Origin: Virgisporangium aliadipatigenens
Lineage (GTDB): Bacteria; Actinomycetota; Actinomycetes; Mycobacteriales; Micromonosporaceae
DNA: 64,000 nucleotides
Direction of reading: 5' to 3'
NCBI RefSeq assembly: GCF_016863615.1
Contig: NZ_BOPF01000026.1
Span: 62,001-126,000, forward strand
Positions 1 through 64,000 of this stretch are shown here, piece after piece. The notes beneath the pieces were generated by a model. That model saw nothing but the letters and a program-made list of their open reading frames with translations, was not told the DNA's origin and did not search any database. The stretch's first letter is position 1; each line of letters opens with the position of its first letter. The position numbers and the translations under genes are program-made.

Positions 1-58
1 CGAGCATCGTCGGTCGATAAGGGACAGCGGCGCTCGGCCGCCGACGAAACGGGGAATC

Positions 59-742
59 ATGAGTGTGACGACGGAACGGCCGCGTCCTGCGTCGACATCG
101 ACGGCCGCAAGCGCTCCGGCGGGAGACAAGGCTGGTCGGCGAAACGGCAGGCGTGCCGCTGTCGGCGCTCTGCTCGTGGTCGCCACCGTTGCCGCGTTCT
201 GGCAGATCGATCTGCGCCGGCACGCCGAAGAGGCGTACGTGGCCACGACCCGTGCGGTGCCGGCCGGGCAGGTGGTGACCGATGCGGACCTGACGACGGT
301 GCAGGTGGCGAGCGCGTCCGGTCTGGCGTTGCTGCCGGCGTCGCGGCGCAGCGATTTCGTGGGGCGGACCGCGGCGGTGCCGTTGGCGGCCAACAGCTTG
401 TTGGTGGAAGGCCAGCTCGGTCCGGCGGCGTGGCCGCCGGCGGGGCAAGCGGTGATCGCCGTTCTGGTGAAGGCCGGGAAGGCTCCGGCGACGTTGGCCG
501 CCGGCACGAACGTCGTGGTCCTGGTGGCCCCGGCAGCAGGCCAGCCGGCTACCGCCGCGTCGAGTCCGGCAGACGCGGCGGTGCAGGTGCGTCGGGCGAC
601 AGCGATGGTGGTCTCGGCCGTGCCAGGTGAGCAGGAGCCGGGCAGTCAGGTCGTGACGCTGCTGCTCGGCGCTGCGGCGGCCGAGACGGTCGCGGGTGCT
701 GCCGGTGACGTGTCGCTGGTCCAGTCTGGCGCGAAGGAGTAG
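59..742 (+). CDS. SAF-domain protein, CpaB/RcpC-like
   Basis: First gene of a Tad/Flp-type operon. The 227-residue product has a basic, Ala/Ser-rich N-terminus, one membrane segment at about residues 34-52, and then an SAF-like domain (about 60-150) with the pattern RAVPAGQVVTDADLTTVQV. CpaB/RcpC proteins of Tad pili carry this domain and sit in the envelope near the secretin or wall. The ATG is preceded by GGGGA at a suitable distance. The next gene follows after 5 bases, so they are probably cotranscribed. The family assignment is good; the exact role in a Gram-positive cell, which has no secretin, is inference. Confidence 0.8.
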   Translation: MSVTTERPRPASTSTAASAPAGDKAGRRNGRRAAVGALLVVATVAAFWQIDLRRHAEEAYVATTRAVPAGQVVTDADLTTVQVASASGLALLPASRRSDFVGRTAAVPLAANSLLVEGQLGPAAWPPAGQAVIAVLVKAGKAPATLAAGTNVVVLVAPAAGQPATAASSPADAAVQVRRATAMVVSAVPGEQEPGSQVVTLLLGAAAAETVAGAAGDVSLVQSGAKE

Positions 743-747
743 CCGCG

Positions 748-1476
748 ATGTTGGTGGTGTGTGGATCCGTGTCCGGCGCCCCCGGGGTGTCAACGGCCGC
801 GGTCGGCTTGGCCGCGTTGTGGAGCGACCTATCGCGGGTGCTGCTCCTGGAGGCGGACCCGTCCGGCGGCGTGGTGGCCGCCCGGTTCGGTGTGGCGCAG
901 CAGCCAGGGCTGGCGTCGCTCGCGGCGGCCATGCGCCACGGCGGCGAGGTAACCACCGCGGATCATGTTCAGCACCTCGGCCTCGGCGTTACTGCGGTGG
1001 TGGGGCCGGGTTCAGCTGAGACCGCGACCGGCGCGGTCGCCGTGTTGTCCGCACACGCGGACACGACGGTGGCCGCCTTGGCCCCGGCGGTCATCGTCGA
1101 TGTCGGACGGCTTTTCCCGGGAACTCCGGCGGGGGGCCTGCTCGCGGCAGCCGATGTCGTGCTGCTGGCGGTAAGCCCCACGATGGAGGCACTCGACCAC
1201 GCGGACTCCCGAATCAGTGCGCTGCGTGATGCCGCCCCTGGTGCGCGATTCGGATTGTTGGTGGCCGGCAAAGGCCCGTTCCCCGTCGACGAGGTCGGAG
1301 ACCGGCTCGATGTTGCGGTCCAGGCCGAACTGCCGCGGGACCGGTGGGGCGCGGGGGTCCTCGCGGGCCGGTTGACCGGCCGTGGCTGGCGCCGGACCCG
1401 CCTGGCACGTGCTCTCCACGACACCGTGACCGCGTTGGAAGCCGAAACGCACGCACCTATGGACGTGGCATCGTGA
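748..1476 (+). CDS. ParA/MinD-like P-loop protein, CpaE-like
   Basis: 242 residues. The N-terminus (LVVCGSVSGAPGVSTAAVGL) resembles the deviant Walker A of ParA/MinD ATPases but has PGVST in place of GKGGVGKTT, so the signature lysines are missing. LLLEADPSGG matches the switch region and VIVDVGR the Walker B strand. CpaE/TadZ proteins position the Tad machinery and often have a degenerate P-loop. It lies between the CpaB-like and CpaF genes and its stop overlaps the GTG start of the latter (GTGA), which supports joint translation. Without the usual lysine it may bind nucleotide weakly or not at all. Confidence 0.75.
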   Translation: MLVVCGSVSGAPGVSTAAVGLAALWSDLSRVLLLEADPSGGVVAARFGVAQQPGLASLAAAMRHGGEVTTADHVQHLGLGVTAVVGPGSAETATGAVAVLSAHADTTVAALAPAVIVDVGRLFPGTPAGGLLAAADVVLLAVSPTMEALDHADSRISALRDAAPGARFGLLVAGKGPFPVDEVGDRLDVAVQAELPRDRWGAGVLAGRLTGRGWRRTRLARALHDTVTALEAETHAPMDVAS

Positions 1477-2795
1477 CGGCCCTCGACCACACGCCGACCC
1501 GAACAAGCACGGCAACCGTCGTATCACCCGAGCTGATCGCCCGCATCCGGACTCGCGTCGCGGAACGGCTCGCCGCGCGTGGCGCGGACCTTCCCGACGA
1601 GCAACGGCAAGCACTGATCGCGGCTTACATCGCCGAGGAATTGGTGTCCAACGCCCACACGGACATCTCCGCCGGTCGCACGCCGTTGACACCGCAGGCC
1701 GAGGCGGCTGCGGCCCGCGCTGTGCGGGACAGTTTCACCGGCCTCGGCGGTCTCCAACGCCACATCGACGACCCGTTGGTGGAGGACGTGTTCGTCAACG
1801 GGTTCGACAACGTGTGGATCCGCCGCACCGACGGCACCGTGCACCAGGCGCCACCGGTCGCGGCATCGGACGCCGAGTTGGTCGAGCTGATCCGTGTCGC
1901 CGCCGCCCGCTCCGGGCAGGAGGAACGCCGTTTCGACCGTGGCTCGCCGGCGCTGTCGTTGCAGCTGCCGGGCGGTCAGCGATTGTTCGCGGTGATGGCG
2001 GTGGCCAAACGTCCGTCGGTGTCGATCCGCCGCAACTCCCTGCACCGGGTGTCCCTTAACGACCTCGTCGGCCGCGGTGAGCTGACCGGCGGGATGCGCG
2101 ACTTGCTGCGCGCGGTGGTGCGGGCGCGGAAGAACCTGGTGATCTGCGGCGGGGTCGGCGCCGGCAAGACCACGCTGCTGCGCGCGTGTGCGGGTGCGAT
2201 CCCGCCGCACGAGCGGATCGTGACGGTCGAGGATGCCTACGAACTCGGCCTGGACGAGGACGTCGAGGCGCATCCGAACACGGTGGCGTTGCAGCAACGC
2301 GAACCGAACCTGGAAGGCGTCGGCGGGATCGACATGTCGGCGATGGTCCGCTTCGGGCTTCGGATGCGCCCGGACCGGGTGATCGTCGGCGAGTCCCGTG
2401 GCGCCGAGGCGGTCCCGATGCTGATGGCGATGTCGCAGGGCAACGACGGCTCGATGTGCACGATCCACGCCTCGTCGTCGAAGCAGGCCCTGTCCCGGCT
2501 GGCCATGTATGTGTTGCAGGCGCCGGAGAACCTGACGTTCCACGCCGCGAACACCCTTATCGGTGAGGCCGTGGACTTCGTCGTGTTCATCGCCACCGCG
2601 ACCGACGGCACCCGGGTCGTCTCATCGATCCGGCAGGTGTTCGAAGGCGACGGCACCCAGGTCCCGTCCAACGAAATCTACCGGCCGGGACCGGACCGTC
2701 GAGCGGTGCCTGCGGCGCCGATCCGCGCCGAAACGCTCGCCGAACTCGCCGCGGCCGGCCTCGACCCGGACCTGCTGCTACGGGACAGGTGGTGA
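1473..2795 (+). CDS. tadA: CpaF/TadA-type secretion ATPase
   Basis: Hexameric traffic ATPase of the VirB11/GspE superfamily, which powers Tad pilus assembly or secretion at the cytoplasmic face. I start it at the GTG overlapping the previous stop, giving 440 residues; the open frame continues upstream without good coding character. Visible motifs are Walker A GGVGAGKTT (residues 226-234), an Asp box near VTVEDAYELG, Walker B/RPDRVIVGESRG (about 300-310) and a His box ending in CTIHA. The length is typical of CpaF. It is the only VirB11-like ATPase in the window, which matters because the T4SS genes at 27.9-34.6 kb lack one. Confidence 0.95.
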   Translation: MTALDHTPTRTSTATVVSPELIARIRTRVAERLAARGADLPDEQRQALIAAYIAEELVSNAHTDISAGRTPLTPQAEAAAARAVRDSFTGLGGLQRHIDDPLVEDVFVNGFDNVWIRRTDGTVHQAPPVAASDAELVELIRVAAARSGQEERRFDRGSPALSLQLPGGQRLFAVMAVAKRPSVSIRRNSLHRVSLNDLVGRGELTGGMRDLLRAVVRARKNLVICGGVGAGKTTLLRACAGAIPPHERIVTVEDAYELGLDEDVEAHPNTVALQQREPNLEGVGGIDMSAMVRFGLRMRPDRVIVGESRGAEAVPMLMAMSQGNDGSMCTIHASSSKQALSRLAMYVLQAPENLTFHAANTLIGEAVDFVVFIATATDGTRVVSSIRQVFEGDGTQVPSNEIYRPGPDRRAVPAAPIRAETLAELAAAGLDPDLLLRDRW

Positions 2796-2800
2796 GCGGG

Positions 2801-3640
2801 ATGAACCTGTCCGCTGTGCTATTCGGGCTCGGCTGCGCCGCCGGCCTCGCGCTGTTCGTTGACGGCCTACGCCGTCGCGAACCGACCGTGTCCCGCCCGC
2901 GCCGACGGGTGTTGACCCGCGCGGACCGGAATCGGCTCGTGGCCGGGGTTCTCGGCGGGATCGCGGTCGCGGTGGTGACCCGCTGGCCGGTCGCGGCCGT
3001 GCTCACCGCGGCGGCGGTGTGGGCGCTACCGAAGGTCCTCGGACCGGACCGCGAGCATACGGTCGTGGTGGCGCGGATTGAGGCGGTCGCGACGTGGACG
3101 GAACTGTTGCGCGACACGCTGTCCTCCGCCGCCGGGCTGGAGCAGGCGATCATTGCCACCGCCGCGGTGGCCCCGCCGCCGATCGCGGTCCATGTGCGCG
3201 CGCTCGCGCACGCGGTGCGCAGCGGTGCACGGCTTTCTGACGCGCTGCGGGCGTTCGCTGAGGATCTGGCCGACCCGACCGCCGACCTCGTTGTCCGTGC
3301 GCTCGCTCAGGCGGCCGGATACCACGGCGGGCAGCTCACCGAGTGCCTGACCAGTCTCGCCGGGACCGCCCGCGAGCAGGCGTCGATCCGGCTGCGGGTA
3401 GCCACGAAACGCGCATCGACCCGCACCGCGGCCCGCGTCATCGCCGGGACGGCGGTCGTCATGATCGCCGTGCTGATCGTGTTCAACCAAGGCTTCCTCG
3501 CCCCATACTCAACGGTCACCGGACAGATGGTGCTGCTGAGCGTCGGCGCGATCTTCGGGGCCGGTTTCATCTGGCTCGGCCGCGCCTCAACAGTCGGGCA
3601 ACCACCCCGGATTCTCACCGGCCAAGGACCGTCGTCATGA
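2801..3640 (+). CDS. tadB: TadB-like inner-membrane protein (T2SS F family)
   Basis: About 279 residues. Two N-terminal hydrophobic stretches (AVLFGLGCAAGLALFV, then the region around VLGGIAVAVVTRWPVAAVL) are followed by a cytoplasmic helical domain and two C-terminal membrane helices (VIAGTAVVMIAVLIVF and MVLLSVGAIFGAGFIWL). This is the usual plan of TadB/GspF platform proteins, which couple the ATPase to pilin assembly. The ATG at 2801 has GGTGG upstream; GTG codons at 2789 and 2792, overlapping the tadA stop, are alternatives. The stop overlaps the tadC ATG. Confidence 0.9.
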   Translation: MNLSAVLFGLGCAAGLALFVDGLRRREPTVSRPRRRVLTRADRNRLVAGVLGGIAVAVVTRWPVAAVLTAAAVWALPKVLGPDREHTVVVARIEAVATWTELLRDTLSSAAGLEQAIIATAAVAPPPIAVHVRALAHAVRSGARLSDALRAFAEDLADPTADLVVRALAQAAGYHGGQLTECLTSLAGTAREQASIRLRVATKRASTRTAARVIAGTAVVMIAVLIVFNQGFLAPYSTVTGQMVLLSVGAIFGAGFIWLGRASTVGQPPRILTGQGPSS

Positions 3641-4515
3641 CCGGGCTCAACGTCTCCCTCAGCTTCGGCGTACTCGCCGGCCTCGGCCTACTGCTGATCG
3701 TGTCCGGTCTGGTGCCGGCGCGGCCGACCCTGACCCAGGCCCTCGATCGGCTGCGCCGCACGCCCAGTACCGCGGTGGAGCCGTTGGCGTTGCGGGTGCG
3801 GTTGTTGTCGGCGCCGCTGCGGGCGCTCGGCCTGCCACGGGCGTCGACCCGCGCCGACCTCGCGGTGCTGGAACGGCCGGTGGCCAAGCATTTGGCCGAC
3901 CAGGCGATCGCGTTTCTCGCCGGGCTGTTCCTGCCACCGGTGGCGCTGGTCGTCCTCGACGGCAACGGCGAACTGTTCGGCGCCGCCGCACCGTTGTGGG
4001 CGTGCCTGCTCGGCGGCGCCGGTGGGTGGTGGCTGGCCGAGTACACCGTGCACGCCGAAGCCGCACGCCGCCGCGACGAACTGCGTCATGCCCTGTCCGC
4101 CGTGCTCGACCTGGTCGTCATCTCCCTCGCCGGCGGCGCCGGTCTCGAACAGGCCCTCGACGACGCGTGCGCCGACACCAACGGCTGGGCCGCCCACCGC
4201 CTCAACCGCGCCGTGGCCACCGCCCGCGTCCTGCGCGTGCCGCCGTGGCAGACCCTCGGCGACCTCGGCCAGGAAACCGGCGTCGTCGAGCTGGAGGAAC
4301 TCGCCGCGACGATGAGCCTGGCCGGCACCGAAGGCGCCCGGATCCGGCACTCCCTCGCGGTGCGCTGCGCCACCCTCCGCGCGCACCAAGCCGCCGCCCT
4401 GGAGGCCAAAGCGAACTCCGCCACCGAACGCATGTCGATGCCGGTCATGCTCCTGGCCGCCGCCTACATGCTGTTTCTCCTCTATCCGGCTGTCGCCGGT
4501 ATCGACACCTTCTGA
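3637..4515 (+). CDS. tadC: TadC-like inner-membrane protein (T2SS F family)
   Basis: 292 residues, starting at the ATG of an ATGA overlap with tadB; the open frame upstream of it is tadB read in another frame. There is an N-terminal membrane helix (SFGVLAGLGLLLIVSGLV), a pair of helices near residues 85-135, a T2SSF-type helical domain containing VISLAGGAGLEQALDDA and MSLAGTEGARIRHSLA, and a C-terminal helix (PVMLLAAAYMLFLLYPAV). TadB and TadC are the paired platform proteins of Tad systems. Length and order match the family. Confidence 0.9.
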   Translation: MTGLNVSLSFGVLAGLGLLLIVSGLVPARPTLTQALDRLRRTPSTAVEPLALRVRLLSAPLRALGLPRASTRADLAVLERPVAKHLADQAIAFLAGLFLPPVALVVLDGNGELFGAAAPLWACLLGGAGGWWLAEYTVHAEAARRRDELRHALSAVLDLVVISLAGGAGLEQALDDACADTNGWAAHRLNRAVATARVLRVPPWQTLGDLGQETGVVELEELAATMSLAGTEGARIRHSLAVRCATLRAHQAAALEAKANSATERMSMPVMLLAAAYMLFLLYPAVAGIDTF

Positions 4516-4552
4516 CAGCTCTTCCCACCTACGAAACCCGTTGGAGTCCACG

Positions 4553-4759
4553 ATGCCCGCTGCCCGCCTCGCCGCCCTGCTGACCATGCTCGCGTTGACC
4601 GTGACCGACCGTTTCGACCGGCTGCGTTCCAGTCGTGATCGCGGTAGCGAAACCGTCGACAAGGTCCTGTGGATCGCGCTCACCGTCGTCATCGTCCTCG
4701 CGGTCTACGCCGTCTTCCGCACCAAGATCCTCGCAAAGATCAACGGTGTTTCGCTCTGA
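4553..4759 (+). CDS. Small prepilin-like membrane protein (Flp-like)
   Basis: 68 residues with one membrane helix (VLWIALTVVIVLAVYAVF) directly after the motif RGSETVDKV. That looks like a class III prepilin site: a Gly cleavage residue with an acidic residue at +5 before the hydrophobic stalk. Position just after tadC is where the major Flp pilin gene often sits. The ATG at 4553 has GGAG six bases upstream, better than the TTG at 4541. The +5 residue is Asp rather than Glu and there is no Tyr at +6, so it may be a minor or atypical pilin. Confidence 0.65.
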   Translation: MPAARLAALLTMLALTVTDRFDRLRSSRDRGSETVDKVLWIALTVVIVLAVYAVFRTKILAKINGVSL

Positions 4760-5210
4760 CCGGCGACGGCCGCCGATCGGCCGGCGGTGGGATGCCAGGG
4801 AACGTGGATCGGCGACCGTGGAGCAGGTTCTCGCCGCACCGCTGGTGTTCCTGCTGATCCTCCTCGGCGTGCAATTCGCCGTCTGGGGCATCGCCCAGCT
4901 CGCCGTCCAACACGCCGCGAACCACGCGCTGCAAACCACCCGGATCACCGGCGGCACGACCCGCGCCGGACACGCCGATGCCCGCGCCGTGCTGGCACAG
5001 GTCGGCGGAACTACGGTGCTTGCACCGCAGATCACCGTCCAACGCGACACCACGACCGCGCAGGTGAGCATCCGCGGGCGAGTGCCCTCGGTCGTGCCGT
5101 TCGTGCACCTGAGCGTGTCGACTCAGGTCCGCGCGCCGGTGGAACGCTTCCGCGCGGCCCAATTCGACGCTGGCAACGACGTGCCGGTCCGGAAGGGACC
5201 GGTCGCATGA
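4746..5210 (+). CDS. TadE-like pseudopilin
   Basis: 154 residues from a GTG that overlaps the end of the preceding small gene. The motif ERGSATVEQVLAAPLVFLL has the TadE layout: basic N-terminus, Gly, Glu at +5, then one long membrane helix. The rest (NHALQTTRITGGTT onward) would lie outside the membrane. TadE/TadF are minor pseudopilins of Tad systems. Its stop overlaps the ATG of the next gene. Confidence 0.8.
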   Translation: MFRSDRRRPPIGRRWDARERGSATVEQVLAAPLVFLLILLGVQFAVWGIAQLAVQHAANHALQTTRITGGTTRAGHADARAVLAQVGGTTVLAPQITVQRDTTTAQVSIRGRVPSVVPFVHLSVSTQVRAPVERFRAAQFDAGNDVPVRKGPVA

Positions 5211-5731
5211 CAACCCGGCCACGTTCGTCGCGGGATCAGGCGGAACGCGGTTCCGTCGCAGTCGACCTCGCCGTGGGCTACGTGCCGATCATGGTGCTCG
5301 TCGCACTGGTCGTGGTGGTGTGCGTCCGCTACGCCTCGGCCGCCATCGACGTCAACGCCGCCGCAGCAGCCGCCGCCCGGCAGGCGTCGATCGCCCGCAC
5401 CGCGGGCGGCGCGTCGAGCAGCGCCCGCGACCTCGCCGCGACGATGCTCGCCGACCGGCAGATCACCTGCCGGCCCCGGACCGTCGTCGTCGACCTCGCC
5501 TCGATGCGGCCCGGCGGCACGGTGAGCGTCACAGTCCGATGCACCGTCAAACTCTCCGATCTGTACGGGCTCGGGCTACCCGGCACCGTCACCATCACCG
5601 GCAGCTCCGTGCAGCCGGTCGACACCTACCGCGCCGACAGCCGATCCGGAACCTTCGCCACGGCGAGGCCATCCCGGGCAAACACCGGCTCGCCGGCTCG
5701 GGCGCGGGCCGACGGCGAGGTGCTGCAATGA
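5207..5731 (+). CDS. Second TadE-like pseudopilin
   Basis: 174 residues. It repeats the architecture of its neighbour: a charged N-terminus, AERGSVAVDLAVGY (Gly with Asp at +5), one hydrophobic helix (IMVLVALVVVVCVRYA), an Ala-rich region and an extracytoplasmic part with two Cys (ITCRPRT and VTVRCTV) that could form a disulfide. It starts at the ATG of an ATGA overlap and ends in another with the next gene, so four consecutive genes are translationally coupled. Confidence 0.75.
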   Translation: MTTRPRSSRDQAERGSVAVDLAVGYVPIMVLVALVVVVCVRYASAAIDVNAAAAAAARQASIARTAGGASSSARDLAATMLADRQITCRPRTVVVDLASMRPGGTVSVTVRCTVKLSDLYGLGLPGTVTITGSSVQPVDTYRADSRSGTFATARPSRANTGSPARARADGEVLQ

Positions 5732-6156
5732 CGGCGGCTCGGCCCGTGCGCAGACGTCGGTCGTGGCGCGACGACCGGGGGCAGGTCAGTCTCTGGACGA
5801 TCTTCGGTGCCGTCATCGTGCTCGTGCTGGCCGGTCTCGTCCTCGACCAAGGGTTAGTGATGGCCGACAAGGTCCGGCTTCTGGACATCGCCCAGGCCGC
5901 GGCCCGCGCGGGCACCCAACGACTGGACATGGCCGCCCACCGCGCCGCAGGCGTGGTTCGGCTCGACCAACCGGCCGCCGCAGCCGCTGCCCGCGCGTTT
6001 CTCACCACCCGCGGCAAACCCGGCGCGGTGTCCACCACCTCGACCACGGTCACGGTGACCGTCACCGGCACACGCCGCACCCAACTGCTGACCCTCGTCG
6101 GTGTCACGAGCATTCCGATCGCGGCCACCGCAACCGCGTCACCCACCACCCGCTGA
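5728..6156 (+). CDS. TadG-like membrane protein (Flp pilus minor component)
   Basis: 142 residues. A basic N-terminus ending in DDRGQVSLWTIFGA leads into one membrane helix (VIVLVLAGLVLDQG). The following LDIAQAAARAGTQRLD resembles the start of TadG-like proteins that act with TadE and TadF. Unlike the other three small proteins it has no acidic residue at +5. It starts at the ATG of an ATGA overlap, and 39 bases separate it from the LysM-BTAD gene. Confidence 0.7.
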   Translation: MTAARPVRRRRSWRDDRGQVSLWTIFGAVIVLVLAGLVLDQGLVMADKVRLLDIAQAAARAGTQRLDMAAHRAAGVVRLDQPAAAAAARAFLTTRGKPGAVSTTSTTVTVTVTGTRRTQLLTLVGVTSIPIAATATASPTTR

Positions 6157-6195
6157 ACCATCCCCGTCGTTCACGACCCGTTCAGGAGTTGAGCC

Positions 6196-9100
6196 GTGCT
6201 GACCACGCTTGCCTCACTCGCCCGCCGCATCGCCGGCCTGGCAGCACTCGCGCTCCTCCTGATCGGCGTCCCGTACGCCCTGCTCACCTACCTGCCCAGC
6301 CCGCTACCGCACGAAGTCCCGTCTTGGACCGATGTCGCCGACGCCCTGACGACACATCTCACCGACGAAACCCTCGGACTTGCCCTCGTCGCCGCACTGT
6401 GGGCCACCTGGCTGTCCTTCGCCTGGTCGGTCGCCGCCGAACTCCTCGCCGTCCTCGCCGGTGTACGGCTTCCGCAGCCGCGCGCGTTCACCCCGACCCG
6501 CGGCCTGGCAGCCGTACTCGTCGCCGCGATCACCGGCGGCATCCTCGCCACCGCCGCCCAGGCACACCCACCAGCAGGGGCCGCATTCGCTGCCACACCT
6601 ACTCCGACCGCTTCCGCTGTCTCGACTTCGCCGGCCACACCGACAGCGACCGACGCAGGCACCGTCACAGTGGACGCCGTCGCCACGACCTCGACCGCAA
6701 CAACACCGACCTCGGTGACGCTCGCGGCGACGTCTCCGGCGATGATGGACGTGCACGCGGGCGCCGCACGATCTGTTGCTGGTGGTGAAGTGACGTTGGT
6801 AGCCAACGGACACCGCTACAGCTACACCGTCCGGCCAGGCGACAGCCTCTCCGACATCGCCAAGACCTGGCTCGGCGACGCCAACCGGTGGCCCGAGATC
6901 TTCGCCCTCAACCGTGGCGTCCACTTCACCAACCCGGGCGGCACCCTACGAAACCCGGACATCATCCGTCCAGGATGGACACTCGACCTCCCCGACGACG
7001 CCACCCCACCCGCCGGCCTCACCCCGGCCGCACCAACACCCCCCGCCGGCAGCGACCCGCCCAGCTCCGCGCCCGAAGCCGCCCCACCACCAGATCCCGA
7101 GCCAGTGACACCATCAACGTCCACAGCGCCGTCGGTGGACAGCACGCCGCCGTCGGTCCCGGTCGATGACGGCGTGATCGCCGACCCGCCACCGCAGGAC
7201 TCCACGCAACCGCAGACGCCGTCGCAGAACAGCGATGACGACCGGGCTCCGTCCACGTCCGCGCCGGTGCCCGGCGTCCACCTGGGCAGCGGCTCCTGGG
7301 TCGACGTGGGCCTCGTCGCGGCCCTACTGGCCGCAGTGGCGTTGGTCTGGGCACACCGACGCCGCCACCAACGGCGCCGTGACCTGTCCGCCGACCTGAT
7401 CGTCGACGACCCGATGCCCCCGGTCGTCACACACCTGCGGCGCGGCCTCCGCACCGGCGAGCGAGTCACCGCAGCCAGCGTCCGAGACCTCCACGCCTAC
7501 CGCACCTTCCTCGACGACCTGCGCACCGCCGGCACCGACGACGCGCCGGCTGCGGATGACGACACCGTCGACTTCCCCGCGCCGCTGGTCGCCGACACCC
7601 CGACCAGCGACACCAGCGATCCCGACGCCACTGCCGAGGAGGACGGCGCCGAGGGCGACGGCGAGGGCGACGGCGACGGCGACGATCTGTGGGACCTGCT
7701 GGCCGACCCGCCACCGCCGGTCACCCCAGCACTGACGAACCCGATCGTGGACATGTGGCCACCGGCCGGGATCGGCTTAACCGGCCCCGCCGCCGAAGCC
7801 GCCGCCCGCGGCTTCCTCGTCGCCGCGCTCGCCGCCGGCGGCGTCGACGAACCACACTCGCGCGGATACGTGGTCATCCCCGCCGCGACCCTGGCCACCC
7901 TCCTCGGCGCCGACGCCGTCCTGCTCCCCGACAGCGACCGCCTCACCGTGACCGCCGACCTCAACCACGGCCTCACGATCCTCGAACAGGAAGCATTAAC
8001 CCGCTCCCGGATCCTCTACGACAACGAGGTCGACAACCTCACCGCGCTGCGCGAGACCGACCCCATGGCCCCGTACATGCCGCCGACCGTGCTCATCACC
8101 GACGTCAACGCCGACCACGAACGGGTCCGCATCGCCGCCCTGCTGTCCGCGAGCCCGCACGTGGACATCCACGGCGTCCTGCTCGGCGACTGGCCACACG
8201 GAAACACCGTCATCGTCGCCGAAGACGGCACCCTCACCCCCGCCACGTCCGACGCCGCCCGCCACGGCGCACACCTGGCCGACACCGGCCGACTCACCAT
8301 CCTCGCCCCCGACGAAGCCACCGACCTGCTGCGCGTCCTCATCGAATCGCACAACGGTGAACCCATCGGCACCGCCTACGACCGCCCCGACTCGCCCGCA
8401 GAGACCGCGCCGAGTGCCGACGAAGCGATGATCGCCGCTGCCGACGCCGAGGCCACGGAGTCGGCAAACCCAGCCGAGACCACCGACGACGCGGTGGTGC
8501 CGGACCAATCCGATGTGCGTGACGGGAGGGACGACCTTCCTGCTCGCACCACCGGACCGGCGCAGGGCCTGGAGCCGCTCGGCAGCGGTGAGGAGCGCAG
8601 GGAAAAAGACGACGGCGAGCGGCCCGCCAACCTCGGAGCCGCCAACGGATGCACGCCGGTCACGGTGCACCTGCTCGGACGCCCCCACATCGTCGACGCA
8701 CCGCAAGACGAGCGACTGCGCCCCCAAGCGGTGGAACTCCTCGCCTACCTCGCCGCGCGTGGCGGCACCGCCAGCCAGGACGACATTCTCGAAGACCTGA
8801 TCCCGGAGATGCCCGCCCGCAGCGCACCGCAACGGTTGCACACCATCGTGTCCAACCTCCGCAGAATAGCCACCCTCATCGGAGGAACACAGGACTACAT
8901 CGAGTTCACCCGGACCAAGCAGTACCGGCTCAACCGCGACGCGTTCCGAATCGACCTGTGGCAGATGCAGGACGCCATCCGCGACGCGCTCACCGCGACC
9001 GACTCCAACGGAAGGATCGCCGCCTTGCGGCGCGCAGTCGGCCTCTATACCGGCCCGTTCGCCGACATCACCCGCCGCTACGACTGGGCCGAAACGTACC

Positions 9101-9429
9101 GTGAGGCCGCTCGCCGCCAAGCCGTGGACGCCGTCCTCACCCTCGCTGAAACCCTTACCGTCACCGGGGAGACCATGGAGGCGTTGGCCGTCCTCGACGC
9201 GGCCACCGCCCACCACCCGCACGCCGAACAGATCGCCCGCGCCATCATGCGCATCCACGCCGGCCGAAGCGACGCCGACGCGATCCGAGCCACCCGCACC
9301 GCCCTACGTCGACGTCTCGACGACATCGACGCCGAAGCCGGCGACGAAACTCTCGCGCTGGCAGACGAACTCCTCGCCGGACTGCCGCAACAGCAGCGCT
9401 CCCCCCACGCCGCAGGCGGTCCGACATGA
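6196..9429 (+). CDS. Membrane LysM protein with C-terminal BTAD regulatory domain
   Basis: 1077 residues starting at GTG. Three membrane helices lie in the first 125 residues. A LysM peptidoglycan-binding domain (about 205-265, beginning YSYTVRPGDSLSDIAKTWLG) is followed by a Pro/Thr-rich linker, another helix (VGLVAALLAAVALVWAH, about 370-388), a central region of no known family, an acidic stretch (about 475-495), and a C-terminal winged-helix plus BTAD (SARP-like) domain from about 820 to 1045. The fusion joins wall binding outside to a nucleic-acid-binding-like domain inside. Its place at the end of the Tad operon suggests it links wall contact to assembly or expression; that role is inference. 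Confidence 0.85.
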   Translation: MLTTLASLARRIAGLAALALLLIGVPYALLTYLPSPLPHEVPSWTDVADALTTHLTDETLGLALVAALWATWLSFAWSVAAELLAVLAGVRLPQPRAFTPTRGLAAVLVAAITGGILATAAQAHPPAGAAFAATPTPTASAVSTSPATPTATDAGTVTVDAVATTSTATTPTSVTLAATSPAMMDVHAGAARSVAGGEVTLVANGHRYSYTVRPGDSLSDIAKTWLGDANRWPEIFALNRGVHFTNPGGTLRNPDIIRPGWTLDLPDDATPPAGLTPAAPTPPAGSDPPSSAPEAAPPPDPEPVTPSTSTAPSVDSTPPSVPVDDGVIADPPPQDSTQPQTPSQNSDDDRAPSTSAPVPGVHLGSGSWVDVGLVAALLAAVALVWAHRRRHQRRRDLSADLIVDDPMPPVVTHLRRGLRTGERVTAASVRDLHAYRTFLDDLRTAGTDDAPAADDDTVDFPAPLVADTPTSDTSDPDATAEEDGAEGDGEGDGDGDDLWDLLADPPPPVTPALTNPIVDMWPPAGIGLTGPAAEAAARGFLVAALAAGGVDEPHSRGYVVIPAATLATLLGADAVLLPDSDRLTVTADLNHGLTILEQEALTRSRILYDNEVDNLTALRETDPMAPYMPPTVLITDVNADHERVRIAALLSASPHVDIHGVLLGDWPHGNTVIVAEDGTLTPATSDAARHGAHLADTGRLTILAPDEATDLLRVLIESHNGEPIGTAYDRPDSPAETAPSADEAMIAAADAEATESANPAETTDDAVVPDQSDVRDGRDDLPARTTGPAQGLEPLGSGEERREKDDGERPANLGAANGCTPVTVHLLGRPHIVDAPQDERLRPQAVELLAYLAARGGTASQDDILEDLIPEMPARSAPQRLHTIVSNLRRIATLIGGTQDYIEFTRTKQYRLNRDAFRIDLWQMQDAIRDALTATDSNGRIAALRRAVGLYTGPFADITRRYDWAETYREAARRQAVDAVLTLAETLTVTGETMEALAVLDAATAHHPHAEQIARAIMRIHAGRSDADAIRATRTALRRRLDDIDAEAGDETLALADELLAGLPQQQRSPHAAGGPT

Positions 9430-10295
9430 CCGCCGCGCCGCTGCCGGCTGCGGCCCACGACAGCGACGCCGTCGCGGAGTTGCGGCGGGTGCGGTGGGCG
9501 ATTCGCGCCGTCCTCGCCCTCGGCGTGCTCGCCTCCACCGCCGCGAACATCCTGCACGCCAGACCACACCCGGTGAGTCAGGCCATCGCCGCCTGGCCGC
9601 CGGTGGCGTTGCTCCTGACGATCGAACTCATCGCGCGAGTACCGGTACACCACAAAGCCTTGGCTGCGTGCAGGCTGGCCGCGACGGCGGCCATTGCCGG
9701 CATTGCCGCCTACGTGTCCTACCGCCATATGGCAGAGGTCGCCGCCAGATTCGGCGAAGGCGGCCCAGCCGCGTACCTGTTGCCGATCTCCGTCGACGGG
9801 CTCGTCATCGTGGCCTCGATCAGCCTCGTCGAACTCGCCGCCCGCATCCGCCACATCGAAGCCGATGGACCTCAGGCGGCCCAACTACCGGCCGATGTCG
9901 CCGACATCCGCCAGCAGCCCATGCGGCCGCAGTCCGCGGCGCCTGACCTTGACTCACCCAGAAACGTTCCGCCCGAGGCTATTAGCGTCCACCGTCCTGA
10001 GGTCCCGCCTCTGACATCGAACGAGTGCAACACGGACGCCGAGCCCGGCACAGGCGATCCGGACGGCTTCGCAGAGGATGCCTTACCGGTAGCCACCTCC
10101 GATGCGGTTGCCTTCTGGCTGAGCAAGAACCCTCGGCTGAGCGCGGCCGAGATCGCCAAGAAGATCGGCCGCTCGCCGCGAACCGTACGGCGAAATTGGC
10201 CGAAGCATCATCGCGCAAATCCACATGGGCAAGCTCTGACACCGGACTTCGATCCGCCCGACGCCAGCAGTCGTCGATATGAACGTGCGGGCTGA
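9426..10295 (+). CDS. DUF2637 (SpdB-like) membrane protein with C-terminal HTH
   Basis: 289 residues, beginning at the ATG of an ATGA overlap with the LysM-BTAD gene. The N-terminal 140 residues carry about four membrane helices and the DUF2637 pattern (SYRHMAEVAARFGEGG, then YLLPISVDGLVIVASISL). DUF2637 proteins are found in actinomycete conjugative plasmids and are related to the spread protein SpdB. The C-terminus has a helix-turn-helix-like segment (SAAEIAKKIGRSPRTVRRNW). This links the Tad operon physically to the conjugation genes of the element. Confidence 0.85.
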   Translation: MTAAPLPAAAHDSDAVAELRRVRWAIRAVLALGVLASTAANILHARPHPVSQAIAAWPPVALLLTIELIARVPVHHKALAACRLAATAAIAGIAAYVSYRHMAEVAARFGEGGPAAYLLPISVDGLVIVASISLVELAARIRHIEADGPQAAQLPADVADIRQQPMRPQSAAPDLDSPRNVPPEAISVHRPEVPPLTSNECNTDAEPGTGDPDGFAEDALPVATSDAVAFWLSKNPRLSAAEIAKKIGRSPRTVRRNWPKHHRANPHGQALTPDFDPPDASSRRYERAG

Positions 10296-10425
10296 GGCCG
10301 CCCGCCGTGCGAGGACCTTGCCGCGTTCGCCCTGAACTGCCGGGCCCATATCCCACGAACAACCGGCCGGGGCTCCATCACGCGCGTTGACGCGGCTACG
10401 TGTCGCCGACGAACGGAGTCCTGGC

Positions 10426-11625
10426 TCAGCCTTTCCTGTCTCGATCGTGGAGGACTTTGAGGGCGATTGCGATACCTCCGACGGCTATTCCAGCCGCCGC
10501 GGGCCCCGCCTTTTCGAGAACCTTGTCTCTCGCCTCCGCGGCTGCGTCCTTCCATCGCCTCGCATGCCAGGACTGAAGGCCAGCTGCGATGCCAAGCAAC
10601 CCGAAGAATTCATGGATGCCGGCCGCAACGTGGTTGCCCGAATCCACCACGGCCCGGGACGCAGTTCGATGCAGCAGCACCTTCGCATTGGCCGTGCTGA
10701 CAGCCGCATCCATGCGAACCAACAAGGACTCCAGGGTCCGCGCGATGATCTCCAACCGGTTCTGCCGGTCAGTCTTCACGCCCCGAAGACGCGCCTCCAG
10801 CTCTTCCCGGGATGCGTCGAGCGCCCGGTCGAGTTCAAGCACATCGAACGCGTCCTGCATCTGGAAGCAATGAGCCAGGAGTGTCAGCCACCCCTGAACT
10901 TCGCGTTCGGCCTCCCTGGCCGTCTGAGCGAGGCCGCCCATCTTGTTTTTATCTTCCAGCTTCGCCGTGATTGCTTCAATTTGAAGCAACGCATAGCCCT
11001 GAACGTCCGCGAGTTTCCCCGGTATGTCCTGCACCGTCGACCACGAGTCATCGGTGACCCAGCCGACCTCCTCCCGCATGGTCATGGCGCGCGCGATCAT
11101 GGCGCCCGCCCCGATCATGTCCTTCCGCACGGTGTCATCGACCTTGCGCATCAGCTCGTCGATCTTCTCGTCGATCCTGGCGAGGTAGGCGGTGATCTCG
11201 GCCATCGACTGTTGCATCGCGGCCTGCTGCATGAGCCCTGCGACACCCGCAAGCATTCCCGCGTTTAGAAACGCTCGTGAGCCCTTCGCGATCTGGAGCC
11301 ATGACTTGATCGAGCCCGGTTCGCCCACCATCGCATGACTGATGCCTGGGGTCTTGCTGTCCATCAGCCCGAACCGCTTGACGAGCTGTGCCGATTCTTC
11401 AGTCAACTTCACCCAGCGACCCGAGTGGGCGGCAATTTCAGAGCCCGCCACCGCCACTGCGGTGCCTACTCCGAGGACAGACCCGAGCCGCTGTCCGAGG
11501 TCTCTGGACGACGACCACAGGCCCTCCGCGAGTAGGAGCTCTTCGACAGCTGCCGAGCCCCCGATGATCGCTAGGCCGTCACCGTCGCTGATCAGCTGAA
11601 TCGCGTCATCCATCGTCGGGTCCAT
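10426..11625 (-). CDS. Coiled-coil protein of unknown function
   Basis: 399 residues of no family I recognise. It has Ala/Gly-rich stretches near the N-terminus (VLGVGTAVAVAGSEIAA), at about 118-135 (NAGMLAGVAGLMQQAAM) and at the C-terminus (AAAGIAVGGIAIALKVL), around a long charged helical core with heptad-like patterns (ITAYLARIDEKIDELMRKVDDT). The overall plan, helical bundle with weakly hydrophobic segments, resembles some pore-forming or membrane-bending proteins, but that is a shape argument only. The ATG at 11625 lacks a clear RBS; a second ATG lies four codons in. It converges on the Tad operon and probably has its own promoter. Confidence 0.6.
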   Translation of the reverse strand: MDPTMDDAIQLISDGDGLAIIGGSAAVEELLLAEGLWSSSRDLGQRLGSVLGVGTAVAVAGSEIAAHSGRWVKLTEESAQLVKRFGLMDSKTPGISHAMVGEPGSIKSWLQIAKGSRAFLNAGMLAGVAGLMQQAAMQQSMAEITAYLARIDEKIDELMRKVDDTVRKDMIGAGAMIARAMTMREEVGWVTDDSWSTVQDIPGKLADVQGYALLQIEAITAKLEDKNKMGGLAQTAREAEREVQGWLTLLAHCFQMQDAFDVLELDRALDASREELEARLRGVKTDRQNRLEIIARTLESLLVRMDAAVSTANAKVLLHRTASRAVVDSGNHVAAGIHEFFGLLGIAAGLQSWHARRWKDAAAEARDKVLEKAGPAAAGIAVGGIAIALKVLHDRDRKG

Positions 11626-11695
11626 TCGCGGGAGGTCGGTCTATCGGGCGCAGGTACAACGTCGCGCGGGTTCAAGCGGCTGGCTGGATCCTTCA

Positions 11696-13048
11696 TCAGC
11701 CGGCGGCGTCGGTGCGGGGCTGGAGTTGCGCCCACGGGACTGGTTTGGCGTCGCCAGCCGAGCCGCCGGGCGGGAACAACTTCACGTAGGAGCCTTGATA
11801 GCCGATCGAGTGCAGGATCAGCAAGGTCAGGTAGTGCCGTGACAAGAACCAGGCGTCCTTGACGAGCCCATCAAGCTGGTAGATCTCGTCATGCGGACTC
11901 TTCGGATGAATGAGTCGATTTCGAACCTTCACCACGGCGGCCGGCCCGTCATCGAGCTTCTCAGCGGCGGCAAAATCCGCCAGCGCGGGAAGTTCTGCCT
12001 TGTCGATGTCGATTGGTACCTGCGCAAGTTCCAGTAGCCGTCGCAATCGCCGTTCGCCGGGCCAGGTTTTAGAGTTTCGATATTCGCTGCGCGTGACCAG
12101 TCCGCTGAGCGCAAGCGTGATCCACGCCAGGTTCTCAAGCGCCGGAAAGGCGGACATGATCCGCTGCTCCAGGAATCCGGTTTCGACAGCCTGGACTGCC
12201 AAGACCATCTGGAACCGTGTCGCACCCGGCCGATCTGGATCGAGGAAGGCCGGCAATGCGCGTTCGACAAGTTCCATGAGATCGTCCGCCCGAAGTCGGT
12301 ACAGCCAGGCGGCGCCGATCTTCCGGTATGGATCACAGATGGGCGCCGTCCACTCCTCCCACACGACTTCGTCTGCGGAGTCGAAGCCGACCGGCAACGC
12401 CGGCGCAACCCATCGCCCGAACGCGAACGAAAAGCACACCCGAAGGCACTCCAGCACTTGCCGCACGGACGCCACATCGAAATCGTCGCCGCCAACGCGG
12501 CGCACTTCCATGACGTGCGTAAGCACGAACACAGGCGCAGTAGCCTTCTCCGTGACGTGGGCGTGGTCGTGACGCCTGTCGAGCGTCACGCGCCAACCAT
12601 CCACCTCCGTCTGCCAGCGCCCGTTCCAGCAATCGTTTTCGGTAGCGATCCTGCCATAAGCTTGAATATCCGGCAGATTTATCCAATGGACTATCACGCG
12701 TTGCAGTTGCGCGTCAGGCGTCGCGAGTTCTGCACGATTGAACCAGCCACTGTCCGGAGTGGTGCGATACGCGGACACCATCCAGTCCCGCGACCCGCGC
12801 CGCAGCCCCAACTCAACGTCATCCATGCTGACCGAGAAGTTGTCCGGGTCCGGTTCGACGCTCCAACGAAGGGACGGCTTGCCGTTAAGGGACAGCTCGA
12901 CCGAACCACGCTGTTCATGCGCCGCGACACCGCCCACATTTCCGTCGTAAATGATGATAGAACTTCCGGATTCATCGAACGGATAAACCGGTCGTAGTTG
13001 CGGATCTACACATGTGCCCGGGAAGCGCCGCTGCCACTCCTCGATCAT
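11696..13048 (-). CDS. HEPN-motif protein, possibly ApeA-like defence ribonuclease
   Basis: 450 residues from the ATG at 13048. The open frame runs on upstream to 14251, but that part is the shadow of the amidotransferase gene. The N-terminal half is beta-rich; the C-terminal half is helical and contains VVKVRNRLIHPKSPHDE, a fit to the HEPN ribonuclease motif R-x4-6-H with Asn after the Arg. ApeA-type anti-phage proteins pair a beta-rich N-terminal domain with a C-terminal HEPN domain, and overall shape and motif agree. I see no second conserved block that would prove ApeA. Its start overlaps a short upstream frame by ATGA, suggesting coupled translation. Confidence 0.65.
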   Translation of the reverse strand: MIEEWQRRFPGTCVDPQLRPVYPFDESGSSIIIYDGNVGGVAAHEQRGSVELSLNGKPSLRWSVEPDPDNFSVSMDDVELGLRRGSRDWMVSAYRTTPDSGWFNRAELATPDAQLQRVIVHWINLPDIQAYGRIATENDCWNGRWQTEVDGWRVTLDRRHDHAHVTEKATAPVFVLTHVMEVRRVGGDDFDVASVRQVLECLRVCFSFAFGRWVAPALPVGFDSADEVVWEEWTAPICDPYRKIGAAWLYRLRADDLMELVERALPAFLDPDRPGATRFQMVLAVQAVETGFLEQRIMSAFPALENLAWITLALSGLVTRSEYRNSKTWPGERRLRRLLELAQVPIDIDKAELPALADFAAAEKLDDGPAAVVKVRNRLIHPKSPHDEIYQLDGLVKDAWFLSRHYLTLLILHSIGYQGSYVKLFPPGGSAGDAKPVPWAQLQPRTDAAG

Positions 13049-13347
13049 CCTCGGACCCCTTCTCGTGGAAGATGCGTAAGCCGTTGTGGAGAAAGCCCTG
13101 CAGAATATGTCTTCCGCTCGATGAGCGCCAGCAGTTTCGTCGCCCAGGACGCAGCCGGCGCGGCCCGAGCTGGGCGGTAGCGTTCGACGGCACTGCCGAT
13201 GTGGACCCGAACGGGGTTGCGGCAGTCGAGTTGGGCGTCCCGGGTGACGATGGCGATCAGGTCCTGAACACGAAAAAGGCCTATCTTCTTGCTCTGTAGC
13301 GGTTCCCGCCGCCACGATGGCCCTATTCTGCGGCCCGAGCAGGGCAC
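13045..13347 (-). CDS. Short ORF coupled to the HEPN gene
   Basis: The frame is open for up to 100 residues and ends in an ATGA overlap with the start of the HEPN gene, which is why I list it. The core (IGLFRVQDLIAIVTRDAQ, then LLALIERKTYSAGL) looks protein-like but matches nothing I know. The only early start, GTG at 13347, lies inside the strong hairpin 13331-13387 and has no clear RBS, so the true start may be a later non-ATG codon. It could be a leader peptide, a small partner of the HEPN protein, or a chance frame. Confidence 0.3.
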   Translation of the reverse strand: MPCSGRRIGPSWRREPLQSKKIGLFRVQDLIAIVTRDAQLDCRNPVRVHIGSAVERYRPARAAPAASWATKLLALIERKTYSAGLSPQRLTHLPREGVRG

Positions 13348-13387
13348 GGAAGATCCCAGGAGGATCCGCCGTGCCCCGCTCGGGCCG
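13331..13387 (-). terminator. Long bulged stem-loop after the amidotransferase gene
   Basis: Arms pair in three blocks: CGGCCCGAGC with GCTCGGGCCG, GGGCACGG with CCGTGCCC, and GATCC with GGATC around a 5-base loop. It lies about 100 bases past the stop of the amidotransferase gene, so it probably ends the amidoligase operon. It also overlaps the possible start of the short ORF before the HEPN gene. Confidence 0.7.
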
Positions 13388-13485
13388 TCGACAACGGTTG
13401 GCGGGAAGCAGAACGTCCGTGTGCGGGCTCATGCCGCAGCCGTCGAGGAGCGGTCGCCACCGGTTGTCCGCGCGGCCGCCCCCGG

Positions 13486-14253
13486 CTACGTACGCATACT
13501 CAGGGGCCTCATCGGCAGGGTCGGGTTGAAGCACTGGCATGTGCCGTCTGGGTTGTCGCAGTCGAAGCACATGCCGCAGCACCAGCAGTCGCGGGCGAGG
13601 GTGTCGACTTGTGTCCGGCAGTGCACGCATTCTGCGCGTCCGTCGCCGATGAGGAGCCGTTCGTCGTCCCAGCCGTAGTAGTGGGCCCAGTCGTCGAGGA
13701 GGTAGCCGTCGTTGGAGTACCAGATTCCGCCGTTCCAGATGCCGGCGTCTTCGTTGAGGATGTAGGCGTTGTCCTTGAACCGGCGGTCGACGGTGAGGAT
13801 GACCATCTTGTTGTGCGGGGTCATCCATTTCTCCAGCCGTTGCCGGGTGCGGCGAAGCCGTAGGGAGCCGAATCCTTGCAGGTAGTCCTCGGCGGCGATG
13901 CGGGTGTCGGAGCGGAGGTCGCCCTTGCCGGGTTGCACGTTGGCAGGTAGGACGCCGTTGTGGGCCAGCACCGTTCGGCCGTCTCCGGCGACGGGGAACG
14001 GGTGGCAGTTGTCGACCGCGGTGCGGCCGTGGGTGGTGTAGCGGGAGTGGAATAGCGCCGGCCCGTCCGGGTGCCTGCGGCGGGCGTCGTCGAAGGCGAG
14101 GATCATGTCCTCGGCGTCCATGCCGCGCTGGACGATGAGTTCGTTGTCGGCGACGATCGCGAAGCCGTGCCCGTCCGGGTTCCCTGCGGCGCCGTTGTGG
14201 AGGGCGGCGATGTCGGGTAGGACGCCGTCGGGGTAGAAGGTCAGCAGGCACAT
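13486..14253 (-). CDS. Class II glutamine amidotransferase-like protein
   Basis: 255 residues from the ATG at 14253. It begins MCLLTFYPDGVLPD; Cys2, exposed once Met is removed, would be the Ntn-type nucleophile that frees ammonia from glutamine. Family-like features follow: NPDGHGFAIV, LFHSRYTTHGRTAVDNCHPF and VLAHNGVL, corresponding to the glutamine-site loops. The C-terminal 60 residues have a Cys cluster (ECVHCRT, CWCCGMCFDCDNPDGTCQCF) that probably binds zinc. It overlaps the amidoligase gene by 13 bases, and the two likely work together: ammonia or amide transfer by one, ATP-dependent ligation by the other. Confidence 0.8.
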   Translation of the reverse strand: MCLLTFYPDGVLPDIAALHNGAAGNPDGHGFAIVADNELIVQRGMDAEDMILAFDDARRRHPDGPALFHSRYTTHGRTAVDNCHPFPVAGDGRTVLAHNGVLPANVQPGKGDLRSDTRIAAEDYLQGFGSLRLRRTRQRLEKWMTPHNKMVILTVDRRFKDNAYILNEDAGIWNGGIWYSNDGYLLDDWAHYYGWDDERLLIGDGRAECVHCRTQVDTLARDCWCCGMCFDCDNPDGTCQCFNPTLPMRPLSMRT

Positions 14254-15335
14254 GTCAGTGCCTCCATCTGCTGTGCCAGCGGGGCGTAGTCCGCGCGGGC
14301 GTTGACCCAGTCGACGAAGGCCGGCCAGGTCCAGCCGCCGTCGTGGGCGATCGTCTGGTAGGTCAGTTCGCCGGTGTATTCCACGGATGCGGCGGCGAAG
14401 CCGAGCGCGGCCTGGATCTGGAGCGGGTCGAGGGTGCTGGCGAAGATCCGTAGCTCGAAGGTGTCGCTGTTGCCGGTGTTGACCGCGCGGTAGCGTGCGC
14501 CGACGGCGCCTTTGGCGTAGTCCTTGACCGCGCGGCGGTCGTCGTCGGTGAACGCCGCCCACTGCTCGGAGCTGCGACCGGCGAGCAGCGTGATCGGGTG
14601 TTCGTTGCGGTAGATGAACTTCAGCCACCGGTAGGCGTGGCACGGTGAGGTGAACGCCGCCCGGGATACATGCACGTGCATGCCGGTGCTGTCCGAGGTG
14701 CCGCAGCCGTACTTGTCGAGTCGGGGGAACAGGCGCCACGGGAAGTTGGCGATGGCCCACTGGTAGGACATCGGGTGGGTGACGAGTTCGAAGCCGTGCC
14801 CGATCGAGGAGTCGTTCTTCAGGTAGCCGACGCCGCCGAGCTGGTCGATGGCTTCGGAGGCGCAGTCTCCGTCGTCGTACGGGGTTTCGATCTCGACTTC
14901 CAGGCCGAGGAACAGCGGGCCGGTGCCGTAGAAGTCGGGGTACGGCTTGTAGTCGTAGTCGTGGACCAGCCCGCCACTGTCCTCGTCGTCATCGTCATCG
15001 TCGTCGGGGCGGCAGTCGGAGCAGTCGCAGTCGTACGGGTCGCAGCAGCCGTTGGCGCACCTGCGCTCGATGGGGTTCCAGCCGTCGCACCCTTCGCACT
15101 GCCGGTAGGAGCTACGGCAGTCGTTGCAGATGGTCGAGCCGCGAACGGTCTCGATGGTGTCGTTGCTGGCGACGTCTTGGTGGCACCGGTCGCAGTTGAG
15201 TTCGACCTGGGACGGAGTTTCGCTGACGCTGGCCGGGGCGCAATAGGCGCACGTCTGGCTGTGGTGTGCGGCGTCGATTCGGTTGGTGTGCTGGTGGGCG
15301 TCGGTGGGTTCCGCGACGCCGATGCTGTGTGGCAT
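14241..15335 (-). CDS. Amidoligase-family protein with N-terminal zinc-ribbon region
   Basis: 364 residues from the ATG at 15335, chosen because GGAGG lies just upstream; the longer frame adds a poor sequence. Residues 28-95 hold many Cys pairs (CAYC, CDRCHQD, CNDC, CEGCDGW, CDCSDC) typical of treble-clef/zinc ribbons. An acidic run follows, then FLGLEVEIETPYDDG, the signature of the COOH-NH2 amidoligase family (glutamine-synthetase-like fold), and HGFELVTHP, GMHVHVSRAAF and TFELRIFAST in the expected order. These enzymes form amide bonds, often on peptides or proteins. The target is unknown. Confidence 0.85.
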   Translation of the reverse strand: MPHSIGVAEPTDAHQHTNRIDAAHHSQTCAYCAPASVSETPSQVELNCDRCHQDVASNDTIETVRGSTICNDCRSSYRQCEGCDGWNPIERRCANGCCDPYDCDCSDCRPDDDDDDDEDSGGLVHDYDYKPYPDFYGTGPLFLGLEVEIETPYDDGDCASEAIDQLGGVGYLKNDSSIGHGFELVTHPMSYQWAIANFPWRLFPRLDKYGCGTSDSTGMHVHVSRAAFTSPCHAYRWLKFIYRNEHPITLLAGRSSEQWAAFTDDDRRAVKDYAKGAVGARYRAVNTGNSDTFELRIFASTLDPLQIQAALGFAAASVEYTGELTYQTIAHDGGWTWPAFVDWVNARADYAPLAQQMEALTCAC

Positions 15336-15821
15336 GGCCACGCCTCCAGAAAGGATGAGGCAAACGGAGGCGCGGTTCCGCTCGGAAGTTTGTTGAGGCG
15401 CCTCCTGTCTGCCCTGTGGGCGAAAGAACGAATGGGTATGTCGGTGTTGATCAGTGGTGCTCGGCGGTCCGTTATCGCTCAGGCGGTGGCGCGCGTGGGC
15501 CGACCGGTCCATGCAGGAGCTGGACGTGCCGCTGGCGGAAGGAATCGATCATCGCGATACCGCTAGCCGTTGCGGCCGTCGGTCGGCTGAGGTTCGCGAG
15601 GGGTTCAGGGTTGCCTCGGCCGGCGCAGGCGGGTCGAGGCGCGGTCGCGTGCGCGGTGGTGCCGACGCGGGCGTGTGTGGTGGGTCTATGGCGTCGTCCG
15701 TCCGATGTGGACGGGCACCGCAGCGTTGCGCGCCCCTGTCGGGGCGCAGGAAGCTGCGGCGCCCGTCGAGCGGGATGCTGGTCGAGGAGCTTGTGCCCCG
15801 GGACGGGGGTCGAGACGCAGG
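15336..15821. other. Non-coding stretch upstream of the amidoligase gene
   Basis: 486 bases with no convincing gene; plus-strand frames here are antisense shadows. It holds an inverted repeat GGAGGCGC/GCGCCTCC (15366-15373 and 15398-15405) and a compact hairpin GCGCCCC-TGTC-GGGGCGC (15730-15747). The latter could end transcription of the gene at 15822-16574. The promoter of the amidoligase operon should lie in the rest. Confidence 0.5.
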
Positions 15822-16574
15822 TCAGGGACTGCGGTCCGGTGTGGTCTCGGCTGGATGTCGTGGGATGCGTGCGTCGTGGAAGACGTGGTCGAGGAACTCG
15901 GCGTTGGTCATCCCGGCGGACACGCCGCTGCCGTAGGCGTCGAGGTGGGAGCGCAGGTCGTGCCACTGCCGGTCGGTGAGCGGGCCGCCGCGTTCGGCCT
16001 CGATCGCCTGCCGGTCGAGGTAGGCGACGGCTATCCCTTCCTCGTTGCACAGGTGCAGCAACGCGCGCGTACCGCTGGGAAAGTAGGCCCGGTACCGGCG
16101 GTAGGCGTCAGCGATGTCCCGGTCCCTGCTGCCGTACGGGGTCGGGTCGCCGTCGGTGGTGTGCAGTGCGTCGTTGAGGAAGCCGGGTATCTGGTGGCGC
16201 TCGATGTGGCCGGTGTGGACGAGGTCGTCGAGAAGTTCGCGGACGTCGGCGGCGAGTCGTTCTCGTGCGGTGCGGGCGCTCGCCGCAGCGTTTTGGGAGC
16301 GGCGTTGCTGGCCGAGGTGCCACAGGTAGATTCTCCGTGTCCCGGCGAACGCGTCCGTCAACGCTTGGGCGCGCTGGGCCGGATCGGTGATCAGGGTCGC
16401 GGGGGTGTCGGGTTCGACCGGCAGGACGACGCCGCGGGCGGCGACCTCGATGTGCCCGGTGCTGGTGGCGCCGACGAGAACACCGGTCGCGGCATCGCTG
16501 GGCAGCCACACGGCCGGGAGGCCACCGGGCAGGCTGCCGAAGATCTCAGCGACGTCGGAAACGGGGCCGGTCAT
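15822..16574 (-). CDS. Hypothetical protein of the mobile element
   Basis: 250 residues from the ATG of an ATGA overlap with the gene before it; the frame upstream is that gene's shadow. No family recognised. It is a soluble alpha/beta-looking protein with VWLPSDAATGVLVGATSTG, LITDPAQRAQALTDAFAG and a charged helical middle (ARTARERLAADVRELLDDLV). The C-terminus has ERGGPLTDRQWHDLRSHLDAYG. It is cotranscribed with 16571-17020. Codon use matches its neighbours. Confidence 0.6.
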   Translation of the reverse strand: MTGPVSDVAEIFGSLPGGLPAVWLPSDAATGVLVGATSTGHIEVAARGVVLPVEPDTPATLITDPAQRAQALTDAFAGTRRIYLWHLGQQRRSQNAAASARTARERLAADVRELLDDLVHTGHIERHQIPGFLNDALHTTDGDPTPYGSRDRDIADAYRRYRAYFPSGTRALLHLCNEEGIAVAYLDRQAIEAERGGPLTDRQWHDLRSHLDAYGSGVSAGMTNAEFLDHVFHDARIPRHPAETTPDRSP

Positions 16575-17020
16575 GACGCCTTCGAAGGTGTCGTCAGGGA
16601 GCCGCTGGCGGCGCCGATCCAGGCGGGGAACCGGCCGGCGGTGCCGATCTGCCACGGCTGCTGTGGGATGCGTGGGCTGTCGGTGCGGTCTCGTCGGTGC
16701 AGCAGTACGAGCGGGTCCTGGGGTGTGCCGTCGGGTCGGTTCTCGTAGCGTTCGGACAGGCATCGCACGTAGTCGACGCCGGACGCGATCGGGTAGAAGG
16801 TTCTGCTGAGCCAGGTGCCGCCGAGCCGGTCGCAGCAGGACACGGTGACCGGGTACCAGCCGTCGAGGCTGACCGTGACGCAGTGCCCACAGTTCAGGTC
16901 AAGTTCGAACACGCACAGCCGGTGCACTGCCATCGCCGCGTCTGCCGCGATTCCAGAGGTGTCAGCCGCGTCTGGCCCGTTCGGACGGGCTGGTGGAAGG
17001 TGTGGGGGTTGGATCGCCAT
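16571..17020 (-). CDS. Hypothetical protein with several Cys
   Basis: 149 residues from the ATG at 17020, with GGAG upstream. Not recognised. The middle reads CVFELDLNCGHCVTVSLDG and VTVSCCDRLGGTW, so four to five Cys lie close together and could bind a metal. The C-terminal 70 residues look like a small alpha/beta domain. An upstream ATG at 17116 would add 32 residues of low quality. It is followed by the gene at 15822-16574 through an ATGA overlap. Confidence 0.6.
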   Translation of the reverse strand: MAIQPPHLPPARPNGPDAADTSGIAADAAMAVHRLCVFELDLNCGHCVTVSLDGWYPVTVSCCDRLGGTWLSRTFYPIASGVDYVRCLSERYENRPDGTPQDPLVLLHRRDRTDSPRIPQQPWQIGTAGRFPAWIGAASGSLTTPSKAS

Positions 17021-17193
17021 GTCGGGACTCCGTTCGAAGACAGATCCCGGGCCCGGCCTGGCAGCCGCGCCCGGGGTGCGCGCAAATGCACGAGAGGGTG
17101 GCCGGGCAACGGCCAAGAAGTGCCTGCTGCTGAGAGATACGGTCAGGTGGGGCGCATGACGTTGCGACGCAACCGCTCGCGCCGCGGTCGGAC

Positions 17194-18210
17194 CTACTTC
17201 GTGACGAACGCCTTGACGGTCTGCGGATCGATGCCGGCCACGACGGCGTGGGCGAGAAGACCGGCGAACCGGTCGTCCGGATTACTGCGGACTGCGCGGT
17301 CGACGGCGACGTTGGCGAGAACGCCGTTGCCGGATTGCAGGGCGCACAGGGTCAGTAGGACGGCCGGGTTGGTGACGAACGCGGGTTCGGCCCGGCGGAC
17401 CAGGTCGCTCCACATGGTGATCTGCCACGCGTCGGCGGTCGTGGCGCGGATGGCGTTGTCGCGTAACGGTTTCAGCGCCAGGAGCACGGTGAGCAGCGCG
17501 GCGTGGTCGTCATCGACGGCAGTTGCGTTGCGGTACTTCTCGGCGGCGCTGGCGAGGCAGTTACGGCCGGCGGTGAGCACGTTGCGCCATTCGGGGGTGT
17601 CCAGAACCTCGTCGTCGGTGCGGTCGTCGGTGGCGCCGAGGATGTCCAGGAGCATGGTGCAGGCGGCGCCGGTGGCCTCGGTCATCCGGTCCCGGGCCGC
17701 GCCGGTTACCGGGGCGAGGCTTTCCGCGATGCTGTCGCGGCTGGGCAGGGCGACCAGACCGGCGTAGACGGCGCTGGCCGCCGCCGCGCTGGCGCTCGGG
17801 TCGAACGGGACACCGTCGGCGGGCCACGTCGGCTCGTGCAGCGCCCAGAACCTGCCGTCGGTGACCCGCAACGCCACGTCGGTCGGGATACCGGCGTCTT
17901 CGAGCTGGGCGACAGCCGTCGTGATCGCCGGCTCGACTGGCTCTGCGGTGCCGTATCCAACGGCGAGTACACGCATCCCAGCTCCGGCTTCGATCAGTCG
18001 CCGGGTCAGGAGTGCTGCGGCGGTGTCGTGCAGCGGGTCCGGCGCGTTCGCGTCGGGGAGGTCCAGCCGGCCGCTGACGGCAATGCTGCCGTGGTGCACG
18101 CCGATCAGGATCAGGCTGTCTGCCGGTTCGAATCCGAGGATGTACGGGATCAGCCCGAGCAGGTCGTTGGGGTTGCTGATCCGGATGACGGGGCGATCGG
18201 TGTCGTTCAC
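17194..18210 (-). CDS. DUF4192 protein
   Basis: 338 residues from a GTG at 18210 with GGAAGGA seven bases upstream. The N-terminus (IRISNPNDLLGLIPYILGFEPADSLILIGV) is the hallmark of DUF4192, a family common in actinobacterial genomes and mobile elements, with function unknown. The rest is helical with PLRDNAIRATTADAW and a C-terminal ALQSGNGVLANVAVDRAV, as usual. It probably has its own promoter in the 143 bases upstream. Confidence 0.88.
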   Translation of the reverse strand: MNDTDRPVIRISNPNDLLGLIPYILGFEPADSLILIGVHHGSIAVSGRLDLPDANAPDPLHDTAAALLTRRLIEAGAGMRVLAVGYGTAEPVEPAITTAVAQLEDAGIPTDVALRVTDGRFWALHEPTWPADGVPFDPSASAAAASAVYAGLVALPSRDSIAESLAPVTGAARDRMTEATGAACTMLLDILGATDDRTDDEVLDTPEWRNVLTAGRNCLASAAEKYRNATAVDDDHAALLTVLLALKPLRDNAIRATTADAWQITMWSDLVRRAEPAFVTNPAVLLTLCALQSGNGVLANVAVDRAVRSNPDDRFAGLLAHAVVAGIDPQTVKAFVTK

Positions 18211-18353
18211 GGAATGTTCCTTCCGGTTGAAGATCGGATTTCGGTGGTCCTTGGACATCGGTGACGTCGCGTGCCGCGCATCGCACCTCCGGGAAGCCCT
18301 TGGGGTGTCGGTACGTGGGCAAGCCGGTTCCTGATGGCCGGTGGTCGGGCAGA

Positions 18354-18896
18354 TCAGGGCTGGGTCTGTTCGGCACGGAACTGCGGGTTCGCGGCCTCGT
18401 AGTCGGCGATGAGGCCGCATGCCTGTTCGGCGATGTGTGCCAGCCCTGAAAGGACTGCCGCAATGCCCCGGTTGCTGCGCCCGGAGTCGCTGAGGTACTG
18501 GATCCGGCTGGACAGCCTGATGCCCTTCTTGACATCAACGGTGACCAGAGCCGCATCGTCGGGCACATGCTCGGCACGCACCGGCCACAGCAGGACTGCG
18601 GCGATGCCCTCGCCCAGGAGCAGCGCCTCCGGCTGTGTCATCAGCACGATCTCGACGACGGTCGGATACGTCGTGTCGTTGTAGGACAGGTCGTCGAGGA
18701 CGCCGATGGCTTGCGCTCTGGTGATGTCCGCGTTGTTCCGGCTCGGACGTTGCAGCCACGCTCGCGTGGCCGCCGGATCGAACGCCACTGCCTTCCCCGG
18801 CTTTGGTAGATGGTGTAGGGCCACGATGTTGTTACCCCCTGGTACTTCGTTGGACGGACTGGTCGGCGGCAGGCCACGGCCAACGGATCCGGGCAT
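18354..18896 (-). CDS. Hypothetical protein
   Basis: About 180 residues if started at the ATG 18896. The protein-like part begins near NIVALHHLPKPGKAVAFDP, and a GTG at 18824 with GGGGG upstream (156 residues) may be the true start. It continues AIGVLDDLSYNDTTYPTVVEIVLMTQPEALLLG and ends in a helical region. No family recognised. It lies between DUF4192 and a Cys-rich protein in the accessory cluster. Confidence 0.5.
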   Translation of the reverse strand: MPGSVGRGLPPTSPSNEVPGGNNIVALHHLPKPGKAVAFDPAATRAWLQRPSRNNADITRAQAIGVLDDLSYNDTTYPTVVEIVLMTQPEALLLGEGIAAVLLWPVRAEHVPDDAALVTVDVKKGIRLSSRIQYLSDSGRSNRGIAAVLSGLAHIAEQACGLIADYEAANPQFRAEQTQP

Positions 18897-18982
18897 GGCC
18901 GCTTGCTGTGCCGGACTTCGCGATGCGGGCCGGGCTCGGCCGTGTGATGCGACGGCGTGGTTCGGGTCGTGACCGTGCGGAA

Positions 18983-19498
18983 TCAGCCGGCAGCGGGCAG
19001 GCGGCGGATCCGCGCGGGTGGATGCACGGCCCACGACGCGACGAGTGCGCCGGACACGGCGGGATGGACGGTCACGTCGTACTCACGGACCCAGACCGCT
19101 GACCACAGCTCGGCCGGTGCGCCCTGCCGCAGGTGCGCGTCATCGGACACCGTCCCGGCCAACGCAGGGTGTTCACCGGCGCGGTAGTGGCTGCGCCGAC
19201 CCGACAGCATTGGGCACGCACGGGCGCTGTAGGCGTGGCACGGCGGACACGTCGCCGGCTCCGGCGCGCACTGGTACGTCAGGTCGCTGTCCCTGGCGAA
19301 CAACACCGCCAGGTCGCCGAGCCGTTGCCCGCAGACTTGGCAGCGCCGTTCGGCCAGGCACCGACGCTGGACTATGGCGGTGATCTTCCCGAACAGATGC
19401 AGCCCGGCCACGGTGGTCGGGGTGATCCACGGAACGACAAGTCCACCGACAGTGGGCCTGCCGGCGAGGTGCAGCGGCACGTTGGGAACTCCGGTCAT
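18983..19498 (-). CDS. Hypothetical protein with two CxxC pairs
   Basis: 171 residues from the ATG at 19498, with AAAGG upstream. It contains CLAERRCQVCGQRLGDLAVLF in two steps (C-x5-C-x2-C) and later CPPCHAYSARACPML, so one zinc site is likely. The C-terminus (VREYDVTVHPAVSGALVASW) looks like a beta sheet. Small zinc proteins like this occur in actinomycete mobile elements, but I cannot assign a function. A perfect hairpin precedes it. Confidence 0.6.
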   Translation of the reverse strand: MTGVPNVPLHLAGRPTVGGLVVPWITPTTVAGLHLFGKITAIVQRRCLAERRCQVCGQRLGDLAVLFARDSDLTYQCAPEPATCPPCHAYSARACPMLSGRRSHYRAGEHPALAGTVSDDAHLRQGAPAELWSAVWVREYDVTVHPAVSGALVASWAVHPPARIRRLPAAG

Positions 19499-19521
19499 CT
19501 GCTGGCCTTTCGTAGAAACGG

Positions 19522-19557
19522 GAACGGCCCTGGACCGCTTGTGGTCCAGGGCCGTTC
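19522..19557 (-). terminator. Perfect 15-bp stem-loop
   Basis: GAACGGCCCTGGACC (19522-19536) pairs fully with GGTCCAGGGCCGTTC (19543-19557) around the loop GCTTGT. It lies 19 bases past the stop of the gene at 19576 and ahead of the next start, so it fits an intrinsic terminator for the small-gene unit upstream. Confidence 0.8.
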
Positions 19558-19575
19558 GAACGGTTGGGTTGGATG

Positions 19576-19938
19576 TCAGGTGTGGCAGCCGCGATCCGGG
19601 AACGGTTCGCGGTCGAGGACGTCGATCAGGGGCCGCCCGAGCGGTGTCGGCCGTGGCGGTCGACGGCGGGGTCGGGGTGGCCGGAACGCCTGCGCGGCGA
19701 GGGCGCGGCACCAGGCGAGACGGGTCTCGTGGTCGCGGACGTCGTCGGCGTCGGTGAGTTCGTGCTGCGTCCGGTGATAGCGGCGCAGCGCACCGTGCAG
19801 GCCGTCGCGGGTCAGGACGGCGCCGGCCGCGGCCCGCACCTGCGACAGTCGCGGCCGTTCTGGCAGGTCCACGATGGTGAGGACTTTGGCCAGGCTGTGG
19901 AGGTCGGTGTCGACGCTCAGCCGGATCGTGACCGTCAT
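19576..19938 (-). CDS. Small hypothetical protein
   Basis: 120 residues from the ATG at 19938, inside an ATGA overlap with the preceding gene. It starts TVTIRLSVDTDLHSLAKVL and has a basic, Pro/Arg-rich tail (PPRPRRRPPRPTPLGR). Unknown family; the basic tail would suit nucleic-acid contact, but that is a guess. Last gene of a four-gene run. Confidence 0.5.
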   Translation of the reverse strand: MTVTIRLSVDTDLHSLAKVLTIVDLPERPRLSQVRAAAGAVLTRDGLHGALRRYHRTQHELTDADDVRDHETRLAWCRALAAQAFRPPRPRRRPPRPTPLGRPLIDVLDREPFPDRGCHT

Positions 19939-20408
19939 CCGCGGCGCGCCCGTGCCGCGTAGACCTGTGCGGTGACGTAGGCCAGCAACGCCCGCCGTTG
20001 CTCGCCGGTTCGCAGCGTGGCCGCGATGGCCAGCAGCGGTGCCAACGCCTCGGCCAGGGCGGTGTCTTTCGCGGCCCGGCGTTCCAGCGCGAGCTGGGCG
20101 ACCGTGTCCCGGGCCTGCCGGTCGAGGACCTCCCAGCGGCCGACCGCCGTCCGGTCCTCGTAGCGCTGCAACCACCGGCTGGGTCTGCCGTGCAGACTCA
20201 CACGCTGCTCGTGCCGCGCGACGTTGGCCTGGTAGATGCCGCCGACGACCCACCTGCCCCGGTGCCCGTACCAGAGCTCTTCGCCGAGCGGGGTGTTCGC
20301 CGGCGGTTCGGGCAGCCAGGCGTGGACCTGCTTGGTGCCGTTGAGGCGCAGCCCGCCGTAGATCCACCGCTCGATCACGGGTGCAGCGTCTCCGGTGTGC
20401 GCGCTCAT
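19935..20408 (-). CDS. Small hypothetical protein
   Basis: 157 residues. It starts MSAHTGDAAPVIERWIYGG, has an aromatic-rich N-terminal half (ELWYGHRGRWVVGGIYQANV) and a helical C-terminal half (LALERRAAKDTALAEALAP). Not recognised. It is coupled by ATGA overlaps both to the gene before it (stop at 20405) and to the one after it, so the three are made together. Confidence 0.55.
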   Translation of the reverse strand: MSAHTGDAAPVIERWIYGGLRLNGTKQVHAWLPEPPANTPLGEELWYGHRGRWVVGGIYQANVARHEQRVSLHGRPSRWLQRYEDRTAVGRWEVLDRQARDTVAQLALERRAAKDTALAEALAPLLAIAATLRTGEQRRALLAYVTAQVYAARARRG

Positions 20409-21259
20409 CGGTCACCCGCCTGGGTGCCGTCGCGCGGCACGTCGACGATGCCGATGAGCCGCCACCGGCCACGTGTCCAGACCTGCCAGACGAAGTGCTC
20501 CAGGTGGGGGTGCTGGTCTGCTGCGGCGGCGGTCAGCTGCGCCGCCAGCTCGTGTGCGGGGTGGTCGGCCAGCCGGGCGGTGTCGACCCGGTAGGCGGTG
20601 GAGACCGGGTGCTCGTCGTCGTCGCGCAATAGGACCGGCATAGTGCCCTGGGCCGCTGCGGCGGCGCTTCGGGCGGCGATCTCGTACTCGGTCTTCAACG
20701 CCTCCAGCACCTCCGGCGTGGTGACCTCGCGGCCACGCCACCGGCAGGCAGCGACGAAGCGCTCCAGCTCCGGGAGGCCGAATCCGAGACCGGCTGGCCG
20801 GAAGACCGTTGTGCGGTCGTGGGTGCGCGCGATCGTGCCGACCGGCTGCCCGTCGAGGCACAGGGCGGCGGTGTAGGCGGTGCCGTCGCCGATCCGGGTG
20901 AGCGCGGTGACAGCGAGCCGGTCGTGTGGCATGCGCAGCGGCTGGAGGGTGGCCAGCACGTATTCGCGGTGCTCACCTCGGGCGGGAAGGTCGCCGACGA
21001 TGCGGTCGCAGTCTGCCGGGTCGACGATGCTCCACGTCCAGCGGAACCCCATCGGGCAGTACCGGCCATCTCGTCTGGGGCTTTGCCGGCCGATGGCGGG
21101 TTCGCCGTAGAGCACGGTTTCGTCGCAGACGAGGTCATCACCGTCGAACCACAACGGCGGGAAGCGTTCGTCCACGGCGCGGTCGAGATCCGTGCCCGCC
21201 GCCCTCCTCGGCCAGACGGACACGTTCGGCGTCGCGTAGCCGCTGCTGGTCGGCGACAA
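20405..21259 (-). CDS. Hypothetical protein
   Basis: Up to 284 residues; the conserved-looking part begins at VDERFPPLWFDGDDLVCDET, so a GTG near 21175 may be the true start, shortening the overlap with the preceding gene from 122 to 38 bases. Residues after this give WTWSIVDPADCDRIVGDLP and RFVAACRWRGREVTTPEVLE, and the C-terminus ends FVWQVWTRGRWRLIGIVDVP, suggesting a beta-rich fold. No family recognised. Confidence 0.5.
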   Translation of the reverse strand: MSPTSSGYATPNVSVWPRRAAGTDLDRAVDERFPPLWFDGDDLVCDETVLYGEPAIGRQSPRRDGRYCPMGFRWTWSIVDPADCDRIVGDLPARGEHREYVLATLQPLRMPHDRLAVTALTRIGDGTAYTAALCLDGQPVGTIARTHDRTTVFRPAGLGFGLPELERFVAACRWRGREVTTPEVLEALKTEYEIAARSAAAAAQGTMPVLLRDDDEHPVSTAYRVDTARLADHPAHELAAQLTAAAADQHPHLEHFVWQVWTRGRWRLIGIVDVPRDGTQAGDR

Positions 21260-21476
21260 CGGCTTCGGCGACCTCGCGTCCGCACAGCCATACCGCGAAG
21301 CCGTTCCAGTAGTCGATGAGGGTGCCGACGAAACCGACGGGGATGCGGGGTGGCTGGCCGGTCCAGGCCCAATCGCCGGCGAACACGGCGATGCTGCCGA
21401 TGCGCACGTTGTCGGGGTGCAGATAGCTCAGGTCAGCAGGCGGCTGCCCAGGGCCGGCAAAAGGATCGTTGCTCAT
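21138..21476 (-). CDS. Small hypothetical protein
   Basis: 112 residues from an ATG at 21476 with a perfect AGGAGG upstream, so it is very likely expressed. It starts MSNDPFAGPGQPPADLSYLH, has a short domain IGSIAVFAGDWAWTGQPPRI and ends in a basic tail. Unknown family. It heads the small-gene run that continues down to 19576. Confidence 0.55.
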   Translation of the reverse strand: MSNDPFAGPGQPPADLSYLHPDNVRIGSIAVFAGDWAWTGQPPRIPVGFVGTLIDYWNGFAVWLCGREVAEAVVADQQRLRDAERVRLAEEGGGHGSRPRRGRTLPAVVVRR

Positions 21477-21498
21477 GAAGGTCCTCCTGGAAATGGGG

Positions 21499-21528
21499 AG
21501 GCCGCCGCCCGGCCAAGGGCGGCGGCCT
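21499..21528 (-). terminator. Perfect 12-bp stem-loop after the ArdC gene
   Basis: AGGCCGCCGCCC pairs with GGGCGGCGGCCT around a 6-base loop GGCCAA. It lies about 110 bases past the ardC-like stop and just ahead of the RBS at 21476, as a terminator between two transcription units. Confidence 0.7.
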
Positions 21529-21640
21529 GCGAGTTCCGGCCGTCGCGGTCGTAAGGTCGGGTACCGCCGTGTTCGCCGGACGAGGTGGTCCGCGGTACGC
21601 GGGCGCTGCGCGGTCGATGCGGCGGTGGTGGGAGCGGGCG

Positions 21641-22648
21641 CTATGCCGCGGCGGGAAAGCCGTCCACCTCCCCGGTTCCGGCGTCGGTGTCGGCTGGGGT
21701 GAGGTCGGTGAGGATCTGCTTGGAGACCCGCAGGACCGTTTCGGCGCAGGCTTTGATCAGGTCGAGGTCGCCGTCGGCCCAGCCGAACACGTAGGCGTCG
21801 CTGTAGGCGCGGCTGTCGAGCCCGAGCGCCCGACACACGAGGTGTGCGACGCTTTCGGCTTCGGTTTCCATCCGCCCGCGGTGCAGATCGCCGTCGGAAT
21901 CGGTGTGGCCGCAACGGATGTGGGCCAGTTCGTGAACGGTCGTCTTGAGCCTTTGCGGGGCGTCGACGTCGTCGCGGACCTGCACGACCCGCAGCCCTGG
22001 GCCGGTAACGGTCACCCCGTTCGCGCCCCGTAGATATCCGGTGCGGGGCGGGACGAGCGCGAAGCTGTACCCGGCCGCTTCGATCAGGTCGACGACGTCG
22101 TCGTAGGCGCCGGTCGGGTCGTCACCGGTCAGCAACGCCGGTGTGGCAGCCGCCGCTTTGATGCGGCGGATCCGTTGCACCGTCGGCACGTCGAACGGTT
22201 CACCGTCGGTTTGGGACAGCTCGAAGGTGTTCATCAGCCGGAACCCGACGACCTGAACCGCTGGCCGTCCCCGGCTGTCGCGTTTGACCTTTCGGCCTGC
22301 GGCTTCCCACTCGGTGGCTTCTTCTTCGGTCGGTCGGCGGGTGATCGGCGCCCACACCTTGAACGCGGCCTCACCGGCGCGAACCTGCCGCCCGACGGCG
22401 AGCCAGCCCGATGTCTTCTGTTTGTTGCCGTACGGCAGGAAGTAGCGCGGCTCGATCCCGCGTTCTTCGGCCTGGAACATCAGCAGCATATGGTTCGTGG
22501 CGCTGTAGCGGGCGCCGAACGTGGCGGCCTGGTCGATGAACTCGACCCATCGGGCGGGGTCTTTGGCCATCTGCGCGAGGCGGTCGTCGAAGTCCTGCTT
22601 GATTGCCGCGAGGAACTCGTCGCGTTCCTCGGGAGTCTGCTTTCCCAT
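21641..22648 (-). CDS. ArdC-like anti-restriction protein with zinc-peptidase motif
   Basis: 335 residues from the ATG at 22648 (AGGAGA upstream). The N-terminal ArdC-type ssDNA-binding domain shows as ARYSATNHMLLMFQAEERGI and SGWLAVGRQVRAGEAAFKVW. The C-terminal domain contains HELAHIRCGH followed by ETEAESVAHLVCRALGLD, a gluzincin HExxH with the downstream Glu helix. ArdC proteins enter the recipient with the transferred strand and shield it from restriction. This is typical cargo of conjugative elements. Perfect hairpins lie on both sides, so it is probably monocistronic. Confidence 0.85.
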   Translation of the reverse strand: MGKQTPEERDEFLAAIKQDFDDRLAQMAKDPARWVEFIDQAATFGARYSATNHMLLMFQAEERGIEPRYFLPYGNKQKTSGWLAVGRQVRAGEAAFKVWAPITRRPTEEEATEWEAAGRKVKRDSRGRPAVQVVGFRLMNTFELSQTDGEPFDVPTVQRIRRIKAAAATPALLTGDDPTGAYDDVVDLIEAAGYSFALVPPRTGYLRGANGVTVTGPGLRVVQVRDDVDAPQRLKTTVHELAHIRCGHTDSDGDLHRGRMETEAESVAHLVCRALGLDSRAYSDAYVFGWADGDLDLIKACAETVLRVSKQILTDLTPADTDAGTGEVDGFPAAA

Positions 22649-22679
22649 CGGGGGTCTCCTGTTCTCCGCCGCGTGGCGG

Positions 22680-22718
22680 CGGGCAGGCTGGGCCCCGACC
22701 CGGGTCCCAGCCTGCCCG
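22680..22718 (-). terminator. Perfect 13-bp stem-loop before the ArdC gene
   Basis: CGGGCAGGCTGGG (22680-22692) pairs with CCCAGCCTGCCCG (22706-22718) around a 13-base loop that can itself form CCCG pairs. It lies between the stop at 22760 and the ardC start and fits a terminator for the upstream ArdA-like gene. Confidence 0.75.
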
Positions 22719-22759
22719 TAGGCACGAGGTGGGACCAAAAGTCCTAAGTGGACAGAACG

Positions 22760-23704
22760 CTACTGGCTTCTGCGGCGGCAGACGATGATGCCGCGCATGC
22801 CGGTGGGGTTGGCGATGGCGCGTACGTCGTAGGTGAACAGGTGCCGGTTGAACTTGTCGGTGTCGAAGAATTCGAACGCGCCGAGGTCCCGCAACGCCTG
22901 CTCCCAGCCGGATTCGGCCAGCCGCACGGCGGTGTAGTGGCGCTCGTGGTCGAACGTGCCGACATACGCCTGCGCGAACTGGTACACGATTTCGGCGGCC
23001 GATGCGGCGAATCCGGCCTCGGACGAGAGCCAGTCACCGACCACCGCGGCCGGCACGTCGTGGCGGTCGGCGGCGGTGTTGAGCGCGCACAGCACGTCCA
23101 GGTGCAGCCGGTGGGAGGCGCGGCCGTAGGCGCCGTAGCCGTAGGCGGTGAGGATCAGCGGCTCGTCGACGCCGGTGGCCTCGCGTACCCGTCGGTGAGC
23201 TTCGTCGCGGTCGGCGTCGATCGGCACCCACCACGCGCGGGCCGGGACCGAAGGATCGGCCACCCGGATCACCCCGGCACGGTCGGCCCAGTGGCCGTTG
23301 TCGACGTCGTCGGGCCGGCCGTTGCGCGCGGCGTGCAGGTCGGCCAACCGGCCGATCGCGTAGCGGGCGAGGTCGCGCAGCGCCTCGATCGCCTGGCGTT
23401 GGTGCCGAACCTGCATAGGCGACAAGGCGGTGCCGTCCGGGGTGACGATGACGCCGTCGTGGGTGATCCAGCAGACCGGGAACTGGTCGGAGAACACCGC
23501 ATACTTCGGCGTCTCGCCACAGATCGTCCCGTCGTCGGCCATGGCGACCAGCGCCGCGAACTTCGCCGGCCAACCGGTGACGCCACGAGAGACCGTCGGT
23601 CGTCGCCAGGTGTCGGCCAGGTCGATACCGATCAACCGGCCCGAGGACGCGGTCTCCAAACGCCGAACCGCGTGCAGAACATCGGAGATGGTGAACGTTG
23701 GCAA
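22760..23704 (-). CDS. ArdA-like anti-restriction protein
   Basis: 314 residues from a TTG at 23704, picked because AAAGGAAG precedes it and the frame upstream looks non-coding. The C-terminal region IVYQFAQAYVGTFDHERHY followed by ALRDLGAFEFFDTDKFNRHL has the ArdA pattern, in which an acidic, elongated protein mimics B-form DNA and blocks type I restriction. The N-terminal 200 residues are not standard ArdA, and the whole is longer than the usual 165-residue form. So I call it ArdA-like, not ArdA. Together with the ArdC-like gene it makes an anti-restriction pair. Confidence 0.6.
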   Translation of the reverse strand: MPTFTISDVLHAVRRLETASSGRLIGIDLADTWRRPTVSRGVTGWPAKFAALVAMADDGTICGETPKYAVFSDQFPVCWITHDGVIVTPDGTALSPMQVRHQRQAIEALRDLARYAIGRLADLHAARNGRPDDVDNGHWADRAGVIRVADPSVPARAWWVPIDADRDEAHRRVREATGVDEPLILTAYGYGAYGRASHRLHLDVLCALNTAADRHDVPAAVVGDWLSSEAGFAASAAEIVYQFAQAYVGTFDHERHYTAVRLAESGWEQALRDLGAFEFFDTDKFNRHLFTYDVRAIANPTGMRGIIVCRRRSQ

Positions 23705-23960
23705 TGTGCTTCCTTTCGCTTGGTTGCTGGACGTCTTCGTGCGCGATCCCCGCATCTGGCGGGAGCTGAGTGAGTGGAGCGCAGGACGCGGACGCGGGTT
23801 CTCGCGAACCGCGCAGCACGTTGGTCGAGGCGATGCGCGCCCGGAATCAAACACCAAGGTTCGCGCGGCAGAGCCGCCCTCAACGCGGAGCCGGAACGAC
23901 GCGGGACGACCAGGACAGGCAGCCGAAATCCCGTAGGTCAATCGCTGCGCCGTGACGGCG

Positions 23961-25004
23961 CTACGGACCCAGTGGTGCCCCGCGGGTTTTCATGAATGGC
24001 ACCGGGTCTACCGCGTCGGCGGCTGCCGCACTACCGAGGTGTGTCTCGAAGTGCAGATGTGGTCCGGAGGAGTTGCCGCTGCTGCCGACGATCCCGATGA
24101 CCTGCCCGGCCGCGACCGTTTGGCCTTCGGCGACGTAGGGACGGGTGAGCATGTGGCAGTAGCGGGTGATGACGTTTCCCGGATGTGTGATGTCGACGTA
24201 CCAACCGCAGCCACCCAGGGTCGGTGACCCGTCCACGTCGCACGAGTGCCCGGCGGGCACGTTGCACCGCATCCGCGACACAACACCGGCCGCCGCGGCA
24301 CGGATCGGGGTCCGGCGGGCGGCACCGAGGTCGACGCCTTGGTGGTTAGGTCGTGCGCCGGTGCGGAACCCGGACACGATCTCGGCTTTGACCGGCGCGA
24401 TCCAGCCGAAGACTCCGACCGCGTCACCGCAGTCGCTGATACCGCCGCCGGACACCGCTGTCACAACGGCAACAGCGTCGGCTTCCCACTTTCCGAACGC
24501 ATTCGGCGTCGCGGAGCGCTGCACCGCCTGCGCCGCGTCGTTGACGCTCATGTCCTGCCATCCCGGCACAGCGAGCAGATGCCGGTAGAACTGCTGCGAG
24601 GCGTATTCGGGGTCGAGGATCTGCTCCGGCGTTCCCCAGCCCTGTGACGGCCGTTGCTGGAACAGGCCGAGCGAGTCCCGGTCACCGCCGGACAGGTTGG
24701 TGAGCGAGCTTTCCTGCATCGCCGTCGCGACCGCGACCACCCGGCCTCGGCTGGGGACACCCAGCCGTGCGCCGACCGCGACGATCGTCGCGGCGTTGGC
24801 GACCTGCGCGGCGCTCCAGTTGCCGATCGGCCCGTGCGACGACGACGCCACCGGTCCGGTCGATGCAGTCGAAGGGTCGTTTGCCGGAAGGCACAGGACG
24901 CTGAGGTCACCGCCGATGGAGGCGCCGATCGCGCCGGCGCACAGCACGAGGCCGGCGAGGATCGCCACCGCGACCGCGATCAGGGAGCGGGCGCCGTCAG
25001 GCAA
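23961..25004 (-). CDS. Two-domain wall hydrolase (transglycosylase-like plus M23), VirB1-like
   Basis: 347 residues from a TTG that overlaps the previous stop by 8 bases. One N-terminal membrane helix (AVAVAILAGLVLCAGAIGAS) exports it. Residues about 60-165 form a lysozyme-like domain with ATAMQESSLTN (Glu catalytic) and DSLGLFQQRPSQGWG. Residues about 205-335 form an M23 endopeptidase with NHQGVDLG and GPHLHFETH as zinc ligands. It would open peptidoglycan for the conjugation channel, like VirB1 or the TcpG/CwlT hydrolases. It lies near, but not in, the main T4SS operon. Confidence 0.9.
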   Translation of the reverse strand: MPDGARSLIAVAVAILAGLVLCAGAIGASIGGDLSVLCLPANDPSTASTGPVASSSHGPIGNWSAAQVANAATIVAVGARLGVPSRGRVVAVATAMQESSLTNLSGGDRDSLGLFQQRPSQGWGTPEQILDPEYASQQFYRHLLAVPGWQDMSVNDAAQAVQRSATPNAFGKWEADAVAVVTAVSGGGISDCGDAVGVFGWIAPVKAEIVSGFRTGARPNHQGVDLGAARRTPIRAAAAGVVSRMRCNVPAGHSCDVDGSPTLGGCGWYVDITHPGNVITRYCHMLTRPYVAEGQTVAAGQVIGIVGSSGNSSGPHLHFETHLGSAAAADAVDPVPFMKTRGAPLGP

Positions 25005-25407
25005 GGCGGTGCCGGCCCGCGGGGACGGTTCCGTTGTCGCGGTGGTGGACGGTGACGGTGTCGGTGGCCGGGTCGATCAGCAGCACCCAGCCGTCGAGCC
25101 GGTCGAGGTGGCCGATCGGGGCGTTGACCGGATCGGTGGCGGGGTCGATCGCCGCCGTGCCGACACCGTCGACGGTCTGCTCGCCGGGGAACGGGCGAGC
25201 GCCGGCCGCGGTGGTGTTCGGCGACAGGTCAATCCAGTCGTGCCGCACCAAAACATCGAGGAACGTGGCGGTGTCCCGGCCGAAGGTGTCGTGCCAGATC
25301 CCGCCGAGGACGGGGATCAGGCGTGCCGGCGTGGCGTCGAAGTGGACGTACCGTGCGGTGAAGGTGTGGTCGGCGTTGAGCCGGCCGACGTAGCCGGGGG
25401 TGGCCAT
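24997..25407 (-). CDS. Small hypothetical protein
   Basis: 136 residues from the ATG at 25407, with GGAG eight bases upstream. It starts MATPGYVGRLNADHTFTARY and contains PVLGGIWHDTFGRDTATFLD and LDGWVLLIDPATDTVTVHHR, a probable beta-rich domain. No family recognised. It is coupled with the wall-hydrolase gene by overlap, so it may serve the same process. Confidence 0.6.
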   Translation of the reverse strand: MATPGYVGRLNADHTFTARYVHFDATPARLIPVLGGIWHDTFGRDTATFLDVLVRHDWIDLSPNTTAAGARPFPGEQTVDGVGTAAIDPATDPVNAPIGHLDRLDGWVLLIDPATDTVTVHHRDNGTVPAGRHRLA

Positions 25408-25516
25408 AGCGCGGTGCTCCGATCGGAAAGGTTGCCGTTCGTGGGAAAGGTGTTCGGGCGCGCGGAGGCCGGGGCCGCCTGCGTGAGGCGGTCCCGGCGT
25501 GCGCGCGGTGGGTTGG

Positions 25517-26332
25517 TTAGAGGTTGATAGCGAGCAGGCGTTGCGTGCCGTGGAGCGAGTCGAGGTAGTCGACCGCGCGGTGCAGGTAGGTGACCCGGTC
25601 GGCGAAGGTGTCGCTGTTCGGGGCGATGCTGGTGCCGTCGTCGGTGAGGACCGCATCGGCGGTGACCGCGCTCGCGGCGCGGTATTGCCGGTATGCGTGG
25701 GCGCTGGTTTGCAGCACTTCGAGTTCGTCGATGTCGAGCTGTCCAGCGGGCGGTGACACGGCGTTGTGCATCCGCATGGCCAGGACACGGGGTTGACGCT
25801 CGAAGTCGGCCCGTGCGACGTGCAGCGGATAGCGGTGGGGGTCGGTGTGGTGGCGGTGCAGGAACTGCGGCCACGGGGTGGCCGCTCGGGTGCCGCGGGT
25901 GATGTGGTGCCAGCGCTGGTGGCGCAGGCCCGCACTCACGGCAGCGGAGTGGCGCATCCCGGCGAGGTCGAGCAGCCGCACGGGTCCGCCGGCGCAGTAC
26001 GTCGGGCGTCCTTGGCGGAGGCCGAACATTCGGCGGTGCTGCCACCGGTGCAGGGCCGGGGTGGCCCAGAATCGTGGCGTGAGGCGGCCGGTCACCGCGA
26101 GGTGGCGGTCGAGGTGTCCGCAGGCGAGCGCGTCGCTGGGGACCTCGTCCGGCACGGCGATGACCATCGTGCGGATCGTCGGCGTGATGATGTCGACGAC
26201 GGGGACGTCGCGGCTGTCGGTGGTGCCGACGTCGGAGGCGGTCTGGCTCACGGGCGTTCGGGTGGGAAGTGGGAGCAGGTCGGCGACGCGGCGGCCGAAG
26301 CGGCTCAGCGGCGTGCCCGACGGGTTCGGCAT
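25517..26332 (-). CDS. Hypothetical protein
   Basis: 271 residues; the ATG has GGAGG eight bases upstream. It is His/Arg-rich (CGHLDRHLAVTGRL, LRHQRWHHITRGTRAATPW, FLHRHHTDPHRYPLHV) with many Trp and no membrane segment. The C-terminal 80 residues are helical. The basic, His-rich makeup suggests nucleic-acid or metal binding, but I know no such family. It follows the CTGTCCA-rich spacer after the replication-relaxation gene. Confidence 0.5.
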   Translation of the reverse strand: MPNPSGTPLSRFGRRVADLLPLPTRTPVSQTASDVGTTDSRDVPVVDIITPTIRTMVIAVPDEVPSDALACGHLDRHLAVTGRLTPRFWATPALHRWQHRRMFGLRQGRPTYCAGGPVRLLDLAGMRHSAAVSAGLRHQRWHHITRGTRAATPWPQFLHRHHTDPHRYPLHVARADFERQPRVLAMRMHNAVSPPAGQLDIDELEVLQTSAHAYRQYRAASAVTADAVLTDDGTSIAPNSDTFADRVTYLHRAVDYLDSLHGTQRLLAINL

Positions 26333-26771
26333 CGGTGGGCCTCCAGAAGGGTTGTGCGGCGCGGTGGCCGGGCATGGTGGGACGACCCGCGCGTGGGCGT
26401 GGGTGCGTCGGGGATGGGGTTTGGTTCGGGGTGGTGGTGCGACCGTCGGGGTCGCCGCTGGACATCGGTGCCGACCGGCCGGTAGAGGGCGGTGGGCGTG
26501 CCGATTGCCGTGGTGCGGCGGAAGGGTCCGAGGGTGGGACCGACCTGGTGGTGCTGCTGCGTGTGCTGTGTGGAGCCGAAACCGTAGCGGCAGTCGCTGT
26601 CCAGGCCACCGGCCGTCGCGATCGCCTCAAACAGGGGTTGACCTGCGTGGACATCGGGCGCCCAGGGAATCTGCGCGTGTCCCGGGCTTCCGTGGACAGT
26701 GAGGCGTTCACTGTCCACGGAAGGCAGCGGCTGCCGGCGGTCGCGATCGGCGGCTGTCCAGCAGCGGCGGG
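26333..26771. repeat. Spacer with six TGTCCA/TGGACA sites
   Basis: 439 bases without a gene. Exact sites lie at 26459 (TGGACA), 26598, 26648 (TGGACA), 26693 (TGGACA), 26712 and 26755; the two middle ones are the arms of a perfect hairpin described separately. The same hexamer is clustered again at 34.9-35.1 and 36.2-36.8 kb. It lies between the replication-relaxation gene and the next gene downstream. Confidence 0.6.
26687..26723. repeat. Perfect 16-bp inverted repeat, 5-base loop
   Basis: CTTCCGTGGACAGTGA (26687-26702) is fully complementary to TCACTGTCCACGGAAG (26708-26723), with loop GGCGT. It lies 49 bases past the replication-relaxation stop, so it could be a terminator. However, its arms contain GTGGACAG/CTGTCCAC, the motif that recurs in the regulatory DNA at 34.9-36.8 kb, so it could also be a protein-binding or nick-site hairpin. 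Confidence 0.75.
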
Positions 26772-27644
26772 TTACGCGAAGTGTGTGATGTGGCCGCTGC
26801 CGGGCTGGCTGGGCAGCTCGAACAGGAACAGGCGCTTGCCGCGGCTGGCGCCGGCGAGGGCCCAGACCGGTCCGGCCGGGTTGCGGTTGTGTACGGCGGT
26901 CGCTACCGCCATCGGCAGCCGCGCGGCGGACAGCCGGTTCAGCAGGCTCGTTTCCCGGCGCGGGTCCGGTACCCACAGCAGGATCGGGAAGCGGGGGCCG
27001 CCGTCGGCGGCGAGGCGTTCGTAGGCGCCGAGCTTGCGCAGGACCCGGTCGATGTCCTCGGTGCCGCGGTCGTGTTCGAGGAACAGGCCGATGTGGGTGC
27101 TGCCCTCGCGCCAGATGCCGTGCCCGTCGGGGCGGATGTCCACGCGTGGGAGCCGGAACGCGGCAGTGGCGTGCTGTTCCGACCACCAGCGCAGCAGTTC
27201 TGCCCGGCCGCCGGAGGTGCGGGCGCGGGCGTGCAGGTCGGTGAAGAACGTATTCACGCCGAGGAGGTGTTCCAGGCGTGGGCTGCGCAGTATTCGGGCG
27301 CGGCGTTCGAGGTGGCTGCGCGGCGGTGCCGCGGCGGGGTTGTCAGGGTCGGTGTAGGCGTGCGGGTGCAGCAGTACGCCGAGGGTGCCGAGGGTGTAGC
27401 GGTAGGAGCCGCTGGTTTTCTCGGTGCGCGCGAACGTCCACCGCGAGACCGCGCCGATGCGGTGCAGGGTGGTGAGGCGCTTCTGCGCGGAGCGGGTCGA
27501 GGGGAACAGCGCGGTGGCGATCTGTTCGGTGGACAGGACGTAGTGCTCGGCCAGCCAGGACAGCAGCAGCAGATCCCGGCCGGTGAGCCGACGCAGATCG
27601 GCGAACGGATCGGAGGGACCGGAGGCAGGGATACGGGCGATCAC
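26772..27644 (-). CDS. Replication-relaxation family protein
   Basis: 290 residues. An N-terminal winged-helix region (DLLLLSWLAEHYVLSTEQIATALF then RLTTLHRIGAVSRWTF) is followed by a nuclease-like alpha/beta domain with DIRPDGHGIWREGSTHIGLFLEHDRGTE. This is the layout of the replication-relaxation proteins of actinobacterial and firmicute mobile elements, thought to act in replication start or plasmid copy control. It precedes the T4SS genes by position but is transcribed after them, separated by a perfect hairpin. Confidence 0.85.
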   Translation of the reverse strand: MIARIPASGPSDPFADLRRLTGRDLLLLSWLAEHYVLSTEQIATALFPSTRSAQKRLTTLHRIGAVSRWTFARTEKTSGSYRYTLGTLGVLLHPHAYTDPDNPAAAPPRSHLERRARILRSPRLEHLLGVNTFFTDLHARARTSGGRAELLRWWSEQHATAAFRLPRVDIRPDGHGIWREGSTHIGLFLEHDRGTEDIDRVLRKLGAYERLAADGGPRFPILLWVPDPRRETSLLNRLSAARLPMAVATAVHNRNPAGPVWALAGASRGKRLFLFELPSQPGSGHITHFA

Positions 27645-27676
27645 AGGGATGTGCTCCTAGGGAAAAGGGGTAGGGA

Positions 27677-27699
27677 GACTCCCTCCGAAGGAGGGAGTC
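27677..27699 (-). terminator. Perfect 10-bp stem, GAA loop
   Basis: GACTCCCTCC pairs with GGAGGGAGTC around GAA. It lies about 180 bases past the VirD4 stop and ahead of the replication-relaxation start, so it would end the long T4SS operon. Confidence 0.65.
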
Positions 27700-27877
27700 G
27701 CGGCACCACTCGATGCCGAAGCGACCCGCCCAGCGGCGCTGAGCAGGCAGAACGTGGATGAACGGCGCTGGGCGGGGTGGCCGCATCGGTGCCGCTGGGC
27801 GCACCCGGTAACGAACCCCCCAACGAACCGGGCAACGCACCGGCTCCACCGCGACAGAGGTCGATACCTCAGGCCGG

Positions 27878-30460
27878 CTAGGGTCCGGTGCCCTTCGGCC
27901 TACGAAGGCGGTCGCCGGAGCCGCGACTGCGGCGGCTGGCACCGTTGTGGCGGCCGTCGTCTTTCGGGTTTTCGGCAGGACCGGCCGGGTCGGCGTCGTT
28001 CGGCGCGGTCGGATCGAACCCATCCGCTTCGGCCGCGGCGAGAAACGCCTCCGTGCGCTCGGCGACGCGCTGGCGGATCTCCGCGGTGTGGCCGAGCACC
28101 GGCAGCGGCGGCCTGGTGCGCATCGTGAACGCCGCACTCTGCCGACCGCCGGCCACGAGCCGCGCCGCCGCGGTGTAGGCATCGAGATGGGTCAGGTCAT
28201 GCTCGTCCAGCTCGGGCACGGTGTGCCGGGCGAGGACCCGGGCATCTTCGGGCGCGACGGAGAAGAACACCTTGTTCCGCGCGTTCGCCGACGCCGCCGC
28301 GACCAGCTCGCGCGGGAACTGCGCCAGGTCCTGATGCGCCAGCGTCATCGACAGCCGGTACTTGCGGGCCTCGGCGAGCATCGTGTCCAAGCTACTGGCC
28401 AGGGTCAGGAAGTTCTGACATTCGTCGAGGAAGATGGAGCAGTCGCGGCGGCGTTCGACGGGGACGGCCGCGCGGGCGGAGGCGGCCTGCCATACCTGGG
28501 CCAGGATCATCGAGCCGAGCAGCCGCGACGTGTCCTCCCCGAGAGTGCCCTTCGGAATCCGCACCAGCAGGACACCACCGTTGAGGATTTTGCCCATGTC
28601 GAAGCTGGACGCCGGGTGGCGCATCGTCTTACGAACGAAGTCACGCAACAGGAACGCCCGCAACCGGGCCAGGACCGGGCCGATGACTTGGGCGCGGACG
28701 CCGTCGGACATCGAGTCGTACCAGACCCAGAAAGCGTTCAGATCGGGGTCGTCGAGGTCGGCGACCAGCCGGGCCCGGAACGCCCGGTCGGTCAGCAGCG
28801 CGGGAATCCCTTGCAGGGTCGCATTCGGATGGCGCAGCAGGGTCAGGCACGAAACGCGCATGACGTCGTCCATCCGTGGTCCCCACGCCTTGGCGAAGAT
28901 CGCACCGAAGATGCTCACGATGTTGTCCACGACGAGATCGGCGTCCTTGCCCTGCAACGGGTTGAGGGTCGGCGGGACCGGCTGGTCCGGGTCGAAGAGC
29001 ACGATCCGGTCGGCCACTTCGGCGGGGAGCCGGTCGAGGACGTCGAGGACGAGGTCGCCGTGCGGGTCCAGGACGACGGTGCCGCGGCCGGCTTTGATGT
29101 CGGCGATGATCAGGTTGGCGAGCAGCGTCGTCTTCCCGGAGCCGGTCTGGCCGACCATGTGCGTGTGGTAGCGCGCATCCGGCACCGCGAGGGCGACGGC
29201 GTGGCCGCCGATTTCCGCGTCGCCGAGCACCTTGTGTCCCCGCCCACCGGACGGGACCGCGACCGGGACCGGCATCGACCTGGCCCGTGCCCGGTCCAGG
29301 CCGGGCACGGCCAGGTCCTGCGGGAGCGCGGCGAAGCGGGCGAGTTCGCTGGTGTTGGTGAGGAACCCGGCGCCAAGACGCCGCCCGTCGAGGACGGCCT
29401 GTGGGTGGCGCATCCGGGGCCGGTGCCGCAGCTGGTTGCGGCCGTCGTAGACGGCGTAGGACGCCGCGACAGAATCGGCGACGTTGCGGACCCGCCCGAC
29501 CGCGCTGCCGGAGCGTCGCCCGTTCGTTTTGACGACGATGTAGCGGATCGCGGTCTGCCACAGCGGCTGCGCCGTCTTGTCCACGATCGCGCGGACGTCG
29601 CGGACGGTCTGCGGATCACGGCCCGCGGCCGGCGCTCGGGTGCCGGTCGGGCGGCTGGGGCCGGACAGGAACTCCAGGAGCAACCCGGCCGGGTTGAACG
29701 TCGGCACACCGGTCTTGCCGGCGCGTAGCCGCGCGGCGGCCTTACGCGCCCGCAGCGTTCGCCGCCGGCTCGCTGGCCGGGTGAGGATCTGCACGCACAG
29801 CCGTTCGTCGGCGTTCAGCTGGGAGCCGGCGGCGATCAGGGCGCGCAGCGGGTCGGCGGTGAAGTCGTCGGCGAACGGGAACCACTCGGCGTACGCCGGT
29901 ACCAGGTGCCCGCCAACGGCGGTCGAGTCCGGGGTGTACGCGATCGGTGGTGTGGCAGGGGTTGTGGTGGTTGCGGCGCCGGGCCAGGCGCCGCGGATCG
30001 CGGCTTCGAGGGCGCCGGCGGCGACGGTGCCGGGCACCCACACGGCGATCAGGAGCTGCCGGCCGGTCCAGGTGTACTGCCACACCACGTGCGGCACGCC
30101 GTAGAGCAGGCGCCGCCATCGGGAGCCGGCCAGCACGCCGGACAGGTTGCCCCACAGCTGTTGCGCCGCGCCGGGTTCGACCTGCGGCGGCGGGGCGATC
30201 GTCACCAGCCGGGCACCGGCGGCGTGATGGCGGTGCCGCCACGACGCGAGCACCTCGCGGCCGACCAGCACGCACATCGCCGCGGCGGCGACGACGGTCA
30301 ACAGCCACGGCCGGTCCCACACCCACAGCGCGGCGGTCACCGCCCACGAACCGTCCAACGACGGCGGCGCGATCGGCTCCGGCCTCGCCGGTGTAGAAGG
30401 CGAAGGCGGCGACGGTGGCGGTGTCGGCGCGGACGCAATGGCGATCCACAGGGTGTTCAT
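27878..30460 (-). CDS. virD4: VirD4/TraD-type coupling protein
   Basis: 860 residues. N-terminal helices (LLTVVAAAAMCVLVG) anchor it in the membrane. The ATPase domain has Walker A GQTGSGKTTLLANLI (about 436-450), TVVLDPHGDLVLDVLDRLP, Walker B-like DCSIFLDECQNFLTLASSLD and SMTLAHQDLAQFP (about 695-725). Coupling proteins bring relaxase-bound DNA to the T4SS channel. The tail (residues after about 800) is Arg/Lys-rich with Asp/Pro stretches. Start is ATG; 112 bases separate it from the virB4 stop, with an imperfect hairpin between. Confidence 0.92.
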   Translation of the reverse strand: MNTLWIAIASAPTPPPSPPSPSTPARPEPIAPPSLDGSWAVTAALWVWDRPWLLTVVAAAAMCVLVGREVLASWRHRHHAAGARLVTIAPPPQVEPGAAQQLWGNLSGVLAGSRWRRLLYGVPHVVWQYTWTGRQLLIAVWVPGTVAAGALEAAIRGAWPGAATTTTPATPPIAYTPDSTAVGGHLVPAYAEWFPFADDFTADPLRALIAAGSQLNADERLCVQILTRPASRRRTLRARKAAARLRAGKTGVPTFNPAGLLLEFLSGPSRPTGTRAPAAGRDPQTVRDVRAIVDKTAQPLWQTAIRYIVVKTNGRRSGSAVGRVRNVADSVAASYAVYDGRNQLRHRPRMRHPQAVLDGRRLGAGFLTNTSELARFAALPQDLAVPGLDRARARSMPVPVAVPSGGRGHKVLGDAEIGGHAVALAVPDARYHTHMVGQTGSGKTTLLANLIIADIKAGRGTVVLDPHGDLVLDVLDRLPAEVADRIVLFDPDQPVPPTLNPLQGKDADLVVDNIVSIFGAIFAKAWGPRMDDVMRVSCLTLLRHPNATLQGIPALLTDRAFRARLVADLDDPDLNAFWVWYDSMSDGVRAQVIGPVLARLRAFLLRDFVRKTMRHPASSFDMGKILNGGVLLVRIPKGTLGEDTSRLLGSMILAQVWQAASARAAVPVERRRDCSIFLDECQNFLTLASSLDTMLAEARKYRLSMTLAHQDLAQFPRELVAAASANARNKVFFSVAPEDARVLARHTVPELDEHDLTHLDAYTAAARLVAGGRQSAAFTMRTRPPLPVLGHTAEIRQRVAERTEAFLAAAEADGFDPTAPNDADPAGPAENPKDDGRHNGASRRSRGSGDRLRRPKGTGP

Positions 30461-30497
30461 AACGGATGTCCTCTACGCGGGTGCGGGCATGAGAAGA

Positions 30498-30534
30498 GGC
30501 GCCCCGCCCGAGCGTGCAGCTCGGATGGGACGCC
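30498..30534 (-). terminator. Imperfect stem-loop between virB4 and virD4
   Basis: GGCG and GCTCGG-type arms pair over about 13 of 16 positions around a GTGCA loop (GGCGCCCCGCCCGAGC against GCTCGGATGGGACGCC). It lies in the 112-base gap of the T4SS genes and may attenuate rather than stop transcription. Confidence 0.45.
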
Positions 30535-30572
30535 TTCGGGGTGAAGCAGCGAAAGTCGTTGCGGTGTAACGG

Positions 30573-32363
30573 TTACAGGTCTTCGTAGCCGTCGTCGTAG
30601 GTATCGGCCGGGGTTGTGTCGGCCAGGATGTGTTCGGCCGGTGAGGACACCGATTCGAACGCGGTCCGGGAGACGCCGCTGATCAGCAGGCCGTGTCCGC
30701 GGCGGGCGGACAGCAGCATCCGCCGTTCCCCGCTGGTGAGGCCGAACGCGTCGCCGACGGCGTCGATCGCCTGCGGCGCCTGGTGCAGCAGGATTTGGGT
30801 CGCGGCGTTGGACACCACGGACTGCCCCAGATCGGTGCTGAGCACGTCGGCGACGTCCTGGGTGACGACGGTCAGGCCGGTGTTGCGCTTGCGGCCGGCT
30901 TTGGCCAGCCGGGACAGGAACCGTGCGCCTTCGCCTGAGCGCATCAGCAGCCACGCCTCGTCGACGACGACGATCCGCCGCGGCGGTGGCCCACCGGCCG
31001 GTGGGGCATCCACGGTGCGCCAGATCGAGTCGAGCGCGAGGAGGGTGCCGACCGAGCGCAGCTCGTCGGGAAGCTGCCGCAGCGACCACACCACCAGGTG
31101 CCCTTGCGGGATCGAGGTCGTCGGCCCGTTGAACACCTCCGAAAAGGTGCCCGACACCCACGGCGCGAGCCGGGCCGACAGCAGCGGCCCCGCCGGGTCC
31201 GCATCTGCGGCAAGGACGGCGGCGAGGTCGGCCAGCAGCGGCGCGGCCCGGTGATGCGTCCCCGGGTCGGCGGTGATGCCGGCATCTTCGTACACCCGTA
31301 AGATCGCTCGGTCCAACGCCGATCGCTGCGCCGGTGGTGGGGTCTGCTCCAGCAGCACCGCGACCAGGGTGTGCAGGAACATGCCGCGTCGGGTGAGCGC
31401 CCCGGGTCGGGTGTCACCGACGGGAAGGTCGAGCGGGTTGAGTTTCACTCCGGCAGCGCCGAGGCGCACCACCGTTCCGCCGACGGCCTCCGCGAGGCGG
31501 ACGTATTCGTCCTCGGGGTCGATGATGCCGACCTGCACGGCCCAATAGAGCAGGCGAAGCGTTTCCAACTTCACGAAGTAGCTCTTCCCGGCGCCGGAGC
31601 GGGCCAGCACGATGGAGTTGTAGTTGTCCTGAGCGAACCGGTCCCACCACACCACCCCGTTCGACGCCGGGCTCAGACCGTAGAGGACCCCGCCGGTCTG
31701 TGATGGCTGGCCCGGCAGCGGCGCCGGCAGGTCCGGCGACGCCAGCGGAAACGCCGCCGCCAATGCCTGGGTGTCCATCGTGCGCAGCATCCGCAGCCCG
31801 TCATGCGCCAGCGGCAGGGTGGACGCCCACCCGGCCAGGTGCCGCCACGTCGCTGGCTGCACCTCCAGCAACGTCGACGCGGCGGCGGCCTTGACCTGAG
31901 CGCACGCCTGCACCAGCTTCGCCTCGCTGCGGGCGTGAACGGTCAGGTACACGCCGACGCGGAACAGGCGGGCCGCGCCCCGTGCGAGCCGCTCGGACAG
32001 GTCGGTGGCGTCCTCGGCCGCGGCGTCGACGTAGGGGTCGGACAGCTTCCCGCCTGTCGCGGCAGCGCGTCGGGAGGATTCCAGCTTCGCCCGCTGCTTG
32101 CGCAGCCGGTCCGCGGCGATCGGGGTCGGCACCGGCTCGATGTGGACCGCGACGTCGAGCCGGCCGCGCCAGGACAGCAGCGGCTCCAGCCAGGCCGGCC
32201 CGACCTCGCTCGGATAGCCGGTCACCACCAGCGTGGCCGCGAATCCGTCCCCGACGCGCACATACCGCGGGGTCACCTCCACCGAGGCGGGCGCCACCGT
32301 GTCGGCGAGTGTTCCTACCTGCACGACCGCGGCGCCGGCGTTCCGGCGGTTGCGGCCGATCAC
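30573..32363 (-). CDS. virB4: VirB4-type T4SS ATPase
   Basis: 596 residues. Walker A is VLARSGAGKSYFVKLETLRL (about 252-271), followed by VGIIDPEDEYVRLAEAVGG; Walker B is RRIVVVDEAWLLMRSGEGA (about 463-481), then KRNTGLTVVTQDVADVL. The N-terminal 230 residues are the VirB4 domain with no obvious membrane helix. VirB4 powers pilus biogenesis and substrate transfer. It starts at the ATG of an ATGA overlap with the PrgI-like gene. Confidence 0.93.
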   Translation of the reverse strand: MIGRNRRNAGAAVVQVGTLADTVAPASVEVTPRYVRVGDGFAATLVVTGYPSEVGPAWLEPLLSWRGRLDVAVHIEPVPTPIAADRLRKQRAKLESSRRAAATGGKLSDPYVDAAAEDATDLSERLARGAARLFRVGVYLTVHARSEAKLVQACAQVKAAAASTLLEVQPATWRHLAGWASTLPLAHDGLRMLRTMDTQALAAAFPLASPDLPAPLPGQPSQTGGVLYGLSPASNGVVWWDRFAQDNYNSIVLARSGAGKSYFVKLETLRLLYWAVQVGIIDPEDEYVRLAEAVGGTVVRLGAAGVKLNPLDLPVGDTRPGALTRRGMFLHTLVAVLLEQTPPPAQRSALDRAILRVYEDAGITADPGTHHRAAPLLADLAAVLAADADPAGPLLSARLAPWVSGTFSEVFNGPTTSIPQGHLVVWSLRQLPDELRSVGTLLALDSIWRTVDAPPAGGPPPRRIVVVDEAWLLMRSGEGARFLSRLAKAGRKRNTGLTVVTQDVADVLSTDLGQSVVSNAATQILLHQAPQAIDAVGDAFGLTSGERRMLLSARRGHGLLISGVSRTAFESVSSPAEHILADTTPADTYDDGYEDL

Positions 32364-33325
32364 GCCGACTCCTTGCGGCGCGGCCCGGGAGCACGGGTGA
32401 TCGTCGTGGCCGGGCCGGCGAGCCCGCCCGGCCGAGGCGGCCGGTACGGGTCAGCGGCGGCGGCGAGTGCCGCGGTGACCGCCGCCCCGTCCAGCGGCGC
32501 GGCGTCGACCCCGAGGCCGGACAACTGCCGCACCGTGTCCTCGGCCCGCCGCCGAGCCGCGTGGTCCTGCCGCTCGCCGGGCGCGGTGCGCGCCACGACG
32601 AGGACCTGGCGGCGCAGCGGATCGCGCCGGGTCGCCAGGTCCGCGAGGAACGCGGCGTGGTCGGCGCACGCCGCCGCCAACGCCGGGTGCACCAGCGCCG
32701 GTGCGCCCTCCGCGAGGGTGATGGCGTGCGCGGCCAGGTCCTGCGGCTGCGCCGACACGACCACCTGCGTCGGCCCCGATAGCGAGTTCAGCCAGGCGCC
32801 GAAACCGTCGATCAGCGCCGCCTTCTCCCCGTTTGTGCGCAGGGACAGGTTGACGGTGCTGGCCGCGACCACCGCCGCGGTCGTGGCGCCGAGGGTGATG
32901 TCGCCGTTGTCGGCGACTGCGTCCGCGGGCAGCCGAAGCGGCGCCGGCAACGGCACCCGCTTCGGCGTAGGGTCCTCGACCCAGTCGGGGACCTCGGCGG
33001 TGGACACGTCGGTGGCCGACAGCGCTTTCGGCCCGCGCGAGTGCCGCACCGCGTGGGTCAGCCACACGTCGAGGGCGAGGCCGTCGCGGCGGCCGACCGC
33101 CAGGCCGAAAGCTAGACCGCCGCCGATCACGCCGATGCCGATCAGGACCGGCAGCGGCACCAGCCGGTGCAGGCTCTGGTAGAGGCCGCAGAACGCGACC
33201 GCGGCGACCGCGACGATCGCGAGCTGGCGGAAGGTGAGGCCGTAGACGACCTTGTCGGGGGCGTCGACATCGGCCGACATCTTCGCCCTAACCGGCGCCT
33301 CCGAATCGTTGCGGGTGTTGTCCAT
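32360..33325 (-). CDS. PrgI/VirB3-like T4SS protein
   Basis: 321 residues. The N-terminal 80 residues are the PrgI-type module: KVVYGLTFRQLAIVAVAAVA, a second helix PVLIGIGVIGGGLAFGLAV, then RDGLALDVWLTHAVRH. VirB3/PrgI proteins work next to VirB4, as the gene order shows. The long soluble C-terminal part (SLRTNGEKAALIDGFGAWLN, then RRQVLVVARTAPGERQD) is the VirB4-adjacent domain seen in actinobacterial homologues. Its stop overlaps the virB4 start. Confidence 0.85.
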   Translation of the reverse strand: MDNTRNDSEAPVRAKMSADVDAPDKVVYGLTFRQLAIVAVAAVAFCGLYQSLHRLVPLPVLIGIGVIGGGLAFGLAVGRRDGLALDVWLTHAVRHSRGPKALSATDVSTAEVPDWVEDPTPKRVPLPAPLRLPADAVADNGDITLGATTAAVVAASTVNLSLRTNGEKAALIDGFGAWLNSLSGPTQVVVSAQPQDLAAHAITLAEGAPALVHPALAAACADHAAFLADLATRRDPLRRQVLVVARTAPGERQDHAARRRAEDTVRQLSGLGVDAAPLDGAAVTAALAAAADPYRPPRPGGLAGPATTITRAPGPRRKESA

Positions 33326-33327
33326 GG

Positions 33328-34239
33328 CTATTTTCCTCCGCGGAGAGTCGCCGGGATACCGATCACACGGGCGCCCTGCTGCACGACCGTGGTGCGCAGA
33401 ACGGCGGTCACGAGGTTGTGCGGTGGTGCGCCACGCACGAGGTACTGCTTCACCAGCTTCGGGACCTTGACCGTGGCGTAGAGCAGCACGATCACCACCA
33501 TCAGATTCGCTGTCTGCAACGGATCACCGCCGATGGACAGAAACGGCAACATGGCGGCCGGGTCGAGCAGCAGCCACGCCCCGGCCTGGAGACAGAACGC
33601 CTGCACCATCGGCGTGAGGAGGCAGCCACCGATCGACTGCCACCACAACACGGCGACCCGCTCCGTCTGCGGAAGGCCGTAACACGCCAACGCGAACGGG
33701 CCGAGCATCGCCAACACCAGCAGCACCGCGACCCGGGTGATAAGCCCGAACACGGTCGAGGCCAACAACACCACGATGATGCCGATCAGGATCGCGGTCA
33801 GGACCGGCTGCGCCGGATTCTTCCCGGCCGCCTTTACCAGGCGGGCGATCGCCGCGACCGCCCCATCGCGGTCGAACTTTTCGCCGGCGATCGCCCGGAT
33901 GAACGCGTTCGCGACCTCGATGAGCTTGCCGACAAAAAGCGGCGAGAAGTGCGCCGCCACGAACCCGACGATCGCCCGCGGGATCAGGGCCTTCACCTCG
34001 TAGCGGGCCTTCTCATTGCCGCCCGCCGTCATCGTCAGAATCCCGGCGGTGAGGAACACCAGCACGTAGACGGTGTCCACGACCAGGACCGCTTTCGTGG
34101 TCAACGCCCGCAACTGCGGCAACGCGGTCACGTCAGGGGTCAGCAGCAGCCCGTTTTCGATGATCCGCAGGATCGCCAAAAACGCATCCAGGATCGTGTT
34201 GACAAGCCATTCGGCAATATCGGTCAGGAACGTGTCCAC
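33328..34239 (-). CDS. VirB6/TrbL-like polytopic membrane protein
   Basis: 303 residues with about six membrane helices (AVLVVDTVYVLVFLTAGILT, PVLTAILIGIIVVLLASTVF, VAVLLVLAMLGPFALACYGL and others). The helical pattern and place between pilin and PrgI genes match VirB6/TrbL, the channel-forming membrane subunit. It starts at a GTG sharing a base with the pilin stop. The C-terminus has PKLVKQYLVRGAPPHNLVTA. Confidence 0.85.
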   Translation of the reverse strand: MDTFLTDIAEWLVNTILDAFLAILRIIENGLLLTPDVTALPQLRALTTKAVLVVDTVYVLVFLTAGILTMTAGGNEKARYEVKALIPRAIVGFVAAHFSPLFVGKLIEVANAFIRAIAGEKFDRDGAVAAIARLVKAAGKNPAQPVLTAILIGIIVVLLASTVFGLITRVAVLLVLAMLGPFALACYGLPQTERVAVLWWQSIGGCLLTPMVQAFCLQAGAWLLLDPAAMLPFLSIGGDPLQTANLMVVIVLLYATVKVPKLVKQYLVRGAPPHNLVTAVLRTTVVQQGARVIGIPATLRGGK

Positions 34240-34622
34240 TACGGCGTCCCGACAATGCCCTGGATGATCGACAACAGGACCGGGGCGAGGACGGCGAGGC
34301 CGTAGCCGATCAGCGCGTTCTTCAACGCCGATTTCGCGTTATCGACCTGCGACGGGTCACCACCGGCGGTCGCCCAGTACACCCCGGCCAAGACGAGGAA
34401 GAGGGTGGCGACCGCCGCGAGGATCCCCATGATCCAGGTGCGGAGGTTGTTCACGACCGTCGGCAGGTCGTTGGCCGCGAGGTACATCGGGCCGGTGCTG
34501 TCGGCGAACGCCGCCGTCGGCACCGACAGCAACAGGACAACAACGCCGACATGAGCACCGAGGCGAAAAAGCCGACGAAAAAGCGGTTTTAGGGCGCGCG
34601 GAAGCGCAGAAGGGCCGGGCAT
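34239..34622 (-). CDS. VirB2/TrbC-like pilin
   Basis: 127 residues. A signal peptide (RLGAHVGVVVLLLSVPTAAFADS, probable cut after Ala-Phe-Ala) is followed by two membrane helices (WIMGILAAVATLFLVLAGVY and LIGYGLAVLAPVLLSIIQGI) separated by ATAGGDPSQVDNAKSALKN, which is the VirB2/TrbC pattern. First gene of the T4SS operon; its promoter must lie in 34623-35112. Confidence 0.88.
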   Translation of the reverse strand: MPGPSALPRALKPLFRRLFRLGAHVGVVVLLLSVPTAAFADSTGPMYLAANDLPTVVNNLRTWIMGILAAVATLFLVLAGVYWATAGGDPSQVDNAKSALKNALIGYGLAVLAPVLLSIIQGIVGTP

Positions 34623-35063
34623 GGCGGGGGTTCACCTCCCGCCCCACGCCCGCCCCCGCAGGAGCACAAAGGGCTGGGCGGGGCGGTGCGGGGCGATCCG
34701 AGATCGGAAAGGGAACCGCCGCCGACCCAAAGCGGGTCAGCTCATGCGTGGCGTGAGCGCATCAGGCCCGGGGTGGAGCCAGTCCTCCCAACCGGGGATC
34801 TGGCAAACGGGGCGATGAGGTGTCAGCGCATCGACAGCGCAGCAACCCGGGGCAGACGCAGCACACTCCACGGGAACCTGTCCCGGGCCGGCGGCGGGCG
34901 AAACCCCGCCGTCCGCCTCTGGGCGCCGATCGGTGATCCCGCACCCCGTCAATCCCGCCCAGGACAGCGCCGGCGAACAGCGGCCCCGCTGTCCACCGCT
35001 GTCCGACCGCACACCGCTGGCTGCCCACGGCCGCCGCTGGACAGTGCCTGCGTCCGGCCGGGA

Positions 35064-35075
35064 TGGACATGTCCA
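35064..35075. promoter_or_regulatory. Perfect palindrome TGGACATGTCCA
   Basis: A 12-base perfect palindrome made of two back-to-back copies of the recurrent TGGACA/TGTCCA motif. It lies 440 bases upstream of the T4SS operon, and would suit a dimeric DNA-binding protein as operator or origin site. Confidence 0.55.
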
Positions 35076-35112
35076 GGCTTGGCCGGCACGGACGTGCTGG
35101 TCGGACTCGCGA

Positions 35113-35160
35113 ACGCGGGTGGGCCCGCGCCGCGTGTCGTGCGGCGGGACCCACCCGCGT
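35113..35160 (-). terminator. Strong stem-loop after the gene at 35175
   Basis: Outer arms ACGCGGGTGGG and CCCACCCGCGT are perfect; inner CCGC-type pairs continue with one mismatch to a loop of about 7 bases. It lies 15 bases past the stop of the minus-strand gene at 35175 and fits an intrinsic terminator. Confidence 0.75.
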
Positions 35161-35174
35161 ATCCGGCCTGTCGG

Positions 35175-36137
35175 TCAGGCGGCCATCCCGTGGCCAGCCG
35201 GCGTGACCACGTCCGGCGCGCCCTGTCCGCGATTGGCCACGCCGATGGCTGTCCGGCCGCGGCCGGTGTCCGACCCGGAGACGGCCACGCCAGACATGCC
35301 GGTGTCCGCGCGCACCCGGCGTTCCACGGCCGTGGCGCGGGCGCGAGCGGCCTCCGGGACGACCGAGCCGGTCAGCAAGCCGGAGGCGAGAGCCGCCGCG
35401 AGGCGGTCACCGGCACGGTTGAGCCGCATCCGCAGACAGTCGGCCGTGACCCCGAGCCGCGCGGCGACCGGCTCGATCGCCCGGTAGCCCAGCCGTACCT
35501 CCAGGAACGGTTCTTCATCGGCGGCGGCGATGACACCGAGCTGGCAGGCGCGGCGCACCAGCAGATCCGGATGTCCGTACGGCCGCTGCGGAGTGCGAGA
35601 ACCAGCCACGGCCAGGTCGACGTCCTCGACCAGCTCCGCATCGTCGGTGCGCGTCCGTGTCCGCAGACGCAGCCCCGCGTCCTGGCCGGCCCGCACCAGG
35701 CGGATGAACACGGCCGGTTTGGCCAGGTCCAACCGGTGGTCGACCGCGGCCAGGAAGCCGGTCAGTACCTCGCTGTCCATGTCCTCGGCGTCACCGGTGA
35801 AGCCGTTGCGCAGGCGACGGGTCACCCGCGACAGGCCAGGCGCGGCCATCGCGATGACGGCCAGCCGCCAACCGCCGCCGTCCACCCGGGCGCGGGTCAC
35901 CAGCTCCCGCCACACCACGTCCGCCGCGTCATGACGGCCGGGGTTGTCCAGCAGCCACCGCCGCAGAGCCACCAACGACACCACGCCCGCCGGCAGCCCC
36001 AAGCCGTTGCCCGCGGCTGACAGTGCATCGCAGTCGAGCAACAGCGGCGTTTCCTGCGCGGCGAACGCGGCCTCGACCGCACGCAAGTGCGAGCCGGCAC
36101 GGGTGCTGAAACGGCGAGGCGCAACGATCGTGGACAC
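35175..36137 (-). CDS. Helical protein of unknown function, possibly sigma-factor-like
   Basis: 320 residues. The middle is helical with TGDAEDMDSEVLTGFLAAVDH and KPAVFIRLVRAGQDAGLRLR, and residues about 205-250 (CQLGVIAAADEEPFLEVRLGY, then VAARLGVTADCLRMRLNRAG) look like a sigma-70 region-4 type helix-turn-helix. Such proteins occur in actinomycete mobile elements near the transfer genes. It is flanked on both sides by the CTGTCCA repeats, making it a candidate for the regulator that reads them. The C-terminal 60 residues are disordered-looking. Confidence 0.5.
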   Translation of the reverse strand: MSTIVAPRRFSTRAGSHLRAVEAAFAAQETPLLLDCDALSAAGNGLGLPAGVVSLVALRRWLLDNPGRHDAADVVWRELVTRARVDGGGWRLAVIAMAAPGLSRVTRRLRNGFTGDAEDMDSEVLTGFLAAVDHRLDLAKPAVFIRLVRAGQDAGLRLRTRTRTDDAELVEDVDLAVAGSRTPQRPYGHPDLLVRRACQLGVIAAADEEPFLEVRLGYRAIEPVAARLGVTADCLRMRLNRAGDRLAAALASGLLTGSVVPEAARARATAVERRVRADTGMSGVAVSGSDTGRGRTAIGVANRGQGAPDVVTPAGHGMAA

Positions 36138-36834
36138 AAGGGACTCCCGGCGAGAAGGGTCTGGCGGCGCTACGAGTCGCGCGCCGAGACCGGGAATCCT
36201 GCACCCGGCCGCGCGTCAGTAATTCAGGAGCCGCTGTCCACCCGCGCAGCCGACAGCAGCCAATCCGATGTCCACCACCGTCCAACCGCAACGGTCACCG
36301 GAAGTCGGCACCCGCGACACGACGAGCAACTGTCTACGACCGCAGCGCGGAGCCCAGACAGCAGCCGATACACGGAACGCTACTGTCCAGCTACGAACGG
36401 CAAAGCGTGGAGAGTGTGCGACCCGGCTGTACGTGACGACGTCGCGCTCGGCCCAGACGCAAGCGTCGACTCGCTGGGCGTCGCCTACCGAGGCCGGAAG
36501 GCGAGGACTCCGCGCCACCGTGCGGGAGTTGATGCCCAGCGGGGTGTCGCACAGCCGTCGGCGCCAACGATCGAGCCCTCAGCAGACGGCGACTGTCCAC
36601 GCGCCCTCCGGAGTAGCGCACCGCTGGACAGTCACGGTGCAGGACTGTCCAGGCACAACGGTCGCTGACCGCCACTGTCCAGATGCGCGAAGCGACCGTC
36701 CAGGACGCCGCTGTCCACCTCGCGGACCCGCACGGGCGCAGCGGACAGTGGATGGACAGCGGTGCTGCTGTTCGCCGCCGCTGTCCGGCACGCATATGTA
36801 GAGGTGTCAGCGCATTACGGCGCGGCGCGGAGCC
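36138..36834. repeat. CTGTCCA iteron-like cluster in a divergent spacer
   Basis: About 700 bases without a gene between divergent units. Exact TGTCCA lies at 36235, 36269, 36384, 36594, 36646, 36676 and 36712, and TGGACA at 36625 and 36753; near matches (CGTCCA, TGTCTA, CGGACA, TGTCCG) lie at 36279, 36331, 36697, 36742 and 36782. Several extend to CTGTCCAC. By simple composition (70 % GC) about 0.2 exact sites are expected here. The region may be a transfer or replication origin or a multi-site operator. Confidence 0.65.
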
Positions 36835-36939
36835 GTGACCATCATGAGAAGCCCCGAATCGAACCCGCACGAGAACCCGACTCCTGGCGCCGCAGCTTCG
36901 GGTCGCCACCAGAGGCATCAACCCTTCGAGGGCCCGACG

Positions 36940-37875
36940 ATGCCGGTGTCGGTCTGGCGCACCAGCCGCACCGGCACCGACGGAACCGGCATCAGCGCGA
37001 GCCTTGCCCAACGGATCGTCGTCACCTACAGCTTCCACGCAGCCACGGTCATCGACCTGACCAACAGCGACGCGATCACCACGGCCTGCCTCCGCGGCCG
37101 GCGGCGCCACCACCGTGCCTACTTCGACGGCGCGGCGGACCTGGTCATCACCAACGCGACCCGGCCTGACTCGCCGGACGATGCCGACCCGGCCGGAGGG
37201 GCGCACGAGCCCGTCGACGTCGCGCAGTGGTTCGGCACCGACCTCGCCGGGAACCCCCGCGTCCTGCGCGAGCACGTCACCGTCGGCGACGTACACCGGC
37301 AGGCAAGTCTGGTGGTCGCGACCCTGCCACTGCGTCCCGACATGAGGACCACCGACCGCGTTCGGCTGGAACTACTTGTGTCCGTCTGCGGCAGCCTGCT
37401 CCGCAACGACGGCTGCCTCGTCCTCATCCTCGACCACCCCGAAGGAACCGACCCTCTCACCAACGGACCACCGCAGCAGGACGCAGACATCTTCGCCATG
37501 GCCCTTCGCCACCTGCAACGCATCATCGTGATCGACACCGAATCCGACACCGACCAATACACCTACGGCATCGACGAAGAACTACTCGCCATCGACGCCG
37601 ACAATCGCCAGTGGCGCCTGCAACTGCGGGCACCACGCGATCTCCACGTATTCGTAACCCGCAAGGACCGGCCAAGCAATCACGGCCTCTCGCCACAACT
37701 CGTCTTCACCTACACCGACATCGCCGGACGGCATCGCGACCCCGACCCCTACATCGGCCGACACGGCGACCCGGACTACCAGGGACGACACCACACCTCC
37801 TCGAATCCCACGAAACCGCACCCGGACTCGATCCGACACGGCCGCACGCCCGGCCCCATCGACGGCGAACACTAG
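36940..37875 (+). CDS. Methyltransferase-like protein, probably inactive
   Basis: 311 residues from the ATG at 36940 (GAGGG upstream); an in-frame GTG at 36835 would add 35 residues. It starts MPVSVWRTSRTG and contains RIVVTYSFHAATVIDLTNSD, then YFDGAADLVITNATRPDSPD, LVSVCGSLLRNDGCLVLILD and RHLQRIIVID. This order resembles the DNA-methylase-like proteins of actinomycete ICEs (a class I Rossmann fold with a late beta-strand after GG.L), but the glycine-rich SAM motif and the catalytic PPY are absent. So I read it as a relic or a repurposed fold. It lies just past the repeat cluster. Confidence 0.45.
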   Translation: MPVSVWRTSRTGTDGTGISASLAQRIVVTYSFHAATVIDLTNSDAITTACLRGRRRHHRAYFDGAADLVITNATRPDSPDDADPAGGAHEPVDVAQWFGTDLAGNPRVLREHVTVGDVHRQASLVVATLPLRPDMRTTDRVRLELLVSVCGSLLRNDGCLVLILDHPEGTDPLTNGPPQQDADIFAMALRHLQRIIVIDTESDTDQYTYGIDEELLAIDADNRQWRLQLRAPRDLHVFVTRKDRPSNHGLSPQLVFTYTDIAGRHRDPDPYIGRHGDPDYQGRHHTSSNPTKPHPDSIRHGRTPGPIDGEH

Positions 37876-37965
37876 TGAATCGGAACCGGTCGTAACCTGC
37901 GCGGGCCGCTCGCCGTTCCGCCCGAACGATCACATGTAGGCGTTCGGCGCAACAAAGAAACCTCG

Positions 37966-38003
37966 GCTGTGGGCCGGAGTGGAACTCTGCTCCGGCCCAC
38001 AGC
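37966..38003 (+). terminator. Perfect 14-bp stem-loop
   Basis: GCTGTGGGCCGGAG (37966-37979) pairs fully with CTCCGGCCCACAGC (37990-38003) around a 10-base loop. It lies 90 bases past the stop at 37875 and before the next plus-strand gene, as an intrinsic terminator. Confidence 0.75.
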
Positions 38004-38048
38004 TGTGCGGCCGTGCCGCCTTCATCAGACATCCGAATGGAGCTGACA

Positions 38049-38807
38049 ATGTCAGTGCACCCGTCCCGCCACGCCATCCCCAACACCGGCAACAGCGCCG
38101 TCTCGCAACTCACGCACGACCTGCGCGCCGAACTGATCAACCTCGTGTACGCCGAAGCGATCACCTTCCACGAGGCGAATCAGATGCTGCAACGGCTCGA
38201 TCTGCTGCCGTTACGGCGCCGGTACCAGGTATCCGCCCGCGTTACCGTTTCGACAACGGTCACGTCCTCCAACGACGCCGCCGCAGGGCAGTACGCCGTT
38301 GCCGCGATCAACGCCGATCTGGCACATCTGCACGGCACCGAACTCGTCGCGCGCCACCCCATCCGATCCGGCGAAGGTCGCGAGGTGATCACCGCTCTAC
38401 GGACCGCCGCAAGGATCCATCATCCGCACCGGCTGCCCGCCGACACCTACGTCTTCGACGCCGATATCGTGCTCGCAACAACTGTCGCGGCTGCCGACCA
38501 CGACGGCGCCTGGCGCACCGCACAAGACCGAATCGCGAGGAGGCTCGCCGAATTGCCATCACGTTTCACGCGGCTGCGCACCGGCACGATCCGCCGCCAC
38601 CGCCTTCGCGCGATCGCCGGTCCGATCACCGCCACGAACGACGTCTGGCTACCCGGTGCACACGGCCATCCCGGCAGCCGCGAAAGCGCGGCTCCCGAGG
38701 CCCCGTTCACGACTCCTACCTTGGCTGACTCGAAGACGTTCCCGGACCAGGCCCACCATGGCGCGACGGCGACCAGGCGGCTGTGCCGGAGCGACGACCT
38801 GCCGTGA
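38049..38807 (+). CDS. Hypothetical protein coupled to the RecD2-like helicase
   Basis: 252 residues from the ATG at 38049 (GGAG six bases upstream). The N-terminal part is helical (LTHDLRAELINLVYAEAITF); the middle gives YQVSARVTVSTTVTSSNDAA and the like, a beta-rich region. The C-terminal 60 residues look disordered. No family recognised. Its stop overlaps the GTG start of the helicase gene, so the two products may act together. Confidence 0.55.
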   Translation: MSVHPSRHAIPNTGNSAVSQLTHDLRAELINLVYAEAITFHEANQMLQRLDLLPLRRRYQVSARVTVSTTVTSSNDAAAGQYAVAAINADLAHLHGTELVARHPIRSGEGREVITALRTAARIHHPHRLPADTYVFDADIVLATTVAAADHDGAWRTAQDRIARRLAELPSRFTRLRTGTIRRHRLRAIAGPITATNDVWLPGAHGHPGSRESAAPEAPFTTPTLADSKTFPDQAHHGATATRRLCRSDDLP

Positions 38808-41044
38808 CCGCCGGACCAACACATCCCGGTGCCATCCTCGACGCGGTCCTCGAGCGGATCACCTACGCCAACGAGGAGACCGGCTACACCATCGCCCGCG
38901 TCGCCACCGACCGCTCCCAGACCGACCTGCTCACCGTCGTCGGACCGCTGCTCGGCGCCCAACCCGGCGAGAGCCTGCGCCTGGTCGGCCGGTGGAGTTC
39001 GCACCCGCGCTACGGCAGGCAGTTCGAGGTGCACTCCTTCACCACGGTCCTGCCGGCGACCGTCCAGGGCATCGAGCGCTACCTCGGATCCGGGCTCATC
39101 AAAGGCATCGGCCCGAGGATGGCCGCCCGGATCGTCGAACACTTCGGCGTCGACACGCTGCGACTCATCGAGGAAAAGCCGGCCCGTCTCGTCGAGGTGC
39201 CCGGCCTCGGCCCAAAACGGACCGCCATGATCGCCACCGCGTGGGACGAGCAGCGGGCAATCAAAGAGGTGATGGTCTTCCTCCAGGGCGTCGGGGTGTC
39301 GACCTCCCTCGCCGTGCGGATCTACAAGCAGTACGGCGACGCATCAGTGACGGTGGTGCGCAACGAGCCCTACCGCCTCGCGGCCGACGTGTGGGGCATC
39401 GGCTTCCGCACCGCCGACACCATCGCCAAAGCGGTCGGCATCCCGCACGACAGCCCGCAGCGGGTCATGGCCGGCATCCAGTACACCCTGTCCGAGGCCG
39501 CCGACAGCGGCCACTGCTACCTGCCGGAGCCGAACCTCGTCACCGACGCGGTCGGGATCCTGGAGGTGCCCGCAGACCTCGTCCGCGCCTGTCTGGCCGA
39601 CCTCGCCGCGCAGGAGGCCGTCGTCGCCGAACCGGTCCCGAACCCGTCCACCGACGGGTCCACCATCCCCGCGGTGTACCTGGTGCCGTTCCACCGGGCG
39701 GAAGGCTCCCTCGCGGCCGGGTTCCTGCGACTCCTACGAGCCAAGAGTGACCGGCTGTCGGCGTTCACCGATGTCGACTGGACGAAGGCGCTCGCCTGGC
39801 TGCGTACCCGCACCGGCGCGGACCTCGCCCCCGAGCAGGAGGAGGCGGTCCGTCTCGCGCTGACGTCGAAGGTCGCCGTACTCACCGGCGGGCCCGGCTG
39901 CGGCAAGTCGTTCACGGTCCGTTCGGTCATCACCCTCGCCGTCGCCAAGAAGGCGAAGGTGGTCCTTGCCGCGCCGACCGGTCGGGCGGCGAAACGGCTC
40001 GCGGAACTGTCCGGACAGCCGGCCACGACCGTGCACCGGCTGCTGCAACTACGTCCCGGCGGTGACCCGAGCTTCGACCGCGACAACCCCCTCGACGCGG
40101 ACCTGGTCGTCGTTGACGAGGCGTCGATGCTGGACCTGCTGCTGGCCAACAAGCTCATCCATGCGATCCCGTCTGGAGCGCACCTGCTCCTCGTCGGCGA
40201 CGTCGACCAGCTCCCCTCGGTCGGCGCCGGCGAGGTGCTACGCGACGTCCTCGCCGCCGACACCGTCCCGCGGGTACGGCTGACCCGCATCTTCCGCCAA
40301 GCGGCCGAGTCCGGCGTCATCGTCAACGCCCACCGCATCAACGCCGGCCAAACCCCGATCTTCGGGCAGCATCCCGACTTCTTCCTGTTTCCCCACGACG
40401 AGCCCGAAGCCACCGCCGAGCTGGTGGTCGACATCGTCGCCCGCCGGATCCCGAAACGGTTCGGCATCGCCCCGCGCGACATCCAGGTGCTGACCCCGGT
40501 GCACCGCGGCCCGGCCGGCGCCGGACAGCTCAACGTGGCGTTGCAGCAGGCGATCGCCCCGGCCCGTGACGGCGCCCCCGAACGTCGCCACGGCGCGCGG
40601 GTGTTCCGGGTCGGCGACAAGGTCATCCAGGTGCGCAACAACTACGACAAAGGCGCCGCAGGGGTTTTCAACGGCACAGTCGGCGTCGTCACCGCGCTGT
40701 CCACCGTCGAGCGCCAGCTCACCGTGCGCACCGACGAAGACGAAGAGGTCGACTACGACTTCGACGAACTCGACGAACTCCAACACGCCTACGCCATCAC
40801 CGTGCACCGCTCCCAAGGCAGCGAATACCCGGCCGTGGTCATCCCGGTCACCATGTCGGCCTACACGCTGCTCCAGCGCAACCTGCTCTACACCGCTGTC
40901 ACCCGCGCCAAACGCCTCGTCGTCCTCGCCGGCAGCCGCAAAGCCCTCGCCATCGCCGTACGCACCGCCGGATCAGGACGCCGACACACCGCCCTCAGCC
41001 ACCGACTTACGCCCGACCCCATCGTCCATCGCCTACCTCAGTGA
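38804..41044 (+). CDS. recD2: RecD2-like DNA helicase
   Basis: 746 residues from a GTG in a GTGA overlap. The N-terminal domain (ITYANEETGYTIARVATD, about 20-90) is the RecD2 OB-like domain, followed by helix-hairpin-helix repeats (SGLIKGIGPRMAARIVEHFG, then VPGLGPKRTAMIATAWDEQR). The SF1B helicase core has Walker A GGPGCGKSFTVRS (about 362-374), DLVVVDEASMLDL, DVDQLPSVGAGEVLRD, and the C-terminal LQHAYAITVHRSQGSEYPAV. RecD2 unwinds 5'-to-3' and is used in repair; in mobile elements it may aid transfer or replication. Length is normal for the family. Confidence 0.9.
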   Translation: MTAGPTHPGAILDAVLERITYANEETGYTIARVATDRSQTDLLTVVGPLLGAQPGESLRLVGRWSSHPRYGRQFEVHSFTTVLPATVQGIERYLGSGLIKGIGPRMAARIVEHFGVDTLRLIEEKPARLVEVPGLGPKRTAMIATAWDEQRAIKEVMVFLQGVGVSTSLAVRIYKQYGDASVTVVRNEPYRLAADVWGIGFRTADTIAKAVGIPHDSPQRVMAGIQYTLSEAADSGHCYLPEPNLVTDAVGILEVPADLVRACLADLAAQEAVVAEPVPNPSTDGSTIPAVYLVPFHRAEGSLAAGFLRLLRAKSDRLSAFTDVDWTKALAWLRTRTGADLAPEQEEAVRLALTSKVAVLTGGPGCGKSFTVRSVITLAVAKKAKVVLAAPTGRAAKRLAELSGQPATTVHRLLQLRPGGDPSFDRDNPLDADLVVVDEASMLDLLLANKLIHAIPSGAHLLLVGDVDQLPSVGAGEVLRDVLAADTVPRVRLTRIFRQAAESGVIVNAHRINAGQTPIFGQHPDFFLFPHDEPEATAELVVDIVARRIPKRFGIAPRDIQVLTPVHRGPAGAGQLNVALQQAIAPARDGAPERRHGARVFRVGDKVIQVRNNYDKGAAGVFNGTVGVVTALSTVERQLTVRTDEDEEVDYDFDELDELQHAYAITVHRSQGSEYPAVVIPVTMSAYTLLQRNLLYTAVTRAKRLVVLAGSRKALAIAVRTAGSGRRHTALSHRLTPDPIVHRLPQ

Positions 41045-41189
41045 CCGGCCCAAACTGAACTCACCCGTGCTGACGTGGCTGACGATGGAGATCCACCGTT
41101 TTGGCGATGCTGGCGCATCGAACGCGCCGCCAGGACATGACGCGGACGGTCGACCGGCAGCCGTCGCTGCAGCCAACGAGTGGAGCGAC

Positions 41190-41636
41190 CTATTGTTGTT
41201 CACGCTCAATAGCAGCCTCAGCGCGATCAAGGTGATCCCACCAGTTCTCATCTTCTCGGCGGAACGCGGACAGCAGCGTCGCAGGAACGAGAAATATAAG
41301 GACGCTCACCTTTTCGGGAGTCAGAACCTCGGCAACCGGCCTACCAGCGAACATCGTCGCCAGGAACGTATAGACATCGTCAGCGCTGAACCCTGCCCAA
41401 GCCTCTGAGTCAGCGATCTCCTGCGCGAGTGTCCTCAGCTCTGAATCGGTTGGCCGTCCGGAGTGGATGTCAATAGCGACGAGCCCGGCCACTGCAATCG
41501 CGAGCTCGGAGCCTCGCCGGATGGCGTCGTCGTTTGGAAAAGCCCGGAGCGCAGTCGCCAGCAGGTCGGGATCGCGCTTGACGGCGGCAGCCAGCGCCTT
41601 ACGCACGAGGGGCTCGACATTCTTATCGATCTTCAT
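41190..41636 (-). CDS. Small helical protein of unknown function
   Basis: 148 residues from the ATG at 41636 (GGAGGAAC upstream). It reads as an alpha-helical soluble protein: DPDLLATALRAFPNDDAIRR, DSELRTLAQEIADSEAWAGF, then a weakly hydrophobic EKVSVLIFLVPATLLSAF. The upstream reading frame that continues from the DUF6244-like gene ends at 41623, inside this gene, so the two overlap. Not recognised. It probably forms an operon with the genes at 41623-42219. Confidence 0.6.
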   Translation of the reverse strand: MKIDKNVEPLVRKALAAAVKRDPDLLATALRAFPNDDAIRRGSELAIAVAGLVAIDIHSGRPTDSELRTLAQEIADSEAWAGFSADDVYTFLATMFAGRPVAEVLTPEKVSVLIFLVPATLLSAFRREDENWWDHLDRAEAAIEREQQ

Positions 41637-41964
41637 CGCGGTTCCTCCGCCGTTCCTGCCGTGACTTTAACCAAGATTGCCCACCGCTGATCGCACCAAG
41701 GAACGCCAGTGTTACCCCAACAGCAACTTTGGGGGCTAGAGGCAGAAACTCGACGATCGGCGATACCAAAAGCCCTATACCGGCCCCCAGGAATCCAATT
41801 CCTTCGGGACTGGGCGTTCGGCGTCCGGGCGGCTCCGCCGGGCCGTCGACGTCCCCGCTTCTTCGGTTGTTGTTAACTGGCGCTCGTCGTCGTGTAGACG
41901 TTGGCGCTGTGTCGGTCGGCGATCCTCTCGTCGAGTCGTTGCCCGTCGAGTCGCCGTCCGGCCC
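41623..41964 (-). pseudogene. In-frame extension of the DUF6244-like gene beyond TGA: linker and membrane tail
   Basis: After the TGA at 41965-41967 the same frame stays open for 113 codons to a TAA at 41623. Read by hand, it gives a Ser/Thr/Pro/Arg-rich linker (GDSTGNDSTRGSPTDTAPTS), then two hydrophobic stretches (IGFLGAGIGLLVSPIVEFL and VAVGVTLAFLGAISGG) and a basic tail (WLKSRQERRRNRDEDR). It has no ATG or GTG start; the first TTG lies inside the membrane part. This looks like the C-terminal half of one protein cut by a stop, a readthrough product, or a sequence error. Confidence 0.55.
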
Positions 41965-42219
41965 TCAACCAGCTGCGGCCCGTGCCCGGTTGAGCGCTTG
42001 GACGACCTTTTCCTGGCCGCCGTTGAGAGCGGTGATTGCTTCCTCGATCGCCGCTTTGAGGGCGTTGTATTCGGCGATCTTGTCGCGTGATCCGAGTGCT
42101 GTCGCCTGGGCGATGGCTTGCTCTGTCTTGCCCTTGGCGCCGTTGGCTGCCGCGATGCCCTGTCCGACGCCGGTGCCGGTCTGTTGAAGTGCGTGCATGA
42201 TCTCGTCAGCCGTGGACAC
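41965..42219 (-). CDS. DUF6244-like small helical protein
   Basis: 84 residues from a GTG at 42219 with GGGAGG five bases upstream. It starts STADEIMHALQQTGTGVGQG and is one long helical hairpin (TEQAIAQATALGSRDKIAEY then ALKAAIEEAITALNGGQEKV), ending RARAAAG. This resembles the DUF6244 family, small helical proteins of actinomycetes whose function is unknown; size and the two-helix plan recall WXG100-type secreted proteins, though no WXG is present. It is divergent from the FtsK-like gene, a pairing worth noting. The stop is followed in frame by a membrane tail. Confidence 0.6.
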   Translation of the reverse strand: MSTADEIMHALQQTGTGVGQGIAAANGAKGKTEQAIAQATALGSRDKIAEYNALKAAIEEAITALNGGQEKVVQALNRARAAAG

Positions 42220-42520
42220 GGCGCCCTCCCAGGGTCGAACTTGGTCGGCGGTCACCGTATCGATATCGCTGCTGCATGTCAGGCCCGCCCCGCCGGAACT
42301 GGCGGGAATGTGACGCTTCGCGCAGCACGGAGTCAGACAGTGTTGCGCTGAGTGCCGTCGAAGCTGCCGCGTGGGTGTGTCGGCGTGCTGTCGGTGATGA
42401 CGAGATCCGGTGGGCCGCATCCGTGACCTGCGATGCGGCAGATCTGGGGTGGCCGACGATCGATGCGTTCAGGCTTCTCGTTGGTAGTCTCGGCCGCGGT
42501 TCATGTTCGGTTGTTGATCG
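42220..42520. promoter_or_regulatory. Divergent spacer between the DUF6244-like and FtsK-like genes
   Basis: About 300 bases that must hold promoters for both directions. I see no gene in it. A run of six G (42521-42530 area) serves as the RBS of the FtsK-like gene. No clear -10/-35 pair could be fixed by eye. Confidence 0.4.
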
Positions 42521-42532
42521 TTGGGGGGACTG

Positions 42533-45154
42533 GTGGGGTCGGCGTCGTGGTACTTCGACCGCGCCGTGGCGTTGCACCGCGAAGCTGCCGCGCACACCGA
42601 GGCGGCGAGAGCGGAGATTGTGGGTGCGCCGAGCCGGTTGGTACTGCCGCCGGAACGTGTGGAGGCTTACCGGCGGCTCGCCGAACGGTTGACCCGTGGT
42701 GCCCTCGATCTGGTTCCCGGTTGGCTGGGCTGGCCCCTCGATGGGTCCACCGCCTCGTTGAAGGTCGGCGTCGATGTGCGACCCGGCGGTGTGAATTTCG
42801 TGTTGGCCGGGGTGACCGTCCTGGCTGAGAAGTTCACCGCTCCGGTGGTGGTGCCGCTGCTCGGCGGCGGTCATGTGACCGTGGACGCCGATGCGCGCCG
42901 GCCGGAGGTGGCGGCGTGGCTGCGTGGGGTGCTGCTGCGCCTGGTCGCGGCCGTTCCGGACGGCGCCTTGCGGGTACTGACGGTCGACGGCGGCACGCTC
43001 GGCGCGGTCTTCGCGCCGTTTCGGCAGCTGGTCGAAGCGGAGTTGTGGCGCCCACCGGTGACCGACGTGGCAGGGCTGCACGCGGTCCTGGATGAGGCGG
43101 AGGCGCAGATCGCGGTGGCGCAGTCCGGCGGCGGCCATCATCTGCCGTATCTGCTCATCACGTCCGGGGCGTTGCCCACCGGCTGCGGGCAGGTCGAACT
43201 GGCACGGCTCGCGGCGATCGCGCACGCCGGTCCTGCAGCGCGGGTTCATCTTCTGCTGGCCGGCTACCCGCCACCGCCGGGCGCCGGGCAACAAACCCCG
43301 GCGCGATTGGACTTCACCACCGCCTTGACCACGATCGCGGACGGATTCGCCATGTCCGAGCCGCCCGGCCCAGAACGCCTGTCGACCCGTGGTAGCGGAT
43401 TCGCAACTGCGGTGCGGCTGTCTGCCGGCCCCGTCGATGGACTGATCGAGACGGTGTGCGGGCCGCTCGCCTCGGCGGCATGGGTGAGCAGTTCCGTCGA
43501 TTTCGCGGCGTTGCTGCCGGCCGAGATCTGGTCGCACTCATCCGCGTCCGGGCTACGGACCACGGTCGGACGTGACGGACGGGCGTGGTGCGAGCTGGCG
43601 CTGGACGACAGCACGCCGCATTGGCTGGTCGGTGGACGTACCGGTTCCGGCAAGACGGTTTTCCTCCTCGACGTGCTCTACGGCCTGGCGTCGCGGTACA
43701 GCCCGGATGAGTTGGCGTTGTACCTGCTGGACTTCAAGGAAGGCGTGTCGTTCGCCGACTTCACCCCGACGCCGATCGACGGCACCTGGATCCCGCACGC
43801 GCGCACCGTCGGTATCGAGTCCGACCGTGAATACGGCCTCGCCGTGTTGCGCGAACTGGCCAAGGAGATGGGCCGCCGCGCGATGGAGTTGAAAAAGGCC
43901 GGCGTGACCCGCCTTGCCGACCTGCGCACGAGCAGGCCCGATCTGGCGATGCCCCGCATCGTCGCCGTCATCGACGAGTTCCACGTGCTCTTCTCCGGCA
44001 ACGACCGCATCGCCGGGCACGCCGCCGCGGTACTGGAGGAGCTCGCGCGTAAGGGCCGCTCCTACGGCATCCATCTGATTCTGGCGTCGCAGACGATCGC
44101 CGGTGTCGAGGCCCTGTTCACCAAGGGCGAGTCAATTTTCGGCCAATTTCCGCTCCGGGTCGCCCTCGCCGGTGGCGGTGGCGTCCTCGACAAGCTCAAC
44201 AGGAACGCGGACAACCTGCCGGTAGGCTCCGCGGTCATCAATACCGCCGCCGGAGTCGCGGGCGCGAACCGGATCGTGCGGTTCCCGAACAACGACCCGG
44301 CCCTCATCACCGCGCACCGTCACCGCCTGTGGCACGCCCGCACCCCCGGCTCCCCGCCACCGGCGGTCTTCGCCGGCTACGCCGAACACCACATCGACAG
44401 CGACCCCGCCTACTTGGCGCTGAACCCACAGGTACGCCGACCCCACGCCCTGGTCGGCCGAGCCGTCGATGTCGGGCTGCCCTCCGCCGGTTTCACCCTC
44501 GACACCTCCCCGGGCCGGCACATCGCCGTCCTCGGCCCGAGCCCGATCGGAGCGGACATCGTCCACGCCGGGGCGGTTTCCGTCGCCCGTCAGCATCCAC
44601 CGGGCACTGTCACGTTCGTTATCGCCTGCCTCGTCGCGTCCGCCGACGCCGCTGCCGACGCCACCGCCGCAGCCATCCACGCGGTAGACCAACCGGTCGA
44701 ACTTGTCGACGCCGCCGGACTCCAGACACGACTCGGTCACCTTGCCGCCGCGATCGACAGCGCAACGGCACCGCCCACCTATCTGGTCGTCTTCGGAGCC
44801 GACGCGGCGAGCGCCCTGCTGGCCGCCAAAGACCTGACAACCTTCCGATCCGGGCACGACGATCTGCGAACCGTGCTGCGCGTCGGCCCCACCCGCGGAA
44901 TCCACCTACTCGCCTGGTGGCGAGGCGCCCGACGGTTCATCGACGACATTGGCGGCAGCAGCAACCTCGAGGACGTCGCATGCCTTATCGCCCTCAACAT
45001 CGCTAGCAACGACCTCAACAACTTGACCGGCGACTACAAAACTGAATGGCACCACCGCCCCAACCGCGCACTCCTTATCGACCGCCACGACGACCGCTAC
45101 CAACTCATCGTGCCCTTCGTCCGACCCGGCGCCTACGAACACCAACACCACTAG
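42533..45154 (+). CDS. FtsK/SpoIIIE-type ATPase
   Basis: 873 residues from the GTG at 42533, which has GGGGGGA upstream; a TTG at 42521 would add four. The N-terminal 340 residues are of no family I know (they include KVGVDVRPGGVNFVLAGVTV). The FtsK domain has Walker A LVGGRTGSGKTVFLLDVLYG (about 361-380), Walker B RIVAVIDEFHVLFSG (about 475-489), and KGRSYGIHLILASQTIAGVE. There are no membrane helices, unlike FtsK of division. It could be a DNA pump or, with the divergent helical protein, part of a type VII-like system (EccC belongs to this family). Confidence 0.85.
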   Translation: MGSASWYFDRAVALHREAAAHTEAARAEIVGAPSRLVLPPERVEAYRRLAERLTRGALDLVPGWLGWPLDGSTASLKVGVDVRPGGVNFVLAGVTVLAEKFTAPVVVPLLGGGHVTVDADARRPEVAAWLRGVLLRLVAAVPDGALRVLTVDGGTLGAVFAPFRQLVEAELWRPPVTDVAGLHAVLDEAEAQIAVAQSGGGHHLPYLLITSGALPTGCGQVELARLAAIAHAGPAARVHLLLAGYPPPPGAGQQTPARLDFTTALTTIADGFAMSEPPGPERLSTRGSGFATAVRLSAGPVDGLIETVCGPLASAAWVSSSVDFAALLPAEIWSHSSASGLRTTVGRDGRAWCELALDDSTPHWLVGGRTGSGKTVFLLDVLYGLASRYSPDELALYLLDFKEGVSFADFTPTPIDGTWIPHARTVGIESDREYGLAVLRELAKEMGRRAMELKKAGVTRLADLRTSRPDLAMPRIVAVIDEFHVLFSGNDRIAGHAAAVLEELARKGRSYGIHLILASQTIAGVEALFTKGESIFGQFPLRVALAGGGGVLDKLNRNADNLPVGSAVINTAAGVAGANRIVRFPNNDPALITAHRHRLWHARTPGSPPPAVFAGYAEHHIDSDPAYLALNPQVRRPHALVGRAVDVGLPSAGFTLDTSPGRHIAVLGPSPIGADIVHAGAVSVARQHPPGTVTFVIACLVASADAAADATAAAIHAVDQPVELVDAAGLQTRLGHLAAAIDSATAPPTYLVVFGADAASALLAAKDLTTFRSGHDDLRTVLRVGPTRGIHLLAWWRGARRFIDDIGGSSNLEDVACLIALNIASNDLNNLTGDYKTEWHHRPNRALLIDRHDDRYQLIVPFVRPGAYEHQHH

Positions 45155-45269
45155 TCGCCTCGTTCTCATCCGCCAGAAAACCCAGCGACAACCGACCCGG
45201 CGGTCCGAGGACCTCGCTGCTACACCCGCAAGGCCGATCCATCGCCCCGACCATCACCACGCCACGTGA

Positions 45270-45932
45270 ATGGATTCCATGACCGATTCCATCAGACCGG
45301 ATCATCTCAATATCGGCACTCCCCGACCGGCGGGACTGCCTGCCATTCCTCCCGTGATGATGCCTGGATGGCGCGGCTGGCTTCGGCGGCTGAGCGCTCG
45401 CCGGGGCCAGGCGATCGCAATTTGCGTTGCCGTCCTCGTCGTTCTTGTTCCGGTCGGGGTCGTGGTCGCGGTAGTTGCCAAGGGTGCCGTGGACGCAAAC
45501 GCGGCCGGAACTGATCCGCCAAGTGCCGCATTCTTACTGGTCCAATCCTTTGATGCCTACGCCGGCCGGGACAAGGAACTAGGCTTCGTGCACCTGTTCT
45601 GCAAAAAGAACGAAAAGCGACTCGCCAGCCAGAGAGATCTTATTATCGATGAACTGTATGCGATCGAGAAGGCACATGAATACGATATTGATCTGGAGCT
45701 TAAGCCTGACGCGGAGGAGGAAGTAGTTTACAGGGGAAGCGCGAGAGCAACCGTCGGATTCTACGTTTCGGCGTTCGTCAGGCTTACCGACCAGCATGGA
45801 AGCCGGCATTTCCGAACACCGCCGGAGCGGTGGGAAATCGATGTGCAAAAGGAGAGCAATGGATGGGTCGTATGCGCGATGCGAGTACCCCGCATCTGCG
45901 GCGACTACTTCACACGCGACGCGTGCGCGTAG
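45270..45932 (+). CDS. Single-pass membrane protein with extracytoplasmic domain
   Basis: 220 residues. A Pro-rich N-terminus of about 45 residues is followed by one membrane helix (AIAICVAVLVVLVPVGVVVA), then an extracytoplasmic part resembling lumazine-binding-like/DUF4878 folds (SAAFLLVQSFDAYAGRDKEL, then RGSARATVGFYVSAFVRL and ESNGWVVCAMRVPRICGDYF). Four Cys outside could form disulfides. It follows the FtsK-like gene by 115 bases in the same direction. The middle of the gene has visibly lower GC than its surroundings, hinting at separate origin. Confidence 0.6.
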   Translation: MDSMTDSIRPDHLNIGTPRPAGLPAIPPVMMPGWRGWLRRLSARRGQAIAICVAVLVVLVPVGVVVAVVAKGAVDANAAGTDPPSAAFLLVQSFDAYAGRDKELGFVHLFCKKNEKRLASQRDLIIDELYAIEKAHEYDIDLELKPDAEEEVVYRGSARATVGFYVSAFVRLTDQHGSRHFRTPPERWEIDVQKESNGWVVCAMRVPRICGDYFTRDACA

Positions 45933-46041
45933 CCGCTTGAGCGTTTCTCCGCCCGCTTCGGACTTCGCTGCTGCCATCGGAACCAGCCTTGCCTCATCGA
46001 AGATGACACCGCATCCAATTTCAATAGGGCGATAGTCCGGA

Positions 46042-48690
46042 CTATCGGCACAGGTCGGCAAGGACCCCCGTGGCCGCGTTGATCTGGCCGAGGATGTGGT
46101 CGTCGACCGGTTTGGTCGACTCGATGACTCCTTGGCCAAGGCCGGGGAGAACGGCGATCGTCTCACCGTCGGACAGGGAGAGCCGCCAGGTGCCGTCGGT
46201 GGCGTAGACGGCGATACCGCGACAACGCCGGTATTGGCGTGTTGCGGCGAGAAGGCGTGGCATACGTGGATCGAGGAGAGGGTCCGCGACGCCGCGCACA
46301 CCGAGGCGGACCTGGATAGCCCTGGCGCCGGGGGGTGCTTCGAGTGTGAGGTCATCGAGATAAAGCTCGGCCGCCGTACGAGCACACCACAGTTCATCAT
46401 CGATGTATGCGATGGCGTCGAGAAGTTGCTGATCAACATCAATTCGACTGATTGCGTGTCCGGTGACGGCACTAAGGTACCTGGCGGTTTCGTCGGTCGG
46501 CTCCAGCAGGCCATTGTCAAATGCGGCCATGATGATGGACTGGGCTTCCACTACGCGTTCCCGGCGGTGTGGACCAGGCTGAATGGTCAGCCAACATAAT
46601 GCCGCAGCAGCTTCGGGCAGCCATCCGGGAAGTCGTCGTTTGGCGTTCGCGCGGACTTCTTGTTCGACTTGGTTGAGCCAGCCGGGGCGGGTATCGCCCC
46701 CCGAGAATCCGCCGAGCCAGCGCAGCCAAAGATCATCAAGGTCTTCCCCGGTCAACTCCAGCCGATCGGGGGTTTGGGCAGAGGTGAGTTGAAGTTCGGC
46801 GAGCGCGCCGACGATCGTTGCGAAGTTGCCGGCCGGTGCAAGGGGCTCGACCCATGCCAGGCGTGGGTCTCCTTGTGCGCCGGCCCAGCGTCGCAAGAGG
46901 TTGCGGGCGCGTACCCGGACGCGGGCAGCGAGCCGCCATCTCCGTCGTGTCGACGCCTCCTGTGAATCGACGTCGGTTGCGTCGTCGAGGAGTCGCGCAA
47001 GAAGGGATTGCCCGGCCCGACCCGGCGCAGGCTCGGATGGAGTCCGCGCCCGTAGCGCGTCGAGAAGCTCAATGATCGGCTCGCTGGCGTCGAGGCTGTC
47101 GCTCCAGATTCTCCCGTATCGGCTCGCGCGTGGGTCACGACCGAGCTGTTCACGTTCGAGGCGTACCCATAGGTCGTCGTTGCCCTGTTCGGCTTCCTCA
47201 TCGGCCGTGACGCCGCCGGCGGAGGCGGGCGACTGCCGTTCGCTCACCTCCATCACCAAATTGCGGTGCAACCAGGCGAGCATCTTGCCGAGCGGGCTGT
47301 CGAGGTCACCAGTGGTGAGGCCGTCAGGTAGATCGTTGCTGGGCCGCGCCGTGCCGGTGAGCGCAGCCGCGAGTGCGATGGTGTCGTCCACGACCACCTG
47401 GTTGGACAGGACCGAACCGTCTGTGTCGACCACGCGAACGAGTCGCCCATGCACCGGGCCGACGGTGGCAGTTCTTCCGGAGGCGTGGCGGGTGAGCGGC
47501 TGTCGATTAGTCAGATCGTCAAGGAGCCAATCTGGCTTGGCGGCTGGCTCACAGGCCACCTCCACACGTCCGTCGTCGGTCACGACGGCGGAGATCAGGC
47601 GAACGGCGGGCGCCACAGGTTCCGGATCTGGCCTAAATGACCATGACGGGAGTTGATCGAGGGTGGCGGCGACGGCCGTAGTTTCCGGCGGTGTGAACGC
47701 CGCTCGGACCTCTTCTGCGGTGAGCTGAGTGAGGACGGCGACCTCTATATTGCCGCTGTGGCCAACGATGCGGGTCATCGCGGCTCGGGACAGGTTCGCT
47801 GATCCAGAAAGTAGCCATCCCTGATTACCGGCGACGGCACCGACCAGTTTGGCGTGCACGAACTCGTCCGGCTGGTACATGAGGATCTCGGTCGTTGCGC
47901 CGCTGGCGATCAGCCGTTCCCTGAGCCGGTTGCCGTTGACGCTGGTGGCCTTCGTGAGGAACACGCGAACGCGTCGAGGGCGTAGATCGGTAAGTAGCTG
48001 CCCGACCGCCGCCGCATCGTCGTCGTAGTACGGGGCGCTCAGCAGAAGTTCCTCGATGTCCGACGGTGTTTGGATAGCAAGAGCCGCCTTGAACTGGGAG
48101 GCGATCGAGGTGTCCAGGTTATGAATCAAAGGTGAGGCTGCCTGTGACGTACCGGCTGGTTGGGGCGGCAGCCGAGCGTCCAGATCGAGTAGCCGCTGGA
48201 CGAGGGTGGTGTCATCGACGAGGCCGACAACGCGATGAATCCATGTGCGCCAGGACGCGATGGCTGCGTCACCGATGGGGGTCCCGGATCGGAAGGCGGT
48301 GAACACCTCCTTGCCGCGATCGAGCCCGCTCATCGAGAGGTTTCCGGAGCCGACCAGCAGAGTCGCCCTCGTTCCGGTCACCGCGAGATACGTCTTGGGG
48401 TGGAACGCCTGACCGCCCGGCCGTACACCGCGCAGCAGCCAACGCCGGTTCACGGCGGCGAGGGCTTCGACCGCATCGGCGGGGAGGCGGTCGAGGCTGG
48501 CGCTGAGCCTGCGATGGTCCGCAAGGACAACGACGTTGAGCGGCGGGTCGCCCAATCGAGGTAGCAGGAACTCGTTGAACAACGGCAGGTCCACGCTGTA
48601 CGTCGTGGCCCACAACGCCGACGCGGCGCCAGTGAACAGTTCGTGGACCGGGCGGCATCGCTCCACCGGAACGGCCGCCGAGTCGGTCAT
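46042..48690 (-). CDS. Large phospholipase-D-like protein with two HKD motifs
   Basis: 882 residues, last gene of the DISARM operon as seen here. HKD motif 1 is HPKTYLAVTGTRATLLVGSG (about 98-117) with NLS after it, and motif 2 is HAKLVGAVAGNQGWLLSGSA (about 278-297) with NLSR after it. Both fit HxK-x(n)-GS-xN, so the two form one active site as in PLD nucleases. The C-terminal 500 residues are unlike known PLD proteins and rich in Trp/Arg (RWRLAARVRVRARNLLRRW). ATG at 48690 overlaps the previous stop by 4 bases. The role in DISARM is not established; nuclease function is inference. Confidence 0.8.
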   Translation of the reverse strand: MTDSAAVPVERCRPVHELFTGAASALWATTYSVDLPLFNEFLLPRLGDPPLNVVVLADHRRLSASLDRLPADAVEALAAVNRRWLLRGVRPGGQAFHPKTYLAVTGTRATLLVGSGNLSMSGLDRGKEVFTAFRSGTPIGDAAIASWRTWIHRVVGLVDDTTLVQRLLDLDARLPPQPAGTSQAASPLIHNLDTSIASQFKAALAIQTPSDIEELLLSAPYYDDDAAAVGQLLTDLRPRRVRVFLTKATSVNGNRLRERLIASGATTEILMYQPDEFVHAKLVGAVAGNQGWLLSGSANLSRAAMTRIVGHSGNIEVAVLTQLTAEEVRAAFTPPETTAVAATLDQLPSWSFRPDPEPVAPAVRLISAVVTDDGRVEVACEPAAKPDWLLDDLTNRQPLTRHASGRTATVGPVHGRLVRVVDTDGSVLSNQVVVDDTIALAAALTGTARPSNDLPDGLTTGDLDSPLGKMLAWLHRNLVMEVSERQSPASAGGVTADEEAEQGNDDLWVRLEREQLGRDPRASRYGRIWSDSLDASEPIIELLDALRARTPSEPAPGRAGQSLLARLLDDATDVDSQEASTRRRWRLAARVRVRARNLLRRWAGAQGDPRLAWVEPLAPAGNFATIVGALAELQLTSAQTPDRLELTGEDLDDLWLRWLGGFSGGDTRPGWLNQVEQEVRANAKRRLPGWLPEAAAALCWLTIQPGPHRRERVVEAQSIIMAAFDNGLLEPTDETARYLSAVTGHAISRIDVDQQLLDAIAYIDDELWCARTAAELYLDDLTLEAPPGARAIQVRLGVRGVADPLLDPRMPRLLAATRQYRRCRGIAVYATDGTWRLSLSDGETIAVLPGLGQGVIESTKPVDDHILGQINAATGVLADLCR

Positions 48691-50345
48691 CCGAGAACCT
48701 CGGTGGCGAACGCGACGCCACGATCGGTCAGCCGTGATTCGCTAGGCTCGTCGCCTTCCCACAGGCCCAGGTCCCAGGTGAGCCAGCTCAGTGGATCCGC
48801 GCGGATCGCGGCGAGTGGGAACCGCTCGATGCCGTGGTCGTAGAACCGCAGGAGCCCTTCCTCCCAACGGAACCGGAAGGTGAAGTCTGGCAGCTTGGAG
48901 TAGGCGATGCGCTCATGCACCGGGACTACGAATCTAGACACCAGCCACCACAGCGTCTCACCGAGCGAGGGCTGACCGTCGAGATGCTCACCGACAGCGG
49001 CCAGAACCTCGGCAACCGACGGCTGCCATGCCGATCTCACCCGCGACGCCTTCACCCAGCCGGGATCGGAGCGACCCTTGGTACGGCGGGCAAGTTCGAG
49101 CAGCACCACGACAGCCGAGGTGGCGGTGTCGAGACCGGCGGTCAACCACCGAAGAGTATCCAGCGACGCCGTGGCGACGTCTATGTCCTCGCCGTCCCAG
49201 TCAGGCACGGTCAACGCCGCAGGCTCCAGCGCGGCGGCGATCGCAGCCGTCGGGTAGCCGGAGGCCCAGGCGGGTGGTCCGCCAACCATGTTTGAGGCCA
49301 CTTCACGTACCTCGGCATGGGTGAGCCCGCGACCCAGATCGCGACTGCGGGCCAGGCCGGCACGGCAGAACTGCGACCAGACCGAGCAGATGACCTCCTG
49401 CCATACATCCTTGGCTATCAGCGCCGCCCACTGCCCGGCGACGAGAGCGTGCCCGTCGCTTCGCGGGTCCGGATACGACCACAACGCGTCCCGGTACGCG
49501 CGGCCGGACCAGGGCACATTTGGATCGGCAGCGACGAGGCTGAGATAGTGCCCCACGCTCCGTCGGCGCTGGACCGCACCGGCGTTCAGCGTGGCGCTAG
49601 CGCCGGGTCCGGACTCGTCGTCCTCGCGAGCAACGGGCGGGTCGCTACCGAAGATGGCGTCGTGCACGGCGTCACGTTCGTCCGGCCGCTCACGTAGCCG
49701 GCACAGGCAAGCGACCCCGGCGTATTCGTCGATGACGGCTGCGGGGACCGGCTCGCTGGTCCACATGAATCGCTGGTAGTACTCCGTGCCCTCCACCGCG
49801 CTCCGGAATGTCGACGCCAAACGTCCGGCCCGCTCGGTGGGGCGAAGGACATCGATCGGAATCGGTTCGTCGCCGAGCATGGTGCCGGCTCTGGCGACGA
49901 TGCCAAGCTCAATCAGCGGCGATCGGTAGTACAGCCCGTATCCGCCCAGGCTGCTCTCCACAGATTCCCCGCGTGGGAACGGCCCCGTCCCCTCGGCGAC
50001 GTCGCCCAGCCGCCGAGCACCGACCGGGCTCGACCCACAACCGTATGGGCAGCGCTGCACCGCGAGGCCGAGTTCCCACTCGCGTCGGCGGATGAATGTG
50101 GCTAGCGACTTACCGTCCGCCGGCAACCGTCGGACCTTGTACTCGTTGAGGAGAAACGCATGGAACAAGAAGTATCGGGCCCGTCGGGACAGTTCAAGGA
50201 TGCCCGGCAGGAGCAGCGGCATGAGCCGATCTTGGGTAGTCGTCTGCAGACCGAGCGGGTCGCGGCCCTCGTTCTCCCGCAGGGAAGCCGCGATCCAGCG
50301 AGGCGCGGGCACCTCATCCGCGACTGTGCCGGGTGCAGCCGTCAT
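48687..50345 (-). CDS. DUF6361-like protein
   Basis: 552 residues from the ATG at 50345 (GGAG upstream, 19 bases after drmC). The segment DPLGLQTTTQDRLMPLLLPG then LSRRARYFLFHAFLLNEYKV closely follows the pattern of DUF6361 proteins (target-site helix then RARYFLF). One CPYGC pair follows, and the rest is helical with WTSEPVPAAVIDEYAGVACL and TLRWLTAGLDTATSAVVVLL. DUF6361 genes often neighbour PLD-type genes, as here. No catalytic motif is visible to me. It is coupled by a 4-base overlap to the HKD protein downstream. Confidence 0.65.
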   Translation of the reverse strand: MTAAPGTVADEVPAPRWIAASLRENEGRDPLGLQTTTQDRLMPLLLPGILELSRRARYFLFHAFLLNEYKVRRLPADGKSLATFIRRREWELGLAVQRCPYGCGSSPVGARRLGDVAEGTGPFPRGESVESSLGGYGLYYRSPLIELGIVARAGTMLGDEPIPIDVLRPTERAGRLASTFRSAVEGTEYYQRFMWTSEPVPAAVIDEYAGVACLCRLRERPDERDAVHDAIFGSDPPVAREDDESGPGASATLNAGAVQRRRSVGHYLSLVAADPNVPWSGRAYRDALWSYPDPRSDGHALVAGQWAALIAKDVWQEVICSVWSQFCRAGLARSRDLGRGLTHAEVREVASNMVGGPPAWASGYPTAAIAAALEPAALTVPDWDGEDIDVATASLDTLRWLTAGLDTATSAVVVLLELARRTKGRSDPGWVKASRVRSAWQPSVAEVLAAVGEHLDGQPSLGETLWWLVSRFVVPVHERIAYSKLPDFTFRFRWEEGLLRFYDHGIERFPLAAIRADPLSWLTWDLGLWEGDEPSESRLTDRGVAFATEVLG

Positions 50346-50364
50346 GTCAGCGCTCCAACCCTCG

Positions 50365-51075
50365 TCAGACCACTCGTTCGTAGAGAACGCCGTGCTTGCT
50401 GCGCATCAGGGACTCAATCGATTCCGCGAGGCTGGTGTCGTGGACCAGCAGGCCCAGTTCAACATTGGTGTTTTCGGCGCTGTAGGAGAAGTTCGCGCTG
50501 GTCATCAGGGTGAGCGCGCGGTCGATCACGATGAACTTGGCGTGGCTGACGAGAGGTTGGTGCGCGTCGGGCAAGGTCAACGTTCGGAAGACCGTCGCTT
50601 TCGGCAGGTGCGCCGCGACGGCCGTGGGTGATCCAGCATGTGCGTCGAGGTAGACCTTCACGCTCAGGTCGGCCCGGGTGGCTGCGGCGCGTAGGGCGGG
50701 CCACATGCCCGAATGGGGGGTGAAGTTGAAGCTGGAGCAGACGATAGACATGCGGGCTTCCTCGATGAGGCGTTGCGCTTCGCTGGTAAGGCGGCCGATC
50801 GTGGCTTCGGAGCCGGGCATGGTCCAGACGGGGGTAATGGTTGTGCGGACCGAGCGGGCGCCTGCGATGGCCCGCAGCACAGCCACCGTGGTCTCCACCT
50901 GGTGCGGGCCGAGTCCTGCCTCGGTGAGCAGGCGTTTCGCTTCGCTACGGCGGGCGGTGTGGACCTCCTTCAGTGCTTGGGTGGTAGTGCTGCCGGCTTG
51001 GAGTGCCGTGGCCAGCCGCTCGGCCTCGAACGCGGTGATGAAGGCGCCGAGCGCGGCGTGCGGGTCAGCAGCCAT
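50365..51075 (-). CDS. drmC: DISARM protein DrmC, PLD-like
   Basis: 236 residues. The N-terminal 100 are helical (ALGAFITAFEAERLATALQA); the C-terminal PLD domain has SFNFTPHSGMWPALRAAA and one HKD motif, HAKFIVIDRALTLMTSANFS (about 180-199) continuing YSAENTNVELGLLV. DrmC is the phospholipase-D-family member of the DISARM core, next to DrmA and DrmB. Size, single motif and position agree. It overlaps the end of drmB by 11 bases. Confidence 0.88.
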   Translation of the reverse strand: MAADPHAALGAFITAFEAERLATALQAGSTTTQALKEVHTARRSEAKRLLTEAGLGPHQVETTVAVLRAIAGARSVRTTITPVWTMPGSEATIGRLTSEAQRLIEEARMSIVCSSFNFTPHSGMWPALRAAATRADLSVKVYLDAHAGSPTAVAAHLPKATVFRTLTLPDAHQPLVSHAKFIVIDRALTLMTSANFSYSAENTNVELGLLVHDTSLAESIESLMRSKHGVLYERVV

Positions 51076-53131
51076 CGATGGTGCCGAAGAAGCCGGGTAC
51101 CCGTTCGTCGTCGATGGTTGGCAGGGTAAGCAGGAATCGCCGGTCCAGGAACCGATTGGCGCGTTCGCAGGAAGTCTCCGAGGCGAAGCAGCAGCAGTGA
51201 CAGGCTGCCCCGTGGAGGAAGTCCTCGCCGTGTCGGGGGGTCCGCTGGCCGCAGACCGGGTCGGAGGAGCATCGGGCCGCCCGGCGTAGCGCGTCGATTA
51301 CGAGTCCTTGCAATCGTTCCGGTTGGCTGAGCGCGACCAGGCCGCCGAGGGTACCTTCGCTGTCCGAGGCGGTGGTGCAGATGAGCAGACCGGCTGCTGC
51401 TGGCCGGTCGGGGGTGGCTGGCCAGGCGTAGAGCCGTTCGCTGAGGCTGGCGGCACCGTAGCCGCACGACATCGCCATCTCCCGGATGAGGATGTGCGCG
51501 AGGGAATGGATCAGCCAGTATCGCGGGGCGGGAAACCGTGTGTTTGGGTCGATCTGGGCGGCGGTTTCGGAGAAGCGGCGGGCGAAGTTGCGGCGGTGGG
51601 CGTCGCGATGCGCGCGCCACAGGGACGACGGGAGGATCTGCGCTTCCCACGACGCGACGGCGTTCTCGTCGAGTTGTAGGAAGATGCCCTCGCCGCGGTC
51701 CTCGGTGGCTGGTACCCATGTCGGGCGGCCGTCACGGGTGAGCTTGACCAGCCGGGTGGCGAGGTCGTTGACGCGGTCCATTTCGTCGATGCGGGTGAAG
51801 CCGATCACCGCGTTGACCTTCTTCATCCGGTTCACAGCGATGACGCGGTTGACATGTTTGGGTAGTTGGTCGCCGGTGGGCATCTCGGTGACCATGAGCC
51901 CGCTTGCGTTCTCCTGCTGGGCGAACAGGCTCGGCTTTTGCAGGTAGTCCCACTCCGGTACCAGCAGCTCAACCGGATCCCACTGCCGTAGCTTCTCCTG
52001 CCGCTCCTCCTCTGACGGCGGTGGTGCGAGAGCTTCGGCTGCCGAGGCGGTCAACTCTTCGTCGGTGATGCCGCTGAGGTCGACCTTGTCGTCGAGAAGG
52101 TCCCGCAGCATGTCTGGCTTGTTGGCGTACTTGGTTAGCTTTTCCGTCGTCATGTGGGTGCGCAGCTTCGTGGCGAGCGCCGTCCGGTCTTGTTCGGCGG
52201 TACGCGGCATGACGATGATCGATTGGGTGGAGGCGAACCACAGGTTAGACGCGCCCATCATCATCAGCGACGTGCCAAGTCCGCACTTGGTGTCGAACGC
52301 GTTCAGGTGCGGGTGACGGCCCCGGCAGGCGGGCAGTTTCCGTTTCCCGGACTCGCCCTGCGCCTCGCTCATGCTGCGTCGCTGCTGGCAACGCTCGCAC
52401 GTGACGACCGCGCCCGCGCCCTGACCGACGTTGCTATCGCGGAGCTTCAGATCCGGCTGTGGCGCCGCCGGGCAGGGATTGCCGTGGTGCACCCACAGTG
52501 TGTACGGGAACTCGTCTAGGTGCCCGTTCGCGCAGGCGAGCAGGTAGCGGGCGGGCACGGCCGGGCTGCGGCGGGCCTTACCCTTCGCGCCAGCCTTCGG
52601 CTTGCCCTTCGTCCCACCGGCGATGCCGCGGCCAGGGCAACTGGCGTGTTCGAAGGTCGCCAGGTCCGGACGGAACGGATGGGTGTTGGTGTAGCTGAAC
52701 CGCGACAGCGGCCCCAGATAATCGCAACTGGTGCAGCGCAGCCACTGCGGAAAGACTCGCGCCGGAATGCCGAGGTCGGACCCCTCCTGGGACATCGCGC
52801 GGGCCTTCGGCTGCCACGGGAACGGGCGCAGTTGCTGAACCCGCGGCCCGAGATGGAGCTGCACGACCTTGAGAAGCCGCGGTTCCTCGATGGTTGGCAC
52901 GGTGGGCCTGCGTCGCCAGATCGGCTCCCAGTCATCCAGCCCGGCCGGCATGATCGAGAACTGCGGCAGGTCCATGATCGAGCCGACACCATAGGTGTAG
53001 AGCAGCGACGACGGGCGAGCCGAGCCGACCTTGGCCCGGTTTTTGGCCTGCGACTGCTCGCTTTCGGTCAGCGGATCCATCGGCTCCGACGACTCGAAGA
53101 TCATCGACAGCGGGTCAGCGTCGAGTGTCAC
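51065..53131 (-). CDS. drmB: DISARM protein DrmB (DUF1998)
   Basis: 688 residues from a GTG of a GTGA overlap with drmA. It starts with a helical tail, then VGSARPSSLLYTYGVGSIMD, the usual DrmB start. Cys pairs (CTSCDYLG, CERCQQRRS) suggest zinc binding in the first half. The C-terminal part is DUF1998-like with PRYWLIHSLAHILIREMAMS and LYAWPATPDRPAAAGLLICT, and a Cys cluster CCCFASETSCERANRFLDR. DrmB forms a complex with the DrmA helicase in DISARM. Length normal. Confidence 0.92.
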   Translation of the reverse strand: MTLDADPLSMIFESSEPMDPLTESEQSQAKNRAKVGSARPSSLLYTYGVGSIMDLPQFSIMPAGLDDWEPIWRRRPTVPTIEEPRLLKVVQLHLGPRVQQLRPFPWQPKARAMSQEGSDLGIPARVFPQWLRCTSCDYLGPLSRFSYTNTHPFRPDLATFEHASCPGRGIAGGTKGKPKAGAKGKARRSPAVPARYLLACANGHLDEFPYTLWVHHGNPCPAAPQPDLKLRDSNVGQGAGAVVTCERCQQRRSMSEAQGESGKRKLPACRGRHPHLNAFDTKCGLGTSLMMMGASNLWFASTQSIIVMPRTAEQDRTALATKLRTHMTTEKLTKYANKPDMLRDLLDDKVDLSGITDEELTASAAEALAPPPSEEERQEKLRQWDPVELLVPEWDYLQKPSLFAQQENASGLMVTEMPTGDQLPKHVNRVIAVNRMKKVNAVIGFTRIDEMDRVNDLATRLVKLTRDGRPTWVPATEDRGEGIFLQLDENAVASWEAQILPSSLWRAHRDAHRRNFARRFSETAAQIDPNTRFPAPRYWLIHSLAHILIREMAMSCGYGAASLSERLYAWPATPDRPAAAGLLICTTASDSEGTLGGLVALSQPERLQGLVIDALRRAARCSSDPVCGQRTPRHGEDFLHGAACHCCCFASETSCERANRFLDRRFLLTLPTIDDERVPGFFGTIDGC

Positions 53132-56100
53132 GCGGTCCCTCCTTCGATCGGCAGCTCCCAGCGCGGTGCATCATCAGGCTCGACCGCGAACAACCGCTCC
53201 GGCAACGGGCTCACCAACAGGTTGATCTCCGGCTGGACCTCCCGCATCGAGTGCGCGATGACGAACGGCGCCCGGTCTTTCAGATCCTGGTTCGCCTTCG
53301 CGTGCTCCGGGCTGATCAGCAGCGGCAGAAAGCTGTCGTTGTCGCCCGTGCGCTCGTACACCAGGGTCTTGCTCAGCTTCGTGGCGTACACGCCCCGGGC
53401 GCTCCACTGGTCGAGGCGGTTGGCAAGCCGTTGCTGCGCCTGCGTCGTCAGGTCGTCCAACTGGGCTGCCGCCCGGATCCTGGCGTGTAGACGGGCGATG
53501 AGGGCGGAAAGGGCGTCCTTCTCATCGCGGACCCGCCACGCACTGCGCTCCGGGGACAGCCCGTCATCCCGGTGCGCCTGCAGCACCCGCGCCGCGCTGA
53601 CCAACACCCCGTCGATGCCCCGCTCCAGAGATGTAGGCGAGAACGGCGTGACCGACAACGCCTCCACCTGGGCGTAGAACGTCTCGTGGTAGTGCCGGAA
53701 CTGCTCGAAGTGGGCCAGATCGCGAGGCCGCGCCCAGTTGCCCAGCGCGACGACTAGGCCCGGACGACCGCCATCCTCGCCCGGACGGCCGGTGTCGCGA
53801 CCAACCCGAGACGACGCCTGGATGTACTCGGCGGTGTTCTTCGGCTGCCCCACCACCAGCATCAGCCCGAGGCGCTGCACGTCCACGCCGACCTGCAGCA
53901 TCGACGTGGCCAGCACCACGTCGAACGGGTCGGCCTTCGGCCGGGCGGTCTTCTCACCCGCGTCCTGCTGTTCGAGCCGTTGCCGCATCGCGGCGGTCGT
54001 CGCGTATCCGGGGTCGAACTCCAACGCCAGGTTGTCCAGCGTGCGGCCGATGTCGACCGACGCGATGCGCGAGGTCAACTCGCCGGTGACGAGCCGGCCG
54101 TACGAACCCTGCCGGCGCGGGAAGCCCGACCCGGGCCGGGGCTGCCGCACCCGGTTCTGCACGTCGTCCGCGACGTACCGCGCCATACCGGCCAGCTCCC
54201 GGGTGGCATTGAAGTACCCGACGAGCGTCATGTAAGGATCGGCGGCGGCCCCGCTGCGGTCAAACAGCAGTTGACCGGCGAGCAGCAGCGCCTCAGCGAC
54301 ACGGATCTCGGCGCTGGACAGCCGCACACCCTGCGCGCTGACGCCGAGGTATCGCCGGCCAGGGCTGGTTGGGCCGACCGGCAGCTCCTTCGAGAAGTAG
54401 GTGTCGGCCACGTCGAGCACCTGCGGTGGGAAGATTTCCACCCCTCGCCCGTAGAGTCCGCGTACCTGGTCGTCGGCTCTGCGTACGGTCGCGGTCGACG
54501 CGACGATCATTGGCCGGACCGGGGTCCCCTCCGCCATCTCCCAGGAGGCCAGGGTTTCCACAGCGACCTCGAACAGGCCCACGGAGGTGCCCAACGCGCC
54601 GGTAATCAGATGCAGCTCGTCCTGGATGATCAGATCCGGCGGCCGGAGGCGTCCCACTGGACGTACCGTCGCGGCCGGCAGGCCGGCCTCGGCCTGGTGC
54701 CCGGTCTTGATGCTGCAACCGGCATAGTCAGGGTGCACGTAGCCATGCCGTCCGCAGCGCCGCCCAACATAGCCGAACAACGCCGCCGCCTCACCCTCCC
54801 GGGCGAGGCGGGCGAACTTGTCCACCGTCGCGATCACGAACACCGGTGGCATCCGGTAGATCTCCTCATCCACCGTCAAAACCGGCAGGCCCTCGGAAAC
54901 CTCGCCGCCCTTGGCGAACGGACACCGGCCCAGGTCGTCACCGCAGAACACCAACACCCGCCGGGTCGCCTTGACCGGCACCACGTTGGCGGCGCCGATC
55001 GGGCTGCCGCACCACGGGCAGCGTTGCACCTGCAACACCGTCAGCCGGTGCCCGCCGTAGACGTTGGCCTTGCGTAGCTGCTCGTCGGCCTCGTCCCAAC
55101 GCTTCGGGCTGACGTCCGTGCCGACCCACAACCCGATCCGGAACGGCTCGCTGCCCCAGGCTGCCGCATCACGGCGGCGTGCCAGTTCGGCCGCGCAGAC
55201 CAGCGCTGTTGCCCGCTGGAACTGCTGCGCGGTCAGCAGCCGCAGCGTGTACCGCATCAACACGGCAACCCCGTCGCGTCCGTCCAACGGCCCGTCCGAC
55301 GACGCTACAACCTTGTGCCGACGTCGAATCGCGAACGTGTAGGCGGCCAGGCCCAGGTACGCCTCGGTCTTGCCGCCACCGGTCGGGAAGAACAACAGTT
55401 CCACCCGTGACAGCTCACCGCTGCGCACTGCTGCGGTGGGATCGGTCAAGGCCGGCAGTTGCATGAGGATGAACGCCAACTGGAACGGCCGCCACGATGA
55501 CGGCTTCTCCCGCTCGGCGGCCTCGACCTGAGCACGGGCGTCCGCGAAGGACAGGTTGGGATCAGAGCTTCGCCTGGCCGAGATCTGGGAGTGGATACGT
55601 TGGTCACGCATGACCTCGTTCATAAACCGGAAGCATGCGAACGCCTCCGGCTCACCGACGACATGAGCCAGGCCGGCCGCTAGCCGCCGCTGCGCACCCC
55701 GCGCCTCGTCCACGACCTCCTCGGCCAACTCCCGTAGGTGCGCCGGAAGCTGGGCGGCCTTCGCCGCCTCCCCATCCAGCCAAATGCGGTAGCCGTCCAC
55801 GAGCGGAGCGAGGCCGTCACGAACTTGGTTGGGCGTGGCCTTTGCGAGGGCATCCATGCCCAGCAACGCGCCGTCGACCGACCGGGCCTGCGTCTGCGGC
55901 GTCTCGGCGACCGGCAGCCACGTCGTCCACACCGCCGTGGCCCGCCGCGCGCCCGGTTCAGCTTGCCAATCAACCGAACAGGTCCGCCCGACCGCGAACT
56001 CCAGACGATTGCGGTACTGAAGGTGCAACCGGCGCACCTCCTCGTCGTGCTCCGGCCACTCCTGCTCCATGACGTCACGCACAGGCAGGAACGCCGCCGC

Positions 56101-56832
56101 ACCACCCGCGTCGATGTGCAGCCTCGTCTGGAACAGCCACTCGTTCACCGGGATCGTCGGCGGTGTCTCGCGGTCGTTGACCAACGCAATCTCGATCAGT
56201 CGCCGACCAAACCGGACGTCGTCGTACGCGTCGATGCGCACGCACACCTGGCCCGTCAACACCCGCGTGTAGGTCCGCCCCGGCGTCAGCTCGACAACCG
56301 CGATCTTCTCAACGATCCCCACTGGCGTACGTCGGTACCGGCGTAATGGCCGACCCTTCTTGTCGATCTCCTCGGTCTTGACACTCTCGTAGGTACCCCA
56401 AGTCGCTGTGACTGTGAACTCGGTCAGGTCGTTCGGTACCTGGAAGCGCAAGCCCATCGACGATGGGATCATCAAGCCTTGCTTCGGCGCCTTGTCGTCG
56501 ACGTCGTCCTCGTCCGCGTCCGCGCCGTTGTCGTCAGCGGACTCGGCCGGGATGCCGCGCTGGGCGTGCACACCAGCCTCGTCGGCCCGAATGCCGACCA
56601 GACCGTAGCCGTCCTCGGCGCTCGCCGGGTCAGCGCGCTCCTCAGTCAGCTTCACCGGCGCAATGTGCCCGACCAGGTACAACTGCCGAGGGCTGACCGG
56701 CAACAACTCCTCCGGTCCACCAGCCGGGCCCAGTAGCTCCCGCTCGAGGATGTCGACCAAGTTTTCCCGGACCGTGTACGAAGTGTCGTCCGGCTCATGC
56801 TCTAGTCGAAGGCTCGGCGCGCGATCAGTCAC
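53128..56832 (-). CDS. drmA: DISARM helicase DrmA
   Basis: 1234 residues from a GTG overlapping the drmMI stop. The N-terminal 460 residues have no enzyme motif. The SF2 core shows VELLFFPTGGGKTEAYLGLA (about 482-501, Walker A), PDLIIQDELHLITGALGTS (about 735-753, DExH) and the C-terminal LMLVVGQPKNTAEYIQASSR followed by VGRDTGRPG (motif VI, about 1000-1025). A zinc-like CPWCGSP/CGDDLGRCPF lies between. DrmA is the conserved helicase of the DISARM core. Size and order match. Confidence 0.93.
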   Translation of the reverse strand: MTDRAPSLRLEHEPDDTSYTVRENLVDILERELLGPAGGPEELLPVSPRQLYLVGHIAPVKLTEERADPASAEDGYGLVGIRADEAGVHAQRGIPAESADDNGADADEDDVDDKAPKQGLMIPSSMGLRFQVPNDLTEFTVTATWGTYESVKTEEIDKKGRPLRRYRRTPVGIVEKIAVVELTPGRTYTRVLTGQVCVRIDAYDDVRFGRRLIEIALVNDRETPPTIPVNEWLFQTRLHIDAGGAAAFLPVRDVMEQEWPEHDEEVRRLHLQYRNRLEFAVGRTCSVDWQAEPGARRATAVWTTWLPVAETPQTQARSVDGALLGMDALAKATPNQVRDGLAPLVDGYRIWLDGEAAKAAQLPAHLRELAEEVVDEARGAQRRLAAGLAHVVGEPEAFACFRFMNEVMRDQRIHSQISARRSSDPNLSFADARAQVEAAEREKPSSWRPFQLAFILMQLPALTDPTAAVRSGELSRVELLFFPTGGGKTEAYLGLAAYTFAIRRRHKVVASSDGPLDGRDGVAVLMRYTLRLLTAQQFQRATALVCAAELARRRDAAAWGSEPFRIGLWVGTDVSPKRWDEADEQLRKANVYGGHRLTVLQVQRCPWCGSPIGAANVVPVKATRRVLVFCGDDLGRCPFAKGGEVSEGLPVLTVDEEIYRMPPVFVIATVDKFARLAREGEAAALFGYVGRRCGRHGYVHPDYAGCSIKTGHQAEAGLPAATVRPVGRLRPPDLIIQDELHLITGALGTSVGLFEVAVETLASWEMAEGTPVRPMIVASTATVRRADDQVRGLYGRGVEIFPPQVLDVADTYFSKELPVGPTSPGRRYLGVSAQGVRLSSAEIRVAEALLLAGQLLFDRSGAAADPYMTLVGYFNATRELAGMARYVADDVQNRVRQPRPGSGFPRRQGSYGRLVTGELTSRIASVDIGRTLDNLALEFDPGYATTAAMRQRLEQQDAGEKTARPKADPFDVVLATSMLQVGVDVQRLGLMLVVGQPKNTAEYIQASSRVGRDTGRPGEDGGRPGLVVALGNWARPRDLAHFEQFRHYHETFYAQVEALSVTPFSPTSLERGIDGVLVSAARVLQAHRDDGLSPERSAWRVRDEKDALSALIARLHARIRAAAQLDDLTTQAQQRLANRLDQWSARGVYATKLSKTLVYERTGDNDSFLPLLISPEHAKANQDLKDRAPFVIAHSMREVQPEINLLVSPLPERLFAVEPDDAPRWELPIEGGTA

Positions 56833-59800
56833 AGCAATGTCCCTTGCGCATCGTCGGCGAGCGGTTTGCGAGCGCGGCTAGGCGCAGTCGGGGGCACCTT
56901 CTTCCGTTGCGCCGCCGCCCGACGCAGGTTCTCCGCGAGCAATGAGTCCAGGATTTTCACCCGGGCGGCAGGACTAACCGTCCACCGAGTGACCTGCCGG
57001 TACGTGTGGAACCCGTGATCCAACGGCACGTCCGACCAGCCATACGCCGCCATCACCGTCTCGTCCAGTTCCACGTGAATCCGCCGCATCCTAGCTATGT
57101 CAGGGTCGTCAGCATCACTAACGCTCGGGTTGTTGACCAGGTTGTACAGCCTGGTGAGTCCCAATTTCCGGCGCAGCATGATTTCCCGCCGCTCGCCGTG
57201 GAGGATCTCGCCGATTCTTGATAAGCGTTCCGTCAATTGTGGACGCGGAAACGTCGCGAAAACTCCCGACGGGGTGTAGGTCACATCTGCACGCATGGTA
57301 GAGCCGTATTTTATCGCCCAAAGCTGGTGCGCGCTCGATGAGAGCACCGACTGCACTGCGAGCGAATCGGTTGCGAAAACGACCAACTTCTGGTCGAATA
57401 CGAACGATGTTGGGACTCGCATCGGCACCACGGTCTTGCTCACTTGTGCGATGACCAGCGCGCTATCGAGTTCAGCAATTGCCTTGCGCATCGCTGGTGC
57501 CGGACGCTTAAACTGCCACCAGAGATCTCGCAGAGCAGGGCTGCTGCTGGCGACCCTCTGCGGCTTGACGCGGGTCTCGACCGCCAGAAAAGGCGCAACG
57601 TACGTAGCTGCCACATCTTCTGATAACCCAGTGAAATCGATCACCCATCGAGACGCCGTACAGTCCGGCCTTGAATTCAAGTCCTCCCCGTTTAGATACG
57701 GAAAGAGAACATCGTTGTTGCGTTCATCTTCGGCAATCCATTCCTCTGCTTCCTTCGGATTCAGAATGAAGCCCGCACCATGCACATAGGAACCGATGAA
57801 GGCCATACCGTCGTTTTCCAGCAGCCGCTCCGGTGAACCGTCAATCTGACCGGTCGCCTCGAGCAGTGTGGAGATCCTAGGCACCACAACTCCATCAGCA
57901 ACTCGATTGGCTTGACTTGCGACCGTTGTCCGGGTGCCCCAAATCGCCGCGTATTCCAAGTTGGCACTCGTCGAAGGCCAGGGTGCGCTCTGGACGGCCC
58001 TAGTCAGCGTAAAGCCCCGGTCTACCATCTGGTCGAGGCCGACTTCACGGGTGTAACCTTGCGCGACGCTGTTAGTGGCGACAAGGCCGAGCGCTCCGGT
58101 TGGCCTCAATAGCGTGAAGGCGCGGAGAAAAAAGTACGCGACCAGGTCGGCACTGCCACGAGCACCATGGGCTACTTGATGCACGGTCCAGTCGCGCACG
58201 TTGGTGCCCAGCGCGCCCGTGATCTTCGAACCACCCAAGTAGGGTGGGTTGCCGATGACAGCATCGAAGCCACTGTTGTCGATCAATACGTCAGGGACTT
58301 CGAGTGCCCAGTGTAGCGGTTGCCACCGTTCGTAGTCGGTCTGCACGGTCGGCGTTAGTCCCGAATCCACAATGGAAGCTAGGAAGCTGGGATCGGGTGG
58401 CGTATTGCCTGGTGGGATTGCGGCGGCTACTGCATCGGCCAGGTTCTCGTAACCCTCGTCCAAGGCCCTACCGGGCTTCCCGCCGAGGCGCAATCCCGCG
58501 GCGATCACCCCGTCGGCCGCCCTACGAAGCTGGGCGGTCAGATCGTGCAACCGGTCGAGCTGGCGCCGCTTGGCGCTGGCGCTCCGTTGGGGGTCGTACT
58601 CGCGCACCTCGCTGGCCAGCTCTCGACGAATCTCCACGGCTCGGCGGATGATGCTGTCCATGTCGCGGGCGAATAGGCGGGGCTGCTGATTCTCGGGCGG
58701 GTCGACATGTAGGGCGCGCAATTGGCGCAGCTCGGTGAGTCCGAGGAGCGAGTTGCCATGCAAGATCTTGTCGTCGACGAAGGAAAATGGCAGTTCGCGG
58801 TCGAGCGACACCAGCCACAGCGACAGCTTGCACATCTCGACGGCCATCGCGTTGATGTCGGCGCCGTAGAGGCATCGGGCGACGACCTCGCGGATCGCGT
58901 GCTGGCGCAGGTCGCGGCGGTGGGCGTTGGCTGGGTCCTCTGCGGTCCACGCCTCGACCAGTCGGGCGGCGAGGTAGCGGGCGGCGGCGACGAGGAATGC
59001 GCCGGATCCGGCAGCGATGTCGGCCACCTTGAGGGCGAGGATTTCGTCGGAGTTGCGAAGCCGCCATGTGTCCCGGTCTGCGGTCTGGTGCGGTCCGGGG
59101 GAATAACAAAGTGGTTCGAGGGCGTGCTGGACGACTTCCTCCGCGAGGGACTTCGGGGTGTAGTGGGCGCCGGCGTTGCGCCGCGACGGCGTCTCGTTGA
59201 CGAGCAGGCCGCCGTCGAGGACCACTGTTGGACGGTCGCGCAGGTCCCGCCGGATGATCGTGGACCAGCGGCGCAGCCGTGCCCGCAGGGCATCGTCGTT
59301 GGCGGTCACGGCCCGCAACTGGCGGTCGGCGTCCTCACCTTGCGTGGCCGCGAGCAGTTTCGCGAGGGCGTTCACGCTGGGCGGGGAGGCGGCGGACTGG
59401 TCCGCCTTGACCCAGGCGATTATCGCGGTAGCCAACGCGGCCGGCGTCGAATGATCGTCGGCGAGCGTCTCCAGCACGGTGAGTGGGATCTCCGGTTCGG
59501 CGCCAGTGCCGCCGACGAGGCCGAGCTGGACATCCCCGGTGACCCGGATGCAGGAGTAGCCGAGCAGGCCCTCGTAGATGTATCCGATCTGTTCCACGTC
59601 GATGTCGCGGAACGAGATTCGGCGGGCGTCACCGCCTTTGAGCTGGGCCACCTGGACCGAGCGCAGCACGTGCAGCATGACCCGGTCGGAGACGGGCAGT
59701 GCGAGAGTGCCGTTGTCGTTCGAAGCGGTCAGGAAGCCGTACCGGGCTGGGTCGAACAGCGATCCGCCGTAGGCGGGCATCCGCATGTTCTCAAACGATG

Positions 59801-60893
59801 CGCCGCGGTAGAGGGCCTGGCTCGTGGCCAGGAGCCGGTGCCAGGTGAGGTACGTGCTGTCGAGGGACTCTTCGCCGTCGACCAGGCGGCGCTGTTCCAG
59901 TGCGTCGAGTTCGCCGCTGATGCCGTACCCCTGTTGGAAGAGCTGGCTTTGCGGGAGCAGGCCGCGCTCTTCGGCGAAGAGCAGGAACACGACGCGCATC
60001 ATGACGGTGACGGCGGCGGAGTAGGTTTCGTGCGGGTTGTCAGGCAGGGGATCGGTCAGGCCACGACGGCGGTGGTCTGCGGCCGTTTCGGCGAACGCCT
60101 GGATCAGCAGTTCCACGGCCCGGCGGACCTGCGCGCCGAGCGCTTCGGTGATCTCCTCGGCGGCGGCGACGGATTCCTCGAACAGCTTCGGTAGCCGCTC
60201 GCTCGGGTCGCCGCCGATGATGTACTGCCGAGCGATGACGGTGAGGAACGCGTTGCGGGTCAACGGTTCCTCGACCCAGGTCTGGGCGTCGACGATACCG
60301 GAGGCGACCATGGAGTTCTGCCGTGCGCAGACAAGAGCCCACCAGCGGCCGTCGGTGACGATGCCGATCTCGACGTCGGCCCCGCGCAGCATCGCCTCCA
60401 TCCGGTCGATAGCGGTGGCGGCCCAGCCGTCGGTACCCGTGGCGTGCAGGGTGTCGCACCGGTCCACCATGCTGACCAGTGCGCCGATGCCGTCGGGGCC
60501 GTGCAGCGCGGCGTCCGGTGTGACGGTGATCCGCCGGTCGGGAGAGGTCGCGGCCACGGCGGGCGCGCATCCGGGACCCCAGGCCAGGGACTCACGCCAG
60601 CCGACCACATCGCGCAGGACCGTCTGTACCCACGTGTCGCGGACGCTGGCGTACTTGGCCTGGACCGTCTCGTCTTCCGGGTCGATGTCGAGGGCTTCCC
60701 AGGCGTGGTCGAACGCAGGCTTCGCCTCGCGCAGCGCGTCGAGCCGCTCGGGGGCCAGCGTGGGGATGCCCTGCGGCCATACCCGCTTCAGCGGTGGGAT
60801 GGCCAGGAACGGGCCGTCGGTCTCGACCAGTTCCAGCCAGGCGCGGTGCAGTTCGGCGGCGGTCTTCGGGCGGAAGGTTCGGGTGGTCCGCAT
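56829..60893 (-). CDS. drmMI: DISARM adenine methyltransferase DrmMI
   Basis: 1354 residues from the ATG that shares a base with the drmD stop (TGATG). The frame open upstream to 61568 is the drmD shadow. Motif I is VADIAAGSGAFLVAA (about 627-641) and the catalytic motif IV is VIGNPPYLGGSK (about 881-892), the order of type I/IIG N6-adenine methyltransferases. The N-terminal 600 residues and a C-terminal target-recognition-like region complete it, like the class 1 DISARM methylase that marks host DNA. No nuclease motif (PD-ExK) seen. It separates class 1 from class 2 DISARM. Confidence 0.92.
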   Translation of the reverse strand: MRTTRTFRPKTAAELHRAWLELVETDGPFLAIPPLKRVWPQGIPTLAPERLDALREAKPAFDHAWEALDIDPEDETVQAKYASVRDTWVQTVLRDVVGWRESLAWGPGCAPAVAATSPDRRITVTPDAALHGPDGIGALVSMVDRCDTLHATGTDGWAATAIDRMEAMLRGADVEIGIVTDGRWWALVCARQNSMVASGIVDAQTWVEEPLTRNAFLTVIARQYIIGGDPSERLPKLFEESVAAAEEITEALGAQVRRAVELLIQAFAETAADHRRRGLTDPLPDNPHETYSAAVTVMMRVVFLLFAEERGLLPQSQLFQQGYGISGELDALEQRRLVDGEESLDSTYLTWHRLLATSQALYRGASFENMRMPAYGGSLFDPARYGFLTASNDNGTLALPVSDRVMLHVLRSVQVAQLKGGDARRISFRDIDVEQIGYIYEGLLGYSCIRVTGDVQLGLVGGTGAEPEIPLTVLETLADDHSTPAALATAIIAWVKADQSAASPPSVNALAKLLAATQGEDADRQLRAVTANDDALRARLRRWSTIIRRDLRDRPTVVLDGGLLVNETPSRRNAGAHYTPKSLAEEVVQHALEPLCYSPGPHQTADRDTWRLRNSDEILALKVADIAAGSGAFLVAAARYLAARLVEAWTAEDPANAHRRDLRQHAIREVVARCLYGADINAMAVEMCKLSLWLVSLDRELPFSFVDDKILHGNSLLGLTELRQLRALHVDPPENQQPRLFARDMDSIIRRAVEIRRELASEVREYDPQRSASAKRRQLDRLHDLTAQLRRAADGVIAAGLRLGGKPGRALDEGYENLADAVAAAIPPGNTPPDPSFLASIVDSGLTPTVQTDYERWQPLHWALEVPDVLIDNSGFDAVIGNPPYLGGSKITGALGTNVRDWTVHQVAHGARGSADLVAYFFLRAFTLLRPTGALGLVATNSVAQGYTREVGLDQMVDRGFTLTRAVQSAPWPSTSANLEYAAIWGTRTTVASQANRVADGVVVPRISTLLEATGQIDGSPERLLENDGMAFIGSYVHGAGFILNPKEAEEWIAEDERNNDVLFPYLNGEDLNSRPDCTASRWVIDFTGLSEDVAATYVAPFLAVETRVKPQRVASSSPALRDLWWQFKRPAPAMRKAIAELDSALVIAQVSKTVVPMRVPTSFVFDQKLVVFATDSLAVQSVLSSSAHQLWAIKYGSTMRADVTYTPSGVFATFPRPQLTERLSRIGEILHGERREIMLRRKLGLTRLYNLVNNPSVSDADDPDIARMRRIHVELDETVMAAYGWSDVPLDHGFHTYRQVTRWTVSPAARVKILDSLLAENLRRAAAQRKKVPPTAPSRARKPLADDAQGTLL

Positions 60894-63800
60894 CAGTGTG
60901 CTCCTCCGCGGCGGGCGTCGGCCGGGGTGAGGGCGAAGACCACTGCGGCGGCGGTGGTGTGCGGTTTGACCTCGCGGTACCGCTCGGTGATCGCCGCGAC
61001 TTCGCGGTGTTCCTCGTCGCCGAGTTCGTCGAGGCGGCGGCGCATCGCGTCGATGTCGCGGCGGCGCTGCCGTTGCTGGTCGTCCGGGAACAGGGCCAGT
61101 TGTGCCTGCATCTCCGCGCTGGTGAGCTGTTCCAGTGACTCGTTCAGGTTGCGGCGGAAGGCGGCGAAGATCTCCCGCGCCCGGGTGGTGTCGGCGTCTT
61201 GGCGCTTCGCCAGTTGCTCGCTGACGCGCTGATGGCGGCCCTCGGCGCGTCGGGTCATCGAATCGAGCAGTCGAGCACGTAGCGGGGAGTCCGGTTGATT
61301 CCACTCTCGTGTCAGGTCGGCTCGGATGTCGTCGGCAGCCAGGGTCAGCCGTTCGGCGTCGAGCGCCTGGTCGAGGAGGTGCTCCGCGCGTTCCTCGGCG
61401 ATGGCGCGGCGACCGCGAAGGCGTACCCCGGCCAGGAAGATCTCCTCGTGTAGCCGAAGCCCACCCCGGCCAACGAGCACCATGCGGGTGACAGCGGCGA
61501 CGAAGGACTCTTCCAGCTCGTCCACGACGACGGCGGTGACCCGGTGTAGTGGGGCGTCGGCGCTCCACAGCGATCGGCGGAGCAGGCGTTGGGCCTTCTT
61601 CACCAACGGATGCCCGAGGTGGACGTAGACCAGATCCTTACGTCCGGCCGTGGCCTTGTCGTCAAACGTGATGGGGCGTAGCACTCCGGGCTCGGAACGG
61701 GTGTCCAAACCTTTCAAGGTGGACTGCCAGGCCGGGCCGAGTGCCGGCACGGTGAATACGGCGGCGTCGGTGCGGTCGTCGCCGGCCTCGACCAGCGCCG
61801 GCTGGTGGCTAATTCGCAGGGCGGTGTCGACCACTCGACGCAGGTTGGCCGGGTCCAGATGCATCTGTGCTCGGCTTTCGGCGTAACCCTGCTCAAGTTG
61901 GGTCAGCCGGCTGTTCAGGTCTAACCCGCCGGCCAACGCTTTGTTGATCACGCTGTTGCCGTCGAGCGGGGTCTTCTTGCGCCGGGCGGTCCTGGTCCGC
62001 GTGAAGTGGTCCTGGATCTCTTCGGCGATGACCTGGTTAACGGAGCCGAGGTCCCGGGCGACCGTGACTACCTTCTTCGCGATGCGGCCCATGAACTCCA
62101 TGTCTGCGGCGTACGTCGTCGAGGACCGGTCCGGGGCGAACTGGAAGATCAGTGGGGTTTCGTGCTGGCCATACCGGTCGATCCGGCCGATGCGCTGTTC
62201 CAGCCGCGACGGGTTGAACGGGATGTCCAGATTGATGAGCCGATGGCAGTGGTCCTGCAGGTCGATGCCCTCACCAGCCGCATCGGTCGCCAGTAGGATT
62301 CGCACCGGGTTCTTTGCGGGCTCCGTCGTGAAGTGCTCCCGGATCAGTTCGCGTTCCTCGGTCGGCGTCTCGCCCTGGATGATTTCCAGCACGTCGCCGT
62401 ACCCCTGTTGGGTCAGCACGCGGTGCACCCACTCCAGGGTGTGCGCGTACTCGGTGAACACCACGACGCGCTCGTTGGACCAGAAGCCACCCGGTCGGCA
62501 GATCGCATCCAACGTCGTGATCAACTCGCCGAGCCGGGAGTCTGGTCGGCTCTCGAAACCCAACCCCCACTCGGCCAGCCTCTGCAACTCTCCCGGCTGA
62601 GCGGCAACGAGCGGGTCGGTGGACTTGCTGTGCCGCAGGACCGTCGCCTCGTCCTGCTCCCACAGCCCTTCTTCCTCGTCGGACTGGCCCTCACCGAGGA
62701 TGTCGTCGTAGTCGAAGTCCGTCGGTGCCCGCCCGGTGGAGCGGGCCGCGAGGTACGAACTCAGCGTCATGCCGAACGCCCACGGGCTGGACAGGAACCG
62801 CTTCTTGAACAGCATCGCGGTGATGTCGCCGGACGCGCCGGTGCCATTGGCCTTCGCGCTGTCGGTCAGGATACGGTCCAGCAGGGCGAACATCTCCTGC
62901 TCGTCCGCGTGCGGGGTGAACGGGATGACCCGCAGTTCGCGTGGCCGAAAACCCTTCTCCGGCAGGTCCGACTTCAACCGGCGGACCGTCACGTCGCGCA
63001 GTGCCCGCTCGTCCAGCAGCGCACCCCGGCTGAACCGTCGTGAGTCGATCATCTCTAGCAGCGCCGTGAACGACTCTGGGTGCCCGTTGTGCGGGGTGGC
63101 GCTCAGGAAGAGGCGATGCTCGCACTTGTCCGCCAGGTCCCGTACCGCGATCGTGCGCTGCGTGTCCACCGCATATCCGCGCCCACCCCCAGCCGCCGAT
63201 GGGCTGGCCGGCGCAACGTGATGAGCCTCGTCCACGATCAGGATGTCGAACGCGTACCGCCGGGCGGTCTTCGTACTGGCGGCCTGCGCGTAGACATCAC
63301 GCAGCATCCGCTGCGCCCGCACCTGGGGCAGCCAGGCCATGCTGACGATCACTCGCGGGTACAACTGGAACGGGTTCGCGTGCAGGCCGTAGCGGCGCCG
63401 CACGTCCCGCATCATCTCGCTATTGATGATCGTGAAGTCGAGACCGAACTTGTCCCGCATCTCGTCCTGCCACTTCAGCGCCAGGCTCGGCGGGCACACC
63501 ACAATCGCGGTTCGCGCCCGATGCCGCAGCAGCAACTCCTGCACCACCAAGCCCGCTTCGACCGTCTTGCCAAGGCCGACGTCGTCGGCCAACAGCAGGT
63601 TCGTCCTCGGCGCGGACAACGCCCGGCGCAGCGGCTCCAACTGGTACGCCTCGACGGCGACACCGCTGTGGAACGGCGCTTGCAAGCTACGGTCGTCGGC
63701 CGAGGTGACCGCGCCCCAGCGCATCGCGTCCACGAACCCTGCGAGGGTGTTCGGGTCGTCGAACGCGTCCGGGTTGATCTGCGTCGGTAGACCCTGCGCG

Positions 63801-64000
63801 GGCGTGACGGTGTGGCCGACCTCCAGCTCCCAAACGACCGTCAGCTCCTCGCCGAGCCGGTCCTCATCGAGGGCCTGCAGCGTGACCGCATGGTTTAACG
63901 TCGCCACGGCCTCATCGGCAGGGCTCCGCGGTAGACCCTGCTGCTGGACACGCGCGACTGCCCACGTCGAGCCGCGCACCTCCACAACCTGTCCCGGCTC
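60893..64000 (-). CDS. drmD: DISARM SNF2-type helicase DrmD, 5' end beyond the window
   Basis: The frame is open to the window end: EPGQVVEVRGSTWAVARV at the edge looks like the normal N-terminus, so only a few residues are missing. About 1036 residues are present. The SF2/SNF2 core has LLADDVGLGKTVEAGLVVQE (motif I, about 140), FDILIVDEAHHVAP (motif II, about 250), HRLFLSATPHNGHPESFTAL, and LDIPFNPSRLEQRIGRIDRY (motifs V-VI, about 595). DrmD is the helicase specific to class 1 DISARM. It is the first gene of the seven-gene operon; its promoter is outside the window. Confidence 0.92.
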   Translation of the reverse strand, partial: EPGQVVEVRGSTWAVARVQQQGLPRSPADEAVATLNHAVTLQALDEDRLGEELTVVWELEVGHTVTPAQGLPTQINPDAFDDPNTLAGFVDAMRWGAVTSADDRSLQAPFHSGVAVEAYQLEPLRRALSAPRTNLLLADDVGLGKTVEAGLVVQELLLRHRARTAIVVCPPSLALKWQDEMRDKFGLDFTIINSEMMRDVRRRYGLHANPFQLYPRVIVSMAWLPQVRAQRMLRDVYAQAASTKTARRYAFDILIVDEAHHVAPASPSAAGGGRGYAVDTQRTIAVRDLADKCEHRLFLSATPHNGHPESFTALLEMIDSRRFSRGALLDERALRDVTVRRLKSDLPEKGFRPRELRVIPFTPHADEQEMFALLDRILTDSAKANGTGASGDITAMLFKKRFLSSPWAFGMTLSSYLAARSTGRAPTDFDYDDILGEGQSDEEEGLWEQDEATVLRHSKSTDPLVAAQPGELQRLAEWGLGFESRPDSRLGELITTLDAICRPGGFWSNERVVVFTEYAHTLEWVHRVLTQQGYGDVLEIIQGETPTEERELIREHFTTEPAKNPVRILLATDAAGEGIDLQDHCHRLINLDIPFNPSRLEQRIGRIDRYGQHETPLIFQFAPDRSSTTYAADMEFMGRIAKKVVTVARDLGSVNQVIAEEIQDHFTRTRTARRKKTPLDGNSVINKALAGGLDLNSRLTQLEQGYAESRAQMHLDPANLRRVVDTALRISHQPALVEAGDDRTDAAVFTVPALGPAWQSTLKGLDTRSEPGVLRPITFDDKATAGRKDLVYVHLGHPLVKKAQRLLRRSLWSADAPLHRVTAVVVDELEESFVAAVTRMVLVGRGGLRLHEEIFLAGVRLRGRRAIAEERAEHLLDQALDAERLTLAADDIRADLTREWNQPDSPLRARLLDSMTRRAEGRHQRVSEQLAKRQDADTTRAREIFAAFRRNLNESLEQLTSAEMQAQLALFPDDQQRQRRRDIDAMRRRLDELGDEEHREVAAITERYREVKPHTTAAAVVFALTPADARRGGAH

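Follow-up and report, generated by a model that had tools for sequence, protein, structure and literature searches.

On the minus strand of the window (the whole stretch of 64,000 nucleotides that was analysed), seven genes form one tight operon in the order drmD-drmMI-drmA-drmB-drmC-orfA-orfB, as read from the list of open reading frames and from profile matches. We propose, with a probability of roughly 55%, that the last two genes form a mobile nuclease module, distantly related to the A and B genes of the Azaca system but lacking ZacC, which was captured behind drmC and coupled to DISARM. The gene order, the overlaps and the homology are seen directly, and the module and DISARM have had separate histories. 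The features of the operon are presented in Table 1.

Table 1. Genes of the seven-gene operon, in window positions, with the profiles that identify them
Gene	Product	Position	Strand	Identified by
orfB	882 aa, ZacB-like, two PLD half-sites, long C-terminal part of unknown fold	46042..48690	-	PLDc_2, ZacB and hhalign
orfA	552 aa, ZacA-like, DUF6361-like N-terminus	48687..50345	-	ZacA (PADLOC) and hhalign
drmC	DISARM class 1 PLD protein	50365..51075	-	NF038319, 160.5 bits, cut-off 133
drmB		51065..53131	-	NF038324, 669.4 bits, cut-off 240
drmA	Helicase	53128..56832	-	NF038325, 1362.1 bits, cut-off 950
drmMI	Methyltransferase ORF, true start internal, near drmD stop	56829..61568	-	DrmMI PDLC02643, 1644.8 bits, residues 235-1561
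drmD	SNF2-like helicase, extends past right window edge	60893..64000	-	NF038317, 1233.6 bits, cut-off 610

The orfA and orfB genes overlap by 4 bases (48687-48690) in a shared ATGA, and a spacer of 19 bases separates the drmC stop from orfA. Further upstream, drmC and drmB overlap by 11 bases, and drmB/drmA and drmA/drmMI by 4 bases each. The initial annotation of this DNA had described seven minus-strand genes in tight succession, the last two coupled by ATGA, and its coordinates and overlaps were reproduced. It had also taken the operon for DISARM, listing drmD, drmMI, drmA, drmB and drmC as the class 1 set, which agrees with PADLOC for all five and with NCBIfam for the four that score above cut-off; drmMI has no NCBIfam DISARM match. 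With all five found, the host operon is DISARM of class 1. The drmMI frame is called at 1579 aa and its profile match begins only at residue 235, which places the true start near the drmD stop. In the genome the drmD frame has 1056 codons and starts 63 bases past the right edge of the window. The long frames upstream of it on the same strand encode an amidohydrolase, a hexapeptide transferase and a 935-aa product without a family match, so that an additional DISARM gene is not seen there. At the other end orfB is the final gene, the next frame leftwards (45270-45932) lying on the opposite strand without a Pfam match. A simple scan of positions 45200-51500, for the sigma-70 consensus only and with terminator-like matches at chance level, found neither a promoter-like nor a minus-strand terminator-like site in the interval between drmC and orfA. 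The two genes are most likely transcribed and translated together with DISARM.

The orfB protein matches PLDc_2 (E 2.8e-6) and the PADLOC ZacB model (E 2.9e-10). It contains two half-sites, H97-x-K99...S115-x-N117 and H279-x-K281...S297-x-N299. In an alignment of 26 proteins, some of them near-copies, H97, K99, N117, E128, H279, K281, S297, N314 and E316 are invariant, and S115 and N299 are conserved in 25. The motif of a PLD-type nuclease, two conserved H-x-K half-sites with S-x-N downstream of each, is thus present, and the description of orfB as a PLD protein with two HKD motifs is borne out, both H-x-K half-sites being kept in 26/26. To judge from these motifs, orfB is most likely a PLD-type nuclease acting on DNA, whose two half-sites would fold into one active site.

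The orfA protein matches the PADLOC ZacA model over 74 residues (20-93, E 6.8e-6). It had been called DUF6361-like; the similarity is there (E 0.0071), but the score of 15.8 bits is below the Pfam gathering cut-off of 25, which leaves orfA outside that family. A DUF6361 match at E of at most 0.01 occurs in 3 of 19 members of the orfA family. Four residues, R57, R260, W306 and R515, are common to all 27 rows of the orfA tree. The orfA protein is the regular partner of orfB; to judge from the pairing and the overlap of the genes, it probably serves in substrate binding or control, and the two would form a complex. Sequence searches of the PDB gave three matches for orfB, none under E 0.29, and zero for orfA. 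AlphaFold models of the two proteins from three-row alignments have pLDDT values of 34.6 and 30.5 and are unusable as support for a fold or an interface.

It is important to compare the pair with Azaca (ZacA-ZacB-ZacC in the naming of PADLOC), which was reportedly first described by Millman et al. in 2022. In the accessible parts of the literature, the mechanism of Azaca is called unknown (PMC10482375), a PLD-like domain is listed for it (PMC10952713) and ZacC is counted among defence helicases (PMC12278908). The ZacA model matched 6 of 245 other genomes of the class, and four loci (L105-L108) were used as references. In L105 and L107 PADLOC identifies ZacA, ZacB and ZacC with a weakest E of 2.3e-120, and the ZacC proteins also match DrmD models (E 6.8e-11 and 1.4e-11). 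In L106 and L108 ZacA is matched at E 1e-100 or better and ZacB is alignable; ZacC is assigned there by position and size alone. When alignments were compared by hhalign, the orfA family (n=19) matched ZacA (n=4) with a probability of 91.8% (E 7.5e-7), the similarity being confined to about 110 N-terminal columns. The orfB family (n=16) matched ZacB (n=4) with a probability of 98.6% (E 1.1e-15) across 279 columns that include both PLD half-sites, which is distant homology short of a family-level match. No ZacC adjoins the window pair, and the ZacC-related DrmD of the operon is not adjacent to it. The pair itself was rejected as an Azaca system, ZacC not being alongside and the ZacA match being weak. 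Judged by these alignments, it is distantly related to the A and B part of Azaca and has no ZacC beside it.

The pair is a recurring unit. In 32 of the 34 opened loci with an orfB match, orfB is immediately preceded by an orfA-like gene in the same orientation, in most with a short overlap; the two others (L092, L094) held pieces of orfB only, with orfA not found, and were dropped. The 32 loci comprise the window itself, 18 regions of plasmids (L007-L014, L138-L147), eight loci from the class-level search (L086-L091, L093, L095), two from Actinoplanes (L096, L097) and three from the phylum-level search (L135, identical to L194; L136; L137). They are partly non-independent: the orfB accession is the same in L140 and L147, L087 is a near-copy of L089, and a close relationship is also probable within L138/L139 and within L007/L143. 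The count does not extend to the match in G021, to the weak phylum matches below G768, to the plasmid matches H46 and H56, or to two of the three copies from Myroides. The orfA calls rest on an independent profile or BLAST in L012, L086-L091, L093, L095-L097 and L135-L137, and on position and size in the remaining plasmids, seven of which seeded the first profile; six of L138-L147 were included in the trees. The hosts are Actinomycetota, Alpha- and Betaproteobacteria, Bacteroidota and a haloarchaeal plasmid (L146).

Searched alone, the window orfB has matches in 11 of 394 genomes of the class, and the window orfA in two of 298 genomes of the order (the second one weak) and one of three of the genus, the own genome being included each time. 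By tblastn against plasmids neither the window orfA (E 1e-3) nor the orfA of a second actinobacterium, G667 (1e-5), gave a match, though orfA-like genes adjoin the orfB matches there; the pairwise search is therefore too weak for orfA. A phage-borne pair was considered and rejected, as scans of viral contigs, sensitive to close relatives only, and tblastn of orfB against phage records revealed no relative. The closest kin of the window pair are the two Actinoplanes copies (81-90% identity), around which DISARM was not found within 20-23 kb.

The pair is not a standard part of DISARM, and that interpretation was rejected. Among 59 informative other drmB/drmC loci, many of them less similar to the DISARM of the window, only the G667 locus (L136) has the pair. 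The drmC profile NF038319 scored over its cut-off in 29 of 394 class genomes, own included, and the pair was present in none of the 30 other drmC regions analysed (L056-L085, of which L085 is below the cut-off). The drmB profile NF038324 was found in 23 of 296 phylum genomes, own included; among the new loci the pair is present in G667 and absent from 21 (L173-L193). The window drmB matched 18 of 66 family genomes, own included, with no pair in the 11 regions analysed (L216-L226). From these 63 loci, L183, L218, L223 and L224 were removed for too little downstream DNA; L078, L085 and L180 were counted with about 2 kb past drmC, and L214 and the remaining family drmB matches stand outside the count. 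When only informative loci with a drmB of at least 650 bits against that of the window are taken (L073, L076-L082, L084, L136, L216, L217, L219, L220), the pair occurs in 1 of 14. No pair occurs in the 5.7 and 9.4 kb downstream in G949 and G972, whose DISARM is nearest to that of the window (drmB 79%, drmC 70%).

Two side observations were made in these surveys. In L178 a 380-aa frame about 9 kb downstream of drmC gives a weak match to the orfB profile (E 2.1e-7) without an orfA, and the locus was scored as pair-negative. As happens with PLD proteins, the drmC frames of L059, L174, L176, L177 and L179 show weak similarity to the orfB or the ZacB profile.

The 0/30 result at class level had suggested a pair unique to this genome, which the phylum search overturned. 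G667 belongs to another actinobacterial class, and its locus (L136 and L195) is a full class 1 operon, colinear with that of the window through drmD-drmMI-drmA-drmB-drmC-orfA-orfB. Both the drmC-orfA and the orfA-orfB junctions are 4-base overlaps there, and a PbeA-like helicase then follows. Between the two genomes the identity is 70.4% for drmD, 60.7% for drmMI, 67.4% for drmA, 67.7% for drmB and 49.4% for drmC, as against 31.7% for orfA and 27.4% for orfB.

The careful orfA tree, of 27 rows, places the window copy with the two Actinoplanes copies (100/100), and the G667 copy with L135, L093 and L137 (99/98). Both lie within one supported clade of seven rows (98/97) and are not sisters there. 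The other five rows have no DISARM operon in the available flanks, although L135 follows drmMI- and drmD-related genes. The DISARM label requires at least two changes on the orfA tree, a single change being found in 0% of 200 bootstrap trees. The window and G667 copies are also apart in the orfB tree, which is a quick tree with an unsupported wider clade; a 500-shuffle test is powerless with two labelled rows. The gap between 49-70% identity for the DISARM proteins and 27-32% for the pair favours two captures, and it appears from the sequences that DISARM probably captured the pair twice, separately. Since both copies share a supported orfA clade, one old gain with later losses could have produced the same picture.

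The neighbourhoods of the pair are varied. At 12 of the 32 loci it lies on the same strand as a run of helicase, translocase or methyltransferase genes, inside it or within about 350 bases of it. Two of these are the DISARM operons of the window and L136. The pair stands within a BREX 2 operon (L088, genome G074) in the order pglW-pglX-[pair]-pglY-pglZ, with 2.2 kb from pglX to orfA and 42 bases from orfB to the pglY frame. Type I restriction-modification accounts for three, with the pair between hsdS and hsdR (L013), 95 bases past an HsdR (L086), or after hsdS-hsdR and two further genes (L145). Elsewhere it is found 347 bases past ZorD of Zorya (L009), overlapping sbcC by 4 bases in the order sbcD-sbcC-pair (L096, one of the Actinoplanes copies), and beside DrmD and a 587-aa gene (L140, L147). 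It also lies 45 bases ahead of a DNA methylase and a type III-like restriction enzyme (L142), and 264 bases past an HKD and Snf2 helicase which is itself behind an Eco57I methylase (L194). At two further loci (L014, L089) genes of these types are nearby on the opposite strand, and the remaining 18 have no recognised translocase operon alongside among the neighbours scanned. DISARM, BREX 2, type I restriction-modification, Zorya and SbcCD all possess an ATP-driven DNA translocase. These counts carry no background rate for defence islands, and because defence genes cluster anyway, some of these neighbourhoods may be due to stacking alone.

In the mechanism we favour, DrmAB or DrmD would open or hold unmodified phage DNA, and the pair would act there as an extra nuclease, the two half-sites of orfB making a single PLD-type active site that cuts DNA. 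Since no Azaca helicase is adjacent and the pair frequently joins translocase operons, this hypothesis gives its most likely action here. The 18 loci without a recognised translocase operon suggest that the pair probably has no strict need of a borrowed engine and may be able to work alone too. These same copies, plasmid and chromosomal, make it a serious rival, on balance doubtful, that the pair defends by itself, as a complete system which shares only a promoter with DISARM and whose proteins never contact those of DISARM. Close kin without DISARM and varied neighbours would fit such an independent passenger. Against it speak the same-strand position of the pair within, or at the end of, operons of the translocase type at 12 of the 32 loci, one of them BREX 2, the identical slot in two DISARMs, and Azaca itself, where the AB half is combined with a helicase related to DrmD. 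A wider and rather unlikely reading goes further: the pair would be an interchangeable plug-in nuclease, repeatedly acquired by unrelated ATP-driven machines (DISARM, BREX type 2, type I restriction-modification, Zorya, SbcCD-type and DrmD-type operons) and used on the DNA that these move, and Azaca would be the form equipped with an engine of its own.

It is clearly improbable that orfB is a self-targeting nuclease restrained by orfA and set free once DISARM comes under attack or is overwhelmed, DISARM then guarding the pair and not employing it. Two coupled genes with orfA first, conserved nuclease motifs and plasmid copies would fit an abortive toxin and its partner, but nothing in this analysis points to toxicity or restraint, and PMC10482375 calls the mechanism of its relative Azaca unknown. 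Least credible is an Actinomycetota subtype of DISARM in which the pair are functional subunits and drmC and orfB two specialised PLD nucleases. The colinear seven-gene order of G667, with its overlaps at both new junctions, and the shared seven-row orfA clade are in its favour. Against it stand the count of 1/59, the absence of the pair from the nearest DISARM relatives, and the tree, where the DISARM-linked copies are not sisters and the sisters of the window pair have no DISARM. The initial annotation had offered two interpretations, a defence module of separate origin that the operon had acquired or a real extension of DISARM, and is partly supported. The pair is separate and acquired, being absent from 58 of 59 loci and having its closest copies away from DISARM; its role in defence, like any coupling to DISARM, is presumed. 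As a general statement the extension fails, although G667 does have the pair in the same slot. The annotation would also have given way had the pair occurred behind drmC only in this genome, which is not so, and the search that it proposed away from DISARM revealed a family of its own in the 32 loci.

DrmC has been reported as dispensable and as not co-purifying with DrmAB, and recruitment of other PLD nucleases has been suggested (Bravo et al., PMC9142583, as far as accessible). The window operon fits this proposal of an alternative PLD nuclease, without proving it. The pair is a candidate for the nuclease that acts after DrmAB, and in two genomes it stands directly behind drmC, apparently through independent captures. 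Its recurrence in BREX 2, type I restriction-modification, Zorya and SbcCD-type neighbourhoods offers a small module for asking whether translocase-based immunity shares interchangeable effectors. A description of the pair in DISARM was not found in the open-access literature, subscription papers being mostly outside the scope, nor is DUF6361 mentioned in the open-access literature searched. The portion seen of the main text of a YprA-helicase preprint on DISARM relatives (PMC12458937) has no mention of Azaca, ZacA or DUF6361. The initial annotation, which knew of no earlier description of the pair, agrees with this search, but it missed the link to ZacA and ZacB and the recurrence with BREX 2, type I restriction-modification, Zorya and SbcCD.

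Among known systems, the PADLOC candidate PDC-M27 is resembled only weakly, orfB matching PDC-M27B across 85 residues (E 3.3e-4) and orfA having no PDC-M27 match. The nearest precedent is Shield, in which, according to the part of PMC10270631 available, ShdA/RmuC relatives of a stand-alone defence protein occur within about 70 DISARM-like Pseudomonas operons. ShdA is unrelated to the pair, having an RmuC domain, and is a single gene reported only in Pseudomonas in that source. Relative to DISARM class 1, whose five standard genes stand immediately upstream on the same strand, the pair adds two genes that are absent from nearly all the informative loci. It differs from Azaca in that no ZacC follows, and in length: orfA has 552 aa as against 400-486 aa in the frames of L105-L108, and orfB 882 as against 580-639. 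The PADLOC ZacB match of orfB (E 2.9e-10) is also far weaker than those of true members (9.4e-173 and 9e-158). The likeness to Azaca lies in the A-then-B gene order, with orfB as a distant homologue of ZacB and orfA resembling ZacA distantly in its N-terminal part.

The orfA-orfB pair, encoding ZacA-like and ZacB-like proteins, is enclosed in genome G074 by a BREX type 2 operon (L088), where the gene order is pglW, pglX, a stretch of 2.2 kb, orfA, orfB, pglY and pglZ. The pair in G912 (L194) is immediately preceded by two genes: one encodes a methylase of the Eco57I type, the other an SNF2 helicase that carries a PLD domain at its N-terminus. The overlapping frames of Paractinoplanes maris (L096) run in the series sbcD, sbcC and the pair.

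Plasmid copies were found in Sphingopyxis, where an AbiEii-like gene lies upstream of the pair (L138 and L139) and a third gene overlaps the end of orfB. An archaeal copy is carried by a Halorussus plasmid, with an integrase and a TmtA-like gene upstream; in the alignment it has different residues at the positions of N299 and D223. In two other loci (L093 and L094) orfB is broken into separate open frames, which suggests that these are decaying copies.

Coordinates of the pair copies and neighbouring genes, counted within each locus or in the window
Locus	Position	Strand	Feature
L088	1-18635		BREX type 2 operon
L093	16716-18558		broken orfB
L094	8452-10276		broken orfB
L096	3876-12649		sbcD, sbcC, pair
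L136	4832-7783		helicase and 233-aa genes
L138	11373-11948		third gene, 191 aa
L139	11367-11942		third gene, 191 aa
L146	6899-11163		Halorussus pair
L194	8003-15369		methylase and helicase before the pair
window	42521-45932	+	877-aa FtsK/SpoIIIE-type ATPase and 220-aa protein, directed at DISARM operon end

Two genes follow the pair of the second class 1 DISARM (G667, L136), one for a PbeA-like helicase whose N-terminus is of the winged-helix type, the other for a 233-residue protein without a family match; a further drmAB locus of this genome (L191) is without the pair. Beside the DISARM operon of the window, the 220-residue protein has no Pfam match, and the ATPase part of its 877-residue neighbour matches SspH and mad8 of PADLOC.
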